Positions 1-64,000 of a stretch of DNA of 64,000 bases are shown here, piece by piece; the stretch's first letter is position 1; each line of letters opens with the position of its first letter. This DNA comes from Nitrosococcus halophilus Nc 4. Its GTDB lineage: Bacteria; Pseudomonadota; Gammaproteobacteria; Nitrosococcales; Nitrosococcaceae. The notes under the pieces are model-generated. The model did not search any database. It had not been told where the DNA came from and was given only the letters and a program-made list of their open reading frames with translations. The position numbers were made by a program, and so were the translations under genes. The stretch covers positions 1,634,261 through 1,698,260 of the forward strand of contig NC_013960.1 of assembly GCF_000024725.1 (NCBI RefSeq). Direction: 5' to 3'.

Positions 1-796
1 TCAGCACTGAGACTGCCGAGCCAAGGCCCAAATTAAGCCTGACGATAAGGGCATTGTAACCAGTAATGGAGACGGTTTCTGTCCCCTGAGCGCCTCGGGT
101 CTGCACAAATACCGTATCAAAAATCCGAAAGGCATCTAGGGTGCGGAACAGCAAGGCCACAAGCACCGTTGGTTTCATGAGGGGCAGGGTGATCCTGAAA
201 AAACGCTGTATTGCTGTGGCCCCGTCTACCCGGGCTGCTTTAAGCAGATCTGCTGGAATCAGGGTCAACCCTGCCAGGAGGAGTAAGGCCATAAAGGGGG
301 TGGTTTTCCAGATCTCAGTAAAGATAATGACGAAAAATGCTGTCCAGCGTTCCGTTAGCCAGGCGCCTTCCAAATTAAGCAGGGCATTGACAAACCCGGT
401 AGTCGGATCAAAAGCAAATTTCCAGGCTAAGGCAGCGACTACCGTGATAATTCCATAAGGGATAAGAATGGCCGCTCGTACCATCGCGCGGGTAAAAATT
501 GCCCGGTACATCACTAAAGCTAAGCAAAAGCCAAGCACCAGCTCTACTGATACTGAACCGATGGTAATGATTAAGGTATTACCTAATGTTTGCCACCACA
601 GCTCAGAGCTCAGTACACTCCAGTAGTTGCTCAAGCCCACGAATGAGCGGTCATGGGGGAAACGTAAATCATAGCGGTGCAGGGATAGCCATAAGGCATA
701 GAGAATAGGGTAGGCGGTGACGGCTCCCATGGTAATCACCGCCGGGGCGCAGAGTAGCCACCCCAAATGGCGCTCCGCTTTGCCTCGAGCGTTCAC
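1..796 (-). CDS. ABC sugar-type transporter permease, MalF/UgpA-like (partial)
   Basis: Inner-membrane permease subunit of a binding-protein-dependent ABC importer. The open frame starts at a GTG at 794-796 that overlaps the stop of the binding protein (GTGA overlap) and runs off the left edge without a stop, so the C-terminus is missing. The translation is strongly hydrophobic, with an N-terminal segment APAVITMGAVTAYPILYALWL and later membrane helices. Near the truncated end it has the conserved permease loop (AARVDGATAIQRFFRITLPL), the EAA motif that contacts the ATPase. Gene order binding protein then permease is typical of the CUT1 carbohydrate family. Substrate cannot be told from the sequence; a partner permease and ATPase probably lie to the left of the window. 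Confidence 0.85.
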   Translation of the reverse strand, partial: MNARGKAERHLGWLLCAPAVITMGAVTAYPILYALWLSLHRYDLRFPHDRSFVGLSNYWSVLSSELWWQTLGNTLIITIGSVSVELVLGFCLALVMYRAIFTRAMVRAAILIPYGIITVVAALAWKFAFDPTTGFVNALLNLEGAWLTERWTAFFVIIFTEIWKTTPFMALLLLAGLTLIPADLLKAARVDGATAIQRFFRITLPLMKPTVLVALLFRTLDAFRIFDTVFVQTRGAQGTETVSITGYNALIVRLNLGLGSAVSVL

Positions 797-2043
797 AGCA
801 GTCCCTCGGAGTGAAGGGCCCGGTCGATGACCTTCCGCAACTTGGAAATATCCTCCTGGGGATTGATGGCTCTCATGGGATGCAAGGTCCGGCTGATGGC
901 CAAGGAAATATCATTATAGAGAGGACTGGGAGGACGCTGGGCCGCATCTTTTAGGGTGGCTTGGAGGACATTAGCGAAGGGGAAAGCCTTTTCAATTTGG
1001 GGATCTTCATACAAGTTTTCGAGCGTGGGCAATAAGCCGCCTTGGGTGGCCGCAAGTCGTTGATGTTCCCTGGAGGCAATGCAGGCAGCCGCTTGAAAGG
1101 CCAAATCGGGATATTGAGAATAGGCGCCAACACCTAAGTTAATGCCTCCTAAGGTCACCCGGCTAGGTTTACCTTCGATGGCTGCCGGCCAGCGGGCCCA
1201 TCCCATGTGGGCAGCGATGCGGGGGGCGTTCTGATGGGCGCTTGGCCAAACATAAGTATAATTAATCATAAAAGCGCTTCCCGCTTCAAAGGCAAGCCGG
1301 GCTTCATCCTCGCGGGCAGTGGCGAGTGAAGGGTCGGAAGCCCGGGAAGTCCCGATGCGTTTCATAATGCTTAGGGCTTTTTCAGTGGGTTCTTGTTCTA
1401 GGGAGACGGCCTCACCGGTTTCGTCTAGCACGGAGCCGCCTGCAGAAGCCAGCAAGGAATTGAATAAGACGGTCAAGCCTTCATAGCGCGCCCCTTGCAC
1501 CTGAAGGGTGCCGGTTCCCAGGGATTCGGCCATTTCAATCAATTCATCCCAAGTCTGGGGCGGGCTTTCCACCTGATCAGTGCGGTACCAAAGCAATTGA
1601 ATATTGCTGGTAAAAGGAATGGCCCAGAGCTGATTGTCATAAGTGGCGCTTTCAATAGTGGATTTTAGCCGCCCTTGCCTGGCTTGGGCCGCCGCTTCAT
1701 CCTGCCATGGCAAAATCCAGCCTGCCTCAGCGAATTCAGCGGTCCAGATGACATCCATACCAATCAGGTCGATATCGGGGTCTTTTGCCGCTAACCGCCG
1801 CACCAGTTGCACCCGTTGTTGGCTGGCATCAGCGGGCAGGGTCACTATATCTACTTGATAGGCGCCTTGAGCTGCCTTTGAGCATTGTCTTGCCGCCTTC
1901 TCAAAGGCGCCCGAAGGCTCATCAAACACGTACCATTTTAGGGTAGGGACGGCCCTGTTATTGCTGTCCGAGCAGGAAGCGGCAAGCAATGATAGGAGTA
2001 GCGCTACCCCTACCTTGCTAGGGGTAGGGGTTGGGAGCGCCAC
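793..2043 (-). CDS. ABC transporter extracellular solute-binding lipoprotein
   Basis: Periplasmic substrate receptor of a CUT1-type ABC importer, about 416 residues. The chosen start is a GTG at 2041-2043, ten bases after an AGAAGG stretch. It gives a short n-region, a hydrophobic core (VGVALLLSLLAAS) and a lipobox cysteine, so the protein should be lipid anchored. A longer frame starting at 2133 would place thirty extra polar residues before the signal and lies deep inside the upstream reductase gene, so I reject it. The body has the type-1 solute-binding fold signature with GTGTLQVQGARYEGL and a late GGINLGVGAYSQ. The gene overlaps the reductase stop by 26 bases and the permease start by 3, suggesting co-transcription. 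Substrate unknown; sugar is the family default. Confidence 0.85.
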   Translation of the reverse strand: MALPTPTPSKVGVALLLSLLAASCSDSNNRAVPTLKWYVFDEPSGAFEKAARQCSKAAQGAYQVDIVTLPADASQQRVQLVRRLAAKDPDIDLIGMDVIWTAEFAEAGWILPWQDEAAAQARQGRLKSTIESATYDNQLWAIPFTSNIQLLWYRTDQVESPPQTWDELIEMAESLGTGTLQVQGARYEGLTVLFNSLLASAGGSVLDETGEAVSLEQEPTEKALSIMKRIGTSRASDPSLATAREDEARLAFEAGSAFMINYTYVWPSAHQNAPRIAAHMGWARWPAAIEGKPSRVTLGGINLGVGAYSQYPDLAFQAAACIASREHQRLAATQGGLLPTLENLYEDPQIEKAFPFANVLQATLKDAAQRPPSPLYNDISLAISRTLHPMRAINPQEDISKLRKVIDRALHSEGLL

Positions 2044-5000
2044 TGATAAGTGAGCCTTCTTCCGGATCAATTTCGCATCCACTGCCACCACAAGCCAGCT
2101 CTTTAGCCCCTCGGGTGGTATCTTCTTTTTCATAAATCACAATATGGGAAAAGTCGGCCTTGGGGAGTTCAGCAACACGCCTTTGGTATTCTTCCGCCGT
2201 AATTTCTTCGAAAGGAGCAAGTTGGTAGACTGCCTCAGTTCGCGGCAGAAAAGACAAACCACCCAATATATCCCAATGGTTGTAGAGCCAATTGGCTACC
2301 TCGATCCATTCTTCTTCAGCGACAGAAATGGTCACCGAAGGATTGTGTTCGGTGTAATTTTCTTTAACCATCTTCCAATATTCGAGCTGCTCAATTCCAT
2401 TGAGATCGGTGCGGGTAATACTGCCTTCCGGCGCGCAGACCGGAAACTCCAACACGAAAGTGGAAGCGGTGGTCTCATCTTGCCCCACTTCCGGGTGGTA
2501 AGGGAATTTTTGCTCTTTTAACATAATAAATAAGGGGTCTTGAGCGGAAATGCGCACCCGCCGCAGGTAATAAGGGGCATAGCGCGGATGCATTCCGGAG
2601 GCGGCATCAACTAACTGGGAAACGGTACCGGATGGTTTGATACAGGTCACCGCGGCGGACTCATTAACCCCTAAGCGTTTGGCGTAGATACGGTTGGTGG
2701 CAATGGCCTGATCCCGTAGTTTGTTTAAAATCTGGGAATCTCGCACCACTGGACTGTCCCACTGGCCGGTAATGGAAACACCAAGCAGGTGCTCTTCTTC
2801 ACAATTCTTTTTCCATTCTGGCGAGAGATAGGGGAAATCAGTCAGCGTGGATTGGTAAGTCCCTAAAATCGAAGCAATCCGGATTTTATCGAGAAGCGTT
2901 TCCTCCGTATCTTCCGGGTGGGCGGCCACTTCGGATAAATTACAAAATTGCTTATTGCGCAGGATGATTTCCCCGCAGTTATGCAGCATGATTCCATTTC
3001 CATCAAATGCATTCACTCCCGGCACCTGGCAGTCGTATACGTCTTCATGGCCTACTTGTCTAATGCTGACAATTTCATCACTGAACCTTTCTCTGTTTAA
3101 ATCTCTGTTATAGTCGGAAAGTTTTTGGTTTAACTTGCTTTGTTTTTCTGGATCACTGAATCCGATTCTAAAATTAAAGCGGGTAATGTTGGCTCCGGAA
3201 ATTATTAATTCGTTATCCGGATTACATTCGTACTCGCTGAATCCTCCCTTTCCGTTTGGCAGCATTCGTTTCCCGGCGGATCTTCTGTTTTTATAGATCG
3301 TAGAAATAATACCTAGTCTTGCCAGCATTCTTTGCGCTGCTTGCAAATTTTGATAAATGCTGGATGCCAATCTTATACTCACACCTTTATTCTGCGCTCC
3401 CTGGACAGAGCCATCGGCGTCAAACCATCCTTGGAGAAAACCTATATGAAAATCGGATGAGGTTTCTTCTATTTTCTCCGAAATTAACTTTTGTCGGTTA
3501 ACTAATCCCAATTCCTGAGCCCTTTTTCCCAGATTAACAGATTGGACTCTGATTACGCCTGTTTCCATTGTATGTCCCGCTAAATCCGCTCGCGCTCCAA
3601 CTGTTTCATGGACAAGGTTCAACGCCTGATTGGCCATTGCTTCTTTGGTGTTTCCCCAATAATCTAAGTTTGCCTTTCCTGTTTTTTCAATATTCCCATC
3701 CCCCAGCAAATTTCCAACCAGCCATCCTTCGCGGAAATCACCGGCTCCTTCCCATTCATAATCGCTATGATTGTGTAAAACTATCCTATCGCCCTTACTG
3801 AGCTTACACAGTTCTTTCCAGCTCGTTTTTTGAATTTTTCTGGATTCATAATCTACTGTGCGTACCTGATGATTTTTCGTCGCCTTAAGCTTATATCCCT
3901 TTTTAGTCTCTACCTCAAAAATTTTTTTGTTTCCAGTTTTGAAAAAGCCTTCTGAGCTGTAAGCCTTTCCATTAACAGCCGGGTTAAATGATTGGTTAAT
4001 AAGTTTCTTAACTTGAACTGGGCCTTGATCGGTTAAAACCCAGGTATCCCCTGTTACGCAGGGGTTAGTCCCACTGGTGGACCAATAGGGTTCAAAACCG
4101 GGCCACCGCCGCTCTGGAAGCTGGGTTTCCAGGCCACCCCGATTGAACAGTCCGCGCTCACCGGTTCCCCCTTGAGCCAGGGCCAGCCACTCTCTGAGAA
4201 AATCAGTGGCCTTAGGTTTGGTTTCATACACGGCTGAATTATTAGCCATGGAACGCTGGGGGTAATTGATATAAAAATGGCCGCTTTTCGCTTGACGCAT
4301 CTCTTCGTCGTCGGCATCGGAAAGGGAGATCAAGGCGGCCCGGCGCACCCCCCCCATCTCCACGACTGCGCCAATCTTACAAATGAGGTCATGGACATCA
4401 ATGTTACGCAGCCGTTTGCCTTGGGCACTGAGAATTTTTCCACGTCCATACTCTAGCAGGGCCCGTAAGGGTTCAGGACCAGCGCTACGTCCCCCCATGG
4501 TGTGAAGACGTGAGCCGGCGGGTCTGACTTCAGAGTAATCGAAGCGGATATCCTTGCCATCATACCAGGCTTGTAATCCGGCTTTTAGCGCATCCCCCCA
4601 ACCCTCCTTGCTGTCCCCAACCTTGTAGGTGGGCAGTATTTCTCCCGTTTGCCGCTGAATAATCGGCAGTTGTTGCACATTCTGGCTTTCTACCGAAAAA
4701 CCTACTCCCACTCCAGACATCAGTAGATACAGGATTTCGGCCAGATCTTGGAGCTGGGTAGGGGCGATAAAGGAGCAGTTATAGGCGGTGATGTTATTGA
4801 CACGGGCAGCTTTACCGGCAGACCACAGCAGGCGCATGGAAGGCATGACCTGTTGTTGCAGAATAGCCTGATGGATTTCCTGATACTCTACCGAGCTGAG
4901 ATCCTTGCCAAGTTTTTCTTTCATGAAAGCCATGTAGCGTTCTACCGTTTCTATCCACGTTTCGCGTCGGTTTTCTTCTTCTAGCCAGCGAGAATAGGTA

Positions 5001-5407
5001 CGATAGTAAATAAACTCGGCTAAGGCATTGGAGAAAAAAGACTTGCTTTCAGTGGCAAGCTGTTTGACTTTTTCCGGGACTGCTTTGGCTTTTTTTCGGA
5101 TTTGAGCCCGTTTATGCCGGTAGAGGATATAGGCCTTAGCCGTTTTGGCAAACTCCATCAGGATCAATGTTTCCTCAACCAGATCCTGGATTTCTTCTAC
5201 TTGGGGGATGTGGGTAGCAGGGTATTGCTGGTTCAACTCTGCTATTACTTTATCGGAGACCCGGGAAGGGTCATGGGCAAGATCCCCTTCTTTACTGGCT
5301 TCCATGGCGCGGAATATCGCATGGGTAATACGGCTTTGGTCAAAAGGCACTAAGCGCCCGTCGCGCTTTCTGACTTGGGAGAATTTGTTCTGCACTGAGT
5401 GGGACAT
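2018..5407 (-). CDS. nrdJ: Adenosylcobalamin-dependent class II ribonucleotide reductase with intein
   Basis: Reduces ribonucleotides to deoxyribonucleotides using a B12-generated thiyl radical. The start ATG at 5405-5407 follows AAGGGAGATCACC; an upstream in-frame start at 5437 lacks a site. The precursor is 1129 residues. It has an N-terminal ATP-cone (about residues 5-90), the catalytic barrel with the early redox cysteine (TAYNCSF), then NP-C-GEI carrying the radical cysteine and glutamate, CIKPSGTVSQL, and a C-terminal redox pair in ACGGSGCEID. Between NP and CGEI sits a 361-residue intein; after splicing the enzyme is 768 residues, normal for this single-chain class. No small radical-donor subunit lies nearby, as expected for class II. 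No cobalamin riboswitch box was seen in the 264 bases upstream. Activity depends on successful intein splicing. Confidence 0.95.
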   Translation of the reverse strand: MSHSVQNKFSQVRKRDGRLVPFDQSRITHAIFRAMEASKEGDLAHDPSRVSDKVIAELNQQYPATHIPQVEEIQDLVEETLILMEFAKTAKAYILYRHKRAQIRKKAKAVPEKVKQLATESKSFFSNALAEFIYYRTYSRWLEEENRRETWIETVERYMAFMKEKLGKDLSSVEYQEIHQAILQQQVMPSMRLLWSAGKAARVNNITAYNCSFIAPTQLQDLAEILYLLMSGVGVGFSVESQNVQQLPIIQRQTGEILPTYKVGDSKEGWGDALKAGLQAWYDGKDIRFDYSEVRPAGSRLHTMGGRSAGPEPLRALLEYGRGKILSAQGKRLRNIDVHDLICKIGAVVEMGGVRRAALISLSDADDEEMRQAKSGHFYINYPQRSMANNSAVYETKPKATDFLREWLALAQGGTGERGLFNRGGLETQLPERRWPGFEPYWSTSGTNPCVTGDTWVLTDQGPVQVKKLINQSFNPAVNGKAYSSEGFFKTGNKKIFEVETKKGYKLKATKNHQVRTVDYESRKIQKTSWKELCKLSKGDRIVLHNHSDYEWEGAGDFREGWLVGNLLGDGNIEKTGKANLDYWGNTKEAMANQALNLVHETVGARADLAGHTMETGVIRVQSVNLGKRAQELGLVNRQKLISEKIEETSSDFHIGFLQGWFDADGSVQGAQNKGVSIRLASSIYQNLQAAQRMLARLGIISTIYKNRRSAGKRMLPNGKGGFSEYECNPDNELIISGANITRFNFRIGFSDPEKQSKLNQKLSDYNRDLNRERFSDEIVSIRQVGHEDVYDCQVPGVNAFDGNGIMLHNCGEIILRNKQFCNLSEVAAHPEDTEETLLDKIRIASILGTYQSTLTDFPYLSPEWKKNCEEEHLLGVSITGQWDSPVVRDSQILNKLRDQAIATNRIYAKRLGVNESAAVTCIKPSGTVSQLVDAASGMHPRYAPYYLRRVRISAQDPLFIMLKEQKFPYHPEVGQDETTASTFVLEFPVCAPEGSITRTDLNGIEQLEYWKMVKENYTEHNPSVTISVAEEEWIEVANWLYNHWDILGGLSFLPRTEAVYQLAPFEEITAEEYQRRVAELPKADFSHIVIYEKEDTTRGAKELACGGSGCEIDPEEGSLISGAPNPYP
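2978..4060 (-). other. Intein with LAGLIDADG homing endonuclease in the reductase
   Basis: A 361-residue in-frame insertion begins with Cys (CVTGDTWVLTDQG, splicing block A) and ends in HN followed by the extein Cys (IMLHN/C, block G); block F-like VYDCQVPGVNAFDGNG precedes it. Two dodecapeptide helices, GWLVGNLLGDGNI and IGFLQGWFDADGS, mark a LAGLIDADG homing endonuclease, with acidic residues retained in both, so it may still be active. The insertion lies immediately before the thiyl-radical cysteine, so that cysteine acts as the +1 nucleophile for splicing and the host enzyme cannot work unspliced. The intein DNA is richer in A and T than the flanking extein, consistent with transfer. Confidence 0.95.
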
Positions 5408-5671
5408 GGTGATCTCCCTTACCTTGCCTGAAATCACTCATCTCTATGAAGAATAGGTACCCCAGCGAAAATTTGAGAGGTTGATTTTCCTAGCCTCTAT
5501 TCTAACCGGCGTACGCCTTTCGTGGGCACAGCGCACGCTACTTGTCGGGGTGGTTGAGCCGTGCGAAACCGACCGCATTCTTCTCAAAATTTTTGCCGAG
5601 ATCCTTATGTATGAAGCTAGGGTACCTGGAGAGTCTGCGCAACCTTTTTTCTCAAGGGGAAATTATTTCAA

Positions 5672-6589
5672 TTAGTTTTTGCCGATGGGGCGGTCCCAGT
5701 AAGGTTCAGGTCCAAAGCGGGCCAAGAGGAAGTCGATGAAGGCGCGGATCTTCGCCGGTAAATGTCGAGTAGGAAGGTACATGGCATAGATATAGCGTTC
5801 CACCGGTAGGTACTCGGAGAGTACTGCTTGGAGCCGTCCTTCCTGTAGATCCTTGCCGACCGTAAAAGTGGGCAACAGTGCAATGCCCAAGCCGCCGAGA
5901 ACTGCCTGGGAAAGTGCATCGTCATCGTTGATGCGCAACGGTCCTGATACTGGCACCGCGATTTTTCCTTCTGGTCCAGTAAAATGCCAATAGCCCTGCT
6001 CGCCCGAAAGAGTGTAGTCCAAACAATCGTGGTTAACGAGATCTTCTGGCGTTCGTGGTATTCCCCGCCGCAGGAAGTACTCAGGCGTGGCGCATAGTTT
6101 GCGATGCACGGGCGCTAATTTACGGGCCACTAGATTAAGGTCTGGTTCGCCCGTTACGCGAATGATCACATCGTACCCTTCCTCGGCCAGATCTATTGGC
6201 CGATCGGTAATCGCCATGTCGATTTTGATCTCGGGATACCGAGCAACGAAATCGGCCAGCGCAGGGGCAATGTGAAGGGTGCCAAAGGCGACCGATACAC
6301 TTACCCGGAGCATTCCACGGGGTTCGGCATGGAGGCTGCTGACCACCCGCTCGGCTTGCTCGGCCTCTTCCAAGATGCGAGCGGCATGTTCGACTAGGGC
6401 TGCTCCAGCCTCGGTTAGACTGAGATGGCGGGTGCTCCGGTTGAGCAATCGCGCACCAAGGCTTTTTTCCAGTTTGGCGACTGCCTTGCTTACAGCAGAG
6501 CGGGAGGTGTCCATGCGCCGGGCCGCTTCCGAGAAACTCCCTACCTCTACTACGCGAGCAAAAATTGCCATCAGATTAAGATCTTGCAT
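5672..6589 (-). CDS. LysR-family transcriptional regulator
   Basis: A 305-residue DNA-binding regulator. The N-terminal winged helix-turn-helix (residues 1-60) includes FARVVEVGSFSEAARRM followed by SRSAVSKAVAKLEKSLGARLLNRSTR, the standard LysR signature. Residues about 90-295 form the periplasmic-binding-protein-like effector domain (RVSVSVAFGTLHIAPALADF onward). The subgroup resembles the DsdC/YafC-type CrgA-like regulators. It is transcribed away from the DUF4156 gene, with a 535-base AT-rich interval between them that probably carries its own promoter. No adjacent metabolic gene identifies the effector or target. Confidence 0.9.
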   Translation of the reverse strand: MQDLNLMAIFARVVEVGSFSEAARRMDTSRSAVSKAVAKLEKSLGARLLNRSTRHLSLTEAGAALVEHAARILEEAEQAERVVSSLHAEPRGMLRVSVSVAFGTLHIAPALADFVARYPEIKIDMAITDRPIDLAEEGYDVIIRVTGEPDLNLVARKLAPVHRKLCATPEYFLRRGIPRTPEDLVNHDCLDYTLSGEQGYWHFTGPEGKIAVPVSGPLRINDDDALSQAVLGGLGIALLPTFTVGKDLQEGRLQAVLSEYLPVERYIYAMYLPTRHLPAKIRAFIDFLLARFGPEPYWDRPIGKN

Positions 6590-7012
6590 AAATAAATTAA
6601 TTGTAGCAAATATCGCAACAATGTTATTCGTTTTCTACTACTTATCCTCTAAACATTTAGTGGCTAATATCCCTTCTTAAAGCTAGGTTAATGCCCGGAT
6701 ATGATGCCGGGAAAGGTAGGAGTAATGCTAGTAATGCTAGAAGTCAATAAATTAATTATAACCAATTTAACTATGGACGACTTCGGGTACTAGGGACAAA
6801 TACGCTGCTAGCCGCGGAGATTGACTGCGCCACTGTCGTCCTAAAGGAACAGGTTCCTGGTTGGGTTGTTACCCCTCATTGGCGTTAAGTTGTTAATTAT
6901 TAGTTAATTATCATTATTAAAATCAATAAGTTATTCAAGAATGGCATAAGAGGGTTACTATGCATTCGCACTTCACCTACCTGAGCGAGTAGCTAGGCTC
7001 CGCTTCCATATT

Positions 7013-7032
7013 ACTCCACTAAAGGAGTTTTT
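7013..7032 (+). terminator. Hairpin plus T-tract, terminator-like
   Basis: ACTCC (7013-7017) pairs with GGAGT (7024-7028) around a six-base loop, followed by TTTT (7029-7032). The stem is short, so termination would be modest. It lies upstream of the DUF4156 start with no obvious gene ending before it, so it could end a small RNA or act as an attenuator. Confidence 0.35.
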
Positions 7033-7062
7033 CCGCTGCTGAACCTTTGAAGGCTGCCAAAA

Positions 7063-7082
7063 GCGCCTTAGGGCGCCTTTTT
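7063..7082 (+). terminator. GC hairpin plus T5, terminator-like
   Basis: GCGCC (7063-7067) pairs with GGCGC (7072-7076) around TTAG, followed by CTTTTT. This is a compact intrinsic-terminator shape located about 40 bases upstream of the DUF4156 start codon. Confidence 0.4.
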
Positions 7083-7124
7083 GCCTTGTTGTTGTCAGTG
7101 GTAACCCTGAAAAGGAGGGATAAA

Positions 7125-7523
7125 GTGAAACAGTTCAAAATCTTTGATTCGTTCTCTTTTCAAGCACCTTTTTTATATGTAGTTATTTTGATGACAATGA
7201 TTTTTGTTACGCCATCGGTGGCTATTGCATCTGGAGATGCGCAAAGTATCCAGCAAGTTGCCTCTTCAAAGGTGAGTGACTGTAAATTTTTGGGAGATGT
7301 AAGGGGTTTTTCAGGTTGGGGTAAGGCCGCCAGGAGAACATGGGAAAACAAAGCGAAACACCAAGCCCTAAGGCAGGCGGATGGCCTTGGCGCTACCCAT
7401 GTGGTATGGACTCGGCTCCCAAAAAGGTACGGATCAGATCCCTATGCTTATGGCGGCGCTTATTCTTGTGATAGCGTGAAAGGGTTAGCTCATCACCAAT
7501 CTTCTTCCCAGAAAAGCAAATAA
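7125..7523 (+). CDS. Small secreted protein, DUF4156-like
   Basis: A 132-residue protein. I choose the GTG at 7125 because it follows a strong AAGGAGGG site by four bases; the longer frame from 7047 would read through a terminator-like hairpin. After a basic start, a hydrophobic segment (FLYVVILMTMIFVTPSVAIA) forms a signal peptide. The mature part has two cysteines in SDCKFLGDV and AYSCDS and the pattern of alanine-rich helix followed by LGATHVVW, which resembles DUF4156-type envelope proteins of unknown role. It stands alone, flanked by converging hairpin structure downstream. Confidence 0.7.
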   Translation: MKQFKIFDSFSFQAPFLYVVILMTMIFVTPSVAIASGDAQSIQQVASSKVSDCKFLGDVRGFSGWGKAARRTWENKAKHQALRQADGLGATHVVWTRLPKRYGSDPYAYGGAYSCDSVKGLAHHQSSSQKSK

Positions 7524-7600
7524 GCTTTAATGGCGGTATTGAATATATATTTAGAACGTTACTTGCGTATTCAAGCAGGTAACGATTGCCGATAGGAATA

Positions 7601-7625
7601 GCCACCGCCGTATTGCGGCGGTGGC
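7601..7625. terminator. Strong intergenic hairpin between converging genes
   Basis: A perfect 10-bp stem (GCCACCGCCG with CGGCGGTGGC) around a 5-base loop sits between the stops of the DUF4156 gene and the ferritin-like gene. There is no clean T run on either side, so it may be a bidirectional transcription or mRNA-stability element rather than a classic terminator. Confidence 0.5.
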
Positions 7626-7641
7626 AAGCATTATTTCTCGC

Positions 7642-8538
7642 TTAAGCTTGGCAATAGCTCGGCACCCAGCTACGAGTCAATAGTTGGGGGGACACAGAAT
7701 TATAGTCGAAGGCCAATCCCTCTTGAATCATTTGCTCAATATTAAATAAATATTTGGCTTCTGGAATATCTCGAAAAAACCCACGATACAAAGGCGCAAC
7801 CATAAGCTGAGCAGCTTTGATCCCTGTCGGACCAATGAAATTTCTGCGTTGCCCCACATGGGCCATTTCGTCCACCATAATTTCATGGAGAATTTCCCTG
7901 AGCCGCTGCCGGGCTTCGGGCTCATCAGCCAATACTTCCTCAAATAGCGCATCCAAATGCTGGTAGAAGGTCATTCCCATGAGTTCTGTGACAAAAGCTG
8001 GAGTATCCATTAAAAAACCAGGCAGACGAGGAAAGATCTTATAAATTTTCTGTTTTACCGGTCCTAAGGGGACCCATTCGACCTTATCTAGATGAAAAGT
8101 TCTTAGCATTTCATGGAAGAAGCGTACATGACAAAACTCTTCTGCTAAGTGGACTCGGCTGATTTTATCGGTCAGCGTTTTTGCTTCCGCCATTGTGGGT
8201 ATTATCTCCCAAGCCCCTGAAATGCCAACCCACTCGTGGCGGGCAAACTTATAAATAGTGGTTAAAAGCAGCGTCTTGCGATCGACAGACTGGGGATCGT
8301 CTTTGAATTTCACGTAATTACGGTAGAACAGTTCAGGGTTAGGGAGAGGATTTCGGGAACGGACTGGATGGTCTTGGAAGTATTTTAGCTTTTCCCGTTT
8401 ATTAACGAGATCTTTATCTTCTTCTAAAAGTTCGCCGGCATGCTGCTGAGTAAAAGCCCAGTAGCTGTCAAAATTCTCTTTTCGTTCTTGAACTGAGCAA
8501 GGGGAAAAGATAGAGCGATATGCTTTGTTTTCGATCAT
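7642..8538 (-). CDS. Ferritin-like diiron protein, function unknown
   Basis: A 298-residue mostly helical soluble protein. Two metal-ligand helices are visible: LAEEFCHVRFFHE (EExxH) and, about 75 residues later, VDEMAHVGQR (DExxH), the pattern of carboxylate-bridged diiron proteins of the ferritin-like superfamily. Further glutamates occur in FARHEWVGISGAWEI. This resembles N-oxygenase or rubrerythrin-like families, but I do not recognise the specific family, and no partner reductase is adjacent. It stands alone between intergenic regions. A role in oxidation or in iron handling is inference only. Confidence 0.6.
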   Translation of the reverse strand: MIENKAYRSIFSPCSVQERKENFDSYWAFTQQHAGELLEEDKDLVNKREKLKYFQDHPVRSRNPLPNPELFYRNYVKFKDDPQSVDRKTLLLTTIYKFARHEWVGISGAWEIIPTMAEAKTLTDKISRVHLAEEFCHVRFFHEMLRTFHLDKVEWVPLGPVKQKIYKIFPRLPGFLMDTPAFVTELMGMTFYQHLDALFEEVLADEPEARQRLREILHEIMVDEMAHVGQRRNFIGPTGIKAAQLMVAPLYRGFFRDIPEAKYLFNIEQMIQEGLAFDYNSVSPQLLTRSWVPSYCQA

Positions 8539-8953
8539 TTTAGCTTATTATCTCCTTATCTTATTTTAATAGTCTTCGCCTGCAACCTTTTAGGTTATGT
8601 GTTGCTTTCTAGTCGGGGGATTGGCAAGGTGCTAATCTGGAGGGACGCATCAGGAGGCTTAGGGGATTCGAGATTGGAGTTCGTGCCTGAACAAAAAGGA
8701 GTACTACCGGTAAGGGAATGTAGTTCAAGGTTGGTTGCTAGGGTAATAGAGAATAAGGGGAGTGAAATCGAAACATTTGGTTATGGTTATTTACCCCTAT
8801 AGTTGATAGAAACATGGCACTTTCGCCCCCAATCCCCCGAGGATCTCATTAGTCCGCTAATAATATATCGTATCCTTGCCTGGTGCGCCAAAACCATTAA
8901 AATCCTTGAGCGTATAAGATGGCAATAAGAATAAGTTCCTCAGGTTGGGTGGG
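8539..8953. other. Intergenic region, no gene seen
   Basis: 415 bases between the ferritin-like gene (start at 8538) and the end of the formate dehydrogenase operon. A 67-codon frame on the plus strand has no convincing ribosome site or composition. No clear terminator with a T run follows the gamma subunit stop. Confidence 0.5.
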
Positions 8954-10015
8954 TTAGGTTAAGTTGACGTCTGATGAGGTGCCAGGTATGGGTTTTTCTT
9001 GCTCTTGCCCCTGTTGCCCTTTAACTTCTTCATACCAGAGATCATGGTGTTGTTTGGCCCATTCGGCACTGACTTGGCCCTTGACCATTCCTTCCAATGC
9101 CCCTTCGGTCCCTAGCGATCCGATATAAATATGTCCCAAGGCCGCAGATAGCCAGATGACAGCGCTAATCACATGAGTCACGTGGGCGCTCTGCATGGTT
9201 GAGCGGGTCTGGCCGAAATTGGGAAAATCCAAGATAAAACCAGTCACGATGACCGCTACTCCCACCGTGGCGATGAGCCAAAACCACACCTTTTCGCCCC
9301 CATTCATCCGTCCAGCAGAGGGATGCTCATCTCCCACCAGGCCGCCCATCTTTTTAAACCATTCCCAGTCTACGCGGTTGGGGAGGTTATATTTCATCCA
9401 GATCATCATCTCCAGAAAGATTCCCACTGCAAATAGAGGTCCCAGGTAATTGTGAACGACCATGGCAAAACCGGCGTAGGTTGAAAATCCTTCAAGACCC
9501 AGCAAGGGAATTAGCAGCGCCCGACCAAACAATAGACTCAATCCCGTAATGGCCAGCAGAATAAACAGCGTTGCCGTATACCAGTGAAGTGTGCGTTCCC
9601 ATAAAGACCAACGCTTGACAGTAACTCCGGAAGGGGTTTCTTTTAATCTGACGGGTCCCCGGTAGAGGTAGAAGGCCATGATCGCCAATAACACCAAACC
9701 GAGTACCCAAGGGGTAAGACCCGCGATAGGGCCATTGCGAATCTGGCGCCAATTCTGTCCCCCGTTCTCGATCAGAATGCCGCGTTCTTGCCCCTTGACA
9801 GCGGAATAACCAGGGACACCGTCACGTACGGCGCGCCAGTAATTGGCTCGGGGGTTGGTTTTATTGTCCAACTTGGTTTGGGCTGAGGTGACTTTAACGT
9901 AGACATAGCCTGTCAGGGGTAGCGTCAGGGCACCGGCAATAATGATGATAAAGCTCCAGAGTAGGATCCGTTTGTGGCGCTCCCGGGGAGACCTTGTTGA
10001 ATTCTGCATGGCCAT
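8954..10015 (-). CDS. fdoI: Formate dehydrogenase gamma subunit (cytochrome b)
   Basis: Membrane cytochrome b556 subunit of a periplasm-facing formate dehydrogenase, passing electrons from the beta subunit to quinone. The start ATG follows GGAGGT by eight bases. The 353-residue protein has an N-terminal membrane segment, a periplasmic stretch and then four further helices. Candidate haem histidines are in ERTLHWYTATLF, VVHNYLGPLF, and AHVTHVISAVIWLSAALGHIYIG, matching the FdnI/FdoI family. It is the last gene of the operon, after the two small lipoproteins. The C-terminal tail is polar and Gln-rich, longer than in the enterobacterial protein. Confidence 0.93.
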   Translation of the reverse strand: MAMQNSTRSPRERHKRILLWSFIIIIAGALTLPLTGYVYVKVTSAQTKLDNKTNPRANYWRAVRDGVPGYSAVKGQERGILIENGGQNWRQIRNGPIAGLTPWVLGLVLLAIMAFYLYRGPVRLKETPSGVTVKRWSLWERTLHWYTATLFILLAITGLSLLFGRALLIPLLGLEGFSTYAGFAMVVHNYLGPLFAVGIFLEMMIWMKYNLPNRVDWEWFKKMGGLVGDEHPSAGRMNGGEKVWFWLIATVGVAVIVTGFILDFPNFGQTRSTMQSAHVTHVISAVIWLSAALGHIYIGSLGTEGALEGMVKGQVSAEWAKQHHDLWYEEVKGQQGQEQEKPIPGTSSDVNLT

Positions 10016-10033
10016 TGCGTGTTACCTCCGACC

Positions 10034-10210
10034 CTAGCGGTCGTTTTGAGTGGTTCTCAGCCGCTGCTGTAATGTTTGGCTTTGCTGGGGAGAGCGGAAT
10101 CGTTCCTGCTGTAACTCTTCCTCACTTTGCACCCAAGGGTCCTGGGCTTTCGAGCAGCCCGTTACCAAGAGGAACAGGGTGAGGAGGAGGGCAAAATTCA
10201 TCTTGAACAT
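10034..10210 (-). CDS. Short lipoprotein in the formate dehydrogenase operon
   Basis: A 58-residue protein, too short for routine ORF calls. ATG at 10208-10210 gives MFKMNFALLLTLFLLVTGC, a lipoprotein signal with a cysteine at position 19. The mature tail is charged and Gln-rich (EEELQQERFRSPQQ) and ends TTQNDR. The tail resembles that of the neighbouring lipoprotein at 10261-10467, which has RSPEQQAQLRERF and ends VQTDR, so the two look like tandem paralogues. It sits 18 bases before the gamma subunit start. Function unknown; location suggests a part played in assembly or anchoring of the enzyme at the membrane. Confidence 0.8.
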   Translation of the reverse strand: MFKMNFALLLTLFLLVTGCSKAQDPWVQSEEELQQERFRSPQQSQTLQQRLRTTQNDR

Positions 10211-10260
10211 AACAACGCCCTGAAATTCCTTTTATGTAACCTATTCAAACGAGCCCTATT

Positions 10261-10467
10261 TCAGCGATCAGTTTGGACCCGTTCAAAGCGTTCCCGCAGT
10301 TGCGCTTGCTGTTCGGGAGAACGCTGCTTGGCAAGAAGTGGGTCCTCGGGTCCCTTATATTCAGCCGGTTCATGGAGTGTGACCTCCATCGATTCATAGC
10401 AGCCACTCAACGCCCCTAAGCTCATGGCTGTGAGGAAGACTATGATTCGAGTAGATGTTCTCATCAC
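10261..10467 (-). CDS. Short lipoprotein, paralogue of its neighbour
   Basis: A 68-residue protein with lipoprotein signal (IIVFLTAMSLGALSGC). After the lipidated cysteine there is a short acidic and proline-containing linker (HEPAEYKGPEDPLL), then a charged helix KQRSPEQQAQLRERFERVQTDR, which matches the tail of the 58-residue lipoprotein downstream. It lies between the beta subunit and that second lipoprotein in the formate dehydrogenase operon. No enzyme motif is present. I infer an accessory role for the membrane-bound dehydrogenase. Confidence 0.8.
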   Translation of the reverse strand: MMRTSTRIIVFLTAMSLGALSGCYESMEVTLHEPAEYKGPEDPLLAKQRSPEQQAQLRERFERVQTDR

Positions 10468-10495
10468 ATTTTTTCTCCCCTTCCAGAGCCGACGA

Positions 10496-11083
10496 CTATT
10501 CTTCTAAATAGGCCGTTTCCCAGCCCCAAGTTTGAGGCCGGCCCCCCCGTTTCAGGACTCGTTGGCGGAAGATATCGGCCACCATATCGCCATCACCTGC
10601 AAGCAGGGCTTTAGTGGCGCACATTTCAGCGCACAGGGGCAGTTTGCCTTCGGCAATCCGGTTGCGACCGTATTTTTCGTATTCGGCGTCAGAGTTATCT
10701 TCCAACGGCCCTCCCGCGCAAAAAGTGCATTTATCCATTTTGCCCCGTACCCCAAAGGCTTTTTGTTGGGGGTATTGGGGCGCCCCAAAGGGACAGGCAT
10801 AGAAGCAGTAGCCACAGCCGATACATAGGTCCTTATCGTGGAGGACAATACCGTCATCGGTGGTGTAAAAGCAGTCTACCGGGCATACTGCGGCGCAGGG
10901 AGCGTCAGTGCAGTGCATACAGGCCACGGAAATGGATTTCTCCCCAGGCTCTCCATCTTTGAGAGTGACCACGTGGCGACGATTGATGCCCCAAGGGACT
11001 TCGTGTTCGTTATTACAGGCCACCACGCAGGCATTGCATTCGATACAGCGCTCTGCATCGCATAAGAATTTCATTCGGGCCAT
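10496..11083 (-). CDS. fdoH: Formate dehydrogenase beta subunit, four [4Fe-4S] ferredoxin
   Basis: Electron-transfer subunit, 195 residues. Four cysteine clusters are visible: CDAERCIECNACVVAC, CMHCTDAPCAAVCPVDC, CIGCGYCFYACPFGAP and a CTFC/CAEMC set, as in FdhB/DmsB-like proteins. It has no TAT signal and no C-terminal membrane helix, so it would travel with the alpha subunit and dock on the gamma subunit. The shorter length than E. coli FdoH reflects loss of that helix. Start ATG follows AGGAGGAAA. The gene starts 15 bases after the alpha stop. Confidence 0.93.
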   Translation of the reverse strand: MARMKFLCDAERCIECNACVVACNNEHEVPWGINRRHVVTLKDGEPGEKSISVACMHCTDAPCAAVCPVDCFYTTDDGIVLHDKDLCIGCGYCFYACPFGAPQYPQQKAFGVRGKMDKCTFCAGGPLEDNSDAEYEKYGRNRIAEGKLPLCAEMCATKALLAGDGDMVADIFRQRVLKRGGRPQTWGWETAYLEE

Positions 11084-11098
11084 GGGGATTTCCTCCTC

Positions 11099-14092
11099 TT
11101 AAGCCGGCCAGATTTGGCATAGGGTGGCCTTGGTTTCCTGCATTTGGGTGACCGAGTCATAGCCATAAGTCATGGCCGTATTACAGGCTTCACCACGGAC
11201 ATAGGGGGCGGTTCCTTGCGGATACTTCGACAGGAGATCCTTGCCCTGAAACCAACCGCCAAAGTGATAGGGGGTCCAGACCACACCGGGAGCCACCCGG
11301 GGAGTGATCATGGCTTTGATCTTGATACGCCCCCCTTCGGGACCTTCCAGCCATAGCCAATCGCCTTCCTGAAGACCCCTATCGTAGGCATCCGTCGGAT
11401 TGATCTCCACGAACATCTCCTGCTGGAGCTCTGCCAACCATAGGTTAGAACGGGTTTCTGCTCCACCTCCCTCATATTCCACCAACCGGCCGCTGGTAAA
11501 GATAAGGGGGTACTCTTGGGAGTAATCCTTGGCTTGAATGGAGGTATAGCGGGTAGGTAATCGCCAGAAGACTTTTCGGTCCTCATAGGTAGGATACTTT
11601 GCCACTAAATCGTGGCGGGAGGTGTACAGGGGTTCACGGTGAACCGGCACCGGATCCGGGAATTGCCAAACCACGCAGCGGGCTTTGGCATTACCATAGG
11701 GGGAGCAGCCATGCTGAATGGCTACCCGCTGTATGCCTCCTGAGAGGTCGGTTTTCCAGTTCACCCGCTCTAGGCGGGTGCCGCCGGTTTTTTCGAGAAG
11801 GGATTTGAGGTTGTCCGACCCTTCTGCGATGGAAAGGCCGGCCACTTGGGCAATGGTCTTAAGTTCTTCCGGGGTCAAATCCTGGTCCCAGCCCAGTTGC
11901 CGTAACAGGCCATAGGTGAATTCAGGGTAACCATCCTTGAGTTCGGAACCCTCGCTGTATACCCCATCTGCTAGCAAGCTGACCCCCTGGTGTTCTACCC
12001 CAAACCGGGCTCGGAAGGTTCCTCCTCCCTCGGCCACAGGCTTGCTGGTATCGTAGAGAATAGGGGTGCCAGGATGCTTCATCTCTGGCGGACCCCAGCA
12101 GGGCCAGGGGAGGCCGTAATATTCCCCGTCAACGGGCCCCCCCTTGGCCTGGAGGGTGGTGGTATCGAAAGCCCGCCGGTGCTCGGCATGGAGTTTGAGT
12201 CGTTCCGGGCTTTGGCCGGTATACCCAATGCTCCAGGTTCCCCGATTGATTTCGCGAAGCACATCTTCCACCAGGGGCTCGTCATTTTGAACTTGAATAT
12301 GCTTGAACATGGGCTCGGCGAAACCGAGCTTTTTGGCTAGTTTGTACAAAATGACATGGTCAGGGAGGGATTCGAAGAGGGGGTCCATGATTTTTTCCCG
12401 CCACTGGATGGAGCGACTGGAATTAGTCACTGAGCCGTAGCTCTCGAACTGGGTGGCGGTGGGCAGCAAATAGGTGTTGTTTTTCCGATCACTCATCACC
12501 GCCAGGTGGGTGGGGTAGGGGTCGGAAATTACTAACAGCTCTATTTTTTCTAGGGCCTTTTTCATCTCGGGACCCCGGACCAAGCTGTTGGCGGCATGCC
12601 CTTGGTAGAAAAGGGCCTTGAAGTTGGCCCGTTGGGAGATATTTTGTTCTTCCTCTAAAATGCCATCGATCCAGCGGGACACGGGAATACCGGCCATAAA
12701 CATGGGGTAGTTTTCCCCCGGCCCTTCCTCTTGGCCCACGGGATAGGGGCGTGAGGTATCAAAGCGGTCCTTAAGCCATTCGAACTCCACATCCCATACC
12801 CGGGCCCAGTGCCGCCAGGCTTCTTCCGATAGACCGTAGTAGCCTGGCAAGGTATGGGAGTTGGGACCTACGTCGGTGGCCCCCTGAACATTATCGTGAC
12901 CCCGGAAAATATTGGCGCCGCCGCCGGCCATACCAATATTGCCCAGTGCCAATTGAAAGATACAGTAGGCCCGGGTGTTGTTATTGCCCACATGGTGTTG
13001 GGTGGCGCCAATACACCAGACGATGGTGCCAGGCCGGTTTTCCGCCATGGTTTTGGCGGCCTGGTACATTTGGGGTTCCGGGACTCCGGTGACATTTTCC
13101 ACCACTTCCGGGGTCCAATGCTTCACCTCTTGACGGACTTCCTCCATGCCGTAGACTCGCTGGCGGAGGTACGCTTTGTCTTCCCAGCCGTTTTCAAAGA
13201 TATGCCACAGCAGCCCCCACATGAAGGGGACATCCGTGCCCGGGCGAATGCGTAGATACTGATCGGCATGGGCGGCGGTGCGGGTAAAGCGGGGATCCAC
13301 GACAATCATGACGGCGCCATTTTCTTTGCCGCGGAGGATATGTTGCATTGCCACCGGATGGGCTTCGGCGGCATTGCTGCCAATGAACAGCATCGCCTTG
13401 CAGTTATGCATATCGTTATAGGAATTGGTCATGGCGCCATAACCCCAGGTATTGGCAACGCCGGCCACCGTGGTGGAATGGCAGATACGGGCCTGGTGGT
13501 CGCAGTTGTTGGTGCCCCAGAAAGCGGCAAATTTACGTTGCAAATAGGCCCCCTCATTACTGGCCTTGGAGGAGCCACACCAGAAGACGGCGTCCGGTCC
13601 GTGCTGTTCGCGAATCTCCAGCAGCTTATCGCCGATTTCCTCAATGGCCTGCTCCCAAGCGATCCGTTTCCACTTACCGTTTACCAGCTTCATAGGATAC
13701 TTGACCCGCCGTTCACCGTGGCCATGTTCCCGTACCGAGGCGCCTTTGGCGCAATGGGCCCCGAGATTAAAGGGGGAGTCAAAATCCGGTTCCTGCCCAG
13801 TCCAGACCCCATTCTGGATTTCAGCAATGACGCCGCAGCCCACCGAGCAGTGGGTGCAGACGCTTCGCTTGAGGGTTGTCTCAACATTGGCTTGAGGGGG
13901 ATTGATCTTGGCCTCCGTCTTTTTCATCATGGAAAGAGGCCACATGCTGGCCACGGTTGCTCCCCCCAGGGTTAAGCCAGAGCGATATAAGAAAGTGCGC
14001 CGGGCCATGGGTTCGCCAAAAATTTCCAGCATTGATGAAGAGGTGGTCGTTTTTGCCGCCCCATTGAGATCACCCTTTTTTATCAGCTTCAT
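11099..14092 (-). CDS. fdoG: Formate dehydrogenase alpha subunit, Cys-type, TAT-exported
   Basis: Molybdenum (or tungsten) bis-MGD catalytic subunit oxidising formate to CO2, 997 residues. Twin arginines at 31-32 (ARRTFLYRSGLTLGG) give a TAT signal, so the enzyme faces the periplasm. The [4Fe-4S] ligands are C79, C82, C86 and C114. The metal-ligand residue is Cys204 in QARICHS; no in-frame TGA is present, so this is the cysteine rather than selenocysteine type. Later motifs GSNAAEAHP, ATQHHVGNNNTR and the C-terminal molybdopterin dinucleotide domain (TSGRLVEYEGGG) are intact. It is preceded by its TAT-target companion and TorD-like chaperone genes. Confidence 0.95.
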   Translation of the reverse strand: MKLIKKGDLNGAAKTTTSSSMLEIFGEPMARRTFLYRSGLTLGGATVASMWPLSMMKKTEAKINPPQANVETTLKRSVCTHCSVGCGVIAEIQNGVWTGQEPDFDSPFNLGAHCAKGASVREHGHGERRVKYPMKLVNGKWKRIAWEQAIEEIGDKLLEIREQHGPDAVFWCGSSKASNEGAYLQRKFAAFWGTNNCDHQARICHSTTVAGVANTWGYGAMTNSYNDMHNCKAMLFIGSNAAEAHPVAMQHILRGKENGAVMIVVDPRFTRTAAHADQYLRIRPGTDVPFMWGLLWHIFENGWEDKAYLRQRVYGMEEVRQEVKHWTPEVVENVTGVPEPQMYQAAKTMAENRPGTIVWCIGATQHHVGNNNTRAYCIFQLALGNIGMAGGGANIFRGHDNVQGATDVGPNSHTLPGYYGLSEEAWRHWARVWDVEFEWLKDRFDTSRPYPVGQEEGPGENYPMFMAGIPVSRWIDGILEEEQNISQRANFKALFYQGHAANSLVRGPEMKKALEKIELLVISDPYPTHLAVMSDRKNNTYLLPTATQFESYGSVTNSSRSIQWREKIMDPLFESLPDHVILYKLAKKLGFAEPMFKHIQVQNDEPLVEDVLREINRGTWSIGYTGQSPERLKLHAEHRRAFDTTTLQAKGGPVDGEYYGLPWPCWGPPEMKHPGTPILYDTSKPVAEGGGTFRARFGVEHQGVSLLADGVYSEGSELKDGYPEFTYGLLRQLGWDQDLTPEELKTIAQVAGLSIAEGSDNLKSLLEKTGGTRLERVNWKTDLSGGIQRVAIQHGCSPYGNAKARCVVWQFPDPVPVHREPLYTSRHDLVAKYPTYEDRKVFWRLPTRYTSIQAKDYSQEYPLIFTSGRLVEYEGGGAETRSNLWLAELQQEMFVEINPTDAYDRGLQEGDWLWLEGPEGGRIKIKAMITPRVAPGVVWTPYHFGGWFQGKDLLSKYPQGTAPYVRGEACNTAMTYGYDSVTQMQETKATLCQIWPA

Positions 14093-14157
14093 TGACCTCT
14101 TCTCCTATTCAATAAAAGGAAAACCGGCTTCCCCTATACACTTGACGAAATGGGTCC

Positions 14158-14367
14158 TCAGAAGCGTGCCTTTTGGTAGTATTTCTGAATGTGGGGGGTG
14201 ACATGGTAGCCCTTTGGCTGGCTTTCATGATGAGCCCTTTTTTCCTCGGGCATCATTGTGAGTTTCCCTTTAGCCGTGGTAGCCATTGCAGCCGCACCGG
14301 CAATAAGGGCGAGGCTTTTGAGAAATTGGCGCCGTTTTTTGGGGACGACTTCTAATTTGCTATTCAT
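14158..14367 (-). CDS. Formate dehydrogenase region TAT-target small protein
   Basis: A 69-residue protein starting at the ATG at 14365-14367. Residues KKRRQFLKSLALIAGAAAMATT form a twin-arginine signal, and the C-terminal segment GYHVTPHIQKYYQKARF is the hallmark of the small proteins found beside formate dehydrogenase genes (the formate_TAT family). A longer frame to 14616 overlaps the chaperone gene and has no support. Such proteins are thought to accompany export or assembly of the dehydrogenase, though the exact role is not established. Confidence 0.88.
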   Translation of the reverse strand: MNSKLEVVPKKRRQFLKSLALIAGAAAMATTAKGKLTMMPEEKRAHHESQPKGYHVTPHIQKYYQKARF

Positions 14368-14405
14368 GGAAATGCTTTCCTCGCTATTGGCTATACCAAT
14401 TTTGT

Positions 14406-15044
14406 TCACGCCGGGAGAAGCAGGTATTGTCTCTCTAGCTTGATAAACTGTTCTCCTAACTGACCCACAGGGCGATAGAAATGGGCTGAAGGAGCCATCT
14501 GAAGATCCCTGAAAAAGGTTTCCATCCAGGGTGAGAGGTGCTGGTTGAAAAACTGCTGTTGGGTAGCCAAGGTTATCTCCTCGGCGTTGCTGATGAGCAC
14601 TGCCATGGTTTCGCACAATGCCGCAACGTGATCCTCCGGTTCATTGACCCCGGGCTGGCGTTCAATGCCTAGTCGTGCTAGATCACGGCGCAATAGGGCC
14701 AAAGGCTTCTCCATCAGAAAGCCGGTCAAATACCAGGAACCGTAGGGCACCAGCTCGCCCCGGCCCAGTCCAATGAACAAGGCATGGTATTCATCATCCA
14801 CTTGGGCCCCCGTGCGACCTTCGGCGACTTGCTGGAGTTGGCGCCAAGTAGCAGCCATCTCCCCTTCAGCCGCGTCTGGAAGAGAAATTTCTTGCAGCAA
14901 CTTAAAAAGTTGAGGGCCTGGTGGGCCGACCAGCAAGGCTGCCAGCAAACCGTAGGTATTGGCGCGTATTTGATCAGGGGCTTGGCCACTAAGGCCTCTC
15001 TTACGGGCAGTGCAATCGGGGGCTAGGTTGGGTGGTCTATTCAT
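14406..15044 (-). CDS. TorD/DmsD-family chaperone for the dehydrogenase
   Basis: A 212-residue all-helical cytoplasmic chaperone expected to bind the TAT signal of the alpha subunit until the cofactor is loaded. The family signatures YGSWYLTG and NEPEDHVAALCETM are present. Its ATG overlaps the stop of the polyferredoxin by one base (TAATG), so the two are translationally coupled. Together with the TAT-target gene it forms the maturation block between the accessory Fe-S protein and the catalytic subunit. Confidence 0.92.
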   Translation of the reverse strand: MNRPPNLAPDCTARKRGLSGQAPDQIRANTYGLLAALLVGPPGPQLFKLLQEISLPDAAEGEMAATWRQLQQVAEGRTGAQVDDEYHALFIGLGRGELVPYGSWYLTGFLMEKPLALLRRDLARLGIERQPGVNEPEDHVAALCETMAVLISNAEEITLATQQQFFNQHLSPWMETFFRDLQMAPSAHFYRPVGQLGEQFIKLERQYLLLPA

Positions 15045-16717
15045 TACTTTGGGTAAAGATCTTTAACTCGACAGGTCTCGCACATTTGCAAACGCCGTAT
15101 GGCCTTCTCATCCTGGAACATCCAGTGACCTTTTAGCTTTTCCATCATCCTCGCTATCATCTTTTGGGTGGCAAAGGGTTTGCCGCATTCGATGCAGGCA
15201 AAGGGTTCCTCTTCATTCAGAACCCGTGTTTCCCTATTCCTTATGGATTCGTAGACCATCCGGGGAGAAAGTGCTATGGCATCTTCAGGGCAGGCTGCCT
15301 GGCACACACCGCATTGCACGCAATTAGCTTCTATAAACCGGAGCTGGGGTCTTTCGCCGCCGTCTAAGAGGGCTGATGCAGGGCAGACCGAAACACAGGC
15401 CAGGCACAGGGTACAGGTTTGCCGATCCACTTGGATTTCGCCAAAAGGAGCACCGGCGGGTAGCGGGATGATAGGTTGAGGGGCCGGTGCTTGTTGAAAG
15501 AGGTGTTCCACTGCCAGGCGGAGGGTGGTCCTTTTTTCATTAAAAGTAGCAAAGGAGGCGGGTTCTATTTCAGGACCCGACGGAAATGCTTGGAGGGTTT
15601 CCGTAGATTGAGGGTCGTCTTGGTGGATAAGAAGCTGTAAGCGCTGGGGTTCATAGCCCATTCCCTTAAGGATGGCGGTAGCGTAGCTCAGTTGAGCTTC
15701 AAGCGCTGTGAGTACGGAAGGGGCAGTGGCGGGGGTAGCCAACAGGATGACTTGGGAGGCACCATAGGCCAGCAGCGTCAGCCAGATGTCCATGCCCACC
15801 GACCCAATTTCTTCAACCTCAAAGGGAAGCACTTCTTCTGGGATTTGGGGAGCTAGGCGGGTAAAAGTTTCCGCACCTGTCTCCCGGTCATAAAATAACA
15901 CCCGGGCCTGAGTACCCCCTGCTTGACGATAGTGTTTGAGCATGGCACGGGCGGTGCTCAACAGTTCATCGACAGTAGGATAAGCATAGGTGATGGCCCC
16001 CGTTGGGCAGGCGGCGGTACAACTGCCGCCCCCCTGGCACAGGTAGGGATTGACTTGAATCTTGTCTCCCACGGAGGTGATGGCCAAGGTGGGACAGGCC
16101 TCTAAACAGCGGTTGCATCCTTGGAGTCCTTTTTGGCCATGGGCGCAAATACTGGGGTCATAATTAAAGAATTTAGGCTTTTCAAACTCGCCCACTAACC
16201 CTGGAATTTCATCAAGGGCCTGGGCAAGGGCTTGGGGATTATCCCTGGGCGCGTAATAGCCAGGGGGTAAAATCTCCTGCCCCAGTGAAGGGGAGAGCCT
16301 TAGATCTAGCACGAGATCAAAATGTGTTTGCCCCAGATGACACCGCTGGGCTAAATTGACTTCTCCCTGGGAAGTGGACAGGTTAACGGTAAATTGTCCT
16401 AAGTATCCCCTAAGGTTCCCTAGTTTCCCTCGGACTATCCGAATGCCATCCGTAGAGGAAAGGGAAATGCCGTTTTCGTAGGCCTTAAATGCATTGACAA
16501 GCACGGTACACTGGAGTTGATCCCTGAGCTGCTTGGCCAGTGCTAAAGCCTGTTTTTCGTCGCCAATAAGCAGCAAATGCCCAGTGGAGCGGTAAGAAAC
16601 GAAGGCAGTATGATGGGGGGCGTAGGCTGTACTGGCTTGTAAAGCGGCTGCGCGTGCTTGGCCCTTTGCCGTCTTCTCAGGCAATTTTAACGCCTGTTGT
16701 GGGGGGACAGGTGGCAT
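15044..16717 (-). CDS. Accessory polyferredoxin of the formate dehydrogenase operon
   Basis: A 557-residue cytoplasmic iron-sulfur protein. After a 190-residue N-terminal domain with no recognised motif come two ferredoxin cluster motifs (CNRCLEACPT; CQGGGSCTAACPTGAI), a middle domain resembling HdrA/MvhD-like regions, then two further motifs (CTLCLACVSVCPAS; CVQCGVCQAACPED) and a C-terminal CxxC pair (CIECGK, CETCRVK) resembling a zinc ribbon. Similar proteins occur beside DUF3305/DUF3306 genes in formate dehydrogenase operons of many proteobacteria. The precise electron partner is unknown; assembly or electron delivery is plausible. Confidence 0.85.
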   Translation of the reverse strand: MPPVPPQQALKLPEKTAKGQARAAALQASTAYAPHHTAFVSYRSTGHLLLIGDEKQALALAKQLRDQLQCTVLVNAFKAYENGISLSSTDGIRIVRGKLGNLRGYLGQFTVNLSTSQGEVNLAQRCHLGQTHFDLVLDLRLSPSLGQEILPPGYYAPRDNPQALAQALDEIPGLVGEFEKPKFFNYDPSICAHGQKGLQGCNRCLEACPTLAITSVGDKIQVNPYLCQGGGSCTAACPTGAITYAYPTVDELLSTARAMLKHYRQAGGTQARVLFYDRETGAETFTRLAPQIPEEVLPFEVEEIGSVGMDIWLTLLAYGASQVILLATPATAPSVLTALEAQLSYATAILKGMGYEPQRLQLLIHQDDPQSTETLQAFPSGPEIEPASFATFNEKRTTLRLAVEHLFQQAPAPQPIIPLPAGAPFGEIQVDRQTCTLCLACVSVCPASALLDGGERPQLRFIEANCVQCGVCQAACPEDAIALSPRMVYESIRNRETRVLNEEEPFACIECGKPFATQKMIARMMEKLKGHWMFQDEKAIRRLQMCETCRVKDLYPK

Positions 16718-16742
16718 GGGAAGGTAGTCATTTATCGGTTTG

Positions 16743-17321
16743 TCATGTTAATGGCTTATCGTTCGCCTCATCCTCTTGGTTTTTGCCCTTAGCAACAGAA
16801 TGCATTTCATGGGGAGTATTGTCCTTGACTGGGGCGAGGGTTGCTTCTGGTGTAACAGCTTCACTATCGGTTAACAGTTCTTGCGCCTTTGCCGCTTGCC
16901 GCTCGAGTTGGTGGCGCATATCGGCGGTGATCACTTCTCCTAAGGGTGTGAATAGGCGGTAATCTTCGTCATAGTCATCGAGTCCATCCCGGTAATTAAA
17001 CTTGGACTGATGAAACAGCTTGCGCAGGGCGATCCGTTTCAGTTCCTCGCTTACCTGGGGAGAGAGAAAATCCCTGTAATCACTGGTTTCATTGAGCGCT
17101 TCGATAGGCGGCATATGGGCATCTGTGGGTAGCGCCGCTTCCATAGGGGATTCAGGGGGCTCACTGGGGTGAGGATCATCATTGGGGGCTGGAATCGAAT
17201 TTGTTTTGCCCGCACGATCCCAAGCCTTACGCTGTGACCAGCGCGACAGGAAGCTTTTTGGGGTCCCTAAATCGGAGCCTTCAGCCACGGTTCTGTTGGA
17301 TTTTGGGTCTTCCCTTGCCAT
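16743..17321 (-). CDS. DUF3306 protein of the formate dehydrogenase operon
   Basis: A 192-residue soluble protein. The N-terminal FLSRWSQRKAW is the diagnostic DUF3306 signature; later FLSPQVSEELKRIALRKLFHQSKFNYRDGLDDYDEDY is the conserved core. The rest is low complexity. Its start overlaps the DUF3305 gene by 41 bases. Function is unknown, but the DUF3305-DUF3306-polyferredoxin-TorD order is characteristic of this dehydrogenase type. Confidence 0.88.
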   Translation of the reverse strand: MAREDPKSNRTVAEGSDLGTPKSFLSRWSQRKAWDRAGKTNSIPAPNDDPHPSEPPESPMEAALPTDAHMPPIEALNETSDYRDFLSPQVSEELKRIALRKLFHQSKFNYRDGLDDYDEDYRLFTPLGEVITADMRHQLERQAAKAQELLTDSEAVTPEATLAPVKDNTPHEMHSVAKGKNQEDEANDKPLT

Positions 17322-17796
17322 ATTTTGATTCCTCCAGCCAGCTTTTCCGTTTTCTTTTCTTTTTCTCTCGAGGTTGGTAGTTGGCTACCACATATTGTTC
17401 AAGCCATGGGTAGATCTCCGGGGGCATGGGCGCTGAGAAAACCGTATCGTCGGCCTCCATATGACTGGCCGCTTCATCGTAATCTGCCGTGACGATAAAG
17501 GGCGCTAATTCATACTCGGTGTCCGCCCGGCACACCACAAACAAAGAAGGGGTTTTACCGACCAGGTTGTACCAATAGCTCTCCGCGCTGTCTTTGAAAA
17601 GACGCAATCCAAACCCTGTCCAAAGAAATTGCTCACAGTTGTTTTCAGAATGAACAGCTACTCGTCCTAAATCCTTGCCCGCCAAAGAGTTGCCTGCTAT
17701 AACCCCCAGCAGTTGCCAGTGGGGCAGTATCCAGTACCCCTGCTGTATCTGTCGGCGTTCCATCAAGAGAGCAACGGGGAATTTACGAGATAGCAT
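17281..17796 (-). CDS. DUF3305 protein, first gene of the formate dehydrogenase operon
   Basis: A 171-residue protein of the DUF3305 family: VALLMERRQIQQGYWILPHW at the N-terminus, a central FLWTGFGLRLFKDSAESYWYNL, and APFIVTADYDEA. The C-terminal 30 residues are lysine/arginine-rich (EKKKRKRKSW). It leads the ten-gene operon, so the operon promoter should lie within 17797-18013, where no clear operator was recognised. Role unknown. Confidence 0.85.
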   Translation of the reverse strand: MLSRKFPVALLMERRQIQQGYWILPHWQLLGVIAGNSLAGKDLGRVAVHSENNCEQFLWTGFGLRLFKDSAESYWYNLVGKTPSLFVVCRADTEYELAPFIVTADYDEAASHMEADDTVFSAPMPPEIYPWLEQYVVANYQPREKKKRKRKSWLEESKYGKGRPKIQQNRG

Positions 17797-18013
17797 GGTT
17801 TGGTCCTACTCTTAAGTATTTATTTAGGGCATTTATTTGTCGGGATCAAGATAACTACGGGGGAATTTAATCGTTTCTATGGTTTCATTGGCGATAGCTC
17901 AGCTCGATACAGGCTAAATTGAAGAAGGTAAATTAGGATCAAGCTGTTGTAGGATGGGTAAAAAAACCGCTTTAATTAGCGGGTTATCCAAGGATTTAAT
18001 TATCGTATGATTT

Positions 18014-18021
18014 AAACTGTG
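18014..18021. repeat. Half of a target duplication, exchanged by inversion
   Basis: AAACTGTG immediately precedes IS copy 1. Its partner is not on the other side of copy 1 but at 20200-20207, where the reverse complement reads AAACTGTT (7 of 8 identical). This exchange of duplications between two IS copies marks an inversion of the DNA between them. Confidence 0.8.
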
Positions 18022-18877
18022 GGTGGTGCTCAAAAAGTAATGCTTTGAGTTTGTGAAAACAGAGCGACTCCGTTGTAATAGGAAGCGACCAAACTTTCTT
18101 CACAAGGAGTCGCTCTGATGAACAACTTGCGTTGCCCACGTTGCGAATTATCGCACATTAAGAAAAACGGTCGCACCCACTACAGTAAACAAAATCACGC
18201 CTGTCTGAACTGCGGGCGGCAGTTTGTGGCCGACGCCCATCGTATTGACGAGACCACGCGCGCCTTGGTTAAAAAATTGCTGCTAGAGCGGCTGTCGTTG
18301 CGAGGCATTTGTCGGGTACTGGAGGTGAGTTTGACGTGGTTGCTGCAGTTTATCGATGAGCTATACGCGCACTTGCCTGATGACCTGGGTGTTCAATCGG
18401 TCTCACCCGATCGGGCCATTGAGATGTTTTGTTTAGAAGTCCAAGCCGATGAATTATGGAGCTTTGTTGGCTGTAAAGCGAACAAGCAATGGCTCTGGCT
18501 GGCGCTCGATCCCTGCTCGCGCCAAGTATTGGCCTTCTATGTTGGTGACCGCTCACGGGACAGTGCCCGTGAGCTGTGGCTACGCCTTCCGGCAAGCTAT
18601 CGCAAATACGCCACTTTTTCCACTGACGACTGGGAGGCCTATCGGGGCATTATTCCCCCAGCGCAGCATCAAGTGTGTCCCAAGGGCTCGGGGCAAACCA
18701 ATGCCATCGAACGGTTTAACTGCACCTTGCGTCAGCGCGTCTCGCGCTTGGTTCGTCAAACCCTTTCATTTTCGAAAAAACTGGCCAACCACATCGGGGC
18801 AATCAAATTCTTTATTTGTCATTACAACCAAGAAGTTATACGACAACCCTGAGCAGCATTACTTTTTGAGCACTACC
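18022..18877 (+). mobile_element. IS1-family insertion sequence, copy 1 (intact)
   Basis: An 856-bp element bounded by inverted repeats of 23 bases (18022-18044 and 18855-18877, one mismatch) starting GGTGGTGCTC at the left and GGTAGTGCTC when read from the right. It encodes one transposase and is nearly identical to the copy at 20208-21156, in the opposite orientation. The right flank CAATATTA (18878-18885) repeats next to copy 2, not copy 1. Both copies therefore exchanged flanks. Confidence 0.93.
18118..18852 (+). CDS. IS1-family transposase, single reading frame
   Basis: A 244-residue DDE transposase. The N-terminus is a zinc-ribbon (CPRCELSHIKKNGRTHY then CLNCGRQF), equivalent to InsA, joined in one frame to the catalytic InsB-like part with ADELWSFVG, FSTDDWEAYRG and GSGQTNAIERFNCTLRQRVSRLVR carrying the acidic residues. 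Classical IS1 uses a frameshift between two frames, so this belongs to a single-frame branch of the family. It appears intact and could also act on the damaged copy 2. Confidence 0.92.
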   Translation: MNNLRCPRCELSHIKKNGRTHYSKQNHACLNCGRQFVADAHRIDETTRALVKKLLLERLSLRGICRVLEVSLTWLLQFIDELYAHLPDDLGVQSVSPDRAIEMFCLEVQADELWSFVGCKANKQWLWLALDPCSRQVLAFYVGDRSRDSARELWLRLPASYRKYATFSTDDWEAYRGIIPPAQHQVCPKGSGQTNAIERFNCTLRQRVSRLVRQTLSFSKKLANHIGAIKFFICHYNQEVIRQP

Positions 18878-19703
18878 CAATATTATTCCAGTAGTCCTTA
18901 AAGGTGCAGCATCTCTACTCACGGGTACTTTTCCAGACTCTGGTGCCCGCATCATGGCTGATATTGACCTTCTCGTTCCTAAAAAGCGACTTACCGCCAG
19001 TATTAATGCTTTGCAAAACATCGGCTATGGTACCGAAGAAAATCTCAGAGAAAAGTTTAATAACCACCACCACTATGCACCTCTTTTTCGTCCTGGAGAA
19101 TTCGCTAGTGTAGAACTACACCACAATTTGATGCATCATTCTGCCTCAGGGATCCTTCCCACTGACATCGCCTATAAGCAGGTTGAAACCTTAGAAATAA
19201 ACGGCGCGTGTTTACAGGTTCTTTCCCCCACCTACCGACTTCTACATAACATAGTACACTCTGAAATTGTCGATCGGAATTATGAAGCGGGTATGATTGC
19301 GTTACGCAACCTAAGTGATTTTGCCTTTATACAGAAACATTATGAACAACAGATTGATTGGCCTGCCATCAACACCACATTCGTTCAGCATGGGAAAGAA
19401 AAAGTATTACATTCTTATCTTTATCTGGCCCACCGTTATCTTGGAGTACCATTTGCATTGAAAATACCCCCTTTGTCCTCCTTCGTTCACCACCAGCGTT
19501 GCCGGAGTATGATTCGCTGGATAGGACTGATGGAGATTGACCGCCGGATCCAACGCTTTTCTGCCTATCATATCTGTAAGCGATATGGCTGTCCGAACAC
19601 TCCTTTAGCGCTGACGGTTGGGCGCTTTCGGTATGCTACTAAAATAATTAGGAAATACATCGGACTTGGACCACTGAAACCTCGGGATAAAAGGTACCAC
19701 TAA
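18878..19703 (+). pseudogene. Nucleotidyltransferase, C-terminal part (separated by IS and inversion)
   Basis: The 3' part of a gene whose 5' part lies on the other strand at 21157-21472. It begins with the duplicated CAATATTA and reads on as IIPVVLKGAASLLTGTF, continuing exactly where the other half stops (KLNQNN). The rebuilt gene is 1134 bases, 377 residues. This half carries the catalytic-looking motif RIMADIDLLVP (the DxD of the uncharacterised nucleotidyltransferase family, NTP_transf_5-like) and histidine-rich ELHHNLMHH. An ATG at 18954 could start a 249-residue truncated product beginning at the DID motif, but it would lack the preceding glycine-rich strand, so activity is doubtful. 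Confidence 0.85.
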
Positions 19704-19870
19704 TACAAGCTAGAATGCGCTTAGGAAAGGGGTTCTAGAAGTGTTTGCGTTTTAGGAAACTGCCCTCTATATTAATCTATGGGGAAGTTTGTAAACTGAG
19801 CCTTTATCAAGCAAAGTGAATTACCCTCAAAAAAGCTGAGCGCAACAGGGACTCTATTAAGGAGGTTCTC

Positions 19871-20200
19871 ATGGACAAACATTTAAATTCGCCAAACATA
19901 GAAAAAAAAACTCAAGTAGATTCTGAAGAAAACCGCGCAGAAGCTCGCCGTAAGTTTCTAAAAACGGCAGGCAAATTTGCCCTTTATACCCCACCCGCCT
20001 TAATGCTGCTGATGCATCCTAGTGTGCATGCCATCAGTAAATCAGGAGGAGGAAATAGGCCGGATGGTCCCCCGCCTGGTTTCAATCACGTACCTGGATC
20101 TGGTAATCCGGGCAACCGGGGTGGCTTCAATCATGTACGTGGACAGGCATTAGGGGATCGGGGACCTGGTAATCCGGGTAACCGCGGTGGCTTCAAGTAA
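19871..20200 (+). CDS. TAT-exported Gly/Asn/Pro-rich repeat peptide, possible precursor
   Basis: A 109-residue protein with a strong ribosome site (AAGGAGG, ATG at 19871). Residues 26-31 are RRKFLK, followed by a hydrophobic run (FALYTPPALMLLM) and a likely cleavage after SVHA (residue 54), a twin-arginine signal. The mature 55 residues hold no cysteine and are built of repeats: GFNHVPG-SGNPGNRG (70-84) and GFNHVRG...GPGNPGNRG (85-106), ending GFK. In the arrangement before the inversion it follows the nucleotidyltransferase and the PqqD-HprK kinase on one strand. Small TAT-type proteins next to such kinases recur in proteobacteria, but I know of no assigned function. A modified or exported peptide is inference. 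Confidence 0.75.
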   Translation: MDKHLNSPNIEKKTQVDSEENRAEARRKFLKTAGKFALYTPPALMLLMHPSVHAISKSGGGNRPDGPPPGFNHVPGSGNPGNRGGFNHVRGQALGDRGPGNPGNRGGFK

Positions 20201-20207
20201 ACAGTTT
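20200..20207. repeat. Other half of the exchanged target duplication
   Basis: Immediately left of IS copy 2; reverse complement AAACTGTT pairs with AAACTGTG at 18014-18021. Confidence 0.8.
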
Positions 20208-20232
20208 GGTAGTGCTCAAAAAGTAATGCTGC

Positions 20233-21060
20233 TCAGGGTTGTCGTATAACTTCTTGGTTGTAATGACAAATAAAGAATTTGATTGCCCCGATGTGGTTGG
20301 CCAGTTTTTTCGAAAATGAAAGGGTTTGACGAACCAAGCGCGAGACGCGCTGACGCAAGGTGCAGTTAAACCGTTCGATGGCATTGGTTTGCCCCGAGCC
20401 CTTGGGACACACTTGATGCTGCGCTGGGGGAATAATGCCCCGATAGGCCTCCCAGTCGTCAGTGGAAAAAGTGGCGTATTTGCGATAGCTTGCCGGAAGG
20501 CGTAGCCACAGCTCACGGGCACTGTCCCGTGAGCGGTCACCAACATAGAAGGCCAATACTTGGCGCGAGCAGGGATCGAGCGCCAGCCAGAGCCATTGCT
20601 TGTTCGCTTTACAGCCAACAAAGCTCCATAATTCATCGGCTTGGACTTCTAAACAAAACATCTCAATGGCCCGATCGGGTGAGACCGATTGAACACCCAG
20701 GTCATCAGGCAAGTGCGCGTATAGCTCATCGATAAACTGCAGCAACCACGTCAAACTCACCTCCAGTACCCGACAAATGCCTCGCAACGACAGCCGCTCT
20801 AGCAGCAATTTTTTAATACCAATTTCATGTAATTTTGCACTGTATAGGTCTAATTTAAACAAACACTTACAACCTTAATAAATTGCATTCTTTTGTTAAA
20901 TTGGTATAACCAAGGCGCGCGTGGTCTCGTCAATACGATGGGCGTCGGCCACAAACTGCCGCCCGCAGTTCAGACAGGCGTGATTTTGTTTACTGTAGTG
21001 GGTGCGACCGTTTTTCTTAATGTGCGATAATTCGCAACGTGGGCAACGCAAGTTGTTCAT
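20233..21060 (-). pseudogene. IS1-family transposase interrupted by MITE
   Basis: Same transposase as at 18118-18852, but the gene is cut after the ALVK/LLLERL region by the MITE at 20817-20906 (duplicated target TAA). The remaining open frame to 20862 lacks the zinc-ribbon N-terminus, so this copy is probably inactive; copy 1 could supply transposase. Confidence 0.9.
20817..20906. mobile_element. 90-bp MITE, copy A
   Basis: Non-coding 90-bp element with terminal inverted repeats TACCAATTT / AAATTGGTA, flanked by TAA at 20814-20816 and 20907-20909. It lies in the transposase gene of IS copy 2, so it arrived after that IS. Two further copies of equal length occur at 60461 and 62655. The 3-bp TNA duplication matches the target habit of IS5-family (IS1031-type) elements, which may mobilise it. 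Confidence 0.92.
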
Positions 21061-21156
21061 CAGAGCGACTCCTTGTGAAGAAAGTTTGGTCGCTTCCTAT
21101 TACAACGGAGTCGCTCTGTTTTCACAAACTCAAAGCATTACTTTTTGAGCACCACT

Positions 21157-21472
21157 TAATATTGTTCTGGTTAAGTTTCTGCAGCACCTCAAGCAACTGC
21201 CTCATGAGGTGGCTATTTCTGACGGTGTTTTGTCGATGAAGTTCCGCTAAGTAGGTGCGGAAATCCTTCGGCAATTGATTACATAAATTTTTATGATTTA
21301 GACCCGCCCATAGGGCAGGGGTTACAAGATGGGTATTTGCTAAAAAAGCCACATATTCCCAATGTGCCCATTTTGAATCTATGAATGATAGGAGGCTTTC
21401 GATCGTTTTAGGCGAGTAATTGGGACTTATACTTTGGCTTATAAATTCCAGTGCCGCTATCCGATGATTCAT
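21157..21472 (-). pseudogene. Nucleotidyltransferase, N-terminal part
   Basis: The first 105 codons of the split nucleotidyltransferase. ATG at 21470-21472 begins one base after the stop of the PqqD-HprK gene, so the two were translationally coupled. The sequence is helical (ALEFISQSISPNYSPKTIES, FRTYLAELHRQNTVRNSHL) and ends LLEVLQKLNQNN, then IS copy 2. It matches the substrate-binding lead of NTP_transf_5-type proteins. The rest of the protein is at 18878-19703. The current frame runs 12 residues into IS sequence and cannot be functional. Confidence 0.85.
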
Positions 21473-21473
21473 T

Positions 21474-22718
21474 TTAATAGACTCTAGTTAGCTCTCCTAT
21501 ATGGTCGATAGATTCGGCTAGGGAGGAGTAACATAATTCCCAGCACTCAATATTAGAAATCCAATTTACGAGTTCTGCAATAGTCGTTGAATTTAAACGG
21601 CGGTTAACGTCATAGCCCCCTTCTGCAATTCGGTTAAACGCTTCAGCGCGACCGATAGGCTGTACGTGGGTTGTTATTCCAGCAACGTAGGAGGGAAATA
21701 TTATCTGCCTGACTGAGTAGCCCATTGTTGCTTGGTTTGAGATGTCATGCGGAGCAAGGTAACGTATTTTTTTACCATCTTGCCGTTGATAAATAGGCAA
21801 TTCTTCTAGGATGGGATACACGGGAGAGAGCACAGGCCAAGCGCCTTCCTTGAGGCCAATACTCAGTGGCAAAGGGAAAACACGGTATGGGCAAGAAGTC
21901 AGTAGCACGATTTCATCGCTGAGATACCCATAGCCGGTTGCAAGCATACCTGCTGCCAATGTTGATTTACCACTCCCTGAATCTCCTGGCAATAAGACGG
22001 CATAATTGCCTTTCGCCATTGCAGCTGCATGGATAATAGCTAGGCATTCAGAAGATTTGCAAGCCGCTACAAGTAACTCGCCATGGACTAACGGGCCAAG
22101 TTCCCGTAGGTTCTGGCAGGTAGCTAAGGGGGTAAAGTCACGGGATAACAAATAACCTTCCGAGTCTTTGGTAATATCAAAAATGCTATTACAGCGGGTA
22201 TTGGGAGCAATTTCTAAGTGGGCGATTATAGGATGTACAGCTTGTTGGGCCTCTAAAGTCGAAAAACGAACCTGGAAACATCCGCTTCCAAGACGGTAGC
22301 AGTATTCATAAGGGTAGGCTAGTGTAAGTCGTTGTGGATGGTATTTGGCATCAGCCGACTTGGAGTTCTCCGTCTTGGGAAGAGAATTTTCCGTCGCTGG
22401 AACGGTATTGAGGGCACCTAGTAGTCCAAGGTGGCGCCATTCAGACAAGCTTGCTTGTACATCAGATTGAGCCTTTTCGGCTGAAACCCCAAAGGTATCG
22501 ACCATAGCACGGATGGTATCTTGGATAGAAAACCCCTCGGCCTGGTGGCACCAAATAAAAGCAGCACTGGTATTGAGGCGGTACAGGCTGCCGTTTAGGT
22601 CAGAAAATAAGAGTAACTCTTGATCCAGAAAAAACTCGTGTATGCCAACATAAGATCTAGGTTGATTCTTTGGTTTCATGTTCTCAAAGATGAGGGGCGG
22701 AAAGTCGGTTACATACAT
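21474..22718 (-). CDS. PqqD-like domain fused to HprK-type kinase
   Basis: A 414-residue protein. Residues about 25-105 have the PqqD pattern (LLLFSDLNGSLYRLNTSAAFIW, then helical FGVSAEKAQSDVQASLSEW), a peptide-recognition fold in RiPP pathways. Residues about 130-410 resemble HPr-kinase/PEP-carboxykinase-like domains, with Walker A GDSGSGKST (245-253) and LSDEIV (266-271) as the acidic strand. Such PqqD-HprK proteins occur with NTP_transf_5 nucleotidyltransferases in peptide and polysaccharide loci. Here the partner peptide would be the TAT-exported repeat protein at 19871. No strong ribosome site precedes either ATG (22718 or 22679), so the start is uncertain. Confidence 0.8.
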   Translation of the reverse strand: MYVTDFPPLIFENMKPKNQPRSYVGIHEFFLDQELLLFSDLNGSLYRLNTSAAFIWCHQAEGFSIQDTIRAMVDTFGVSAEKAQSDVQASLSEWRHLGLLGALNTVPATENSLPKTENSKSADAKYHPQRLTLAYPYEYCYRLGSGCFQVRFSTLEAQQAVHPIIAHLEIAPNTRCNSIFDITKDSEGYLLSRDFTPLATCQNLRELGPLVHGELLVAACKSSECLAIIHAAAMAKGNYAVLLPGDSGSGKSTLAAGMLATGYGYLSDEIVLLTSCPYRVFPLPLSIGLKEGAWPVLSPVYPILEELPIYQRQDGKKIRYLAPHDISNQATMGYSVRQIIFPSYVAGITTHVQPIGRAEAFNRIAEGGYDVNRRLNSTTIAELVNWISNIECWELCYSSLAESIDHIGELTRVY

Positions 22719-22815
22719 TAATCTTAGTATATTCGGACAAAAGGGAACAGCAATATCTGGTGGCTCCGCACAAAATCATAAAAACAAAGAATTACCTCAT
22801 AATTAAGTGCCGAGA

Positions 22816-23787
22816 TTAAGATTGAGTCAGCCATTGGTCGAGTTGTCGTTTTAATTTTTCTTTAGCCGGTTGGGCTTGCTTATAGACTTCTTCTGCTCTA
22901 TAGAATTCTAGTGTCCGGATATTCACAATCTCCGTCTCGATATAAATATCCGGAGGCCGATACTCCATTTTTTCGTGAGTGATGGCCTGCTGCATAATTT
23001 GAAAAGTATTAAAAATAGCATCAAAAAAAGAGGGGACCTTTTTGTCGCCAGGGGAATCTTTTCCCGTGACCTCAATGGCGACCGTGACCTCACACTCATC
23101 TAAGAGTAAATCGTAGGGAAGGGGATTGACCGCACCGCCGTCGATCAGGGCCTTGTCCTGGAATAAAACCGGTGTGAATACCCCAGGGATTGAGGTGCTA
23201 GCCTGGATGGCCGGGAGTAATTTCCCGGTTTTAATAATAACTTCTTCACGCCTCCAAAAGTCTGTCGCGACCACTTTAAGAGGGATTTCAAGCTCATCAA
23301 AGTTTGAACGCTTTATTTTCTTAAGGAGAAAGAGCAAAAAACCTTCACTGCTCACCAGCCCCCCGCTTCCCAATTCCAGATCAATCAAATCGATCCATTT
23401 AAGCACATTTTTATCGGCCAGTTTTTCTATCCAGGTCCCTTTATCCCCAGCCACTAGCCCATTGACAATTTCTTTGAGCTCCTTGGCTGATATCCCAGAA
23501 GCATAGAGGGCTCCTATCACCGCGCCAATGCTGCTACCGGCGATTCGATGGGGTTTAATTCCCAATTCATCAAAAGCTTCCAGCATTAAAATGTGGGCAA
23601 GACCGTTGGCTCCCCCTGCTCCTAAAGCAAGCCCTATTTTGCTATTGGATGAGGATGCAGGAGGGGGGCTGGATAGGGGAGTCTCGGCAGCCAGTGCAAA
23701 CCAATTGCGGGAGGCCAATGGAAGAGAGCCGGCAAGGGAGGCTAAAAGTCCGAGAAAAGTGCGTTTTGAGATCTGTTTCTTAAGCAT
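22816..23787 (-). CDS. Patatin-like phospholipase, exported
   Basis: A 323-residue lipid acyl hydrolase. The ATG at 23787 is preferred over an upstream TTG at 23850. The N-terminus KKQISKRTFLGLLASLAGSLPLAS is a signal sequence with a KR-x-F-L TAT-like pattern. The catalytic signatures are all present: the oxyanion loop LALGAGGANGLAHI, nucleophile elbow GSSIG, and the aspartate in IDGGAVNPLP. The Ser-Asp dyad implies membrane lipid hydrolysis. It lies 97 bases upstream of the PqqD-HprK gene on the same strand. Confidence 0.88.
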   Translation of the reverse strand: MLKKQISKRTFLGLLASLAGSLPLASRNWFALAAETPLSSPPPASSSNSKIGLALGAGGANGLAHILMLEAFDELGIKPHRIAGSSIGAVIGALYASGISAKELKEIVNGLVAGDKGTWIEKLADKNVLKWIDLIDLELGSGGLVSSEGFLLFLLKKIKRSNFDELEIPLKVVATDFWRREEVIIKTGKLLPAIQASTSIPGVFTPVLFQDKALIDGGAVNPLPYDLLLDECEVTVAIEVTGKDSPGDKKVPSFFDAIFNTFQIMQQAITHEKMEYRPPDIYIETEIVNIRTLEFYRAEEVYKQAQPAKEKLKRQLDQWLTQS

Positions 23788-23862
23788 GGATTTGTTAATC
23801 AAGGCTAGCAATGAAGAGTATTTTTTTATACCCAGAAAACTTGTTTTCAAGACAGTATAGCT

Positions 23863-24695
23863 TTATTCAGAGCCTTTGGTGTCGTCACCGTTGAGGCTTT
23901 GAGCGCCAAGCCACCCCTGGACTGGCTGCGCTCCCAATGTTGTCAGCGCTGCTTTACCTCGTACGGTCAAATCGCTGGTAAAAAGAAATTGGTCCCGCCC
24001 ATCCATGGGATAGGCTTTAAGGCGATAATGAGTCCCCCAGGGTTTTTCCACCACGATAACCACAATGGGGTGATCAAGTTCGATAAAGGCGCTTGTTAAA
24101 GCCACATCATAAAGGGCTTCCCGTACTAAGCGGGCATCATGGCGGGGGTCTAGGTAAAAGTCCGCGACACAGAGTAGATCCCGCGCTCCGCTATTGTCAT
24201 TATAAATATTGGTATCCCATAACTTAGCGTGGGGAATGGTGACGACGGTATCATCGGGAGTGAGGATTTTGAGTGCTCGCAAGCTGACTGAGCGTACTTC
24301 GCCGTAAGCTTCATCAATTTTGACCCAATCGCCAGGACGGTAGGTGCGTTCATAAATGGCCACGATGCCCGCAACAATACTGCTGACATAGTCCTTAAAC
24401 GCAAATCCGAGTGCCAAGCCAGCGGCGCCTAGGATGGTGATTAGGTTTGTAAAGTGGGCTCGATGACCAGGGGGATAATAAGGATGGTGGCGATAATCAG
24501 GGTGATAAGCTTAAAGACCGGCATAGAAGGCAGGAGGTACAGGCGGGTGCGTCCCGCCATCCGTTCGGCAAGCCAAGGGATCAGCCAATTAATCAGACGG
24601 TTCAGTAGCCAGGCAAGGGCGATAATAAGAAAAATTTGTAGCAGTCGGATTTGATTGGGGTCCTGAAGGAGACTGGCAATGTTTTCTTGGGTCAT
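23863..24695 (-). pseudogene. mscS: MscS-family mechanosensitive channel, frameshifted
   Basis: Two adjacent frames encode one small MscS channel. The first 84 codons (ATG at 24693-24695) include membrane helices (IRLLQIFLIIALAWLLNRLI, FKLITLIIATILIIPLVIEPTLQ) and stop at 24441. The next frame continues with LITILGAAGLALGFAFKDYVSSIVAG, the pore helix and beta domain. The combined length is one base short of a multiple of three. An A run at 24446-24448 (AAA where AAAA would restore QNLITIL) is the likely site. Either a recent pseudogene or a sequence error. Confidence 0.88.
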
Positions 24696-24704
24696 GAGGG
24701 TTTC

Positions 24705-25970
24705 CTATAACGAGTCCACCAGATACCCTTCCGCTCGTAGGGCTTGCCGTACTGCCGGATAACCTAGTGGCGTGAGGCGCCACTGCTCCTTGGCTGACAT
24801 CAGCAAACCGCAATGCTCTAGGTGGGTGAGTATTTGCCTGATCTCAAAAAAAGAAAAGGGCAGCAATTCTGTGAGTAAGGAGGCCGATAGGCGCTCATGG
24901 AGCAACAGGGTATGTAAAACCTGGAGCATGTTTCGATCGGTCGCTTCGGGTAAATCTGGGAGCAAGAGCTGGGACCAGGGTTTGACCCAGATAGTATGGC
25001 CGTAGGTTGTTTCATCCACATCAGGTGACTGTGCTTGATGATTATTTTCCTTTTCCGGGGCTATTTGTAAACTCTGCCGCCAGAGGGCCCAAGCAACCCC
25101 AGGATTACCCCGGCTGTAAGCCGCCAAGTCGGTTAGAAAAGCAGAAATCTCAGGACGTGCGATCGTGTGGGCAATTCTTTGTCTCGCCGTTTTTTCTGCA
25201 AAGGGCATGTTGTCCTCCAAAGGGGGGATTACAAAGGTGCCGTTATCCCGCTGGCGGAAAAGGAAAGTCTCCTTTCCTTGAAGGGTACTCAGATGAGCGA
25301 ACCATTGCTGAAGGTGTTCTTGGTTGAGTGCTTCGAGAGTCCAAGGAGTGGGAAAAAGTTTTTCTATTTGTAGGGCCTTGCACAAATACACCCAAGCCCA
25401 ACTGGAACAGCAAAGGACACAGTAACCGGGCCGGTTTAAAAGCCATGACAGTAATCGACGAATTAACATCAGACCGTGATGGTGGCGGAGGTAGCAGCGT
25501 TCTAAATGGGGGATGGCTAAGGGCCGAGTGCTTCCTTCATCCTCAAGACACTGCAGCCATTCTTGGTTTTGGCTCAGGACTGCCTCAGGCTCAGGGGACT
25601 GAATAACTTTTATTCCTCGGCGCTCAGCCCAGTTTCCCAGGACTTCAGCAATGCCGCTGAAGGGGGCGCCTACTAAGACATGGACTCGGGAAACTCCTGT
25701 GGCTAATCCTTCTTCTAAAGCCTCATTGAGGGCAGTTACCGGTGCTGCCCAGTCAGGTTCAGGTGCAATCTGGACATAGAGTTCGTCGGATAGCCGCTTT
25801 AATTCCTCCTGGGTAATGATAGGCGCTTCGGGTTCAGGTCTTCGCCTAAACTTATCCCAAAACCCCGCCACTCCCTTGCGTACTGTCTCTTTAGCTGAGG
25901 GACTAGGGCAGGCAAATTCGTCTAGGCGAATATAATGCCAGATCGGTATTGTTTCTGGGGGGGGGTACAC
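24705..25970 (-). CDS. Unknown protein with degenerate P-loop and winged-helix-like end
   Basis: A 421-residue protein that I do not recognise. A Rossmann-like start VHVLVGAPFSGIAEVLGNWAERRGIKVI (about residues 94-121) resembles an ATPase P-loop but lacks the GK[ST]. A middle part (LERCYLRHHHGLMLIRRLLSW) is helical, and the last 90 residues (LSASLLTELLPFSFFEIRQILTHLEHCGLL) read like a winged helix. It ends 9 bases before the MscS gene. The GTG start is followed within two codons by a nine-base C run, where slippage would disrupt the frame. Function unknown; ATP-fuelled regulator is a guess. Confidence 0.6.
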   Translation of the reverse strand: MYPPPETIPIWHYIRLDEFACPSPSAKETVRKGVAGFWDKFRRRPEPEAPIITQEELKRLSDELYVQIAPEPDWAAPVTALNEALEEGLATGVSRVHVLVGAPFSGIAEVLGNWAERRGIKVIQSPEPEAVLSQNQEWLQCLEDEGSTRPLAIPHLERCYLRHHHGLMLIRRLLSWLLNRPGYCVLCCSSWAWVYLCKALQIEKLFPTPWTLEALNQEHLQQWFAHLSTLQGKETFLFRQRDNGTFVIPPLEDNMPFAEKTARQRIAHTIARPEISAFLTDLAAYSRGNPGVAWALWRQSLQIAPEKENNHQAQSPDVDETTYGHTIWVKPWSQLLLPDLPEATDRNMLQVLHTLLLHERLSASLLTELLPFSFFEIRQILTHLEHCGLLMSAKEQWRLTPLGYPAVRQALRAEGYLVDSL

Positions 25971-26059
25971 AATAGCTCAGTCAATGGAGTACAGTTCGTG
26001 GTGCATACTTCGAAGCCGTTGGAAAATTCTTTACTAGGATGAATGGTGTACGGCAAAAC

Positions 26060-28228
26060 TCACCTCTGATTGCTTTTATCAGTTTCATCGCGTTTACCCA
26101 ACCACCAGCGAATCCCCAGTACCCCTAGGCCAATGATCATCAACACCGCCCCTAAAATGCCAAAGGTAAGGGGTGTGGGATCGCGCATTGTGGCTGCTAC
26201 GCGATCAATAAATAGGGCTATTCCCAGGGTTCCCGGTATCATGCCCAGAAAAGTACCCACGGTAAAATCGCGAAAACGAATATGAGACGCTCCCGCCACC
26301 ATGTTAACCACCGTAAAAGGGGCCACCGGGATGAGGCGAACAGCCAGCATGGTGAGGATTCCTCGCTGGGCTAAGCGGCGGCTAAGCCAATTAAGGCGTT
26401 TGCCCCCAAGTCGTCTTACCGTACGGCGTCCAAGTAAGCGGCCTAAGCTGTAGGTCAGGATGGCGCTCAAGGTGGCGCCTGTCAGGGCATAGGCAAAGCC
26501 GGTGAGGGAACCAAACGCTAGTATCGTGACCACGATGAGCAGGACCAAGGGAACTGCGATGAGGCCTGCGAGCAGATAGACCCCGAGCACCAGAAAGGGC
26601 GCCCCCGCCGATTCCTTAAAGGTTCTGGTGGCATTAACGAGGGTTTGCAAGTCGAGCCATTCTCCGAGGGGGGTCCAGCGCCAGGCGGCAGCAAGGGCCA
26701 AGGGGATGACCAGCATGGAAGCCCTGAAAAGCACCTGTCGACTGGCGGGTTGGCGCTGTTCCGGAGGAATGAGTTCATCGGCCAATCGGTCTGGATCAAT
26801 GGGGTGCTCCGGGTCGATGATTCTAGTCTCGGGTAGCAACTTATCCACTTCGGGTGGAACCTGTGCCTCAAGTATCTTTAGGGTTCGATCCCCACCACGT
26901 AGCTTTTCAATGGCGGCAATCAAGGAACCTTCCTGGGTTATGGTTTGCGCCACCTGTTGCGGTTCTACGTCTAGGTGCTCGCCCAGGAGCCGATTGCGGA
27001 ATTGGGCGATGGTAGCGGCGACGGAATGGTTGCCGCTTGCTTCCAAGGCTAGGTCGCATTCAGTATCTAGCCCCATGGAGCGATTGCTGAGATTAGAGGA
27101 GCCCACACGAACCAGCTTATCATCCACGACCAATACCTTGGCATGCACCATAATGCACTGGTTGCGGAGCCCAGGAGTATCAGGATAATACACCCGTAAT
27201 CGGTCATGCTTGTCGGCTTTATGTAAGCTTTTAAGGATTCGCCCTCGCAGGACGTCCATGGTATTTTGCTCTAGCCAACCACCGGTTTTTAGGGGGAGGA
27301 CCAGAACGATTTCCGGGCCTTTAGGTTCTTGTAGCCGGGTTGCTAACGCCTCTCTAATTTGGGGGGTGGTGAAATATTGATTTTCAATGTAGATAAAGTG
27401 TTGGGCCGCGGCAATGGCATCCAGATAGAGGCGTTCCACCTCCTGTACCTCGGGATAATTTTTGAATTCCGGCTCGGTGCGGGCAATCCCAATAGAGATG
27501 TTCTCCAGATCGGGCATGACTCCTCTTGGCCAGGGAATACTGTGGTTGGAGATGCTCGGAGGGGAAGGGCGGTGGCCAGTGGCACGATACCAGCGCTCAC
27601 GGGCCAAATCTCCAAGGGCGGCCGCCGCAGGACCTTCAACTACTACCTGCACATCATGAAAAGGAGGATAAGGATTGCCTTCTGAATCAATACGTCGCTC
27701 GTCATTTGGTCGATGTTCCGGCGTATCCCAGCGCCATTTACTTAGATCCAGGCCGCCAGCAAAGGCCACGGTATCATCGATGACCACCACCTTTTGGTGA
27801 TGGGAGGCACCGACAGGATGCTGATCGTCCATCTCAAAGTGCAGTCGACGATGGGTTCGCCAACCCAATTGATAAATGGGTAGCCATTCCCGCTCTAGGG
27901 CATAAATCATAGCGAAGTCCCAACAGAGCACGTAGGCTTGCAGTCCCCGTCGGCGAGAGACGACAGCATTAAGAAAATCGGCTAGTGTTTCGGGCAGCGA
28001 GTCTGACGATTCGTCCCGTAGCAGCTTAAGTTGGCTATGGATATCCCAGCCTAAGATCAGGATCGAATGTTCAGCTTGCTCGATAGCGCTGCGGAAGGCT
28101 TTGAAGTAGGCTGCCCCATCAATTAGAAAGGCGGCCCGCCTGGCTTGTTCAAGGCGCCAGCAATTGTTGCCTGGTTTGAGAATTGGAGAAGGGGGGGTGT
28201 CATCGTTCAAGAATAGACCTCCAATCAT
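26060..28228 (-). CDS. Phospholipase D domain protein fused to VTT (DedA-like) membrane domain
   Basis: A 722-residue membrane protein. The N-terminal half has two HKD motifs: SHHQKVVVIDDT and MVHAKVLVVDDKLVRVGSSNLSNRS, as in phospholipase D and cardiolipin synthases. The C-terminal 220 residues are a VTT/TVP38 domain with helices, VTILAFGSLTGFAYALTGA, and RLIPVAPFTVVNMVAGASHI. This fusion is known in proteobacteria; it probably performs phosphatidyl transfer or phospholipid cleavage coupled to a membrane lipid-scramblase-like module. Substrate not deducible. Confidence 0.9.
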   Translation of the reverse strand: MIGGLFLNDDTPPSPILKPGNNCWRLEQARRAAFLIDGAAYFKAFRSAIEQAEHSILILGWDIHSQLKLLRDESSDSLPETLADFLNAVVSRRRGLQAYVLCWDFAMIYALEREWLPIYQLGWRTHRRLHFEMDDQHPVGASHHQKVVVIDDTVAFAGGLDLSKWRWDTPEHRPNDERRIDSEGNPYPPFHDVQVVVEGPAAAALGDLARERWYRATGHRPSPPSISNHSIPWPRGVMPDLENISIGIARTEPEFKNYPEVQEVERLYLDAIAAAQHFIYIENQYFTTPQIREALATRLQEPKGPEIVLVLPLKTGGWLEQNTMDVLRGRILKSLHKADKHDRLRVYYPDTPGLRNQCIMVHAKVLVVDDKLVRVGSSNLSNRSMGLDTECDLALEASGNHSVAATIAQFRNRLLGEHLDVEPQQVAQTITQEGSLIAAIEKLRGGDRTLKILEAQVPPEVDKLLPETRIIDPEHPIDPDRLADELIPPEQRQPASRQVLFRASMLVIPLALAAAWRWTPLGEWLDLQTLVNATRTFKESAGAPFLVLGVYLLAGLIAVPLVLLIVVTILAFGSLTGFAYALTGATLSAILTYSLGRLLGRRTVRRLGGKRLNWLSRRLAQRGILTMLAVRLIPVAPFTVVNMVAGASHIRFRDFTVGTFLGMIPGTLGIALFIDRVAATMRDPTPLTFGILGAVLMIIGLGVLGIRWWLGKRDETDKSNQR

Positions 28229-28414
28229 GCTATTGAGGAATGAGGAGGGGAATTTATTATTGGTATATCCATAAGTATGGAGATTACCCCTTAATCTTGC
28301 CAGTTACCTTTCGAGTCTCTGTAACCGCAAAGTTAGGTTAAAAGTACCTTGGGTTAAGATTAGTTGATGGGACTCTCTCCCGCCACGGGGGGCGATTTCC
28401 CAAGCGTAAGGGAG

Positions 28415-29758
28415 CTAATTAATTGATATTTTATATTTCTCCATTAAGCGGTATAGCGTAGGACGAGAAATCCCCAGTTGTACAGCCGCTTGGGAAACAT
28501 TACCTTTGGCCTGTCGCAGGGTACGGAGAATAGTTTCTTTTTCGGCGTGAGCACGGGCTTCTGCCAAGGTCATTGTTCGGCGGTTGGAGAGGCGGCGTTC
28601 TAGTCCTAGATCAATGGGGGTAATCAAGCGGCCTTCACACATGACTATGGCGCGTCGGATACGATTAATCAGTTCCCGCACATTCCCTGGCCAAGCATGG
28701 CGGTGGAGCCTACGTAAGGCTTCTTGGCTAAATCCCTTGATACGCGTTGTCGTTTGATCGGAAAACTTTTTAAAGAAATACCTAGCCAAGACTTCAATAT
28801 CGTTTTCCCGTTCGGCTAGGGAGGGCATGCGCAGATTCAAGACGTTTAGCCGATAATAAAGATCTTCCCGGAAGCGGCCCTCACTGACCGCCTTTTCCAA
28901 ATTTACATGAGTCGCGGCCATGACTCGGGCATCAATGGTAATCTCTTGGTTTCCACCGACCCGTTTAAAGGTGCCTTCTTGTAGGAACCGGAGTAGATTG
29001 ACCTGGAGGTTAAGGGGTAAATCGCCTATCTCATCCAAAAAAATCGTACCGCCGGCCGCTAATTCAATTTGCCCCAGTTTTTGCTTGATGGCACCGGTAA
29101 AGGCTCCCTTTTCATGTCCGAACAGTTCGGACTGGATCAATTCCGGTGGTAGCGCTCCGCAGTTGACGGCCATAAAGGGGCCGTTAGCCCGTACTGAACG
29201 CTCATGGATGGCGAGCGCCGCTAATTCCTTGCCGGTGCCGCTTTCCCCAGTGATCAAGATGGGCATGTCCACGCTGGCAATTTTCCGAATGCTGCGGTAG
29301 ACCTGTTGCATGGCGGGACTTACCCCCACCATGTGGTTTGGTCCCAGCTCTTCGATGCTCTGGTTGGTTTGCTGACAGGCCATACTTACCATGCCATAAG
29401 CATGGCCCATGGTGGTCAATAGGCGGGGATAGTCTATGGGAAGGGTATGGTAGTCATAGCAATAAGAAGTAATTAAGTAGCGAACCATTTCATTTCGCAT
29501 CTGCGGTGTCGAGAGCAGGGCCACCCACTCGATATGAGTGGCTGGGGAAATCAACTTATCGATACCCTGTTGCAGTTTCTCTTCCACTCCGGGAGACAAG
29601 CCCATTAGTCCTACCCGGAACCCATGTTTCTCGCATAATCGCTGGGCATGAGAAATCTCTGCGGCAACATGGATTTCCCACCCGGCTGCCTTAAAGGCCT
29701 CTTGTTGAATTTGGGGAGGACTTCCCGGTTGAAAATAGAGAAGTTTTCTCATATCCAT
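28415..29758 (-). CDS. Sigma-54 activator, VpsR-like
   Basis: A 447-residue regulator: a non-canonical N-terminal receiver-like domain (about 1-140), an AAA+ sigma-54 interaction domain with Walker A GESGTGKE, GAFTGA loop and FLDEIGDLP, and a Fis-type helix-turn-helix (NVSQAAVQLGISRPTLYRLM). The domain order and lack of an obvious phosphoacceptor aspartate match VpsR-type activators, which respond to c-di-GMP and control exopolysaccharide and biofilm genes. No polysaccharide genes lie in this window, so its targets are elsewhere. Confidence 0.88.
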   Translation of the reverse strand: MDMRKLLYFQPGSPPQIQQEAFKAAGWEIHVAAEISHAQRLCEKHGFRVGLMGLSPGVEEKLQQGIDKLISPATHIEWVALLSTPQMRNEMVRYLITSYCYDYHTLPIDYPRLLTTMGHAYGMVSMACQQTNQSIEELGPNHMVGVSPAMQQVYRSIRKIASVDMPILITGESGTGKELAALAIHERSVRANGPFMAVNCGALPPELIQSELFGHEKGAFTGAIKQKLGQIELAAGGTIFLDEIGDLPLNLQVNLLRFLQEGTFKRVGGNQEITIDARVMAATHVNLEKAVSEGRFREDLYYRLNVLNLRMPSLAERENDIEVLARYFFKKFSDQTTTRIKGFSQEALRRLHRHAWPGNVRELINRIRRAIVMCEGRLITPIDLGLERRLSNRRTMTLAEARAHAEKETILRTLRQAKGNVSQAAVQLGISRPTLYRLMEKYKISIN

Positions 29759-30374
29759 GATGATTATTATTTACTCCATATAGATTTTTTTTAATGAAGG
29801 ATAGACGAATTCTATGTAATTAATAGGATTGCCTGGGCCGGTAGCTGAGAATTGGCCATTTTTTTTAGTAGCCCTGGAGTGACGCGTGGCAAAGAGTTTC
29901 GTGCCAGGGACTCACGAGCATAATGGTGGTCCAACTCAGCTAGGCGTTCTCCTAGTTCTTGAGCACGTTGTCTCAGGTTTACGAAGGTTGCTTTCTCCTG
30001 GGAGGAAAACAACGGTTTCGCCACGAGCGATGGCGGTTTTGACGGCTTCCTCGTTAGCTTGATTAAGTGATTTCGTCAACCCTTTCGGGTGGGTAAGGGC
30101 CTGATTTTTATTCCGTCCCATGGGTAAGCGGTAGTTTTTGTTCTACATCTTATATCCGCCCAGGTATTAGGGGGCCTGATGCTCCTAGCGCTGCTTGAAA
30201 CCAGTTGTAGACGGGCTCAGAGTTTTCTGTGACACTTTCCTCTGGATTTTGAAATAATGCTTTCGATGACCTATCTCTGGGGGAATCCTTTATCTTCCTG
30301 CTAGATAGCGGGGAAACTCTAGGGTGGGTATCCATCCCCTTGTCTGAGGTGACAAAAGAGATAAGACAAAATAG
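29759..30374. other. Intergenic region with a possible frameshifted small gene
   Basis: On the minus strand, 30121-29936 reads MGRNKNQALTHPKGL..., with TAIARGETVVF, and in an overlapping frame 30024-29812 reads ...FSSQEKATFVNLRQRAQELGERLAEL.... The two fit together end to end, suggesting one charged helical protein of about 100 residues broken by a frameshift. No family is recognised and it may be spurious. The rest (30122-30374) shows nothing beyond likely promoter sequence for the gene at 30375. Confidence 0.3.
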
Positions 30375-31727
30375 ATGTGGCTTCAGTATCGATTAGGGAC
30401 TTGGTGGGGAATTACCATGTTTACTATTCTCCTAATGGGTGCCTTTGCCGTTGGGAGTACGGTTTATGCTGCCACTGATTCGGAGTCTTATTTCTCCCCT
30501 GAGCCGCCAGCTTGGATCAGCGAAGACGCGGATGGGAGTCCCCAAGTCCATTTGTATTTTTTTTGGTCGCTGCAGTGTCCCCACTGCCGCCAGGCTCAGC
30601 CTTTCATAGAGAAGCTAGGGGAGATTTATCCTTGGCTAATCGTCCATTCTCTGGAGTTAAGCCAGCATCCCCAATACGGCCAGCTCTTCTTAGAGATGTC
30701 CCTGCCCATGGGGGGGCGTGCCAGGTCAATCCCTGCAGTGTTTATCTGCGGGGAGATGATCGTTGGCTATGATAGGGAAGAGACTACGGGGGAGTACCTA
30801 CGGGAGCGAAGTTTCCAGTGTTACCAGCGGGCTCTGGAGTCCCAACTATGGATCCCCGCCAATGAAAATGCCAACCCCCATATGCCTAGCCTGGTTATTC
30901 CCATCGTTGGGAAAATCGATCCGGTGACGGTTTCCTTACCTTTGCTGACCCTCCTTATTGCCAGCATTGATGCCTTCAACCCTTGCGCATTTTTTGTTTT
31001 GTTATTTCTGCTTAGCCTTTTGGTGCACGTCCGAAGCCGGGCGCGCATGGCCTTGGTAGGGGGTATTTTCGTATTTTTTTCAGGATTGGTTTATTTTCTG
31101 TTGATGGCAACCTGGCTAAATATTTTTTTACTTATCGGTGAACTTCAATGGGTGACCTTAATCGCTGGCCTTATTGCTGTTTTGGTGGCATTGCTGAATA
31201 TCAAGGACTTCTTTTTCTGGGGTAGGGGACCCTCCTTGTCAATACCCCAAGGGGCTAAGCCGAGCTTGTTTCAGCGTATGGGGCAGTTGGTGCGTGCAGG
31301 CAGCAGTATTCCTGCCCTGCTTGCGGGCACCGTAGTGCTGGCGGTGGTGGCCAATAGCTACGAGTTGCTATGTACCTCGGGGTTTCCAATGGTGTTTACG
31401 CGAATACTAACACTAAAAGAATTGCCTGCGGGGACTTATTACCTATTTTTAGTCCTCTACAATATAGTTTACATTATTCCACTGGTGCTTATCGTGCTCA
31501 CTTTTACCTTGACTTTAGGGTCGCGAAAACTGACTGAGGAGCAAGGCCGGATTCTGAAATTGCTATCAGGTCTAATGATGCTGTTGCTAGGCTTGGTACT
31601 GGTTATCGCCCCCTATGCTTTAGATAATCTCATTATTGCTGCCAGTCTGATAGGGGCCGCTTTGCTATTGACTGGGATTTTTGTAGCATTAAAGCGAACC
31701 TGGTTAAAGCATCGAAGAATAACATGA
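30375..31727 (+). CDS. Thioredoxin-like domain fused to CcdA/DsbD-like membrane domain
   Basis: A 450-residue inner-membrane protein. After a signal anchor, residues about 57-150 form a thioredoxin-like domain with the redox motif CPHC in FFWSLQCPHCRQAQPF. From about 190 there are six to eight membrane helices with the paired redox cysteines in DAFNPCAFF and SYELLCTSGFP, as in CcdA/DsbD. It probably transfers electrons from cytoplasmic thioredoxin to periplasmic thiols. The stop overlaps the next ATG (ATGA), indicating an operon with the LonB-like protease and a stress protein. Confidence 0.9.
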   Translation: MWLQYRLGTWWGITMFTILLMGAFAVGSTVYAATDSESYFSPEPPAWISEDADGSPQVHLYFFWSLQCPHCRQAQPFIEKLGEIYPWLIVHSLELSQHPQYGQLFLEMSLPMGGRARSIPAVFICGEMIVGYDREETTGEYLRERSFQCYQRALESQLWIPANENANPHMPSLVIPIVGKIDPVTVSLPLLTLLIASIDAFNPCAFFVLLFLLSLLVHVRSRARMALVGGIFVFFSGLVYFLLMATWLNIFLLIGELQWVTLIAGLIAVLVALLNIKDFFFWGRGPSLSIPQGAKPSLFQRMGQLVRAGSSIPALLAGTVVLAVVANSYELLCTSGFPMVFTRILTLKELPAGTYYLFLVLYNIVYIIPLVLIVLTFTLTLGSRKLTEEQGRILKLLSGLMMLLLGLVLVIAPYALDNLIIAASLIGAALLLTGIFVALKRTWLKHRRIT

Positions 31728-34156
31728 AATATCAACCACTTGCTCCAGAGCAGCTTTATCATGACTGTGATGAAAGCCAGTTCACCTTTACCTCTACTGA
31801 GGAATTGGAAGATCGGGCTGAAATCGTGGGCCAGAGCCGCGCTCTTGAAGCCATCGATTTCGGCATTGGGATTCAACACAAAGGGTATAACCTTTATCTA
31901 GCCGGTTCCCACGGATTGGGGAAATATACCGCTGTGCGACAAGTGCTGGATAAGCGGGTGGTGACTGAACCCGTACCTTCTGACTGGTGCTACGTCAATA
32001 ACTTCGAACACCCCTACCGACCCCAAACCCTACAATTGCCTCCCGGTCATGGGCAACATCTGCAGCAGGATATGGCGCAGTTGGTGGAAGATTTAGTCAG
32101 TGCTCTCCGGGCGGCTTTCCAGAGTGAGGAGTATCGGGCTCGGGCCCAAGAAATTAGTGATGAGTTCGAAGCCCAGGGAGAGGAAGCCCTATCCGAACTT
32201 GCTGAGCAAGCCCAGAAAGAAGGCATTCTTTTGCTGCGTACGCCTGCGGGTTATACCTTGGCCCCGGCAAAAGATAGTCAGCCCATGGGGCCGGAGGACT
32301 TTGAGGAACTCTCCGAGGGGGAAAAGAAGCGCATTCAGGAATTGGTGGAAAAATTCAGTGAAAAACTGAAGGAAACTGTTCGAAAAATCCCTACTTGGAG
32401 GAGAGAAAGCCGGGCCCGTTTCAAAGCCCTGGAGGAGGAAGTCACCCAAGCGACGGTCGAACAGCCCTTTGAAGAGCTCCAGCAGAAATACAGCAATCTG
32501 CCCCAGGTCATGGATTATCTACAGGCAGTTAAGCAGGATATGGTTGAAAATGTTAATGATTTTGTTTCCACGGAACAAAGCGAAGCCCCCTTTGCCGAAA
32601 CTCGCCAAGAAAAACGCTCAGGAAAGTTTCGCCGTTATCAAGTCAATGTTCTGGTGGACAACAGTGATTGTCGAGGTGCCCCAGTTATTTACGAAGATAA
32701 CCCCACCTATCAGAACCTGGTAGGCCGGCTAGAGCACATTGCCCGTTTAGGCACTCTCCAAACCGATTTTACCCTAATTAAGCCGGGCGCTCTCCATCGC
32801 GCCAACGGGGGTTACCTAATTTTGGATGCGCGCAAGGTGCTCACTCGCCCCTTCGCTTGGGAAGGCCTCAAGCGCGTCCTCCAGTCCCAAGAAATACGGC
32901 TAGAGTCTTTAGAGCAGATGTTGAGTCTGGCGAGTACTATTTCCCTGGAACCGGCGCCCATTCCCTTGGATGTTAAGGTGGTGCTGACGGGTGAGCGGGT
33001 ACTGTATTATTTATTGAAAGAATACGATCCCGAATTTAACTTATTGTTTAAGGTGACTGCCGATTTTTCCGAAGATTTTGATCGAAGCCCCGAGGGTGCC
33101 CAGCGCTATGCCCATTTTATTGGAAATATGGCTCGTCAGGGAAAGCTCCGTCCTTTGGACCGGCAAGGCGTGGTTCGGGTAATCGAGCATAGCGCCCGGG
33201 TGGTGGGAGATGGAGAAAAACTTTCTCTGCACATGGAAGGGCTCAAAAACCTGCTGCAGGAAGCAGATTATTTTGCCGGAAAGGCTGCCAGCAATACCAT
33301 TGGCATTGACCATGTACAGCAGGCCATTGATGCCAAAATACGGCGGTCCGATCAATTAAGGGAACGAGTATACCAGGAAATCTTGCGTGAAACTTTGCTT
33401 ATTGATACAGAGGGCACAGAAGTCGCCCAGGTCAATGGGCTTTCAGTATTGCAACTGGGGGATTTCGCCTTTGGAAGGCCCTCGCGGATCACGGCTACTG
33501 CGTTTTTGGGCGAAGGGCAGGTTGTGGATATTGAGCGAGAAACGGAGCTTGGCGGGCCAATCCATTCTAAGGGGGTTTTGATCCTTTCCTCTTATCTGGC
33601 CCATCGTTATGCTCAAGATTGTCCATTGTTCCTGTCAGCTAGTCTCGTTTTTGAACAATCCTACGGGATGGTGGAGGGGGATAGCGCTTCGGTAGCAGAA
33701 CTTTGCGCTCTGCTCTCGGCGTTGGCGAAGGTCCCTATCCGCCAGTCATTGGCGGTGACCGGTTCGGTAAATCAACGGGGAGTAGTGCAGGCCATCGGCG
33801 GTGTGAACGAAAAGATCGAAGGTTTCTTTGACGTCTGTCGGGCGCGGGGATTAGATGGGGAACAAGGGGTCATTATTCCACGGGCTAATGTCAAACATTT
33901 AATGTTGCGGCATGATGTCGTAGCGGCGGCGGAAAAGGGCCAGTTTCGTGTTTATCCTGTTGACACCGTGGATGAGGTCTTAGAGTTACTCACGGGTATG
34001 GACGCAGGTATCCCGGATAGTCAAGGCCATTATCCGGAGGGTACGGTGAATGGGCGGGTGCAAGCACGGCTGAAAGAGTTCAGTCACTTGCGCCAGCAGT
34101 TCGGGAAACCCCTTTCTCGAAATGAAGGTGATGGTGGAGTCACACGTGAACAATAA
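31724..34156 (+). CDS. LonB-like ATP-dependent protease
   Basis: An 810-residue AAA+ protease. Walker A is GSHGLGKYT (61-69) within an AAA_32-type ATPase with a long helical insertion (coiled region about 110-260). The C-terminal Lon proteolytic domain keeps the catalytic Ser654 in VEGDSASVAE and Lys697 in GGVNEKIEGFF. No N-terminal Lon substrate domain is present, placing it with the archaeal/LonB-type bacterial proteases. Likely role is quality control of damaged proteins; the operon with CcdA and a stress protein supports that. Confidence 0.93.
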   Translation: MKYQPLAPEQLYHDCDESQFTFTSTEELEDRAEIVGQSRALEAIDFGIGIQHKGYNLYLAGSHGLGKYTAVRQVLDKRVVTEPVPSDWCYVNNFEHPYRPQTLQLPPGHGQHLQQDMAQLVEDLVSALRAAFQSEEYRARAQEISDEFEAQGEEALSELAEQAQKEGILLLRTPAGYTLAPAKDSQPMGPEDFEELSEGEKKRIQELVEKFSEKLKETVRKIPTWRRESRARFKALEEEVTQATVEQPFEELQQKYSNLPQVMDYLQAVKQDMVENVNDFVSTEQSEAPFAETRQEKRSGKFRRYQVNVLVDNSDCRGAPVIYEDNPTYQNLVGRLEHIARLGTLQTDFTLIKPGALHRANGGYLILDARKVLTRPFAWEGLKRVLQSQEIRLESLEQMLSLASTISLEPAPIPLDVKVVLTGERVLYYLLKEYDPEFNLLFKVTADFSEDFDRSPEGAQRYAHFIGNMARQGKLRPLDRQGVVRVIEHSARVVGDGEKLSLHMEGLKNLLQEADYFAGKAASNTIGIDHVQQAIDAKIRRSDQLRERVYQEILRETLLIDTEGTEVAQVNGLSVLQLGDFAFGRPSRITATAFLGEGQVVDIERETELGGPIHSKGVLILSSYLAHRYAQDCPLFLSASLVFEQSYGMVEGDSASVAELCALLSALAKVPIRQSLAVTGSVNQRGVVQAIGGVNEKIEGFFDVCRARGLDGEQGVIIPRANVKHLMLRHDVVAAAEKGQFRVYPVDTVDEVLELLTGMDAGIPDSQGHYPEGTVNGRVQARLKEFSHLRQQFGKPLSRNEGDGGVTREQ

Positions 34157-34922
34157 GCACAGGCGCCGGGTCTTACTGGCGCTTGATGCCGCCAATTCCA
34201 CCCTGGAGACGCTAGAGTTTGCCGCTTTTCTAGCCGTGGAGTTGGAGGCCAAGTTACAGGGTTTGTTCGTCGAGGATGCGGATTTACTCCAGGTTGCAGC
34301 GCTTCCCTTTACTCGCGAAGTCGTGCTTTTTTCAGCCCAGGAGCGGCGTTTTGAGGGGGGGGCTTTGGATCGTTCCCTTAAAATTGTCGCTAAACGGGTG
34401 CAAATGGAGTTGGCGAGGGTCGCGGAAGGGGCCCGTTTATCCTGGTCATTTGAGACCGTTCGTGGTCGCCGGATCCCCTTGCTCCTAGAAGTTGGTGCCA
34501 CTTCTGATGTGCTCATTGTCGCCCGCCCCCGCCAAAAGAGATGGCGCCCCGAGAGCGGAGATCAACTCTCAGCTTCTAGGGGGGTGATTTACCTGGTTTA
34601 TACCGATACCCCTTCGGCTGAGCATGCTTTGATTACCGCCCTAGTCCTGGCGCGTCAGAAGGGCAGGCAGTTAGTGGTGCTTGTTCCTCAAGAGGGCAAG
34701 GGCCAAACTTCATTGGCGGTGCGGGCGGCTGGAAGACTCGCAGAGCTTCAACCGCAAGCCTCGGTGCGGGAGATGGCCTTCCCTATGGGGGTGGAAAATC
34801 TTTGCAAACAAAGCGGGGGGGAGGCTATTATCCTTCCTGCCGATATGCCCGAAGTGCAAGATCCGGTTTGGTTTCAAAGTTTGCTAGATAAAGTGCGTTG
34901 CCCCTTAGTGTTAGTGCGTTAG
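34146..34922 (+). CDS. Universal-stress-protein-like protein
   Basis: About 258 residues with a UspA-like alternating fold: VLLALDAANSTLETLEFAAFLA opens the first domain and LVYTDTPSAEHALITALVLA the second. The GTG at 34146 is preferred because GGTGGAG lies seven bases upstream; in-frame ATGs at 34122 and 34131 have weaker sites. The gene overlaps the end of the protease gene by 11 bases, so translation is likely coupled. The ATP-binding glycine motif of classical UspA is not evident. Role inferred: stress response. Confidence 0.6.
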   Translation: MNNKHRRRVLLALDAANSTLETLEFAAFLAVELEAKLQGLFVEDADLLQVAALPFTREVVLFSAQERRFEGGALDRSLKIVAKRVQMELARVAEGARLSWSFETVRGRRIPLLLEVGATSDVLIVARPRQKRWRPESGDQLSASRGVIYLVYTDTPSAEHALITALVLARQKGRQLVVLVPQEGKGQTSLAVRAAGRLAELQPQASVREMAFPMGVENLCKQSGGEAIILPADMPEVQDPVWFQSLLDKVRCPLVLVR

Positions 34923-35581
34923 CTTTCCAGGGTTTTAATGAAGGCGTTGGCTTCATTGATGGCCGCTTCCATTTCTTGGATGAGCCGGTTCACATCGGCC
35001 TCGATGGTATTGAGTTCGCCCTGCAATGCAGCAATGGCGCGGGCATTTAGATTATGCTTCAAAAACAAGACTTGATCCCGAAAGGTGGCTAGCACGGGTT
35101 CGATTTTTGCTTCGGCGCGCTTCATGGCGCGGATCAGCTTGTCGTAATGTGAGCGGGTCTGGGTAAGTTTCTGTTCGCTGCTGCGCCGCAAGGAGGGGTT
35201 GTTATATTGACCGAGTTCCTCTTCCCACTCCTCAAATAAGGCTGTGGCCACATTTTCAACGGAGGCGATGTGGTTATGAACCGCTTCCGCTTTGGCCTCA
35301 CTCTCCTGGAACTCGTCATTGAGTTGATTATAAACCGCTTCTAGGTCGCCACCTTCGAAGTTAACTACCGAAGAAAACTGTTCCAGCGCTGATTGAAATT
35401 GTTCCTTGGCTTCCACTTGCGCATCTCGTACCCCCTCGACCCTATCCGCCAAGATATCCCGTTTGTGATAGCCAAATTGCTCCATGGTTTTGTAATAGGT
35501 GGTCTGGCAACCGGCAAGCAATAGGAGGGAGAAGCTGGCCAAAAAAGCTCGGATAATGAAATCGGAGGAGATATTCAGCAT
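34919..35581 (-). CDS. DUF2959 lipoprotein
   Basis: A 220-residue envelope lipoprotein. ATG at 35579-35581 gives a signal (IIRAFLASFSLLLLAGC) and lipidated Cys. The mature part starts with TTYYKTMEQFGYHKRDILADRVEGVRDAQ, the DUF2959 signature, and is an almost entirely helical coiled coil (QALERTIEADVNRLIQEM-type heptads). A longer frame to 35698 runs into the divergent ligase gene and is rejected. Family function unknown. It overlaps the stress gene's stop by four bases on the opposite strand. Confidence 0.88.
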   Translation of the reverse strand: MLNISSDFIIRAFLASFSLLLLAGCQTTYYKTMEQFGYHKRDILADRVEGVRDAQVEAKEQFQSALEQFSSVVNFEGGDLEAVYNQLNDEFQESEAKAEAVHNHIASVENVATALFEEWEEELGQYNNPSLRRSSEQKLTQTRSHYDKLIRAMKRAEAKIEPVLATFRDQVLFLKHNLNARAIAALQGELNTIEADVNRLIQEMEAAINEANAFIKTLES

Positions 35582-35692
35582 GCAGATGACTTCCATTTTT
35601 AGGCTAAGATTGAAAATAGTAACAGAATCTAAGGCAAGAATGGGACTCTGGGTGGTCCATGAGTCTTCGTGGTTGGAGTGGAACGTTTGGTG

Positions 35693-36808
35693 ATGCAAAA
35701 ACTCGATCGAACTCTAAAAAATTCCCTTCACCAGGCAAAAGCCAAAGGCCGGTTACGGCGTGAACGCTTTGGCGATCTGGTTTACCATCGACTCGCTGAC
35801 GATAGCCGTCCCCTGACCAGGGGTACGGTTATCTTTGAAGATGGCACCCTTATTCCGGGGTATCCCCAGATTGGTCGGGTGATGCGCCTGGATAAAGGAC
35901 TTAAAGAGCAGTTTAGGGGCTCCTTCTGGGCGGAAGAGAAGGTGGATGGCTATAACGTCCGCATCTTTTTGCTAGGAGAGCGTTTGCTGGGGGTGACCCG
36001 GGGGGGCTTTCTGTGTCCGTTTACAGTGGATCGATTGCCGGATCTGATTGATAGGCGAATATTTTCGGAGCACCCGGAACTCACCCTTTGCGCTGAGATA
36101 GCGGGTCCTGAAAACCCTTACCTCGTAGGTTCCCCCCCTTTTATCCAGGAGGATATTCAACTTTTTGTCTTTGATGGCCAGCGTAAGGGCGAGCTCGACT
36201 ATTTATCCCAGACAGAAAAGCGTCAGCTCATTGAGCATTATCACCTACCCTCGGTACAGAACTTTGGCTGTTTTAAGGCTGAAGACCTTTCTGCCATTAA
36301 GCAGTTGATGATAAGACTGAATAACGAAGGTCGTGAGGGCCTGGTTTTCAAGGAGGATATTCCGGGGGGCAAGCAGTCGAAATATGTGACCAGCGAAGCC
36401 AGTCTGAGCGATATCGAGGCAATGACCCGTTACTTGCAGGATTTGCCGCCCGAATATTTCATAGGCCGTATTTTGCGGTTAGTGATGTTTCTCGATGAAG
36501 AGGGAATCGGCAATACCCGTGAGCTCAAAACCCAGCTAGGGGCCGCTTTTGTGGAAGGGGTGTTCAAGGCCATTGAGCAATGCCAGCGGGAGAATCGGGT
36601 CTATCACCGTTTTCGTTGCCGCTTGCGAAATCGTTCTAATGGGAGGCAGCTGCTGGCCCATTTGGGGAGAGGAGATGGGCATCTCCAAATCGTCGAGCAT
36701 CGGCTGGAGCAAGAAGGAGAATTTTATGTGTTGGAATTTGATAAGGTTTTTCAGCGTACCACGGGGTTGCTAGGGGAACTTCTTTCAGGCGGGGTTGTTT
36801 ATGACTGA
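35693..36808 (+). CDS. ATP-dependent RNA ligase, Pab1020 (Rnl3) family
   Basis: A 371-residue RNA ligase of the archaeal-type Pab1020 family. The nucleotidyl lysine motif is WAEEKVDGYNVRI (Lys83 from the chosen ATG), with later motifs TRGGFL, EIAGPENP, EGLVFKED and SKYVTS. These enzymes adenylate themselves and ligate single-stranded RNA, in some cases circularising it. A GTG at 35669 is an alternative start with no better ribosome site. It converges on its partner protein gene at 36830. This ligase type is uncommon in bacteria, so its biological RNA substrate is unknown. Confidence 0.92.
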   Translation: MQKLDRTLKNSLHQAKAKGRLRRERFGDLVYHRLADDSRPLTRGTVIFEDGTLIPGYPQIGRVMRLDKGLKEQFRGSFWAEEKVDGYNVRIFLLGERLLGVTRGGFLCPFTVDRLPDLIDRRIFSEHPELTLCAEIAGPENPYLVGSPPFIQEDIQLFVFDGQRKGELDYLSQTEKRQLIEHYHLPSVQNFGCFKAEDLSAIKQLMIRLNNEGREGLVFKEDIPGGKQSKYVTSEASLSDIEAMTRYLQDLPPEYFIGRILRLVMFLDEEGIGNTRELKTQLGAAFVEGVFKAIEQCQRENRVYHRFRCRLRNRSNGRQLLAHLGRGDGHLQIVEHRLEQEGEFYVLEFDKVFQRTTGLLGELLSGGVVYD

Positions 36809-36829
36809 TGAACTTCTCCCCTAAGCCCT

Positions 36830-37429
36830 TCATTTTGGAGGCCCGTTGTCACGAGTCAGGTTTTCTAACACCCGCCGCAGATGCTGAGGAAGTATTATTT
36901 TTACTCCCACTTTGTCGGCCCACTTGCGCAGCCCTTCATCTGCTGATAGCAGTACACCGTCTAATTCATAGGCAAGCAGGAGGACGTCGATATCTTCCCT
37001 GCTATCGAGGATTCCTCTGCGCAAAGTTTCCCGGTAACGTTCCCGCAGGCGGGTAATCAAGGCCCCCTGATCAGCGACGGTACCGGGTTTGGCGGCCATG
37101 CGGGCATGCTCCTCAGCAATACGCAGGCCACGGTCAATACGATAGCGAACCTCATGGATGAATTCATAGAGAAACTCACTGGGAATGGTCAGGCTGTATC
37201 GTCTTGGGGAGCGAATCCTGATCACGCTTTCAAAGTCACCACCGAGGGAATCAAGATCCTTCATAAGCCGGAACTCTTCGTATACGGAACCGGGGATAAA
37301 AAATTCCGCATCTGCCTGTCTAGCCAGTTGCAGGAATACCCGGGTTGCTTCGACTGCATCTTGGGCAAATTGTTTGAAGGTATCCGGGTTAGTAAATACG
37401 CTGGTATCAAGAATAAAGCGTTCCATCAT
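36830..37429 (-). CDS. RNA ligase partner protein, PIN-like (MJ0950 family)
   Basis: A 199-residue protein of the RNA ligase partner family, with a PIN-like start ([19 protein letters not shown]) and acidic residues [17 protein letters not shown] and [12 protein letters not shown] placed like a metal-dependent ribonuclease active site. It is found next to Pab1020-type ligases in archaea and some bacteria. ATGs at 37429 and 37426 are equivalent; a longer frame to 37543 overlaps the divergent Nudix promoter. The pair could form a cut-and-seal RNA module; that activity is inferred. Confidence 0.9.
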
Positions 37430-37525
37430 TAACTTATCCAAAGTGCTCGGGTGGAGAATGAGCGGGCTGGGGGAAGAGATATTGGCTCTTAGCTTTAATT
37501 CTCTAAGACCTTCAGGGAAAAAGCA

Positions 37526-37972
37526 ATGAAAATCAAACAGCACTCGGCAGGTGTGGTGGTCATTAGAAAGACCGATGGGGGTTGTCGCTACCTATTGCTG
37601 CGTGCCTATCATTACTGGGACTTCCCTAAGGGGTTGGTGCAGCCGGGAGAGGAACCTTTGACGGCCGCCTGCCGTGAAGTGGAAGAGGAGACGGGTCTTA
37701 CTCAACTTGAGTTTTGTTGGGGGTATGAGCACTATGAAACGCCTCCCTATGGTCGTGGTAAAGTAGCTCATTATTACCTCGCCTTAGCTCCAAAGGGGAA
37801 GGTCTCCCTGCCGGTCAGTCCTGAACTTGGTCGGCCTGAACACCATGAGTTTCGTTGGGTAACTTACCAAGAAGGGTCTCAACTTTTAGGGAGTCGGCTA
37901 CGGGAGGTGCTTGATTGGGCTCGGCAGATCAGTGGCTGTCATGAACCTCGCCCTAAAGGACGAGGCTTGTAG
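37526..37972 (+). CDS. Nudix hydrolase, diadenosine tetraphosphatase-like
   Basis: A 148-residue hydrolase. The Nudix box is complete: [23 protein letters not shown]. The start [31 protein letters not shown] matches the bis(5'-nucleosyl)-tetraphosphatase subgroup. The last ten residues ([10 protein letters not shown]) come from the end of the IS605-type element that inserted at its 3' end; without them the protein is normal length. It diverges from the ligase partner gene with 96 bases between. Hydrolysis of Ap4A or of adenylated RNA ends is possible. Confidence 0.88.
37946..37965. repeat. Hairpin end of IS200/IS605-type element
   Basis: CCTCG-CCCTAAAGGA-CGAGG forms an imperfect stem overlapping the tnpB stop, the usual end structure recognised by Y1 transposases of this superfamily. 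Confidence 0.65.
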
Positions 37973-39057
37973 CTGTGCTCGGGCCATCCGTTGCCGTCAT
38001 CGCACGCATCACAATAGGCTGCATGACTTCAGCCCTTGCGGCGATATTGATCGCCGCGTTGGTATCCGCATTCGCAATGTGTCCACAAGAGACACATTGA
38101 AAGTGGGATTGGGTTTTGCGATTGGCTTTATCGGCATGTCCGCAAGCACTACAGGTGTGCGAGGTATACCAGGGGCCAATGTATTGAACCCATATTCCAG
38201 CAAGCTTCGCTTTGTATTCGATAAAGGATTGAAGTTGAAAGAACGACCAACCGCTATGTTTAGCCCTATCGGATTTCCGTACCGTTTACCGTTGTCCGCT
38301 CGCGGATATGCTTAAGCTCTTCCAAAGCCATTCCGCGTCCGGTGTCTTTGGCTTTCTCGACAAGGCGCTTGGAAATAACATGATTTTGGTTTCTTCTGAA
38401 CTGGGCTTCCTTGCGGCGAATTCTCTTCAAATGCCGCTTGGCCGAGCGGGTGCCCCTGGATTGCAATCGCTGGCGCACACGCTCGACGGTAGAACCGCAG
38501 AACGACTCGCCATCCGAATCGGTAGCCACCTTGGCAATCCCCAGATCAACGCCGATGAAACTAGACGGGTCTATGGGCGGCGCTTCTGGTGTGTCGATTA
38601 CGACCAACAAAAAGAAAGTGCCATTTACCTGCACCAGATCGGCTTGTCCTTTGGCGCGATGCCACTGCACCCGCTGGTATTGCCCCATTTGTATAGGAAT
38701 AGACAAGCGCCCTTGCATCGTCACAAGGCTGGCTTTATCCAAACCCTTAAAGCTCAGTATTCGCTGGTCATACACCACTGCGCCGGTCGGTTTAAAGAAG
38801 CACGGCTTGGATTTATCCCGCTTGTAAGCTTCAACGACTTTGGCAATGGCGCGAATAGTCAACTGGGCCGACAAACCAAACTGCTTTCTGACATCCTCAT
38901 AAACAAGCTTCTGAAGCGCAAACTTAGAGGCGCATTTTTCCTTAAATGCAATCTCGGCAATGGCGTTGCAGGCGTCATTAAAGACCTGCATGGTCTCTTT
39001 CAATGCCGAGCGCTGAGCTTCATCAGGGAGCAATTTGATTTGGAGCGTCGTCTTCAT
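37953..39057 (-). pseudogene. tnpB: TnpB (IS605 OrfB) broken by a 7-bp duplication
   Basis: RNA-guided nuclease-like protein of an IS605-type element. The first frame (ATG at 39055-39057) keeps FIGVDLGIAKVATDSDG, with the RuvC first aspartate, then reaches EELKHIRERTT and stops early. The sequence has two adjacent copies of TACCGTT (38280-38286, 38287-38293); removing one restores RERTTVRKSDRAKHSGWSFF and the zinc finger CSACGH...CVSCGH with NADTNAAINIA, ending at 37953. The repaired protein would be 365 residues. No Y1 transposase tnpA is adjacent, so the element is a lone-tnpB type. The guide RNA, if any, should overlap the 3' end. Confidence 0.92.
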
Positions 39058-39119
39058 ATTGATGAAATATATCACAAAGATAACACTAGTCAACTTAGTT
39101 CTTATATAGGGTGCTTCCT

Positions 39120-39139
39120 CCCCGCCCTAAAGTCCGGGG
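39120..39139. repeat. Hairpin at the other end of the IS605-type element
   Basis: CCCCG-CCCTAAAGTC-CGGGG; the loop region shares CCCTAAAG with the right-end hairpin. Confidence 0.5.
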
Positions 39140-39177
39140 CCTCCGCGCCTGTGCCAGCTTTGGAGGGTTAATTGGGT

Positions 39178-39258
39178 GATGCGCGCCCTCTCTGGGTCTC
39201 CTTCGGAGGTCCCGATTCGCTCCCGGCGAATCGGTGCGGTCAGCGAAGAGGAGGGCCC
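39178..39258. repeat. Structured palindromic repeat, intergenic copy
   Basis: Contains a perfect 9-bp inverted repeat (CCGATTCGC ... GCGAATCGG, 39212-39234), a small hairpin CTCC-TTC-GGAG just before it and outer complementary arms GCCCTC / GAGGGC, folding as a three-way junction. A 24-base core (39211-39234) recurs identically at 45953-45976 inside the CusB-like gene. It is followed by TTTTTAT on the plus strand, so it may also work as a terminator ahead of the HPF gene. Confidence 0.7.
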
Positions 39259-39315
39259 CTGTTTTTATAGTGTAGCTGTGCTTAACTAATGCGTATGCAG
39301 GTGGAGGTTTAGCTT

Positions 39316-39882
39316 ATGAAACTACCCTTGGAAATTACTTTTCGCAATATGGAGCCCTCGGAGGCGTTAGAAGCCAATGTCCGCGAGCATGCTGGGAAAT
39401 TAGATCAATTCTATGACCGAATTATGAGCTGTCGAGTGGTGGTGGAGCAGGACCATAAACACCACCGTCAAGGCAATCTTTACCATGTCCGAATAGACTT
39501 GACCGTGCCCGGTAAAGAATTGGTCGTCAGCCGCGAGCCTGAAAAGCACCAGGCCTATGAAGATGTTTATGTGGCGGTTCGAGATGCCTTCCGTACCATG
39601 CACCGTCAGCTTAAAGAATATGCCCAACGTCAGCGGCGCCAGGAAAAACACCACGAAGCTCCCCCCCATGGGCGTATTGCCGCCTTATTTCCTGCTGAAG
39701 GCTACGGAATCATTGAAGCTTCTAATGGAGAAGAAATTTATTTCCATAGAAATAGCGTTTTGGATGGGGATTTTGAGCAATTGGAAGTAGGCAATGAGGT
39801 CCGCTTCCATCAAGAGCAAGGAGAGAAGGGTCCCCAGGCCAGTACTGTAAAGTTGGTAGGGAAACATCATATCGCTGAATAG
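39316..39882 (+). CDS. HPF-type ribosome hibernation factor fused to cold-shock domain
   Basis: A 188-residue protein. Residues 1-110 match HPF/RaiA (EITFRNMEPSEALEANVREHAGKLDQFY, VVVEQDHKHH, DVYVAVRDAFRTM). After a charged linker, residues 118-185 form a cold-shock domain: GRIAALFPAEGYGIIE, EEIYFHRNSVL, VRFHQEQGEKGPQA. The HPF part binds the small ribosomal subunit; the appended domain binds RNA or DNA. The fusion is a known subgroup in several gammaproteobacteria. Regulated presumably by growth phase or the structured repeat upstream. Confidence 0.9.
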   Translation: MKLPLEITFRNMEPSEALEANVREHAGKLDQFYDRIMSCRVVVEQDHKHHRQGNLYHVRIDLTVPGKELVVSREPEKHQAYEDVYVAVRDAFRTMHRQLKEYAQRQRRQEKHHEAPPHGRIAALFPAEGYGIIEASNGEEIYFHRNSVLDGDFEQLEVGNEVRFHQEQGEKGPQASTVKLVGKHHIAE

Positions 39883-39889
39883 GCAGATA

Positions 39890-40966
39890 GTGGATTACTT
39901 CAGCAAAAGTTATCATCCCCCGGGTACCCCGCCTGGTACTTTAGTGGCAGTAGAAGGCGGCGCGGAGGCGCCGCTTTCAATCCGCCTTATTGACTATACT
40001 GCTGCTGAACTCAGAGAGCAGGAGTTGGCCAATGCCGGTGAGTGCCAACCTTACCTTCAGGGACCTAGCAATACCTGGATCCATATTCAAGGCTATGCAG
40101 AGCCTGCCGTTCTGCGCCATCTTGGGGAATTGTTTAATCTTCATCCCTTGGCGATGGAGGATGTCTTTAATATAGGGCAGCGTCCCAAGATGGAAAGCTA
40201 TGATGAGCAGTTGTTTGTCATTTTGGGCCTAGCTACCACTGACGATTCAATCATAAAGACAAGGCAGGTCAGCCTGTTTTTAGGTGAACACTATATCGTG
40301 AGTTTTTGCAACGGTAATCGTGATCCCTTTGGGCCAGTCAGAAAAAGACTGCAAAAAAACGGTAAGCGCTTTCAATCCCGTCCCATAGATTATTTGTTTT
40401 ACACTTTGATTGATGTCGTGATTGATGGGGGATTTCCTGTACTGGAGAGTTTTGGCGAGGAGCTTGAAGATCTCGAGGTGGAGCTTTTACGGTGTCCAAC
40501 GCGGGATACCTTGGCCTGGATTCACCGGATTAAGCGGGAATTATTATTGCTACGCCGGATATTTTGGCCCCAGCGTGAAGTGGTCAATGGGCTGCTGCGA
40601 GAGGACCACAGCCCCATTAGCGAGGGAACCAGAATATATTTACGGGACTGCTATGATCACAGCATCCAGATCATGGAACTACTGGAAACCTATCGGGAGA
40701 TGACCAGTAGTATGTTGGATGTTTATCTCTCCAGTGTCAGTCATCATACCAATGAAATCATGCGGATATTGACCATTATCGCCACTATTTTTATTCCCTT
40801 GACCTTTATCGCGGGTGTTTACGGCATGAATTTTGGCAATAACTCTAATAGCCCTTGGGCAATGCCAGAGCTTAACTGGTATTACGGTTATCCCTTGATA
40901 TGGCTGGTGATGATTGGGGTGGCCGCCTTGCTGCTAATCTTTTTCAAGCGCCGAAAGTGGTTTTAA
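39890..40966 (+). CDS. corA: CorA-family magnesium/cobalt transporter
   Basis: A 358-residue divalent-cation channel. It has a long cytoplasmic N-terminal domain and two C-terminal helices, the first ending YGMNFGNN with the GMN selectivity motif, the second YPLIWLVMIGVAALLLIFF, then a basic end. GTG at 39890 is the start, eight bases after the HPF stop, so probably co-transcribed. Typical CorA length is about 320, so this has a longer N-terminus. Confidence 0.93.
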   Translation: MDYFSKSYHPPGTPPGTLVAVEGGAEAPLSIRLIDYTAAELREQELANAGECQPYLQGPSNTWIHIQGYAEPAVLRHLGELFNLHPLAMEDVFNIGQRPKMESYDEQLFVILGLATTDDSIIKTRQVSLFLGEHYIVSFCNGNRDPFGPVRKRLQKNGKRFQSRPIDYLFYTLIDVVIDGGFPVLESFGEELEDLEVELLRCPTRDTLAWIHRIKRELLLLRRIFWPQREVVNGLLREDHSPISEGTRIYLRDCYDHSIQIMELLETYREMTSSMLDVYLSSVSHHTNEIMRILTIIATIFIPLTFIAGVYGMNFGNNSNSPWAMPELNWYYGYPLIWLVMIGVAALLLIFFKRRKWF

Positions 40967-40991
40967 TGCGGGGCGGTCCTTGTTTTTAGGC

Positions 40992-46106
<5,115 letters not shown>

Positions 46107-46110
<4 letters not shown>

Positions 46111-47504
46111 CCCTCAATGTTCTTGGCAGCCTCAAGCCGATCTCCAATGAGCCGCTCTACCTCGGCCACGGCCTGGTGGTAATCCGTCAGGGCGCGCAGG
46201 TATTGGGATTTGGAATCAAATAAAGTTCGTTGTGCATCTAAGACGCTCAAAAAATCGAACTTGCCCAAGCGAAAACCTTTATTAACCGCATCAAAGGCGC
46301 TTTGCGCCCCCGGAAGGACCTGGGTTTTAAGGGCTGTGGCCTCGGCATGGGCTGTAGCCAAGCGCTGGTAGGCGTTATTCAAGGCCGTGGCTACCCGCAC
46401 CTGCGTAGCCCGTCGATTTTCCGCTGCTTTGGTCAGTTGGCGCTCTGCCGCTAGGATGTTGCCCTGGTTCCGGTCGAATAGCATCAAGGGAATAGAAATG
46501 CCGGCCACAAGGGTATAATCCCCCGTGTCGGCATATTCAGTTCCTCCAAAGCTCACCGTAAGATCAGGAATGGCCTTGCTTTTTTCCAAATCAATGAGGG
46601 CTTGGCGCTGAGCAATTTCGGTCGCCCACCGGGCAAGGTCAGGATTTTGATTGATCAGTTGGGCTAGCTGTTCCAAGGAGGGGATAGGGGAGACCTCACT
46701 CAGCTGGCCGACGGCTTTCTGAAAGCCGGGTGTGATACTTCCCCAGGTAGCAGCTAGTTGTTTTCTAGCGGCTTCGAGATCCCGCTCAGCACGGGTAAGC
46801 TCAATGCGAACCGAAGAAAGGGCCACTTGGGCTTTGGTTTCTTCCACGGGCGAGGTTCTGCCGGCCTGGACCCGTTTAGAGACTGTGGTTGCCACTTGCT
46901 CAGCAAGGCGCACCAGTTGTTGCGCTAGAGCCAGTTTTTCTTGGGCACTCAATACTGCGACAAAGGATTGCGTGACTTGGGTGAGCACATCGACTCGCTT
47001 GGCCTCGTAATCCCAGCCAGCTAACTCCTGGGTAAGCTGGGCGGTTTTAACTCTTTTCTCAATTTTGCCACCTAGAAGAATGAGTTGGCTGAGTTGCACC
47101 GTGGTTGAGGGGCCATCGAAACTTTTGAGCCTGGAATTGCCCAGATTGGAGCCTTGGATGTTGAGTTGAGGGTTGGGTAACAAGCCGGCTTGGAGTACCG
47201 CTGCTTCCCGCGCCCGGATCTCTTGGGAAAAAGCGGCTAACTGTGGATTTTGGAGTAGAGCCAGGGCTGCCACCTTTTGCAATTTGATATCCCCGCTGGG
47301 TTCGTTGTTTTCAGCCGGGAGGGGCGGGGAAGTCTCTTTATATTTGCGGAGCAGTGGAGTTTGTGCCAAGGACTGGGTCACCGAAATTTGATCTAAGGGG
47401 GCGGAATCTGACTCCGCAGCAGCAGGAGAATAAGCGCGGCATCCCACCGCGAGTACAAGTAGGATTGCCAACAATAAGATTGTTGAAAGGGGTTTGGAAA
47501 GCAT
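46107..47504 (-). CDS. Outer-membrane efflux channel, CusC/CzcC (TolC) family
   Basis: A 465-residue outer-membrane protein with a lipoprotein signal (LLLAILLVLAVGC). The paired coiled-coil repeats of the TolC family are visible: RVDVLTQVTQSFVAVLSAQEKLALAQQL and AENRRATQVRVATALNNAYQRLATAHAEATALK. It forms the exit channel of the C-B-A efflux operon. The stop overlaps the adaptor ATG. Confidence 0.92.
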
Positions 47505-47627
47505 GCCAGGGTTTCCATCCTTTTCCGTGAAGACACGGCAGTCGTCAGAATAAAGTCAATTAAATAGAGAAACCTCCTGGGGGAGGAAAATGGGGCCCAC
47601 AGGGGGGCACAGCCCTTTCTTGGGGGC

Positions 47628-48128
47628 TTAATTCAGAAGGACAGTCGTGCGTAAGTGAAGGGGGATAGCGGGGATCTCGGGTGGCGGCTGGCCTAAATGG
47701 TGTGGGCGTGCGAGCTCTGCCAAAGCAGGAAATGGGGGAGCAGTCGTTAGAAAAGAGAAAGCCGGGGAGGCTTTAGTTTCTTTGCTATCGATTTTTTTAC
47801 TGGTCGTGAGGGTGGGGTGCTCATCCTGGGGAAGTTGAATCACATGGTCGGAATAGTCATGGTCCGCCCGGACATCCAAAGCCGATAGGGCCTTATCAAG
47901 CAGGTCATGCTGATAGGCCTCCAAAGAAGTCGTAGCTACGGGTTCGTGTTGGTCTACATAACCAGGATGGTGGAGGGCGATTTGGATCTTATCGCCGTGG
48001 TAGGTCAAGAATATTTTATGGGCGTGGCCAACGCTTGCAAGCAATAGGGGAATAGCCTGGGCACTGCCTACCCAAGTCAGCAGGTAGAGCAGCAGGCAGA
48101 AACAACCGATAAGCCGTCGTTTATTCAT
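47628..48128 (-). CDS. Secreted His/Asp-rich small protein upstream of the efflux operon
   Basis: A 166-residue protein. ATG at 48126-48128 gives a signal peptide (RLIGCFCLLLYLLTWVGSAQA); the upstream frame to 48227 overlaps the porin gene. The mature part is rich in histidine and aspartate (GHAHK, ALHHPGYVDQHE, DVRADHDYSDHV, RPHHLGQP), consistent with binding divalent metals. It sits 124 bases upstream of the efflux channel gene and could sense or buffer the metal. I do not recognise a family. Confidence 0.6.
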   Translation of the reverse strand: MNKRRLIGCFCLLLYLLTWVGSAQAIPLLLASVGHAHKIFLTYHGDKIQIALHHPGYVDQHEPVATTSLEAYQHDLLDKALSALDVRADHDYSDHVIQLPQDEHPTLTTSKKIDSKETKASPAFSFLTTAPPFPALAELARPHHLGQPPPEIPAIPLHLRTTVLLN

Positions 48129-48150
48129 AACACTATGGAGATTATCATAA

Positions 48151-50418
48151 TCAGAACTGATAGGCGAGTGAGACGCCGAAGATATGGGCGACATAATCGG
48201 GACTGGTGGAACCGAGGGTAAGCACAAAGGGCATTGTGTCTAAATCAATATCGTCCCGGGCGAAGTCTTCCGTCTCTAGGGTTTCAAAGCGGTAGCTAAA
48301 GCGTGCGGAGAGATTATTCCTGAGTTGGTAGTCTAAGCCCACCATAATTCGATGCAACCGGGTCTCCAATTCGGGCAAGGGCGCAGCAGTCAAAGCAGAT
48401 CCCCCGGTGGGCTTGAGGTGGGTATCAGCTAGGGAGAAGGTATAGTCTATTCCTAACTCCAGTTTATCTTCGATGAGGGTCCAGTCCAAGCCGATACCGC
48501 TGGTCAGCACTTCATCCTCGGTATCCATTGACCACCGCTGGGCCAGATTGGTCAAAGAGGGTAGCCTGACAGGATTGTGCTCATGTCCCCTTTGTTCGTA
48601 GCGCAGGTTTTCATAGGTAAAGAACGCATACCCCATAATGCCTGGCCGTGGGCTGTAAGAGGCGTCTACGGTGGCGCTCGCGATCCGGCTGTGTTTGAGA
48701 CCGAACACAGTCTTTTTATAGTCATCTTGGATGTAGTTGCCGTCGAGGCCGAGGGTGATCTGGTCGTGAGGGAGAAAAGTGACCACCCCGCGGACCCAGT
48801 TCCGTTCTCGCTCCGCAAGATGAAATTTTCTCAAGCTGGGATGGTTCCCAAACCGCTCCTCAGGGGGCAATGTGGCCAGGAAAGCAGGCGTGTGGCTACT
48901 CAAAAATGCAGCATTGTCCGCGTAGTCCGAGCCATCGCGGAAGGCATGGGCATATTGGAGCCAGCCATTGACGAAATCAAAAGGTGTAGCCTGCACTTTG
49001 GTGCGTATGGTATGTTCCTGTACCTTATTTTTTTCCTGAAAATCCCGCTCTTGTTGCTCGAAATCATACCCCAGCATGAGCTTGGTGCGAGGGAGGAGAC
49101 GGTAGCCTGCATCTAGGGAGACCTGGTGTTGCTCAAAGCTATAGGGCAGGTTGAGCCTAGCGTTAGCATTGGCAATCCCTGTGGGTTGAGGCTGGGCGTC
49201 ACCGGCAATCCGGACATAAATATCCCGCGGGGTTTTGTTATCCCGTTCCTCAAAACGGTAATTGGCTTTGAAATCCAGCTTGGGTAAGGGACGGGAGGCA
49301 ATCCCCAGGTCGATAAGAAAGGTGTCGATGCGCCCCTCTAGGGAGTTTCTTGGCAAGGGAGTGGTGACCGTAGCATTCAGGGCCGGCATGGCTGAAAAAG
49401 GCAGAAAGTTCTCATCCTGGGTCATTCGGCTATAGGCGAGGTTGGTTCTTATTCGCGTGGTTAACCCCAAATTATAACCCGCCGAAAAAGTCACCTGGTG
49501 AGCCTGATTATCGGGAGGCAGGGCGAACTGCCCAAAGCCGGAAGGAAAGCCGGTCGCAGGTGTCCAGGGCGCCCCCCGGCCCGCTTCTGAGTAGGGGTTT
49601 TGAAAATTCAGAGCCGCTTCGTCGTTATGGAATAGGGAGAGGGCATAAGTGAGTTGGAATTGGGCTTTTTTACCCAGGTATTCGAGGGAGAGGTTCAAAC
49701 TATTGGTTTGATAGTCAATGGGTTCCGGGAGGATGACCGCCGAAGGGTTACCCCCGTTAATGCCGAAAGCGCCAGCAATCGTGTCTAGGCCATCCTTACG
49801 CTCATGGTGAAAGTCGGCCTTTAAGGCCCAGTCTTTGGCCAGGTGCCAGGTCAGTCCCCCGCCAAATTTTTGCCGTTCGGTTTCTATCTCCAAGAATTTC
49901 AAACTTTCCCCTAAGGCAGTCATGCCCTGGGTCGTGGGAGCGCCGACCCACCCCTCTGATAGAGTCAATTGCCCACTGCCAATCCCGTTGTAAGGCGTTT
50001 GGGCTTTATCAGAGGGAAATCCAGCTTGGAAGTGGGGAATCTGGTCATAATCCAAAAACAGTTCGTAGCGACCCTGGTCTCCGTAAGCTAGAGAGAGGGA
50101 TCGATAGTCAAGGCCCAGGTTCAGACCTGATACCTCGAAGTAGTGAGCACGGCCACTGTCGTAAGCATCCCGTCCTTGGAGCCTGAAATTGGCGATGGCA
50201 AAGGGTCCTTCTTCTACCAGCCCTGTATACTCACCGAACTTGAAGGAATTTTCGCTGTTATAGCCAATTCCCACTTCCACTTCGCCCCTATAAAGGAGAG
50301 CCGGTGTTTTCTCTTTGAATTTCTCTAGCGCAAATCCTTCCTCTTGGGCAGCCGTTTCCATCATGAACAAGTAGGGGGTCCATAGGGCCAAGTACACCAG
50401 ACTTTTTCTACGCTTCAC
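48151..50418 (-). CDS. MtrB/PioB-family decaheme-associated outer-membrane barrel
   Basis: A 755-residue predicted beta-barrel that would sheath the adjacent decaheme cytochrome across the outer membrane. A GTG at 50418 preceded by GAGGGC is favoured over a TTG at 50439. After the signal region (LVYLALWTPYLFMMETAAQ) the protein shows the alternating hydrophobic pattern and a terminal aromatic residue (FGVSLAYQF) of barrel proteins, and the recurring YxxxxDxxxHxxx-like strands of MtrB/PioB. No N-terminal CXXC is apparent. It follows directly on the cytochrome gene, so the two should form an electron conduit. Confidence 0.88.
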   Translation of the reverse strand: MKRRKSLVYLALWTPYLFMMETAAQEEGFALEKFKEKTPALLYRGEVEVGIGYNSENSFKFGEYTGLVEEGPFAIANFRLQGRDAYDSGRAHYFEVSGLNLGLDYRSLSLAYGDQGRYELFLDYDQIPHFQAGFPSDKAQTPYNGIGSGQLTLSEGWVGAPTTQGMTALGESLKFLEIETERQKFGGGLTWHLAKDWALKADFHHERKDGLDTIAGAFGINGGNPSAVILPEPIDYQTNSLNLSLEYLGKKAQFQLTYALSLFHNDEAALNFQNPYSEAGRGAPWTPATGFPSGFGQFALPPDNQAHQVTFSAGYNLGLTTRIRTNLAYSRMTQDENFLPFSAMPALNATVTTPLPRNSLEGRIDTFLIDLGIASRPLPKLDFKANYRFEERDNKTPRDIYVRIAGDAQPQPTGIANANARLNLPYSFEQHQVSLDAGYRLLPRTKLMLGYDFEQQERDFQEKNKVQEHTIRTKVQATPFDFVNGWLQYAHAFRDGSDYADNAAFLSSHTPAFLATLPPEERFGNHPSLRKFHLAERERNWVRGVVTFLPHDQITLGLDGNYIQDDYKKTVFGLKHSRIASATVDASYSPRPGIMGYAFFTYENLRYEQRGHEHNPVRLPSLTNLAQRWSMDTEDEVLTSGIGLDWTLIEDKLELGIDYTFSLADTHLKPTGGSALTAAPLPELETRLHRIMVGLDYQLRNNLSARFSYRFETLETEDFARDDIDLDTMPFVLTLGSTSPDYVAHIFGVSLAYQF

Positions 50419-50471
50419 TGGAGTGCCCTCTGTCTTCAAACCTCAAAACGAAGCTGCCTCTCCCCTATAGG

Positions 50472-51410
50472 CTAGCGCATTAACCGAACCCCGGAAGGAT
50501 GGTTTGAACCATGGACCTGGGCGTGGCAGTTCAAGCACCCCTTCAACAAGAGCCGATCCGCCACTCCCCTTGGTGGGACGCCCGTGCCACTATAAAGGGT
50601 GCTGGGATGAAAGGCTTCCATATGACATTGCTGGCAGAGCCAAGGGGTTCTGACCTTGAGTAACCTGGGCTGAGTAGTGCCATGGGGGGCATGGCAGTGG
50701 CGACAATCTTCTCGCACTGGGGCATGCTCCCATAGAAAAGGTCCCCGCTTTTCAGGATGGCAGAGGTAGCAGGTTTCATTGACCGTCGCCTTGAGCAATA
50801 GTTTGGGTCCAAAGGAACCATGGGGATTATGGCAGTCGCTACAGGCCACCTTGCCTTCCTCGATGGGGTGGTGTGAAAAGCGACGGACCTGAGCCCTTTG
50901 GGGGCCGTGGCAGTCATAACAAACTTCTGGCTGGGACGCCTTAATCTGCACCTTGTCCTGCCAAGCGTGTATCTGGTGGCAGGCGGCGCAGGCCACATCG
51001 GCAAATTGATGCGAGCTTCCCTGCCAGTTTATTCTTTCTCCTCCCTCATGGCAGTTGAGGCAAACTTGGTTCTGCTCGGCGACTGAGGTTGGCGAGTGGG
51101 GGCCAAATCGGACTGGAATCGTTTCCTTCCGAGGGCTTTTAAGGTGTTCAGTGCCGGGTCCATGGCAGCTTTCACAGCCATGGGCAGCAAAAGGGGTTCG
51201 TGGATCGGCTTGTTGTGCATGGGGCGTTTGCAAAATCACAGTCACCGACGGATTTTGGTGGCAGCCGGTACAGGACTCTACGCCGCGCTCGGTATACTGG
51301 GCCTTGGGGAGGTTGGCGCTCGGCGCTTCTTCCGCTATAGCGATTTGAGCAATTATTAAACTAACTAGTAATGCTCGCAATACGCTGGTAGCCACGGAAA
51401 GTAAGTGCAT
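50472..51410 (-). CDS. Decaheme cytochrome c, MtrA/DmsE family
   Basis: A 312-residue periplasmic cytochrome with exactly ten CXXCH motifs (first CTGCH, then CESCH, CLNCH, CAACH, CYDCH, CSDCH, CYLCH, CRHCH, CQQCH and CLNCH). ATG at 51408-51410 opens a signal sequence ending AQIAIAEE. The motif spacing is that of the MtrA/DmsE/PioA line that threads through an MtrB barrel. It is upstream of the barrel by 53 bases. Direction of electron flow (respiration to an extracellular acceptor or oxidation of an extracellular donor such as Fe(II)) cannot be told. Confidence 0.93.
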   Translation of the reverse strand: MHLLSVATSVLRALLVSLIIAQIAIAEEAPSANLPKAQYTERGVESCTGCHQNPSVTVILQTPHAQQADPRTPFAAHGCESCHGPGTEHLKSPRKETIPVRFGPHSPTSVAEQNQVCLNCHEGGERINWQGSSHQFADVACAACHQIHAWQDKVQIKASQPEVCYDCHGPQRAQVRRFSHHPIEEGKVACSDCHNPHGSFGPKLLLKATVNETCYLCHPEKRGPFLWEHAPVREDCRHCHAPHGTTQPRLLKVRTPWLCQQCHMEAFHPSTLYSGTGVPPRGVADRLLLKGCLNCHAQVHGSNHPSGVRLMR

Positions 51411-52159
51411 GGGGTATTTTCTCCAGCAGGATTGCCCTGGGACAATCAAAAAAATTTTTATTTTTTGTTATTGGGGATTGGTTAATTTATATCTAGTCGC
51501 TGATGAGCTTCTAATCAAGCTGCCAAATTAACAATTAAGGATTGTGGCATGATGATCAGCAGAGAACAGCAACGGTACTCCTGGCCGGTCTTCTCAATCA
51601 AAAAGGCCCGTGAGGCGACTCAAGTTTTGATGGGGGAAGGATTAATTCCTAGAGCACCAGAGCATTAACGGTAGTGATTTGGAAATAGAAGAACGAGATC
51701 CTTTGATTTGATAATGGAGGACCTTTGGCTTATACGAGCCAGCATGGACCACAGCCTTTGAGTTCATTGGAGGAAGCAATCTTGGCATTCGCTGCGACCG
51801 GAATTACTGGTTTCTGCTTGGGAGAAAGGAAACAGCAACATGGCGTACTTGCAGATTGGTTGAGAGTGGAAAAAAGATCCTTGAGCTCTCCATCAAAATT
51901 CCTAGGCCTGGTCCTCGAAAGGAGCGTAACGTCAAAACATTCACGGTTTTGGAAAAGCAATTATTAACCACTGAGTTAAATATGCAAGCCTCAATGCAAT
52001 CAACGCGACATCCAAAGGCAGTTCAATTAACATTAGGCAGCCATCCCTATGGTGAGGAAATAAGAACCTGGGTTATAGAAACCCGGTTTTATACGCATAT
52101 GCAGATCAGTCTCGATGCAGCTTATCGCTCTGAACCCCTTCAGATAGCAAAGTAAGCGT
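51411..52159. other. Region with degraded coding remnants
   Basis: No intact gene. A 39-codon frame at 51549-51668 has no clear ribosome site. At 51725-51967, plus strand, the frame LSSLEEAILAFAATGITGF resembles the start of nitroreductase-like proteins but quickly loses sense. An overlapping 99-codon frame (51856-52155) is not recognised. I read this as old coding debris between the decaheme and cytochrome-LysM genes. A possible promoter for the cytochrome operon is not obvious. Confidence 0.35.
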
Positions 52160-52873
52160 TTATGAGTTCTTGGGCGCAGGAGGAAGAGTTAGCTCCATTC
52201 CTACGCTTATGATGTTAGGGTCCTTAATCTTGTCCCGGTTGGCTTCATAGATAAGAGGCCATTGAGTGGGATCACCGTAGGCCCGCTCAGCGATGAGAGA
52301 TAAGGTATCATCCTGCTGGACAATCACTGTCTTGGCTGCTGGAGATACTTCAGCCTGTTTCAGTTCTTCCTCTCCTTTCTCCACTCGTGGTGTAGCGGCT
52401 ACCTCAGGCTGCTTGGGGGCAGGCACCGGCTCCCCATCAGGAGGTGTTGTTGCCACCGGAGCCCAGGGATGCAAGATTTGAAGGTAGACTACCAGTGTGT
52501 CCAGGTCTTCCGGCTTGAGTTCGCGATAGCGCTGTTTTCTCTCGCGAACGCCTTCCGGTAGCCGTTTCGCTACTTCTTTTGCACCGATGATCCACTTGCG
52601 GATCTCGTCCCCGGATCGGTGTGCACCTACATTGTCTAGTGGTGCGCGTGGATTACCGATACCAGCAATGCTGTGACAGAAGGCGCAGCCCTGAGCCTCG
52701 TAAACAGCTTTGCCGCGAGCGATGCGCTTAGCCAGGGTATTGGTGGAGGTAGGTGTTGTCGTGGGTGCAGGTACAGGCGCGGATGGGTTCTGAATCCACG
52801 CGAAGGTGAAGGCTAGCAGGAGGACAAATGCTGCCACCAGGGCAGCGATCCAATGTGCTAGTTGCTCGCGCAT
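52160..52873 (-). CDS. Cytochrome c domain joined to LysM domain
   Basis: A 237-residue membrane-anchored protein. The N-terminus is a membrane helix (WIAALVAAFVLLLAFTFAW), followed by a Pro/Thr linker, a class I cytochrome c domain with CAFCH and PRAPLDNVGAHRSGDEIRKWI, another Pro/Glu-rich linker and a C-terminal LysM domain (TLSLIAERAYGDPTQWPLIYEANRDKIKDP). The LysM should hold the haem domain on peptidoglycan. It lies 8 bases after the flavoprotein gene, so it may carry electrons from that enzyme. I do not know an experimentally described protein with this domain order. Confidence 0.85.
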   Translation of the reverse strand: MREQLAHWIAALVAAFVLLLAFTFAWIQNPSAPVPAPTTTPTSTNTLAKRIARGKAVYEAQGCAFCHSIAGIGNPRAPLDNVGAHRSGDEIRKWIIGAKEVAKRLPEGVRERKQRYRELKPEDLDTLVVYLQILHPWAPVATTPPDGEPVPAPKQPEVAATPRVEKGEEELKQAEVSPAAKTVIVQQDDTLSLIAERAYGDPTQWPLIYEANRDKIKDPNIISVGMELTLPPAPKNS

Positions 52874-52881
52874 ACCTTTTT

Positions 52882-54201
52882 CTACACTAGCTCAAATAGC
52901 TCAAAATGCACCTGGGCAAGGGGCACTCCGCTTCTATACAGGGTGCGTTGGACCGCTTCGCTCATGGGTTTGGGTCCGCACAAAAAATAGTGCAACTCAC
53001 GATGGTTTTGCGGCAGCCTTCGTTGCAAGAGGGCGTCGGTAATTCGCCCCCGTTCGCCGGTCCACTCCGGCGGCGGCTTCTCGATCACATGTACCACTGA
53101 GATATTGAGGCGCTCCCTTAGATGTTCCAATTCATCTCGGAAGATGACGTTCTCCCAGTAGAGGTTGGCATAGATAAGGTGTAAGGGACGGGAGTCCCCT
53201 CGGTCCGCGAGCGTTCTCAGCATGCTCATTATCGGGGTAATGCCTATGCCTCCCGCAATGAACGCAAAGCCTACTGCCTGGGGGTACCTGTCCACGCTGA
53301 ATACACCATAGGGACCATCCACATAGGCAATCTCCCCTGCTGTAACCTGGGGGATGGTGCGCGTGAAATCTCCCCGCGCCTTGATGGTGAACTCTAACCG
53401 CTTGCTTCGTTTGGCGCTGGAAGAGAACGAGAAAGGATGCTCCTCGAAGCGAAAGGGGGATCTCCCAAGGGTGAGCCAGGCGAACTGTCCTGGTTGGAAA
53501 TTCATACCAGGGTGGCTTTCCGGTTCGAGCGCGACGGTCCAAGCCTGCCCCCGTTCGGGCCGGACTGCTATGACCCGGTAAGGTGCCCTTGATAGCAACC
53601 AAGGCTTGAGCACCCGTACGTAGCCGACCAGCCCTACCCAGAACAAGGTGTATGCTATCCACAACCATTGTTTCCAAGGTGCCCGAGTATAATAGCCTAC
53701 GCCGGCGATGTGCACGACAGCCAAAATAAAGGCCAATGTGGCCAGTAGCGCATGCAGAATGCGCCAATACTTGTAATTGATCCCCAATGGCTTACGCCAT
53801 AGGGAGGTCACGATTACCACGATAAAGAGCACGAAGGCGGTTCGTCCGGCGGTCATGTAACCGGGCGCCTGAAGCGGATTGAGTACTCCTAGCGCCGCAG
53901 GATAGGCAACCCACAAGATGGCGAAGTGGAGGAGGAGAAAACCCATGCCGATGATCGCCACTAGACGGTGGAAGTAGTAAATAATGTCTATTCCAAAAGG
54001 CGCAGTCGTCCGCCGAAAGCGGGCAGTGAGGGCAAATTGTATACCCATGATTGCCATGCCGCCGAACCCGAGCGCCATGGAAAAATCCCACCACAATCCG
54101 GCGCCAGGCGGCACCGGCCCGATTAGCAGGAGCGGTAAGGGGGCGGAAACGAGAACTAGGTAGATACCAATCCACAGGAGAGCGCGGGCAAGGGTTTTCA
54201 T
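52882..54201 (-). CDS. Ferric-reductase-like membrane flavocytochrome
   Basis: A 439-residue membrane oxidoreductase. Five to six helices (LARALLWIGIYLVLVSAPLPLLL through HALLATLAFILAVVHIAG) carry histidine pairs (YYFHRLVAII, LLLHFAIL, RILHALL, VVHIAG) for two haems. The C-terminal half is a ferredoxin-NADP reductase-type domain with HPFSFSSSA (FAD), FIAGGIGITPIMSML and YFLCGPKPM (NAD(P)H). It should move electrons from cytoplasmic NAD(P)H across the inner membrane. Immediately followed by the cytochrome-LysM gene, it could supply electrons to the decaheme-porin conduit 1-2 kb downstream. Confidence 0.9.
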   Translation of the reverse strand: MKTLARALLWIGIYLVLVSAPLPLLLIGPVPPGAGLWWDFSMALGFGGMAIMGIQFALTARFRRTTAPFGIDIIYYFHRLVAIIGMGFLLLHFAILWVAYPAALGVLNPLQAPGYMTAGRTAFVLFIVVIVTSLWRKPLGINYKYWRILHALLATLAFILAVVHIAGVGYYTRAPWKQWLWIAYTLFWVGLVGYVRVLKPWLLSRAPYRVIAVRPERGQAWTVALEPESHPGMNFQPGQFAWLTLGRSPFRFEEHPFSFSSSAKRSKRLEFTIKARGDFTRTIPQVTAGEIAYVDGPYGVFSVDRYPQAVGFAFIAGGIGITPIMSMLRTLADRGDSRPLHLIYANLYWENVIFRDELEHLRERLNISVVHVIEKPPPEWTGERGRITDALLQRRLPQNHRELHYFLCGPKPMSEAVQRTLYRSGVPLAQVHFELFELV

Positions 54202-54439
54202 AAGAATGGGATCGCTAAGATGACACGCCTTGTGAAAGTCAGGGACATGATCTATTGTGGCTGAAGCGGAACTACAGCTATGTTTAGGTCTGCTGCCAGA
54301 TTTTTTCTATACCTGGCCGGTGGTAACTTTCAACCGTGAGACGGTACTTTTCTACAGGCGCCGTATTCATTCATCTCTCCCGCGCAAATTCTTACAATTT
54401 CTTCAGAAAAATGTCAGTACAAAGTCCAGCATTGCTGGG

Positions 54440-54934
54440 TTAACTGGTTCGCAAACGCCGCCTGGCCAAGATAAGCGAAACGCTCACTGAAATAAGCAGG
54501 GCGGCTAGGGTGAGCTCGAGTAATAAGAAGGCGCTAATCTTGAAATAGGCAAATGCCGGGTGGACGAAGCGCACTAGCCAACCGCCGGCTTCATTAGCCA
54601 CTGCGGCAAAAAAGGTCAGGCCGGAGAGCCAAATTTTGAGAGAAGCGGGAAGTTCCGTAAACAGCATCAGATGAGCTAAGGTGAGCACCAGAATACCCAT
54701 GGAAAAAAGATGGAAGTGGGACACCTCTAGCAAGCTTTGGTAGCTAATGGGTCGGGTGAAGTCTTCTTCCGAGCCCAAGTAATAATCCACTACAGAGCTA
54801 GGCGTTAAACCCATTTGGTGGAAATACATCAATCCATTGCTGACCCAAAGGAGAGCAATGTAGCCCAGGAAAAGCAGGATAAGGGTATTTAATAGGGCAC
54901 GGCGGCGGTGGTCTCTAGGGGCAAAAAAACGCAT
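54440..54934 (-). CDS. Four-helix membrane protein, unknown
   Basis: A 164-residue inner-membrane protein. Four hydrophobic segments are seen: LNTLILLFLGYIALLWVSNGL, FHLFSMGILVLTLAHLMLFTEL, LKIWLSGLTFFAAVANEAGGWL and FKISAFLLLELTLAALLISVSVSL. Histidines in EVSHFHLFSMG and LAHLML could bind haem b. It is found 238 bases from the flavocytochrome gene, upstream of it. A quinol or haem role is only a guess. Confidence 0.6.
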   Translation of the reverse strand: MRFFAPRDHRRRALLNTLILLFLGYIALLWVSNGLMYFHQMGLTPSSVVDYYLGSEEDFTRPISYQSLLEVSHFHLFSMGILVLTLAHLMLFTELPASLKIWLSGLTFFAAVANEAGGWLVRFVHPAFAYFKISAFLLLELTLAALLISVSVSLILARRRLRTS

Positions 54935-55011
54935 AGGTATTCCTCCCTCTCCTCTGCAATGCTCAGTCGAAGTGGTGCAGGTCCGCTGTTCTTCCTGTCT
55001 GCCCCCTTTCT

Positions 55012-55677
55012 CTAGAAGGATTGTCCTGTAAGTTGGTAATACTGGGCTTCAACCCAGCGTTGCACATTAGGATGAGGGAGCGGCGGCTGGCCAAAGTGGA
55101 AAGTCAGCCCCTTAAGATCGTTTCGGATTGCCCCCTCGATTCCCCCTGCAGAAAGCAACACAGGAATGACTACGGCTTTGCCATGGTAGCTCGCCTCCTG
55201 AGCAGCGGTGCGGAAAGCTTCCCGGGCTCTAGCCCTGATCGCCTCCGGGGCATCGGTTCTATGGGTGAGGTAACGCACCTCGTGGAACCTCCCCTGGCGA
55301 TGAAGGTAATGGGCATGGGTAGCAAGGTCTTCGAGCCAACGACGGTTCTCTTCCTCGGTATTAGGGCCATGGGCGATCAGAATGACCGTGGTCTTTTCGG
55401 GTGATGTCCCCATCGCCAAGGCCCGCTCTAAGAGGATTTCGCTAACGAGTGGGTGATCATCCATGGCTTTGCCGAAGGCCACTTCAGTGGGAAATTTTTC
55501 ATTGAGTTGCTCGGCCAACCGTGCCACGTTCTTATTCCACAGAGTGCTCCGCTGACTGGGTTCGGGTTCTACGCCATGGGCGAGGAGCAGAAGTCCCCCG
55601 TGTTCTTGCGCAGGCGTTGCAGCACTGCAGAACAGAAGAACCAGAAAAAGCCAACAATGTATTGTTTTCTGTATCAT
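55012..55677 (-). CDS. Exported chelatase-like protein, CbiX/CbiK type
   Basis: A 221-residue protein that resembles sirohydrochlorin cobalt/iron chelatases: LLLLAHGVEPEP carries the metal-binding histidine of the first strand, VILIAHGPN the second, and FRTAAQEASYHGKAVVIPVLLSAGG the conserved helix and strand. It has a clear signal peptide (TIHCWLFLVLLFCSAATPAQEHG), so the mature protein is periplasmic, unlike cytoplasmic CbiX. It may deliver metal to a periplasmic protein or be a receptor of altered function. The next gene downstream on the strand is the four-helix membrane protein. Confidence 0.8.
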   Translation of the reverse strand: MIQKTIHCWLFLVLLFCSAATPAQEHGGLLLLAHGVEPEPSQRSTLWNKNVARLAEQLNEKFPTEVAFGKAMDDHPLVSEILLERALAMGTSPEKTTVILIAHGPNTEEENRRWLEDLATHAHYLHRQGRFHEVRYLTHRTDAPEAIRARAREAFRTAAQEASYHGKAVVIPVLLSAGGIEGAIRNDLKGLTFHFGQPPLPHPNVQRWVEAQYYQLTGQSF

Positions 55678-55999
55678 GTTTTGTCTTCAGGTCCAGAATG
55701 ATCCACCCAGAGCCTCAAGAGCTGGCGGCCGATGGCCGACAAGGGAGAGCCTAGGTAACCAAAATTAAACAGGTGTGTCTACTGACAATCTTCTGAATCT
55801 GCCCCAAAATGGAACCTCCTTAGTTATTAAGTTAAGTGCAAATGAGAAGAACTTCTAGCAGCATTTACAAAAAGGGACAGCTTTGCGCTTGATTCATTTG
55901 GACGGAAAGTCCAATCAATACTACGCTGTTAAGAGGGACTCCAAAGAGTAAAGATTGGTATCAAAATTTCTTCAACAGAGATCCTTCTGATGTGGCTCA
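55678..55999. other. Non-coding stretch
   Basis: Between the start of the chelatase-like gene and the HMA-domain remnant. No gene, no clear promoter or repeat seen. Confidence 0.5.
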
Positions 56000-56302
56000 A
56001 AGTCCCTTCATGTCCATGGGCTTCCCAAAAGGATACGCTTTCGCGTGCCCCAGTTGAGCATGCCTCACTGCAAGGGAGCGGCGTTAGAATCATATTTGTT
56101 AGCCAGCGCTGGGGTAGAACGAGTCCGGGCAAATGACTATGCCCACAGTTCGGTTTGGTCCGGCATGGTCATCGAAGAAGGCCATCCCAAAATCAAAGTA
56201 ACCTGGGTGGGGGATCAAACCACCACGGTCCACATCACCCGCTCTCTTCGCCGCCGCTCTCCTCAATGGGGCAACGATTGCCGGAACTGCTGCGGCCCAT
56301 GA
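56000..56302 (+). pseudogene. Remnant of an HMA-domain metal protein or P-type ATPase N-terminus
   Basis: The frame from 56000 reads VHGLPKRIRFRVPQL, a near-canonical HMA_2 start (usually H-x-LPGRIRFR), then AALESYLLASAGVERVRAN, which matches the HMA_2 helix/turn. After SSVW the sequence departs (a fragment VIEEG, then TTTVHITRSL, resembling actuator motifs of P-type ATPases) and soon ends. No start codon or full domain set survives. It is probably a deleted remnant of a second metal ATPase next to the MerR cluster. Confidence 0.6.
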
Positions 56303-56422
56303 AGCAACGCCCGAATGGATAGTTCAAATACCTCAAAGGGCTATTTTGGCTCGCCGAACCGTCCTTATCCTTACTGGAAACCCAGAGATTACTATTAACT
56401 CACTCAAATCGCGACCTCTACA

Positions 56423-56863
56423 ATGAAAAATCTCAATCTTATGTTTATCGGTAAGCTAGCACAACTCGTTGAAGTCAATGTGCAAACGATACGTTACTAT
56501 GAACGAATAGGTTTGTTGCCTCCACCCACGCGCACGAAAAATGGCTATCGCGTTTATAACGAAAAGGCATTAAACCGCTTGCGGTTTATCAAGCAGGCGC
56601 AAGCTTTAGGTTTTTCACTGGCTGAAATCAAGACAATATTGGCGCTGTCCACTACAGGCCAATGCCCTTGTCCTCAGGTACGCCAATTTGCTAAAGCAAA
56701 ATTGTGGGAAGTAGACCAAAAACTTAAAGAATTGTTTACCTATCGTCAAACCTTAGCTGGATTGATCAGACATTGGGACAGGACGCCGGACAAGGCGTCG
56801 GACGAAGTGGTGTGTACTCTCATCGAATCTTCTGATGAGAGGGCAGAGAAGCCTAAAAGCTAA
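56423..56863 (+). CDS. MerR-family metal-responsive regulator
   Basis: A 146-residue regulator. The N-terminal winged helix (FIGKLAQLVEVNVQTIRYYERIGLLPPP) is the MerR signature, followed by the dimer helix. Metal-ligand candidates are C81, C83 (GQCPCPQ) and C131 (VVCTLIE), placed like the cysteines of MerR/ZntR/PbrR-type sensors. It stands upstream of, and in the same direction as, the metal cluster at 57109-61971, whose promoter carries a MerR-type operator. Confidence 0.9.
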   Translation: MKNLNLMFIGKLAQLVEVNVQTIRYYERIGLLPPPTRTKNGYRVYNEKALNRLRFIKQAQALGFSLAEIKTILALSTTGQCPCPQVRQFAKAKLWEVDQKLKELFTYRQTLAGLIRHWDRTPDKASDEVVCTLIESSDERAEKPKS

Positions 56864-57024
56864 AAACTCCTGATCCCCCGCATCAATGGAATTTCACTTG
56901 ATGCGCTACCCCCCCTCACCGAAACTAACCCTCCTCCCACTTGATTCTCTAATTCGCGTTTATTCGCGGCTAAACATATAAATCTATAAATCCGTTTCCA
57001 AATCCCTGCGTAAAGAAATCATCC

Positions 57025-57056
57025 TTGACCCTATACCTAGATATAAGGTCTAGATT
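57025..57056 (+). promoter_or_regulatory. MerR-type promoter/operator of the metal cluster
   Basis: A -35 box TTGACC (57025-57030) and a -10-like TAGATT (57051-57056) are separated by 20 bases (19 if CTAGAT is used), the stretched spacing remodelled by MerR proteins. Between them GACCCTATA-cctaga-TATAAGGTC-type arms form an imperfect dyad (57027-57050). It is 52 bases upstream of the MerP-like start. Confidence 0.75.
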
Positions 57057-57108
57057 AGGCCAAAGTTCGGAAAAGTGGGTCTTTGGATAGGAGAAACAGG
57101 TATCACCT

Positions 57109-57405
57109 ATGAAACAAGCAGTCCTTATTTTTTTAGGGGTATTTCTGCTGGGAGCAGGGGCTTTGGCCAGTGAAACGACCTATCACCTTAAGGTCGATGG
57201 CATCAGCTGTCCCTTTTGCGCCTATGGGATTGAGAAGGCGTTTTCTCAGCTTGAGGGCATCAAAATTGCTCAAACGGATTTGGAGAAGGGGGTGGTGGTA
57301 GTCACCATGGAAGAGGGTAAAAGCCTGGATGAAGCTACAGCCCGCAAAGTGGTCGTCAAGACTGGATTTACGCTGCGAGGATTTAAAAAGGTCCCTAAGC
57401 CCTAG
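57109..57405 (+). CDS. Periplasmic MerP-like heavy-metal-binding protein
   Basis: A 98-residue exported HMA protein. The signal is KQAVLIFLGVFLLGAGALAS; the mature part has YHLKVDGISCPFCAYGIEKAFSQLEG with the metal CxxC and VKTGFTLRGFKKV at the end. It is the first gene of the MerR-controlled cluster and probably catches the metal in the periplasm before the P-type ATPase. Metal unspecified (mercury, copper, zinc or another thiophilic ion). Confidence 0.88.
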   Translation: MKQAVLIFLGVFLLGAGALASETTYHLKVDGISCPFCAYGIEKAFSQLEGIKIAQTDLEKGVVVVTMEEGKSLDEATARKVVVKTGFTLRGFKKVPKP

Positions 57406-57436
57406 CCTCCCTCTGGAAAACAGAAAAGACGCTGCG

Positions 57437-58342
57437 ATGGATAAAGCGAAACTTAGCCTGTTCTCCGCCGCGTTAGGGGGATTAAGTAGCCTCGTACCGC
57501 CGGTCGCTGCTGCCCCGACCACCTTCAATACCGCCTTGCCCGTCAGCCAGGGAGAAGTACTGCTACGGGCGCAAACGCAGTTTTTGCGGGCTAGCGAGGA
57601 TCCTGGTCCTCTTGACCGGGAGCTTGAAGTTCTGGTTTTTCCTCTGGTGGGGGTTTATGGCCTGACGCCGCGATTAGCCCTGTTTGGTATCTTTCCCCTT
57701 TTGGATAAGGAGCTTGAGGTGAATACTCCTTTGGGCCGTCAAACCCGTGAGGTGAGTGGCCTGGGCGACAGCACCTTTCTAGCCCGTTACATCGTCTACT
57801 GGTGGGATGCACCGGGGGAGACCTTCCGCATTGCGCCCTTTGTTGGCCTGGAGGCCCCTATCGGAGAAGATGACGAGCGGGATGCGCTGGGGCGCCTGCC
57901 CCAGCCGCTGCAGCTCGGTTCTGGCTCCTGGGATCCCTTGGCTGGGGGGGTGCTGACCTGGCAAACATTAGAGTGGGAGTTTGACGCTTCGGTTTCCTAT
58001 CAAGCTAACACAGAGGCCAATGAGTTCGAGTTCGGGGATGTGGCGCGTTTGGATATGTTGTATCAGCGGCGAGTGGGATCGTTTCATTGGCAAGGAGGTG
58101 TGCCCCATTTTCTTTATGCTGGGCTAGAAAGTAACCTGATTTGGCAGGATCGCAGCCAGATCGTCGGCCGGAATGACCCCAATTCAGGCGGGCTGACTTG
58201 GTTTTTAGCTCCGGGGCTGCAATATATCACCCGGCGCTTTGTGGTGGAGATGGCGGTACAAATCCCCGTGGTGCAGGATCTTAATGGCCAAGCCTTAGAA
58301 ACGGACTTTAATGTTATTCTCAGCTTCCGCATGAATTTCTGA
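57437..58342 (+). CDS. Outer-membrane transporter-like beta-barrel protein
   Basis: A 301-residue protein with signal (LSLFSAALGGLSSLVPPVAAA). The body shows alternating strands, LTPRLALFGIFPLLDKELEV, GLGDSTFLARYIVYWWD, and ends in F (VILSFRMNF), as in the barrel family of phenol/metal-related transporters (MetA-pathway type, PF13557). The ATG at 57437 is chosen; a longer frame overlaps the MerP-like gene. It could provide an outer-membrane path for the metal. Confidence 0.75.
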   Translation: MDKAKLSLFSAALGGLSSLVPPVAAAPTTFNTALPVSQGEVLLRAQTQFLRASEDPGPLDRELEVLVFPLVGVYGLTPRLALFGIFPLLDKELEVNTPLGRQTREVSGLGDSTFLARYIVYWWDAPGETFRIAPFVGLEAPIGEDDERDALGRLPQPLQLGSGSWDPLAGGVLTWQTLEWEFDASVSYQANTEANEFEFGDVARLDMLYQRRVGSFHWQGGVPHFLYAGLESNLIWQDRSQIVGRNDPNSGGLTWFLAPGLQYITRRFVVEMAVQIPVVQDLNGQALETDFNVILSFRMNF

Positions 58343-58361
58343 GTAGGGAAAGGAAAACGTA

Positions 58362-59336
58362 ATGCGTATGCTCCGCCGATTATTCTTTGGCTTTGTACTC
58401 TTATTTCTGGTACTGGTGGGGGTCGGCTGGTGGCTATGGATTCCCGCCCCCCAGGAACCGCCCTATCGGTTGGTCGCCGTTTGGGGCGAAAAGGGAACAG
58501 GTCCGGGCCAGTTCAATGAGCCGACTGGGATTGCGGTTACCGAGACCGAGGTGTTTGTCGCCGATAGCCGTAATGCCCGAATCCAGGTCTTCGACTATGG
58601 CGGCCACTTCAAACGCCAATTGGGTGGCCGCGGCGAAGGTCCAGGACAGCTGGGTCGCCCTATGAATCTGGTTATTGCGGGTGATGAGCTTTATGTGGCT
58701 GATTACTGGAATGATCGGATCCAGGTATTCGGATTGGATGGCACGCCCCAGCGCGTCATCGGCCACAGCGGTTCTGGACCCGGGGAGTTCAATGCCCCTG
58801 GGGGAGTGGCCATTGCCCCCGACGGTGATCTTTATGTGGCCGATTTCTATAACCAACGGATTCAGCAGCTGCGTGCTGATGGAAGTTTTATTCAGCAGTG
58901 GGGTGAAACGAGTAATCCAGGCTGGCGAGCCGGTCAGTTCATCTACCCTACGGATGTGGCCCTCTCTCCAAAGGGAACCCTCTATGTGGCCGACGGTTAT
59001 GCCGACCGGATCCAGGTATTTGCTCCGGATGGGACATTTTCCCATAAGTGGGGTGGGCCGTTGGCTATTAATCTATTTGGTCCCTTCAACGGTTGGTTCA
59101 CCACCGTCACTTCCCTTACTGTCGGACCCCAAGGCCAGGTTTATGTGGCCGATTTCTACAATAACCGGATTCAAAAGTTCACCTCAGGGGGAAAATTTCT
59201 GACCGGTTTTGGCCTTAAAGATACTCCTCGCCACCGGCCAGGCACAGCCATCGCGGTGGTGGTAGCCCCCAAGGGGACGGTATTTGTGGCTGATTTCGCC
59301 AATAACCGGGTCCAGAAATGGCGTCCGCGAGATTGA
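58362..59336 (+). CDS. NHL-repeat beta-propeller protein, membrane anchored
   Basis: A 324-residue protein with an N-terminal membrane anchor (LFFGFVLLFLVLVGVGWWLWI). Six NHL blades follow with the repeats GPGQFNEPTGIAV, GPGQLGRPMNLVI, GPGEFNAPGGVAI and RAGQFIYPTDVAL, each with a YVAD-x-N-D/N-R-IQ strand. Propellers of this kind bind other proteins or peptides. Placed between the barrel and the ATPase in the metal cluster, it may hold the envelope parts together. No enzymatic motif seen. Confidence 0.88.
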   Translation: MRMLRRLFFGFVLLFLVLVGVGWWLWIPAPQEPPYRLVAVWGEKGTGPGQFNEPTGIAVTETEVFVADSRNARIQVFDYGGHFKRQLGGRGEGPGQLGRPMNLVIAGDELYVADYWNDRIQVFGLDGTPQRVIGHSGSGPGEFNAPGGVAIAPDGDLYVADFYNQRIQQLRADGSFIQQWGETSNPGWRAGQFIYPTDVALSPKGTLYVADGYADRIQVFAPDGTFSHKWGGPLAINLFGPFNGWFTTVTSLTVGPQGQVYVADFYNNRIQKFTSGGKFLTGFGLKDTPRHRPGTAIAVVVAPKGTVFVADFANNRVQKWRPRD

Positions 59337-59382
59337 AAGGCCAATTAGTTTTCTCCGTTTCCTCCTGATAGATCGATGAGCG

Positions 59383-61971
59383 ATGAACACAAATACCTCG
59401 ACACAGACAGCGTTGGCTGGAAATTCACCCCAGGCGAAAGATCTTGAGACCCTCCAAATCAAAATTGGGGGGATGTCTTGTTCCTTTTGTACTGAGACTA
59501 TCCGCAAAGCCTTTCTCCAACTGGAAGGGGTAGAAAAAGTTCATATAGGCCTGTCTCACGAAGAAGCGCTCATCCGGTACGATCCGGCAAAGCAGTCTCC
59601 GGCTGAGCTACGTAATACCTTGCGTAGTTTGGGCTACACAGTCCGGGATCCGGACAAATTGCGCGCCTACGAGGAGCAGGAAGAAGAACTGCGCCAGGAG
59701 CGCCGGCGGCTGAGTTGGGCCGGGAGTTTTACCGGCATAGCGGCCGTGATCATGGTCCTCATGTGGTTAGGGTACCCCCAGTTCTGGTTTAAATGGCTCA
59801 TGTTGGCCTTGGCACTAGGCACCGTCTTCGGACCGGGGAGGTATATCCTGAAGATGGCCTACCATGCCTTGCGGCGGGGCATTCTCAACCAACATGTTTT
59901 GCTTGAATTGGCTGCCTTTGCGGGTTTGGCCGGAGGATTTTTAGGGCTAATCGGCTTCTTGCTCCAGGTGCCTGCCTTTGAAGGGTTCCCCATTCCGGAT
60001 TTTTTTGGGGTGGCGACCTTCGTCACCACTTACCATATTCTTTCCAGTTACACCGCCAAGCGGGTCAAGGCCCGCGCCTCCCTAAGCGTGCGTAAGTTAT
60101 TAGCGCTGCAACCCGCTACCGCCTGGTTAATCCGGGACGGCGAAGAGATCGAGGTTTCCGTAGAGGAGATCCAGCCTGGAGATCGGGTTCGAGTGCGACC
60201 GGGAGAAAGTATTCCTGTTGATGGCCAGATCGTGGAGGGCGCCTCCGGCATTGATGAGAGCATCGTCACCGGCGAATCCCTCCCCGTGGAAAAGACAGTC
60301 GGCGAAGAAGTTATCGGGGGAGCGATTAATCAAACGGGAACCTTAGTCATCCAGGTTACGCGGGTGGGTGCGGAGAGCTTTCTGCAACAGGTGGCCCATT
60401 ATATTGAAGAGGCCCGGGCCATGAAGCCGGGCCTGCTGCAGTTGGTGGATGTGGTGCTCATACCAATTTCATGTAATTTTGCATTGTATAAGTTCAGTCT
60501 AAACAATTGCTTGAAGCCTTAATAGATTGCACTCTTTGATTAAATTGGTATCAAATATTATGTCCCTGGGGTAGTGGCTTTTGGCTGGCTGGCCTTCCTT
60601 ATTTGGACTGCAGGCGCCTGGGGGATGACTGGCGAGATGAACATGGCACGGGCCCTCTTTGCCACCCTGGCAGTCTTTGTGATGGGCTATCCCTGTGCTT
60701 TGGGGATGGCTACTCCGCTGGCCCTGATCCGCGGTGGGGGGGAGGCCGCCGAGAAGGGGATCCTCATGCGTTCGGGGGAGGCCTTTCAAATCCTCAAAGA
60801 CATCCAGAAAATTGTTTTCGACAAGACCGGTACCCTCATGGTAGGGGAACCCCAAGTTGTCGATCTCGTGCCCCTTGGTGATCAGGATGGACAGACTCTG
60901 CTCCGCCTAGGTGCAGCGGTGGAAAAATCCTCTGAGCATCCGTTGGCCCGGGCTATTGTGGAGCGAGCCGAGGAAGAACAACTCAAGTTTCCCGAGGTCC
61001 GAGACTTCCAGGCCACTCCTGGCAAGGGAGCTCGGGCTTTAGTGGATGGCCGTCTGAGCTATGTGGGTAATTTACGTTTTTTGGAGGAGGAAGGGGTGGT
61101 GATCCAGGCGGGTTGGGACCAAGCTAAAGCCCTGGAGGAAGCTGGGAAGACGGTAGTGGGTATCGCTACAAGGGGGGATCTCATGGGCCTTATTGCCATC
61201 GCGGATCGGATCAAACCGGACGCAAAGGTCGCGGTTCGCCAACTAAAAGAGATAGGGATAGAACCGGTAATGATCACGGGCGATAATTGGCGTACGGCTC
61301 AGGCGGTGGCAGCGGAATTGGGGATCGACACGGTGCAGGCTGAGGTGTTGCCGGATCAAAAGGCCCAAGCGGTACGAAAGCTGCAAGCTCAGGGCACCCG
61401 GGTGGCGATGGTGGGGGACGGGATCAACGATGCCCCGGCTCTGATGCAGGCCGATGTGGGTATCGCCATCGGTGCCGGTACCGATATCGCCATCGAATCC
61501 TCAGATGTCATCTTGGTTGGTGAACGGTTGACAGCGGTGGTCGAGGTCTTTCATATTGGGCGTAGCGCCTACCGAAAAACTGCCCAGAACTTAATGTTGG
61601 CTTTTGCCTTCAACGGGGTCGGAGTGCCGGTAGCCACCACCGGTTGGGTGCATCCTGTGTGGGCCATGATCGCCATGGTGGCCAGTGTCTCTACGATCCT
61701 GCTCAATTCTTTCCTAGGCCGGTTACTTCCTAAGCCGAGGGAAGCCCAGTGCGAGCAATCTGAGGTGCACACGCTGGAACTCCACATTCCGTCGATGCAT
61801 TGTGAAAGTTGCCTAAACGCTATTACCCAGGCTGTGACTCAATTCCCGGAAGTGCTAGAGGTCCAAGGCGATTTAAAAAAGAAAATCGTCTCCATTCGCT
61901 ATCAGGAAGATCATGCCGCACCGGATCGGATTCGACGGGTTATCGATGAAGTTGGTTTTCCCGCAGGCTAA
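59383..61971 (+). pseudogene. Heavy-metal P-type ATPase interrupted by a MITE
   Basis: A CopA/ZntA-like ATPase of 831 residues when the MITE is removed. The N-terminal half has an HMA domain ([16 protein letters not shown]), membrane helices and the actuator TGES ([14 protein letters not shown]). The MITE at 60461-60550 plus the duplicated TCA brings stop codons in frame. Excision restores VVLKYYVPGVVAFGWLAFL. The second half has the ion-path motif GYPCALG, phosphorylation motif DKTGTLMVG, nucleotide-binding ATPGKGARA and MVGDGINDAPAL, and a C-terminal HMA (SMHCESC). As it stands two truncated pieces could be made; full activity is unlikely. Confidence 0.93.
60461..60550. mobile_element. 90-bp MITE, copy B
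   Basis: Same length and ends as copy A, flanked by TCA (60458-60460 and 60551-60553). It lies in the P-type ATPase gene before the third membrane pair and adds 31 codons with three in-frame stops. Confidence 0.93.
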
Positions 61972-62008
61972 TATAACTGCTATTTAACCCCACTATGGAA
62001 GACTGAAG

Positions 62009-62470
62009 ATGAAAAAAGTTTTGAAATATCTCGGGCTTTTTCTCTTTTTGATGGTGGTAGGAATGGTTGCAGTAAGAATGAATTGGCTAGGGACAAATCA
62101 GGTGTTTCTTCCTACCGGTGAAAAAGTCAATCCGGAAGAATTACCCTCATCAGAAGTGCTAAGTGTGGTGGCAGAGCAGATGAATCAGGCGCTTCCCATA
62201 AAGGTAGGTAGGGGAATGGAGCTTCGAAGCGTCGAAGGAGTGCAGGGGGAATTAATCTATCATTACATTAAAGCAATCCCCTCTTCAGAGTCGTTCGATA
62301 GGAACCAATTTATTGAAGATTTGCGTCCCCTCGTGCTCAGGCGGGCTTGCAAGGATCAAGGAATGGCTATCTTTTTTACCCACGGAGTCCGTGCTCACTA
62401 TGATTTTAGAGAGGAGGATGATCAACTCATCGGTGAAATCATCATCACTCCTAGGCAATGTGGTTACTAA
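62009..62470 (+). CDS. Hypothetical protein with N-terminal anchor
   Basis: A 153-residue protein with a basic start and membrane anchor (YLGLFLFLMVVGMVAVRMNWL). The remaining domain alternates acidic and hydrophobic segments (SEVLSVVAEQMNQALPIKVGRGMELRSVEG, AIFFTHGVRAHYDFREED, GEIIITPRQCGY) and has two cysteines. I do not recognise a family. It follows the ATPase by 34 bases on the same strand and could belong to the metal operon. Confidence 0.6.
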   Translation: MKKVLKYLGLFLFLMVVGMVAVRMNWLGTNQVFLPTGEKVNPEELPSSEVLSVVAEQMNQALPIKVGRGMELRSVEGVQGELIYHYIKAIPSSESFDRNQFIEDLRPLVLRRACKDQGMAIFFTHGVRAHYDFREEDDQLIGEIIITPRQCGY

Positions 62471-63327
62471 CTGTCTAAATGAATAAAAACACTCTCTCCT
62501 TCACAGGCCGGATGAGAGTTGTTCATCCCGGGTAGTTCCAACTGCCAGTAGGATAAAAGGGCCCATCCTCGAACCTCGCAGCCCAATTCTTCCAGCCAAT
62601 CGGCCATAACCCGGTTGGAATTATGGACCAACGTATAGGGTTGGGGATGTTTGATACCAATTTCATGTAATTTTGCATTCTATAGATTTAGTCTAAACAA
62701 TCACTTGAAGCCTCAATAAATTGCATTCTTTAACTAAATTGGTATGACAAATTTCATATCAAAATCTGGATTATAAACAAGGGAATTTAGGTTTTCCGAA
62801 TAGAGGGTTTCCAATGCCGCTTGCAATTGTTCGACGGCTTTGGCCTCCACCGGGATTAGCAAGATCTGCTCGATACCTTCCTTGACTTGGCGCCAGATTG
62901 CCTGTGTGGTAGGGGGACCGGGGAGCTCCCGCCGTCCAAGTGCGGCGGGGGTCGGTTTCAATAGGGCGGCGGCTCCCTGTAGGAAACCAGTCTTTCCCCG
63001 CGCGTAATAATCCCAGTCGCCATAGGCATAACGCACCAAGCGGCCGTCCGCATGGCTGAGAACCAGGCTCGAATGCCGCCCATGATCCAGCAAAAAGACT
63101 CGGCGTTCTTCTTCCAGCGATTTCGGCGGGATCACGTGGGCCGCACACCCCTCGAGCAGCACGCTGATCAAAGCCGCTATCAGCGATTTTCTTTCTCCTT
63201 TTGAAAAAAGGGCTAGGTAAAGCGGCTCGCTTGATGGGGCTTTAGAGCCCCTTTTAAACACCTTAGAAATACCTCTTCCCTGTTTAACAAGAATTATAGG
63301 AAGCCGCCAATTCTGCTGGAAGCCCAT
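62467..63327 (-). pseudogene. Hypothetical lipoprotein, interrupted by a MITE
   Basis: A conserved protein of about 255 residues when the MITE is removed. Lipobox-like VLLEGCAAH follows a hydrophobic run. The body has RRVFLLDHGRHSSLVL and VRYAYGDWDYYARG, suggestive of a DUF2459-type fold with a histidine, though this is weak. The MITE at 62655-62744 with duplicated TGA interrupts DMKFV/KHPQPYTLVHNSNRVMADWL, and the tail ends at 62467. The frame reading through the MITE meets a stop, so the last 60 residues are lost. The start is uncertain; no strong ribosome site. Confidence 0.75.
62655..62744. mobile_element. 90-bp MITE, copy C
   Basis: Same length and ends as copies A and B, flanked by TGA (62652-62654 and 62745-62747). 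Inserted in the hypothetical lipoprotein gene. Confidence 0.93.
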
Positions 63328-63516
63328 TACCGTGTGCGTGAGTTCTCCGCCACCAGCAGCTATTAAGTGACGCCCCGCTTGCTCGTCGATGTTACGGGGT
63401 TTTTGTGCTGGTGCCGGCGTAGGAATATAATAGTATTACTTTATCGAGTAAGAAAAGACAAAGCATGCGTATCACGAGCAAAGGTCAAGCTACTGATATA
63501 GTCAGCGCAGTTTCCT

Positions 63517-63546
63517 GTAGGGCGGATAAGCATAGCGCATCCGCGT
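63517..63546. repeat. REP-type palindrome upstream of the RAYT gene
   Basis: GTAGGGCGGATAAGCATAGC followed by GCATCCGC: GCGGAT and ATCCGC pair around a short loop. This is the usual REP shape next to a REP-associated tyrosine transposase gene, 33 bases downstream. Confidence 0.7.
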
Positions 63547-63578
63547 GTGACTAGCTGGTTTTTTTTGTCGGAGATCCA

Positions 63579-64000
63579 ATGAGTCGTTATCGCCGTACTT
63601 ATATTGAAGGCGGCTGCTATTTCTTTACTGTTGTTACCTGCCGCCGCCGCCCGCTATTTGCTTACCCTGAAACCGTGGCGTTGCTACGTTCGGCCTTTCG
63701 TAAAGTGATGACGGAAAGACCTTTCACTGTGGATGGGATCGTGGTTCTACCCGATCATCTACACTGTCTTTGGCTTTTACCGAAAGGCGACAGCGATTTC
63801 TCTAGCCGCTGGCGCGAAATTAAAAAACATGTCTCCCGGCGCTTCCCTGATTCTCGCAATCTTCGTAATGAAAAAACTATTTGGCAACGACGTTTCTGGG
63901 AGCATGCCATTCGAGATGAGCAGGATTGGCGGCGGCATATGGATTACATCCACTTTAACCCGGTAAAACATGGTTTGGCCTCGTCACCGCCAGAGTGGCC
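63579..64000 (+). CDS. REP-associated tyrosine transposase (RAYT), partial
   Basis: A Y1-type transposase domain starting ATG at 63579 and running off the right edge. The N-terminal GGCYFFTVVTCRRRPLF, the HUH motif in LPDHLHCLWLLP and the catalytic tyrosine region HMDYIHFNPVKHG identify the family. RAYT proteins nick REP hairpins such as the one just upstream. The end lies outside the window. Confidence 0.93.
   Translation, partial: MSRYRRTYIEGGCYFFTVVTCRRRPLFAYPETVALLRSAFRKVMTERPFTVDGIVVLPDHLHCLWLLPKGDSDFSSRWREIKKHVSRRFPDSRNLRNEKTIWQRRFWEHAIRDEQDWRRHMDYIHFNPVKHGLASSPPEW

Follow-up and report, generated by a model that had tools for sequence, protein, structure and literature searches.

Four genes for redox proteins lie on one strand (-) of the window, the whole stretch of 64,000 nucleotides of the Nitrosococcus halophilus Nc 4 genome that was analysed, and they form two pairs: an mtrB-like gene (48151-50439) with an mtrA-like gene (50472-51449), and a cytochrome c gene (52160-52873) with a flavoprotein gene (52882-54201). 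The initial annotation had described them as a decaheme MtrA-like cytochrome, an MtrB-like barrel, a peptidoglycan-binding cytochrome and an NAD(P)H-linked ferric-reductase-like protein, all on the same strand, and had joined them into one possible electron conduit between cytoplasm and cell surface that lacks an outer-surface MtrC. The identity of each pair, the shared strand and the missing MtrC stood up to the analysis, but the proposed link between the pairs found no support in other genomes.

The mtrAB pair and the search for MtrC

The mtrA-like gene (MtrA/DmsE family) encodes a periplasmic decaheme cytochrome c of 325 aa with a signal peptide assigned by eye, 10 CXXCH motifs and 26 histidines in total; in 20,000 shuffles of its residues the motif occurred 0.10 times on average and 3 times at most. 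It matches TIGR03508 (E 2.6e-91, 306 bits against a cut-off of 192) and, over residues 47–324, chain A of PDB 6r2q (E 3.1e-81), which we take to be the Shewanella MtrCAB structure, with chain labels that differ in the copy searched. The mtrB-like gene encodes a full-length outer-membrane barrel of 762 aa (MtrB/PioB family), recognised in profile searches by TIGR03509 (E 1.7e-152, 509 bits, cut-off 240) and PF11854 (E 1.5e-162, 543 bits, cut-off 23) and matching chain B of 6r2q over residues 52–761 (E 3.1e-69). The decaheme MtrA and the barrel MtrB of Shewanella are both matched over nearly their full length, and by these family tests the mtrAB of the window is an MtrAB/porin-cytochrome conduit, putatively for electron transfer across the outer membrane. 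The genome also carries a second mtrAB copy, whose MtrB contains 1 cysteine; the MtrB of the window contains 0. It therefore has no N-terminal CXXC, a motif counted in 21 of 57 relative loci. That count is a lower bound since it missed split genes, being confined to residues 1–150 of those MtrB frames that exceed 400 residues and have no CXXCH; Wee et al. 2014 reportedly described this CXXC as a signature of metal-reducing Gammaproteobacteria. L086 and L054, two MtrB contigs in which no MtrA frame is present, are left out of the MtrA tree, and no row comes from L137, L169 or L168, the decaheme frame of L168 exceeding the limit of 450 residues; the second MtrB pieces G107:C158 and G500:C184 were also left out.

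MtrC, present in the Shewanella MtrCAB system, was not found here genome-wide as far as tested: TIGR03507, run without an MtrC-bearing control, gave no match in the genome, and PF22113 gave nothing over its cut-off, the best match in the genome (E 5.3e-4) lying in a frame of 583 residues. The positive control for PF22113 was a Photobacterium plasmid (E 1.2e-27, near its MtrB), which is also the one record returned by a plasmid search with MtrB. The pair is in this respect like PioAB and MtoAB, MtrAB-type conduits without MtrC, but the N-terminal extension of about 200 residues ascribed to PioA in the part of PMC6831781 used here is absent from the MtrA of the window, which has 325 aa in all and matches 6r2q from residue 47 onwards.

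EET genes of Nitrosococcus halophilus Nc4 were reported in 2023 (PMC10415592), and they are very probably the same genes as the mtrAB of the window, given an ammonia-oxidising host that alone among four genus genomes searched has intact MtrAB. The conduit is of a known kind and has very probably been published for Nc4 already, with a negative electrode test in which the current was not above control; the heme-peroxidase stain was absent as well. The article calls the Nc4 EET set full, with a figure legend that includes outer-membrane-anchored cytochromes, whereas the genome searches here turned up no MtrC; the lack of a recognisable MtrC may be one reason why the electrode test was negative. 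The flavocytochrome pair is undiscussed in sections 5-7 of the article.

The flavocytochrome and its adjoining cytochrome c

The flavoprotein (439 aa) is a flavocytochrome b of the NOX/ferric-reductase type, with a membrane two-heme domain (PF01794), an FAD domain (PF08022) and an NAD(P)H domain (PF00175), which agrees with the NAD(P)H-linked, ferric-reductase-like protein proposed initially. It has two H-x13-H pairs (78/92 and 150/164), and these four histidines, together with an HPFS motif, are invariant across ten aligned sequences, those of the flavoprotein and nine relatives. Its best full-length match among solved structures (residues 46–429, E 1.7e-17) is PDB 8qt6, presumably SpNOX; the two-heme domain with four conserved histidines and the FAD and NAD(P)H domains are shared with SpNOX and the ferric reductase domain superfamily. 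Within the genus, the best flavoprotein matches in G001-G003 span the reductase half alone. Genes for a MerR protein and a heavy-metal ATPase lie near the flavoprotein gene, and a 164-aa protein (54440-54934) gave no match in the plasmid search.

The flavoprotein gene ends 8 bp ahead of the cytochrome gene, whose product (237 aa) has one CXXCH, a membrane anchor assigned by eye and, from profile search, a heme c domain (PF00034) followed by a C-terminal LysM (PF01476), through which it may bind peptidoglycan. It weakly matches NorC, the cytochrome c subunit of nitric oxide reductase (PDB 3o0r_C, E 3.4e-4), with which it shares the monoheme c domain and the by-eye anchor; unlike NorC, it has a LysM tail and no NorB was seen alongside. 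Among solved LysM domains, the nearest to this tail belongs to Kbp, a potassium-binding protein (7pvc, E 3.1e-5), and within the genus the tail shows 66-70% identity to stretches of frames of 1,071-1,106 residues.

In the class draw, the three relatives nearest to the flavoprotein, at 51-63% identity, all have a gene for a c-type cytochrome directly downstream and no adjoining MtrAB; they are also the only three above 50% identity found in the two draws. The cytochrome is monoheme in G074 and G070 and tetraheme in G091, its gene follows at 2-66 bp, and the LysM extension is missing from both monoheme relatives. Below 50% identity, a recognisable c-type cytochrome directly behind the flavoprotein was seen in none of the 15 relatives with surroundings read; a short CXXCH frame in that place in L051 looks like a ferredoxin on inspection and was kept out of the cytochrome count, and L045, which matches the reductase half only, was excluded. 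The pairing with cytochrome c is consequently limited to a narrow subgroup. Elsewhere, the single scan of genome contigs turned up 2 loci, viral contigs yielded no relative of the flavoprotein, and 426 plasmid records matched the flavoprotein, 82 of them with one place covering at least 80%, the best at 45% identity (Nonomuraea); two plasmid neighbourhoods of distant relatives (Nonomuraea not included) showed no cytochrome c gene directly behind.

Distribution and neighbours of the two pairs

The two pairs are 710 bp apart. The stretch between them (51450-52159, 43% GC) contains no recognisable gene or relic, and its ORF of 99 aa (51856-52155) has no Pfam match. The idea that it keeps a remnant of a third, lost gene was rejected, since blastp to frames from relative MtrAB loci gave E 0.10 at best, as was a repeated mobile element (no second genomic copy). 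Positions 51453-51492, just upstream of mtrA, form a 40-nt match to G003 DNA adjoining an MtrB remnant. Promoter and terminator scans gave 12 sites against 5.7 in shuffles (sd 2.1) and 17 against 10.7 (sd 3.2), respectively; a promoter-like site ahead of the flavoprotein gene (54417-54388, -) and a weak terminator-like site behind the cytochrome gene (52084-52070, -) would fit two separate units, but as consensus matches only they are no evidence and are not relied on.

The link between the pairs had been drawn initially from their closeness, and co-occurrence elsewhere does not bear it out. Flavoprotein and MtrB occur together in 1 of 368 other genomes of the class draw (expected 0.46, Fisher p 0.38) and in 0 of 396 of the phylum draw (expected 0.35, p 1.0), with the own genome excluded, 6 other flavoprotein-bearing genomes per draw and draws that overlap. 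In the one co-occurring genome, G070, the two genes are on different contigs, and G074 has the flavoprotein/cytochrome c pair without MtrB.

On its other side, the mtrAB pair is followed by a gene for a conserved 166-aa protein (47628-48128, -) and by a metal-efflux operon (41522-47504, -; tblastn identity to L035 of 78-96%), presumably of cusCBA/czcCBA type, judging by its sequence. The listed ORF of the 166-aa protein (199 aa) begins too early, its residues 34–199 being 90% identical to a 166-aa ORF in the sister genome G003. At the same spot in G003, mtrAB is cleanly absent and the efflux operon is kept intact; the DNA just upstream of mtrA runs into a remnant of the MtrB C-terminus and synteny ends there, which leaves the efflux operon, and not the flavoprotein, as the conserved neighbour of mtrAB.

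Because co-occurrence is at chance level, the closest flavoprotein relatives lack adjoining MtrAB and synteny breaks in G003, the locus is probably made of two units rather than one: a bare MtrAB conduit and a flavocytochrome/cytochrome c unit, separately inherited and side by side by chance. A single conduit, in which electrons would pass from NAD(P)H through the flavocytochrome, the LysM-bearing cytochrome c and MtrA/MtrB out of the cell without entering the quinone pool, is not supported by these comparisons and appears distinctly improbable, since co-occurrence is not above chance, the flavoprotein pair exists without MtrB and the conserved block around mtrAB reaches the efflux operon instead. 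An ammonia oxidiser pays dearly for its NAD(P)H, whose use for export would be odd. In favour of such a conduit are the adjoining position of the pairs on the same strand, the plausible chain formed by their redox carriers, the LysM extension that the two monoheme relatives of the cytochrome lack and, as a weak lead, the genomes G332 and G415 (one genus), in which a different flavoprotein of the ferric-reductase type, accompanied by an anchored cytochrome b5, lies on the strand opposite MtrAB, next to it or some 4 kb away; with cytochrome b5, this unrelated genus may have arrived at a comparable arrangement. If true, a single conduit would mean quinone-independent extracellular electron transfer from cytosolic NAD(P)H in an ammonia oxidiser.

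Two units would also be compatible with an mtrAB that is on its way out and doing little. Among the four genus genomes searched, unbroken MtrAB is found only in Nitrosococcus halophilus Nc 4 and the apparent orthologue of its second copy is broken in G002, which, with the G003 remnant, suggests that the genus is losing these genes. The absence of current above control and of stain in Nc4 (PMC10415592) points the same way, but both copies in Nc 4 are unbroken long frames with all ten CXXCH, and this reading seems improbable.

Possible electron routes

In the preferred reading of two units, MtrA would sit inside MtrB and relay electrons from periplasm to outer face or back. The likely periplasmic partner of this conduit would be the ordinary pool of c-type cytochromes, fed by a CycB of the NapC/NirT family, and not the flavoprotein; the same genome, that of an ammonia oxidiser, has a hao cluster with a CycB of this type. 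In the second unit, the flavoprotein would oxidise cytoplasmic NAD(P)H and carry electrons over the inner membrane by way of FAD and two b-hemes, presumably handing them to the adjoining membrane-anchored cytochrome c. The direction of electrons, the partners and any physiological role are inferred, whereas the gene and domain identities, the conserved positions of the heme ligands, the flavoprotein/cytochrome pairing in the closest relatives and the loss of mtrAB with a remnant in G003 were observed directly.

An alternative, unlikely but compatible with two units, is that the flavoprotein acts as an NADPH oxidase or as a ferric/cupric reductase with O2 or a metal as acceptor, the cytochrome c being otherwise employed. 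This would agree with 8qt6 as the best full-length solved match, with distant relatives that have no recognisable c-type cytochrome directly behind and with the MerR and heavy-metal ATPase genes close by; against it stand the cytochrome c gene immediately behind the flavoprotein gene in the three closest relatives of the draws and the ability of SpNOX, too, to reduce cytochrome c directly when O2 is absent, if less efficiently. The term 'cytochrome c' is absent from the main text of a survey of the ferric reductase superfamily (PMC3591440), as far as the version used here extends. Unlike SpNOX and that superfamily, the close subgroup of the flavoprotein is paired with a cytochrome c gene, and what this locus adds beyond the known conduit is modest: a small subgroup of NOX-type flavocytochromes travelling with a c-type cytochrome dedicated to them, proteins that would then be NAD(P)H:periplasmic cytochrome c reductases and not superoxide makers.

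The mtrAB pair and the absence of MtrC

The four genes that the initial annotation had joined into a single electron conduit lacking MtrC are all found where it placed them, namely an MtrB-like barrel, an MtrA-like decaheme cytochrome, a cytochrome c with a LysM domain and a ferric-reductase-type flavoprotein. The barrel (48151-50439, reverse strand) scored 509 bits against TIGR03509 in a profile search (cut-off 240) and 543 bits against PF11854, the whole of which was covered, and its residues 52-761 match chain B of PDB entry 6r2q, which we take to be the Shewanella MtrCAB complex. The MtrA-like cytochrome (50472-51449, reverse strand) matches TIGR03508, aligns over residues 47-324 with chain A of the same entry and carries ten CXXCH motifs, whereas 20,000 shuffles averaged 0.10 and never gave more than 3. 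This mtrAB is a conduit of a known kind and has very probably been published already; 'Nitrosococcus' is missing from the main text of a broad Mtr survey (PMC8805035). MtrA within MtrB would carry electrons across the outer membrane, inward or outward, with the periplasmic cytochrome pool as its most likely partner. The genome (4,145,260 bases in two contigs, the larger of 4,079,427) carries a haoA-haoB-cycA-cycB cluster (stretch L184; gene names read by eye), and the organism is therefore an ammonia oxidiser; its CycB belongs to the NapC/NirT family (PF03264, E 2.2e-45).

The absence of MtrC was borne out genome-wide by two profiles: TIGR03507 gave zero matches and PF22113 none above its cut-off (best match E 5.3e-4), and the same PF22113 search recovered the MtrC encoded near MtrB on a Photobacterium plasmid (1.2e-27). 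If the genome is that of the strain studied there, these null searches are at odds with PMC10415592, which deals with EET genes of Nitrosococcus halophilus Nc4 and claims a complete pathway including an outer-membrane cytochrome. Among 55 MtrA rows compared (52 from other genomes, one from the Photobacterium plasmid and two from this genome), a large multiheme protein (at least 450 residues and at least six CXXCH, within 9 kb of MtrA) was found in 28 and a two-, three- or four-heme cytochrome alone in 14; neither type was seen in 13, both copies of this genome included, a count that is an upper bound because many stretches terminate at contig ends. The second copy is an intact mtrAB pair (G000:C2:1179766-1183120; L037 7758-11223) whose MtrB and MtrA are 27% and 47% identical to those of the window. 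The two copies fall in separate groups of the MtrA tree, in which the fork with the window row is weak (81/84), and both MtrB proteins lack the N-terminal CXXC that occurs at 21 or more of 57 relative loci. Near the second copy there is also a gene (L037 3204-6392) for a cation P-type ATPase whose C-terminal part is a LysM domain.

The flavoprotein and its cytochrome c

The flavoprotein (52882-54201, reverse strand) comprises a ferric-reductase membrane domain, a FAD domain and an NAD(P)H domain. It has two H-x13-H pairs, and the four histidines, together with an HPFS motif, are invariant in 10/10 aligned sequences (the window and nine relatives). Among solved structures, a soluble reductase domain (1tvc) gives the lowest E-value (6.4e-20), and over the full length the best match is 8qt6 (residues 46-429, E 1.7e-17), presumably SpNOX. 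The gene of the cytochrome c, a monoheme protein with LysM (52160-52873), begins 8 bp past the flavoprotein stop, upstream of mtrAB on the same strand. From the logic of the domains, electrons from NAD(P)H would enter at FAD, cross two hemes b and reach the anchored cytochrome c. SpNOX is described in PMC5676040 as reducing cytochrome c directly in the absence of O2, at lower efficiency. Upstream of the flavoprotein on the same strand (54440-55677) lie genes for a small membrane protein with no family match and an exported CbiX-like protein (E 1.3e-4).

Three relatives of the flavoprotein from the class and phylum draws exceed 50% identity (G074, 63%; G070, 54%; G091, 51%) and all three are directly followed by a c-type cytochrome; no recognisable one was found directly behind the 15 relatives inspected at 31-49%, for which the surroundings covered were often just 1.5 kb on each side. 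The cytochromes of G074 and G070 are monoheme, 46% and 38% identical to the first 134-151 residues of the window protein, and both lack LysM; that of G091 has four CXXCH and belongs to class III. The unit of flavoprotein and cytochrome c departs mildly from a type already known. No description of such a pair or of a LysM cytochrome was found in a literature search by listings, with subscription journals mostly outside it, nor did a term search of the accessible text of a superfamily review (PMC3591440) reveal such a pair.

For the heme domain of the window cytochrome there is a weak match to NorC (E 3.4e-4), and for its LysM domain a match to Kbp (E 3.1e-5); peptidoglycan binding by this tail is a putative function. 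At six places in the genus, frames of 1,071-1,106 residues contain stretches 66-70% identical to this LysM, and the tail therefore looks like a fusion that arose within the genus; the one frame of about 1,100 residues that was scanned (L037) encodes a cation P-type ATPase that ends in a LysM.

Test for an association of the two gene pairs

Comparison across genomes gives no support to the proposal that the flavoprotein pair and mtrAB form a joint conduit. In a class draw of 369 genomes, this one included (E-value limits of 1e-40 for the flavoprotein and 1e-10 for MtrB), the flavoprotein occurs in 7 and MtrB in 29, and both only here and in G070, where they lie on separate contigs (C57 and C14); in a phylum draw of 397, again including this genome (limits of 1e-60 for the flavoprotein and 1e-20 for PF11854), the counts are 7 and 24, with both in this genome alone. 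With the latter set aside, the observed overlap is 1 vs 0.46 expected in the class (Fisher p 0.38) and 0 vs 0.35 in the phylum (p 1.0), a weak test with six other flavoprotein positives per draw and draws that overlap (e.g., G405). Additionally, a flavoprotein profile was run on the surroundings of MtrB in 50 genomes (57 stretches, reaching at most about 8 kb per side and many cut by contig ends), and a full-length relative near MtrB, the window aside, was found only in G332 and G415, two genomes of one genus that were also recovered by a profile made without them; in L146 and L180 the profile matches the reductase half alone. In these two genomes a flavoprotein gene of the NOX/ferric-reductase type precedes one for an anchored cytochrome b5 (L132 9463-11147 and L133 12585-14260; PF00173 in the case of G332). 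The pair is encoded on the strand opposite MtrAB, which it adjoins in G332 and from which it is about 4 kb distant in G415. They are the sole outside support for the layout initially proposed and, coming from one genus, can be due to chance.

mtrAB in the genus and other features of the window

Three other genomes belong to the same genus (G001, G002, G003), and all lack an intact mtrAB pair. G001 is without a match to MtrA or MtrB, and in G002 both genes are split into two frames (L036 6844-10313), this broken pair being an apparent orthologue of the second mtrAB copy, judged by neighbourhood and by eye. In G003 a 37-residue stretch of the window MtrB remains at 81% identity. At the junction there, 40 nt from just upstream of the window mtrA (37/40 identical) abut what is left of mtrB, approximately its final 45 codons; past these, the DNA is 92% identical to the window over 685 nt. 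The metal-efflux operon, upstream of which mtrAB is located (41522-47504, reverse strand; L035 in G003), is 78-96% identical between the two genomes; a trace of the neighbourhood is retained in G003. The simplest reading of these sequences is that mtrAB was ancestrally upstream of the efflux operon and was then deleted in G003. Going upstream from the mtrA frame, synteny with G003 is lost after about 45 bp, short of the flavoprotein pair, through a rearrangement in one genome or the other.

Elsewhere in the window, a heavy-metal P-type ATPase (59383-61971, forward strand) is divided into two ORFs with the break in the middle of the E1-E2 domain, and is probably an interrupted gene. By eye, a seemingly intein-bearing ribonucleotide reductase-like protein was recognised in translation (2018-5437, reverse strand), as were near-identical transposase-like copies in opposite orientation with a short stretch between them (18118-18852, forward; 20193-20862, reverse) and, in this ammonia oxidiser, an apparent formate dehydrogenase gene cluster (8954-16717, reverse strand).
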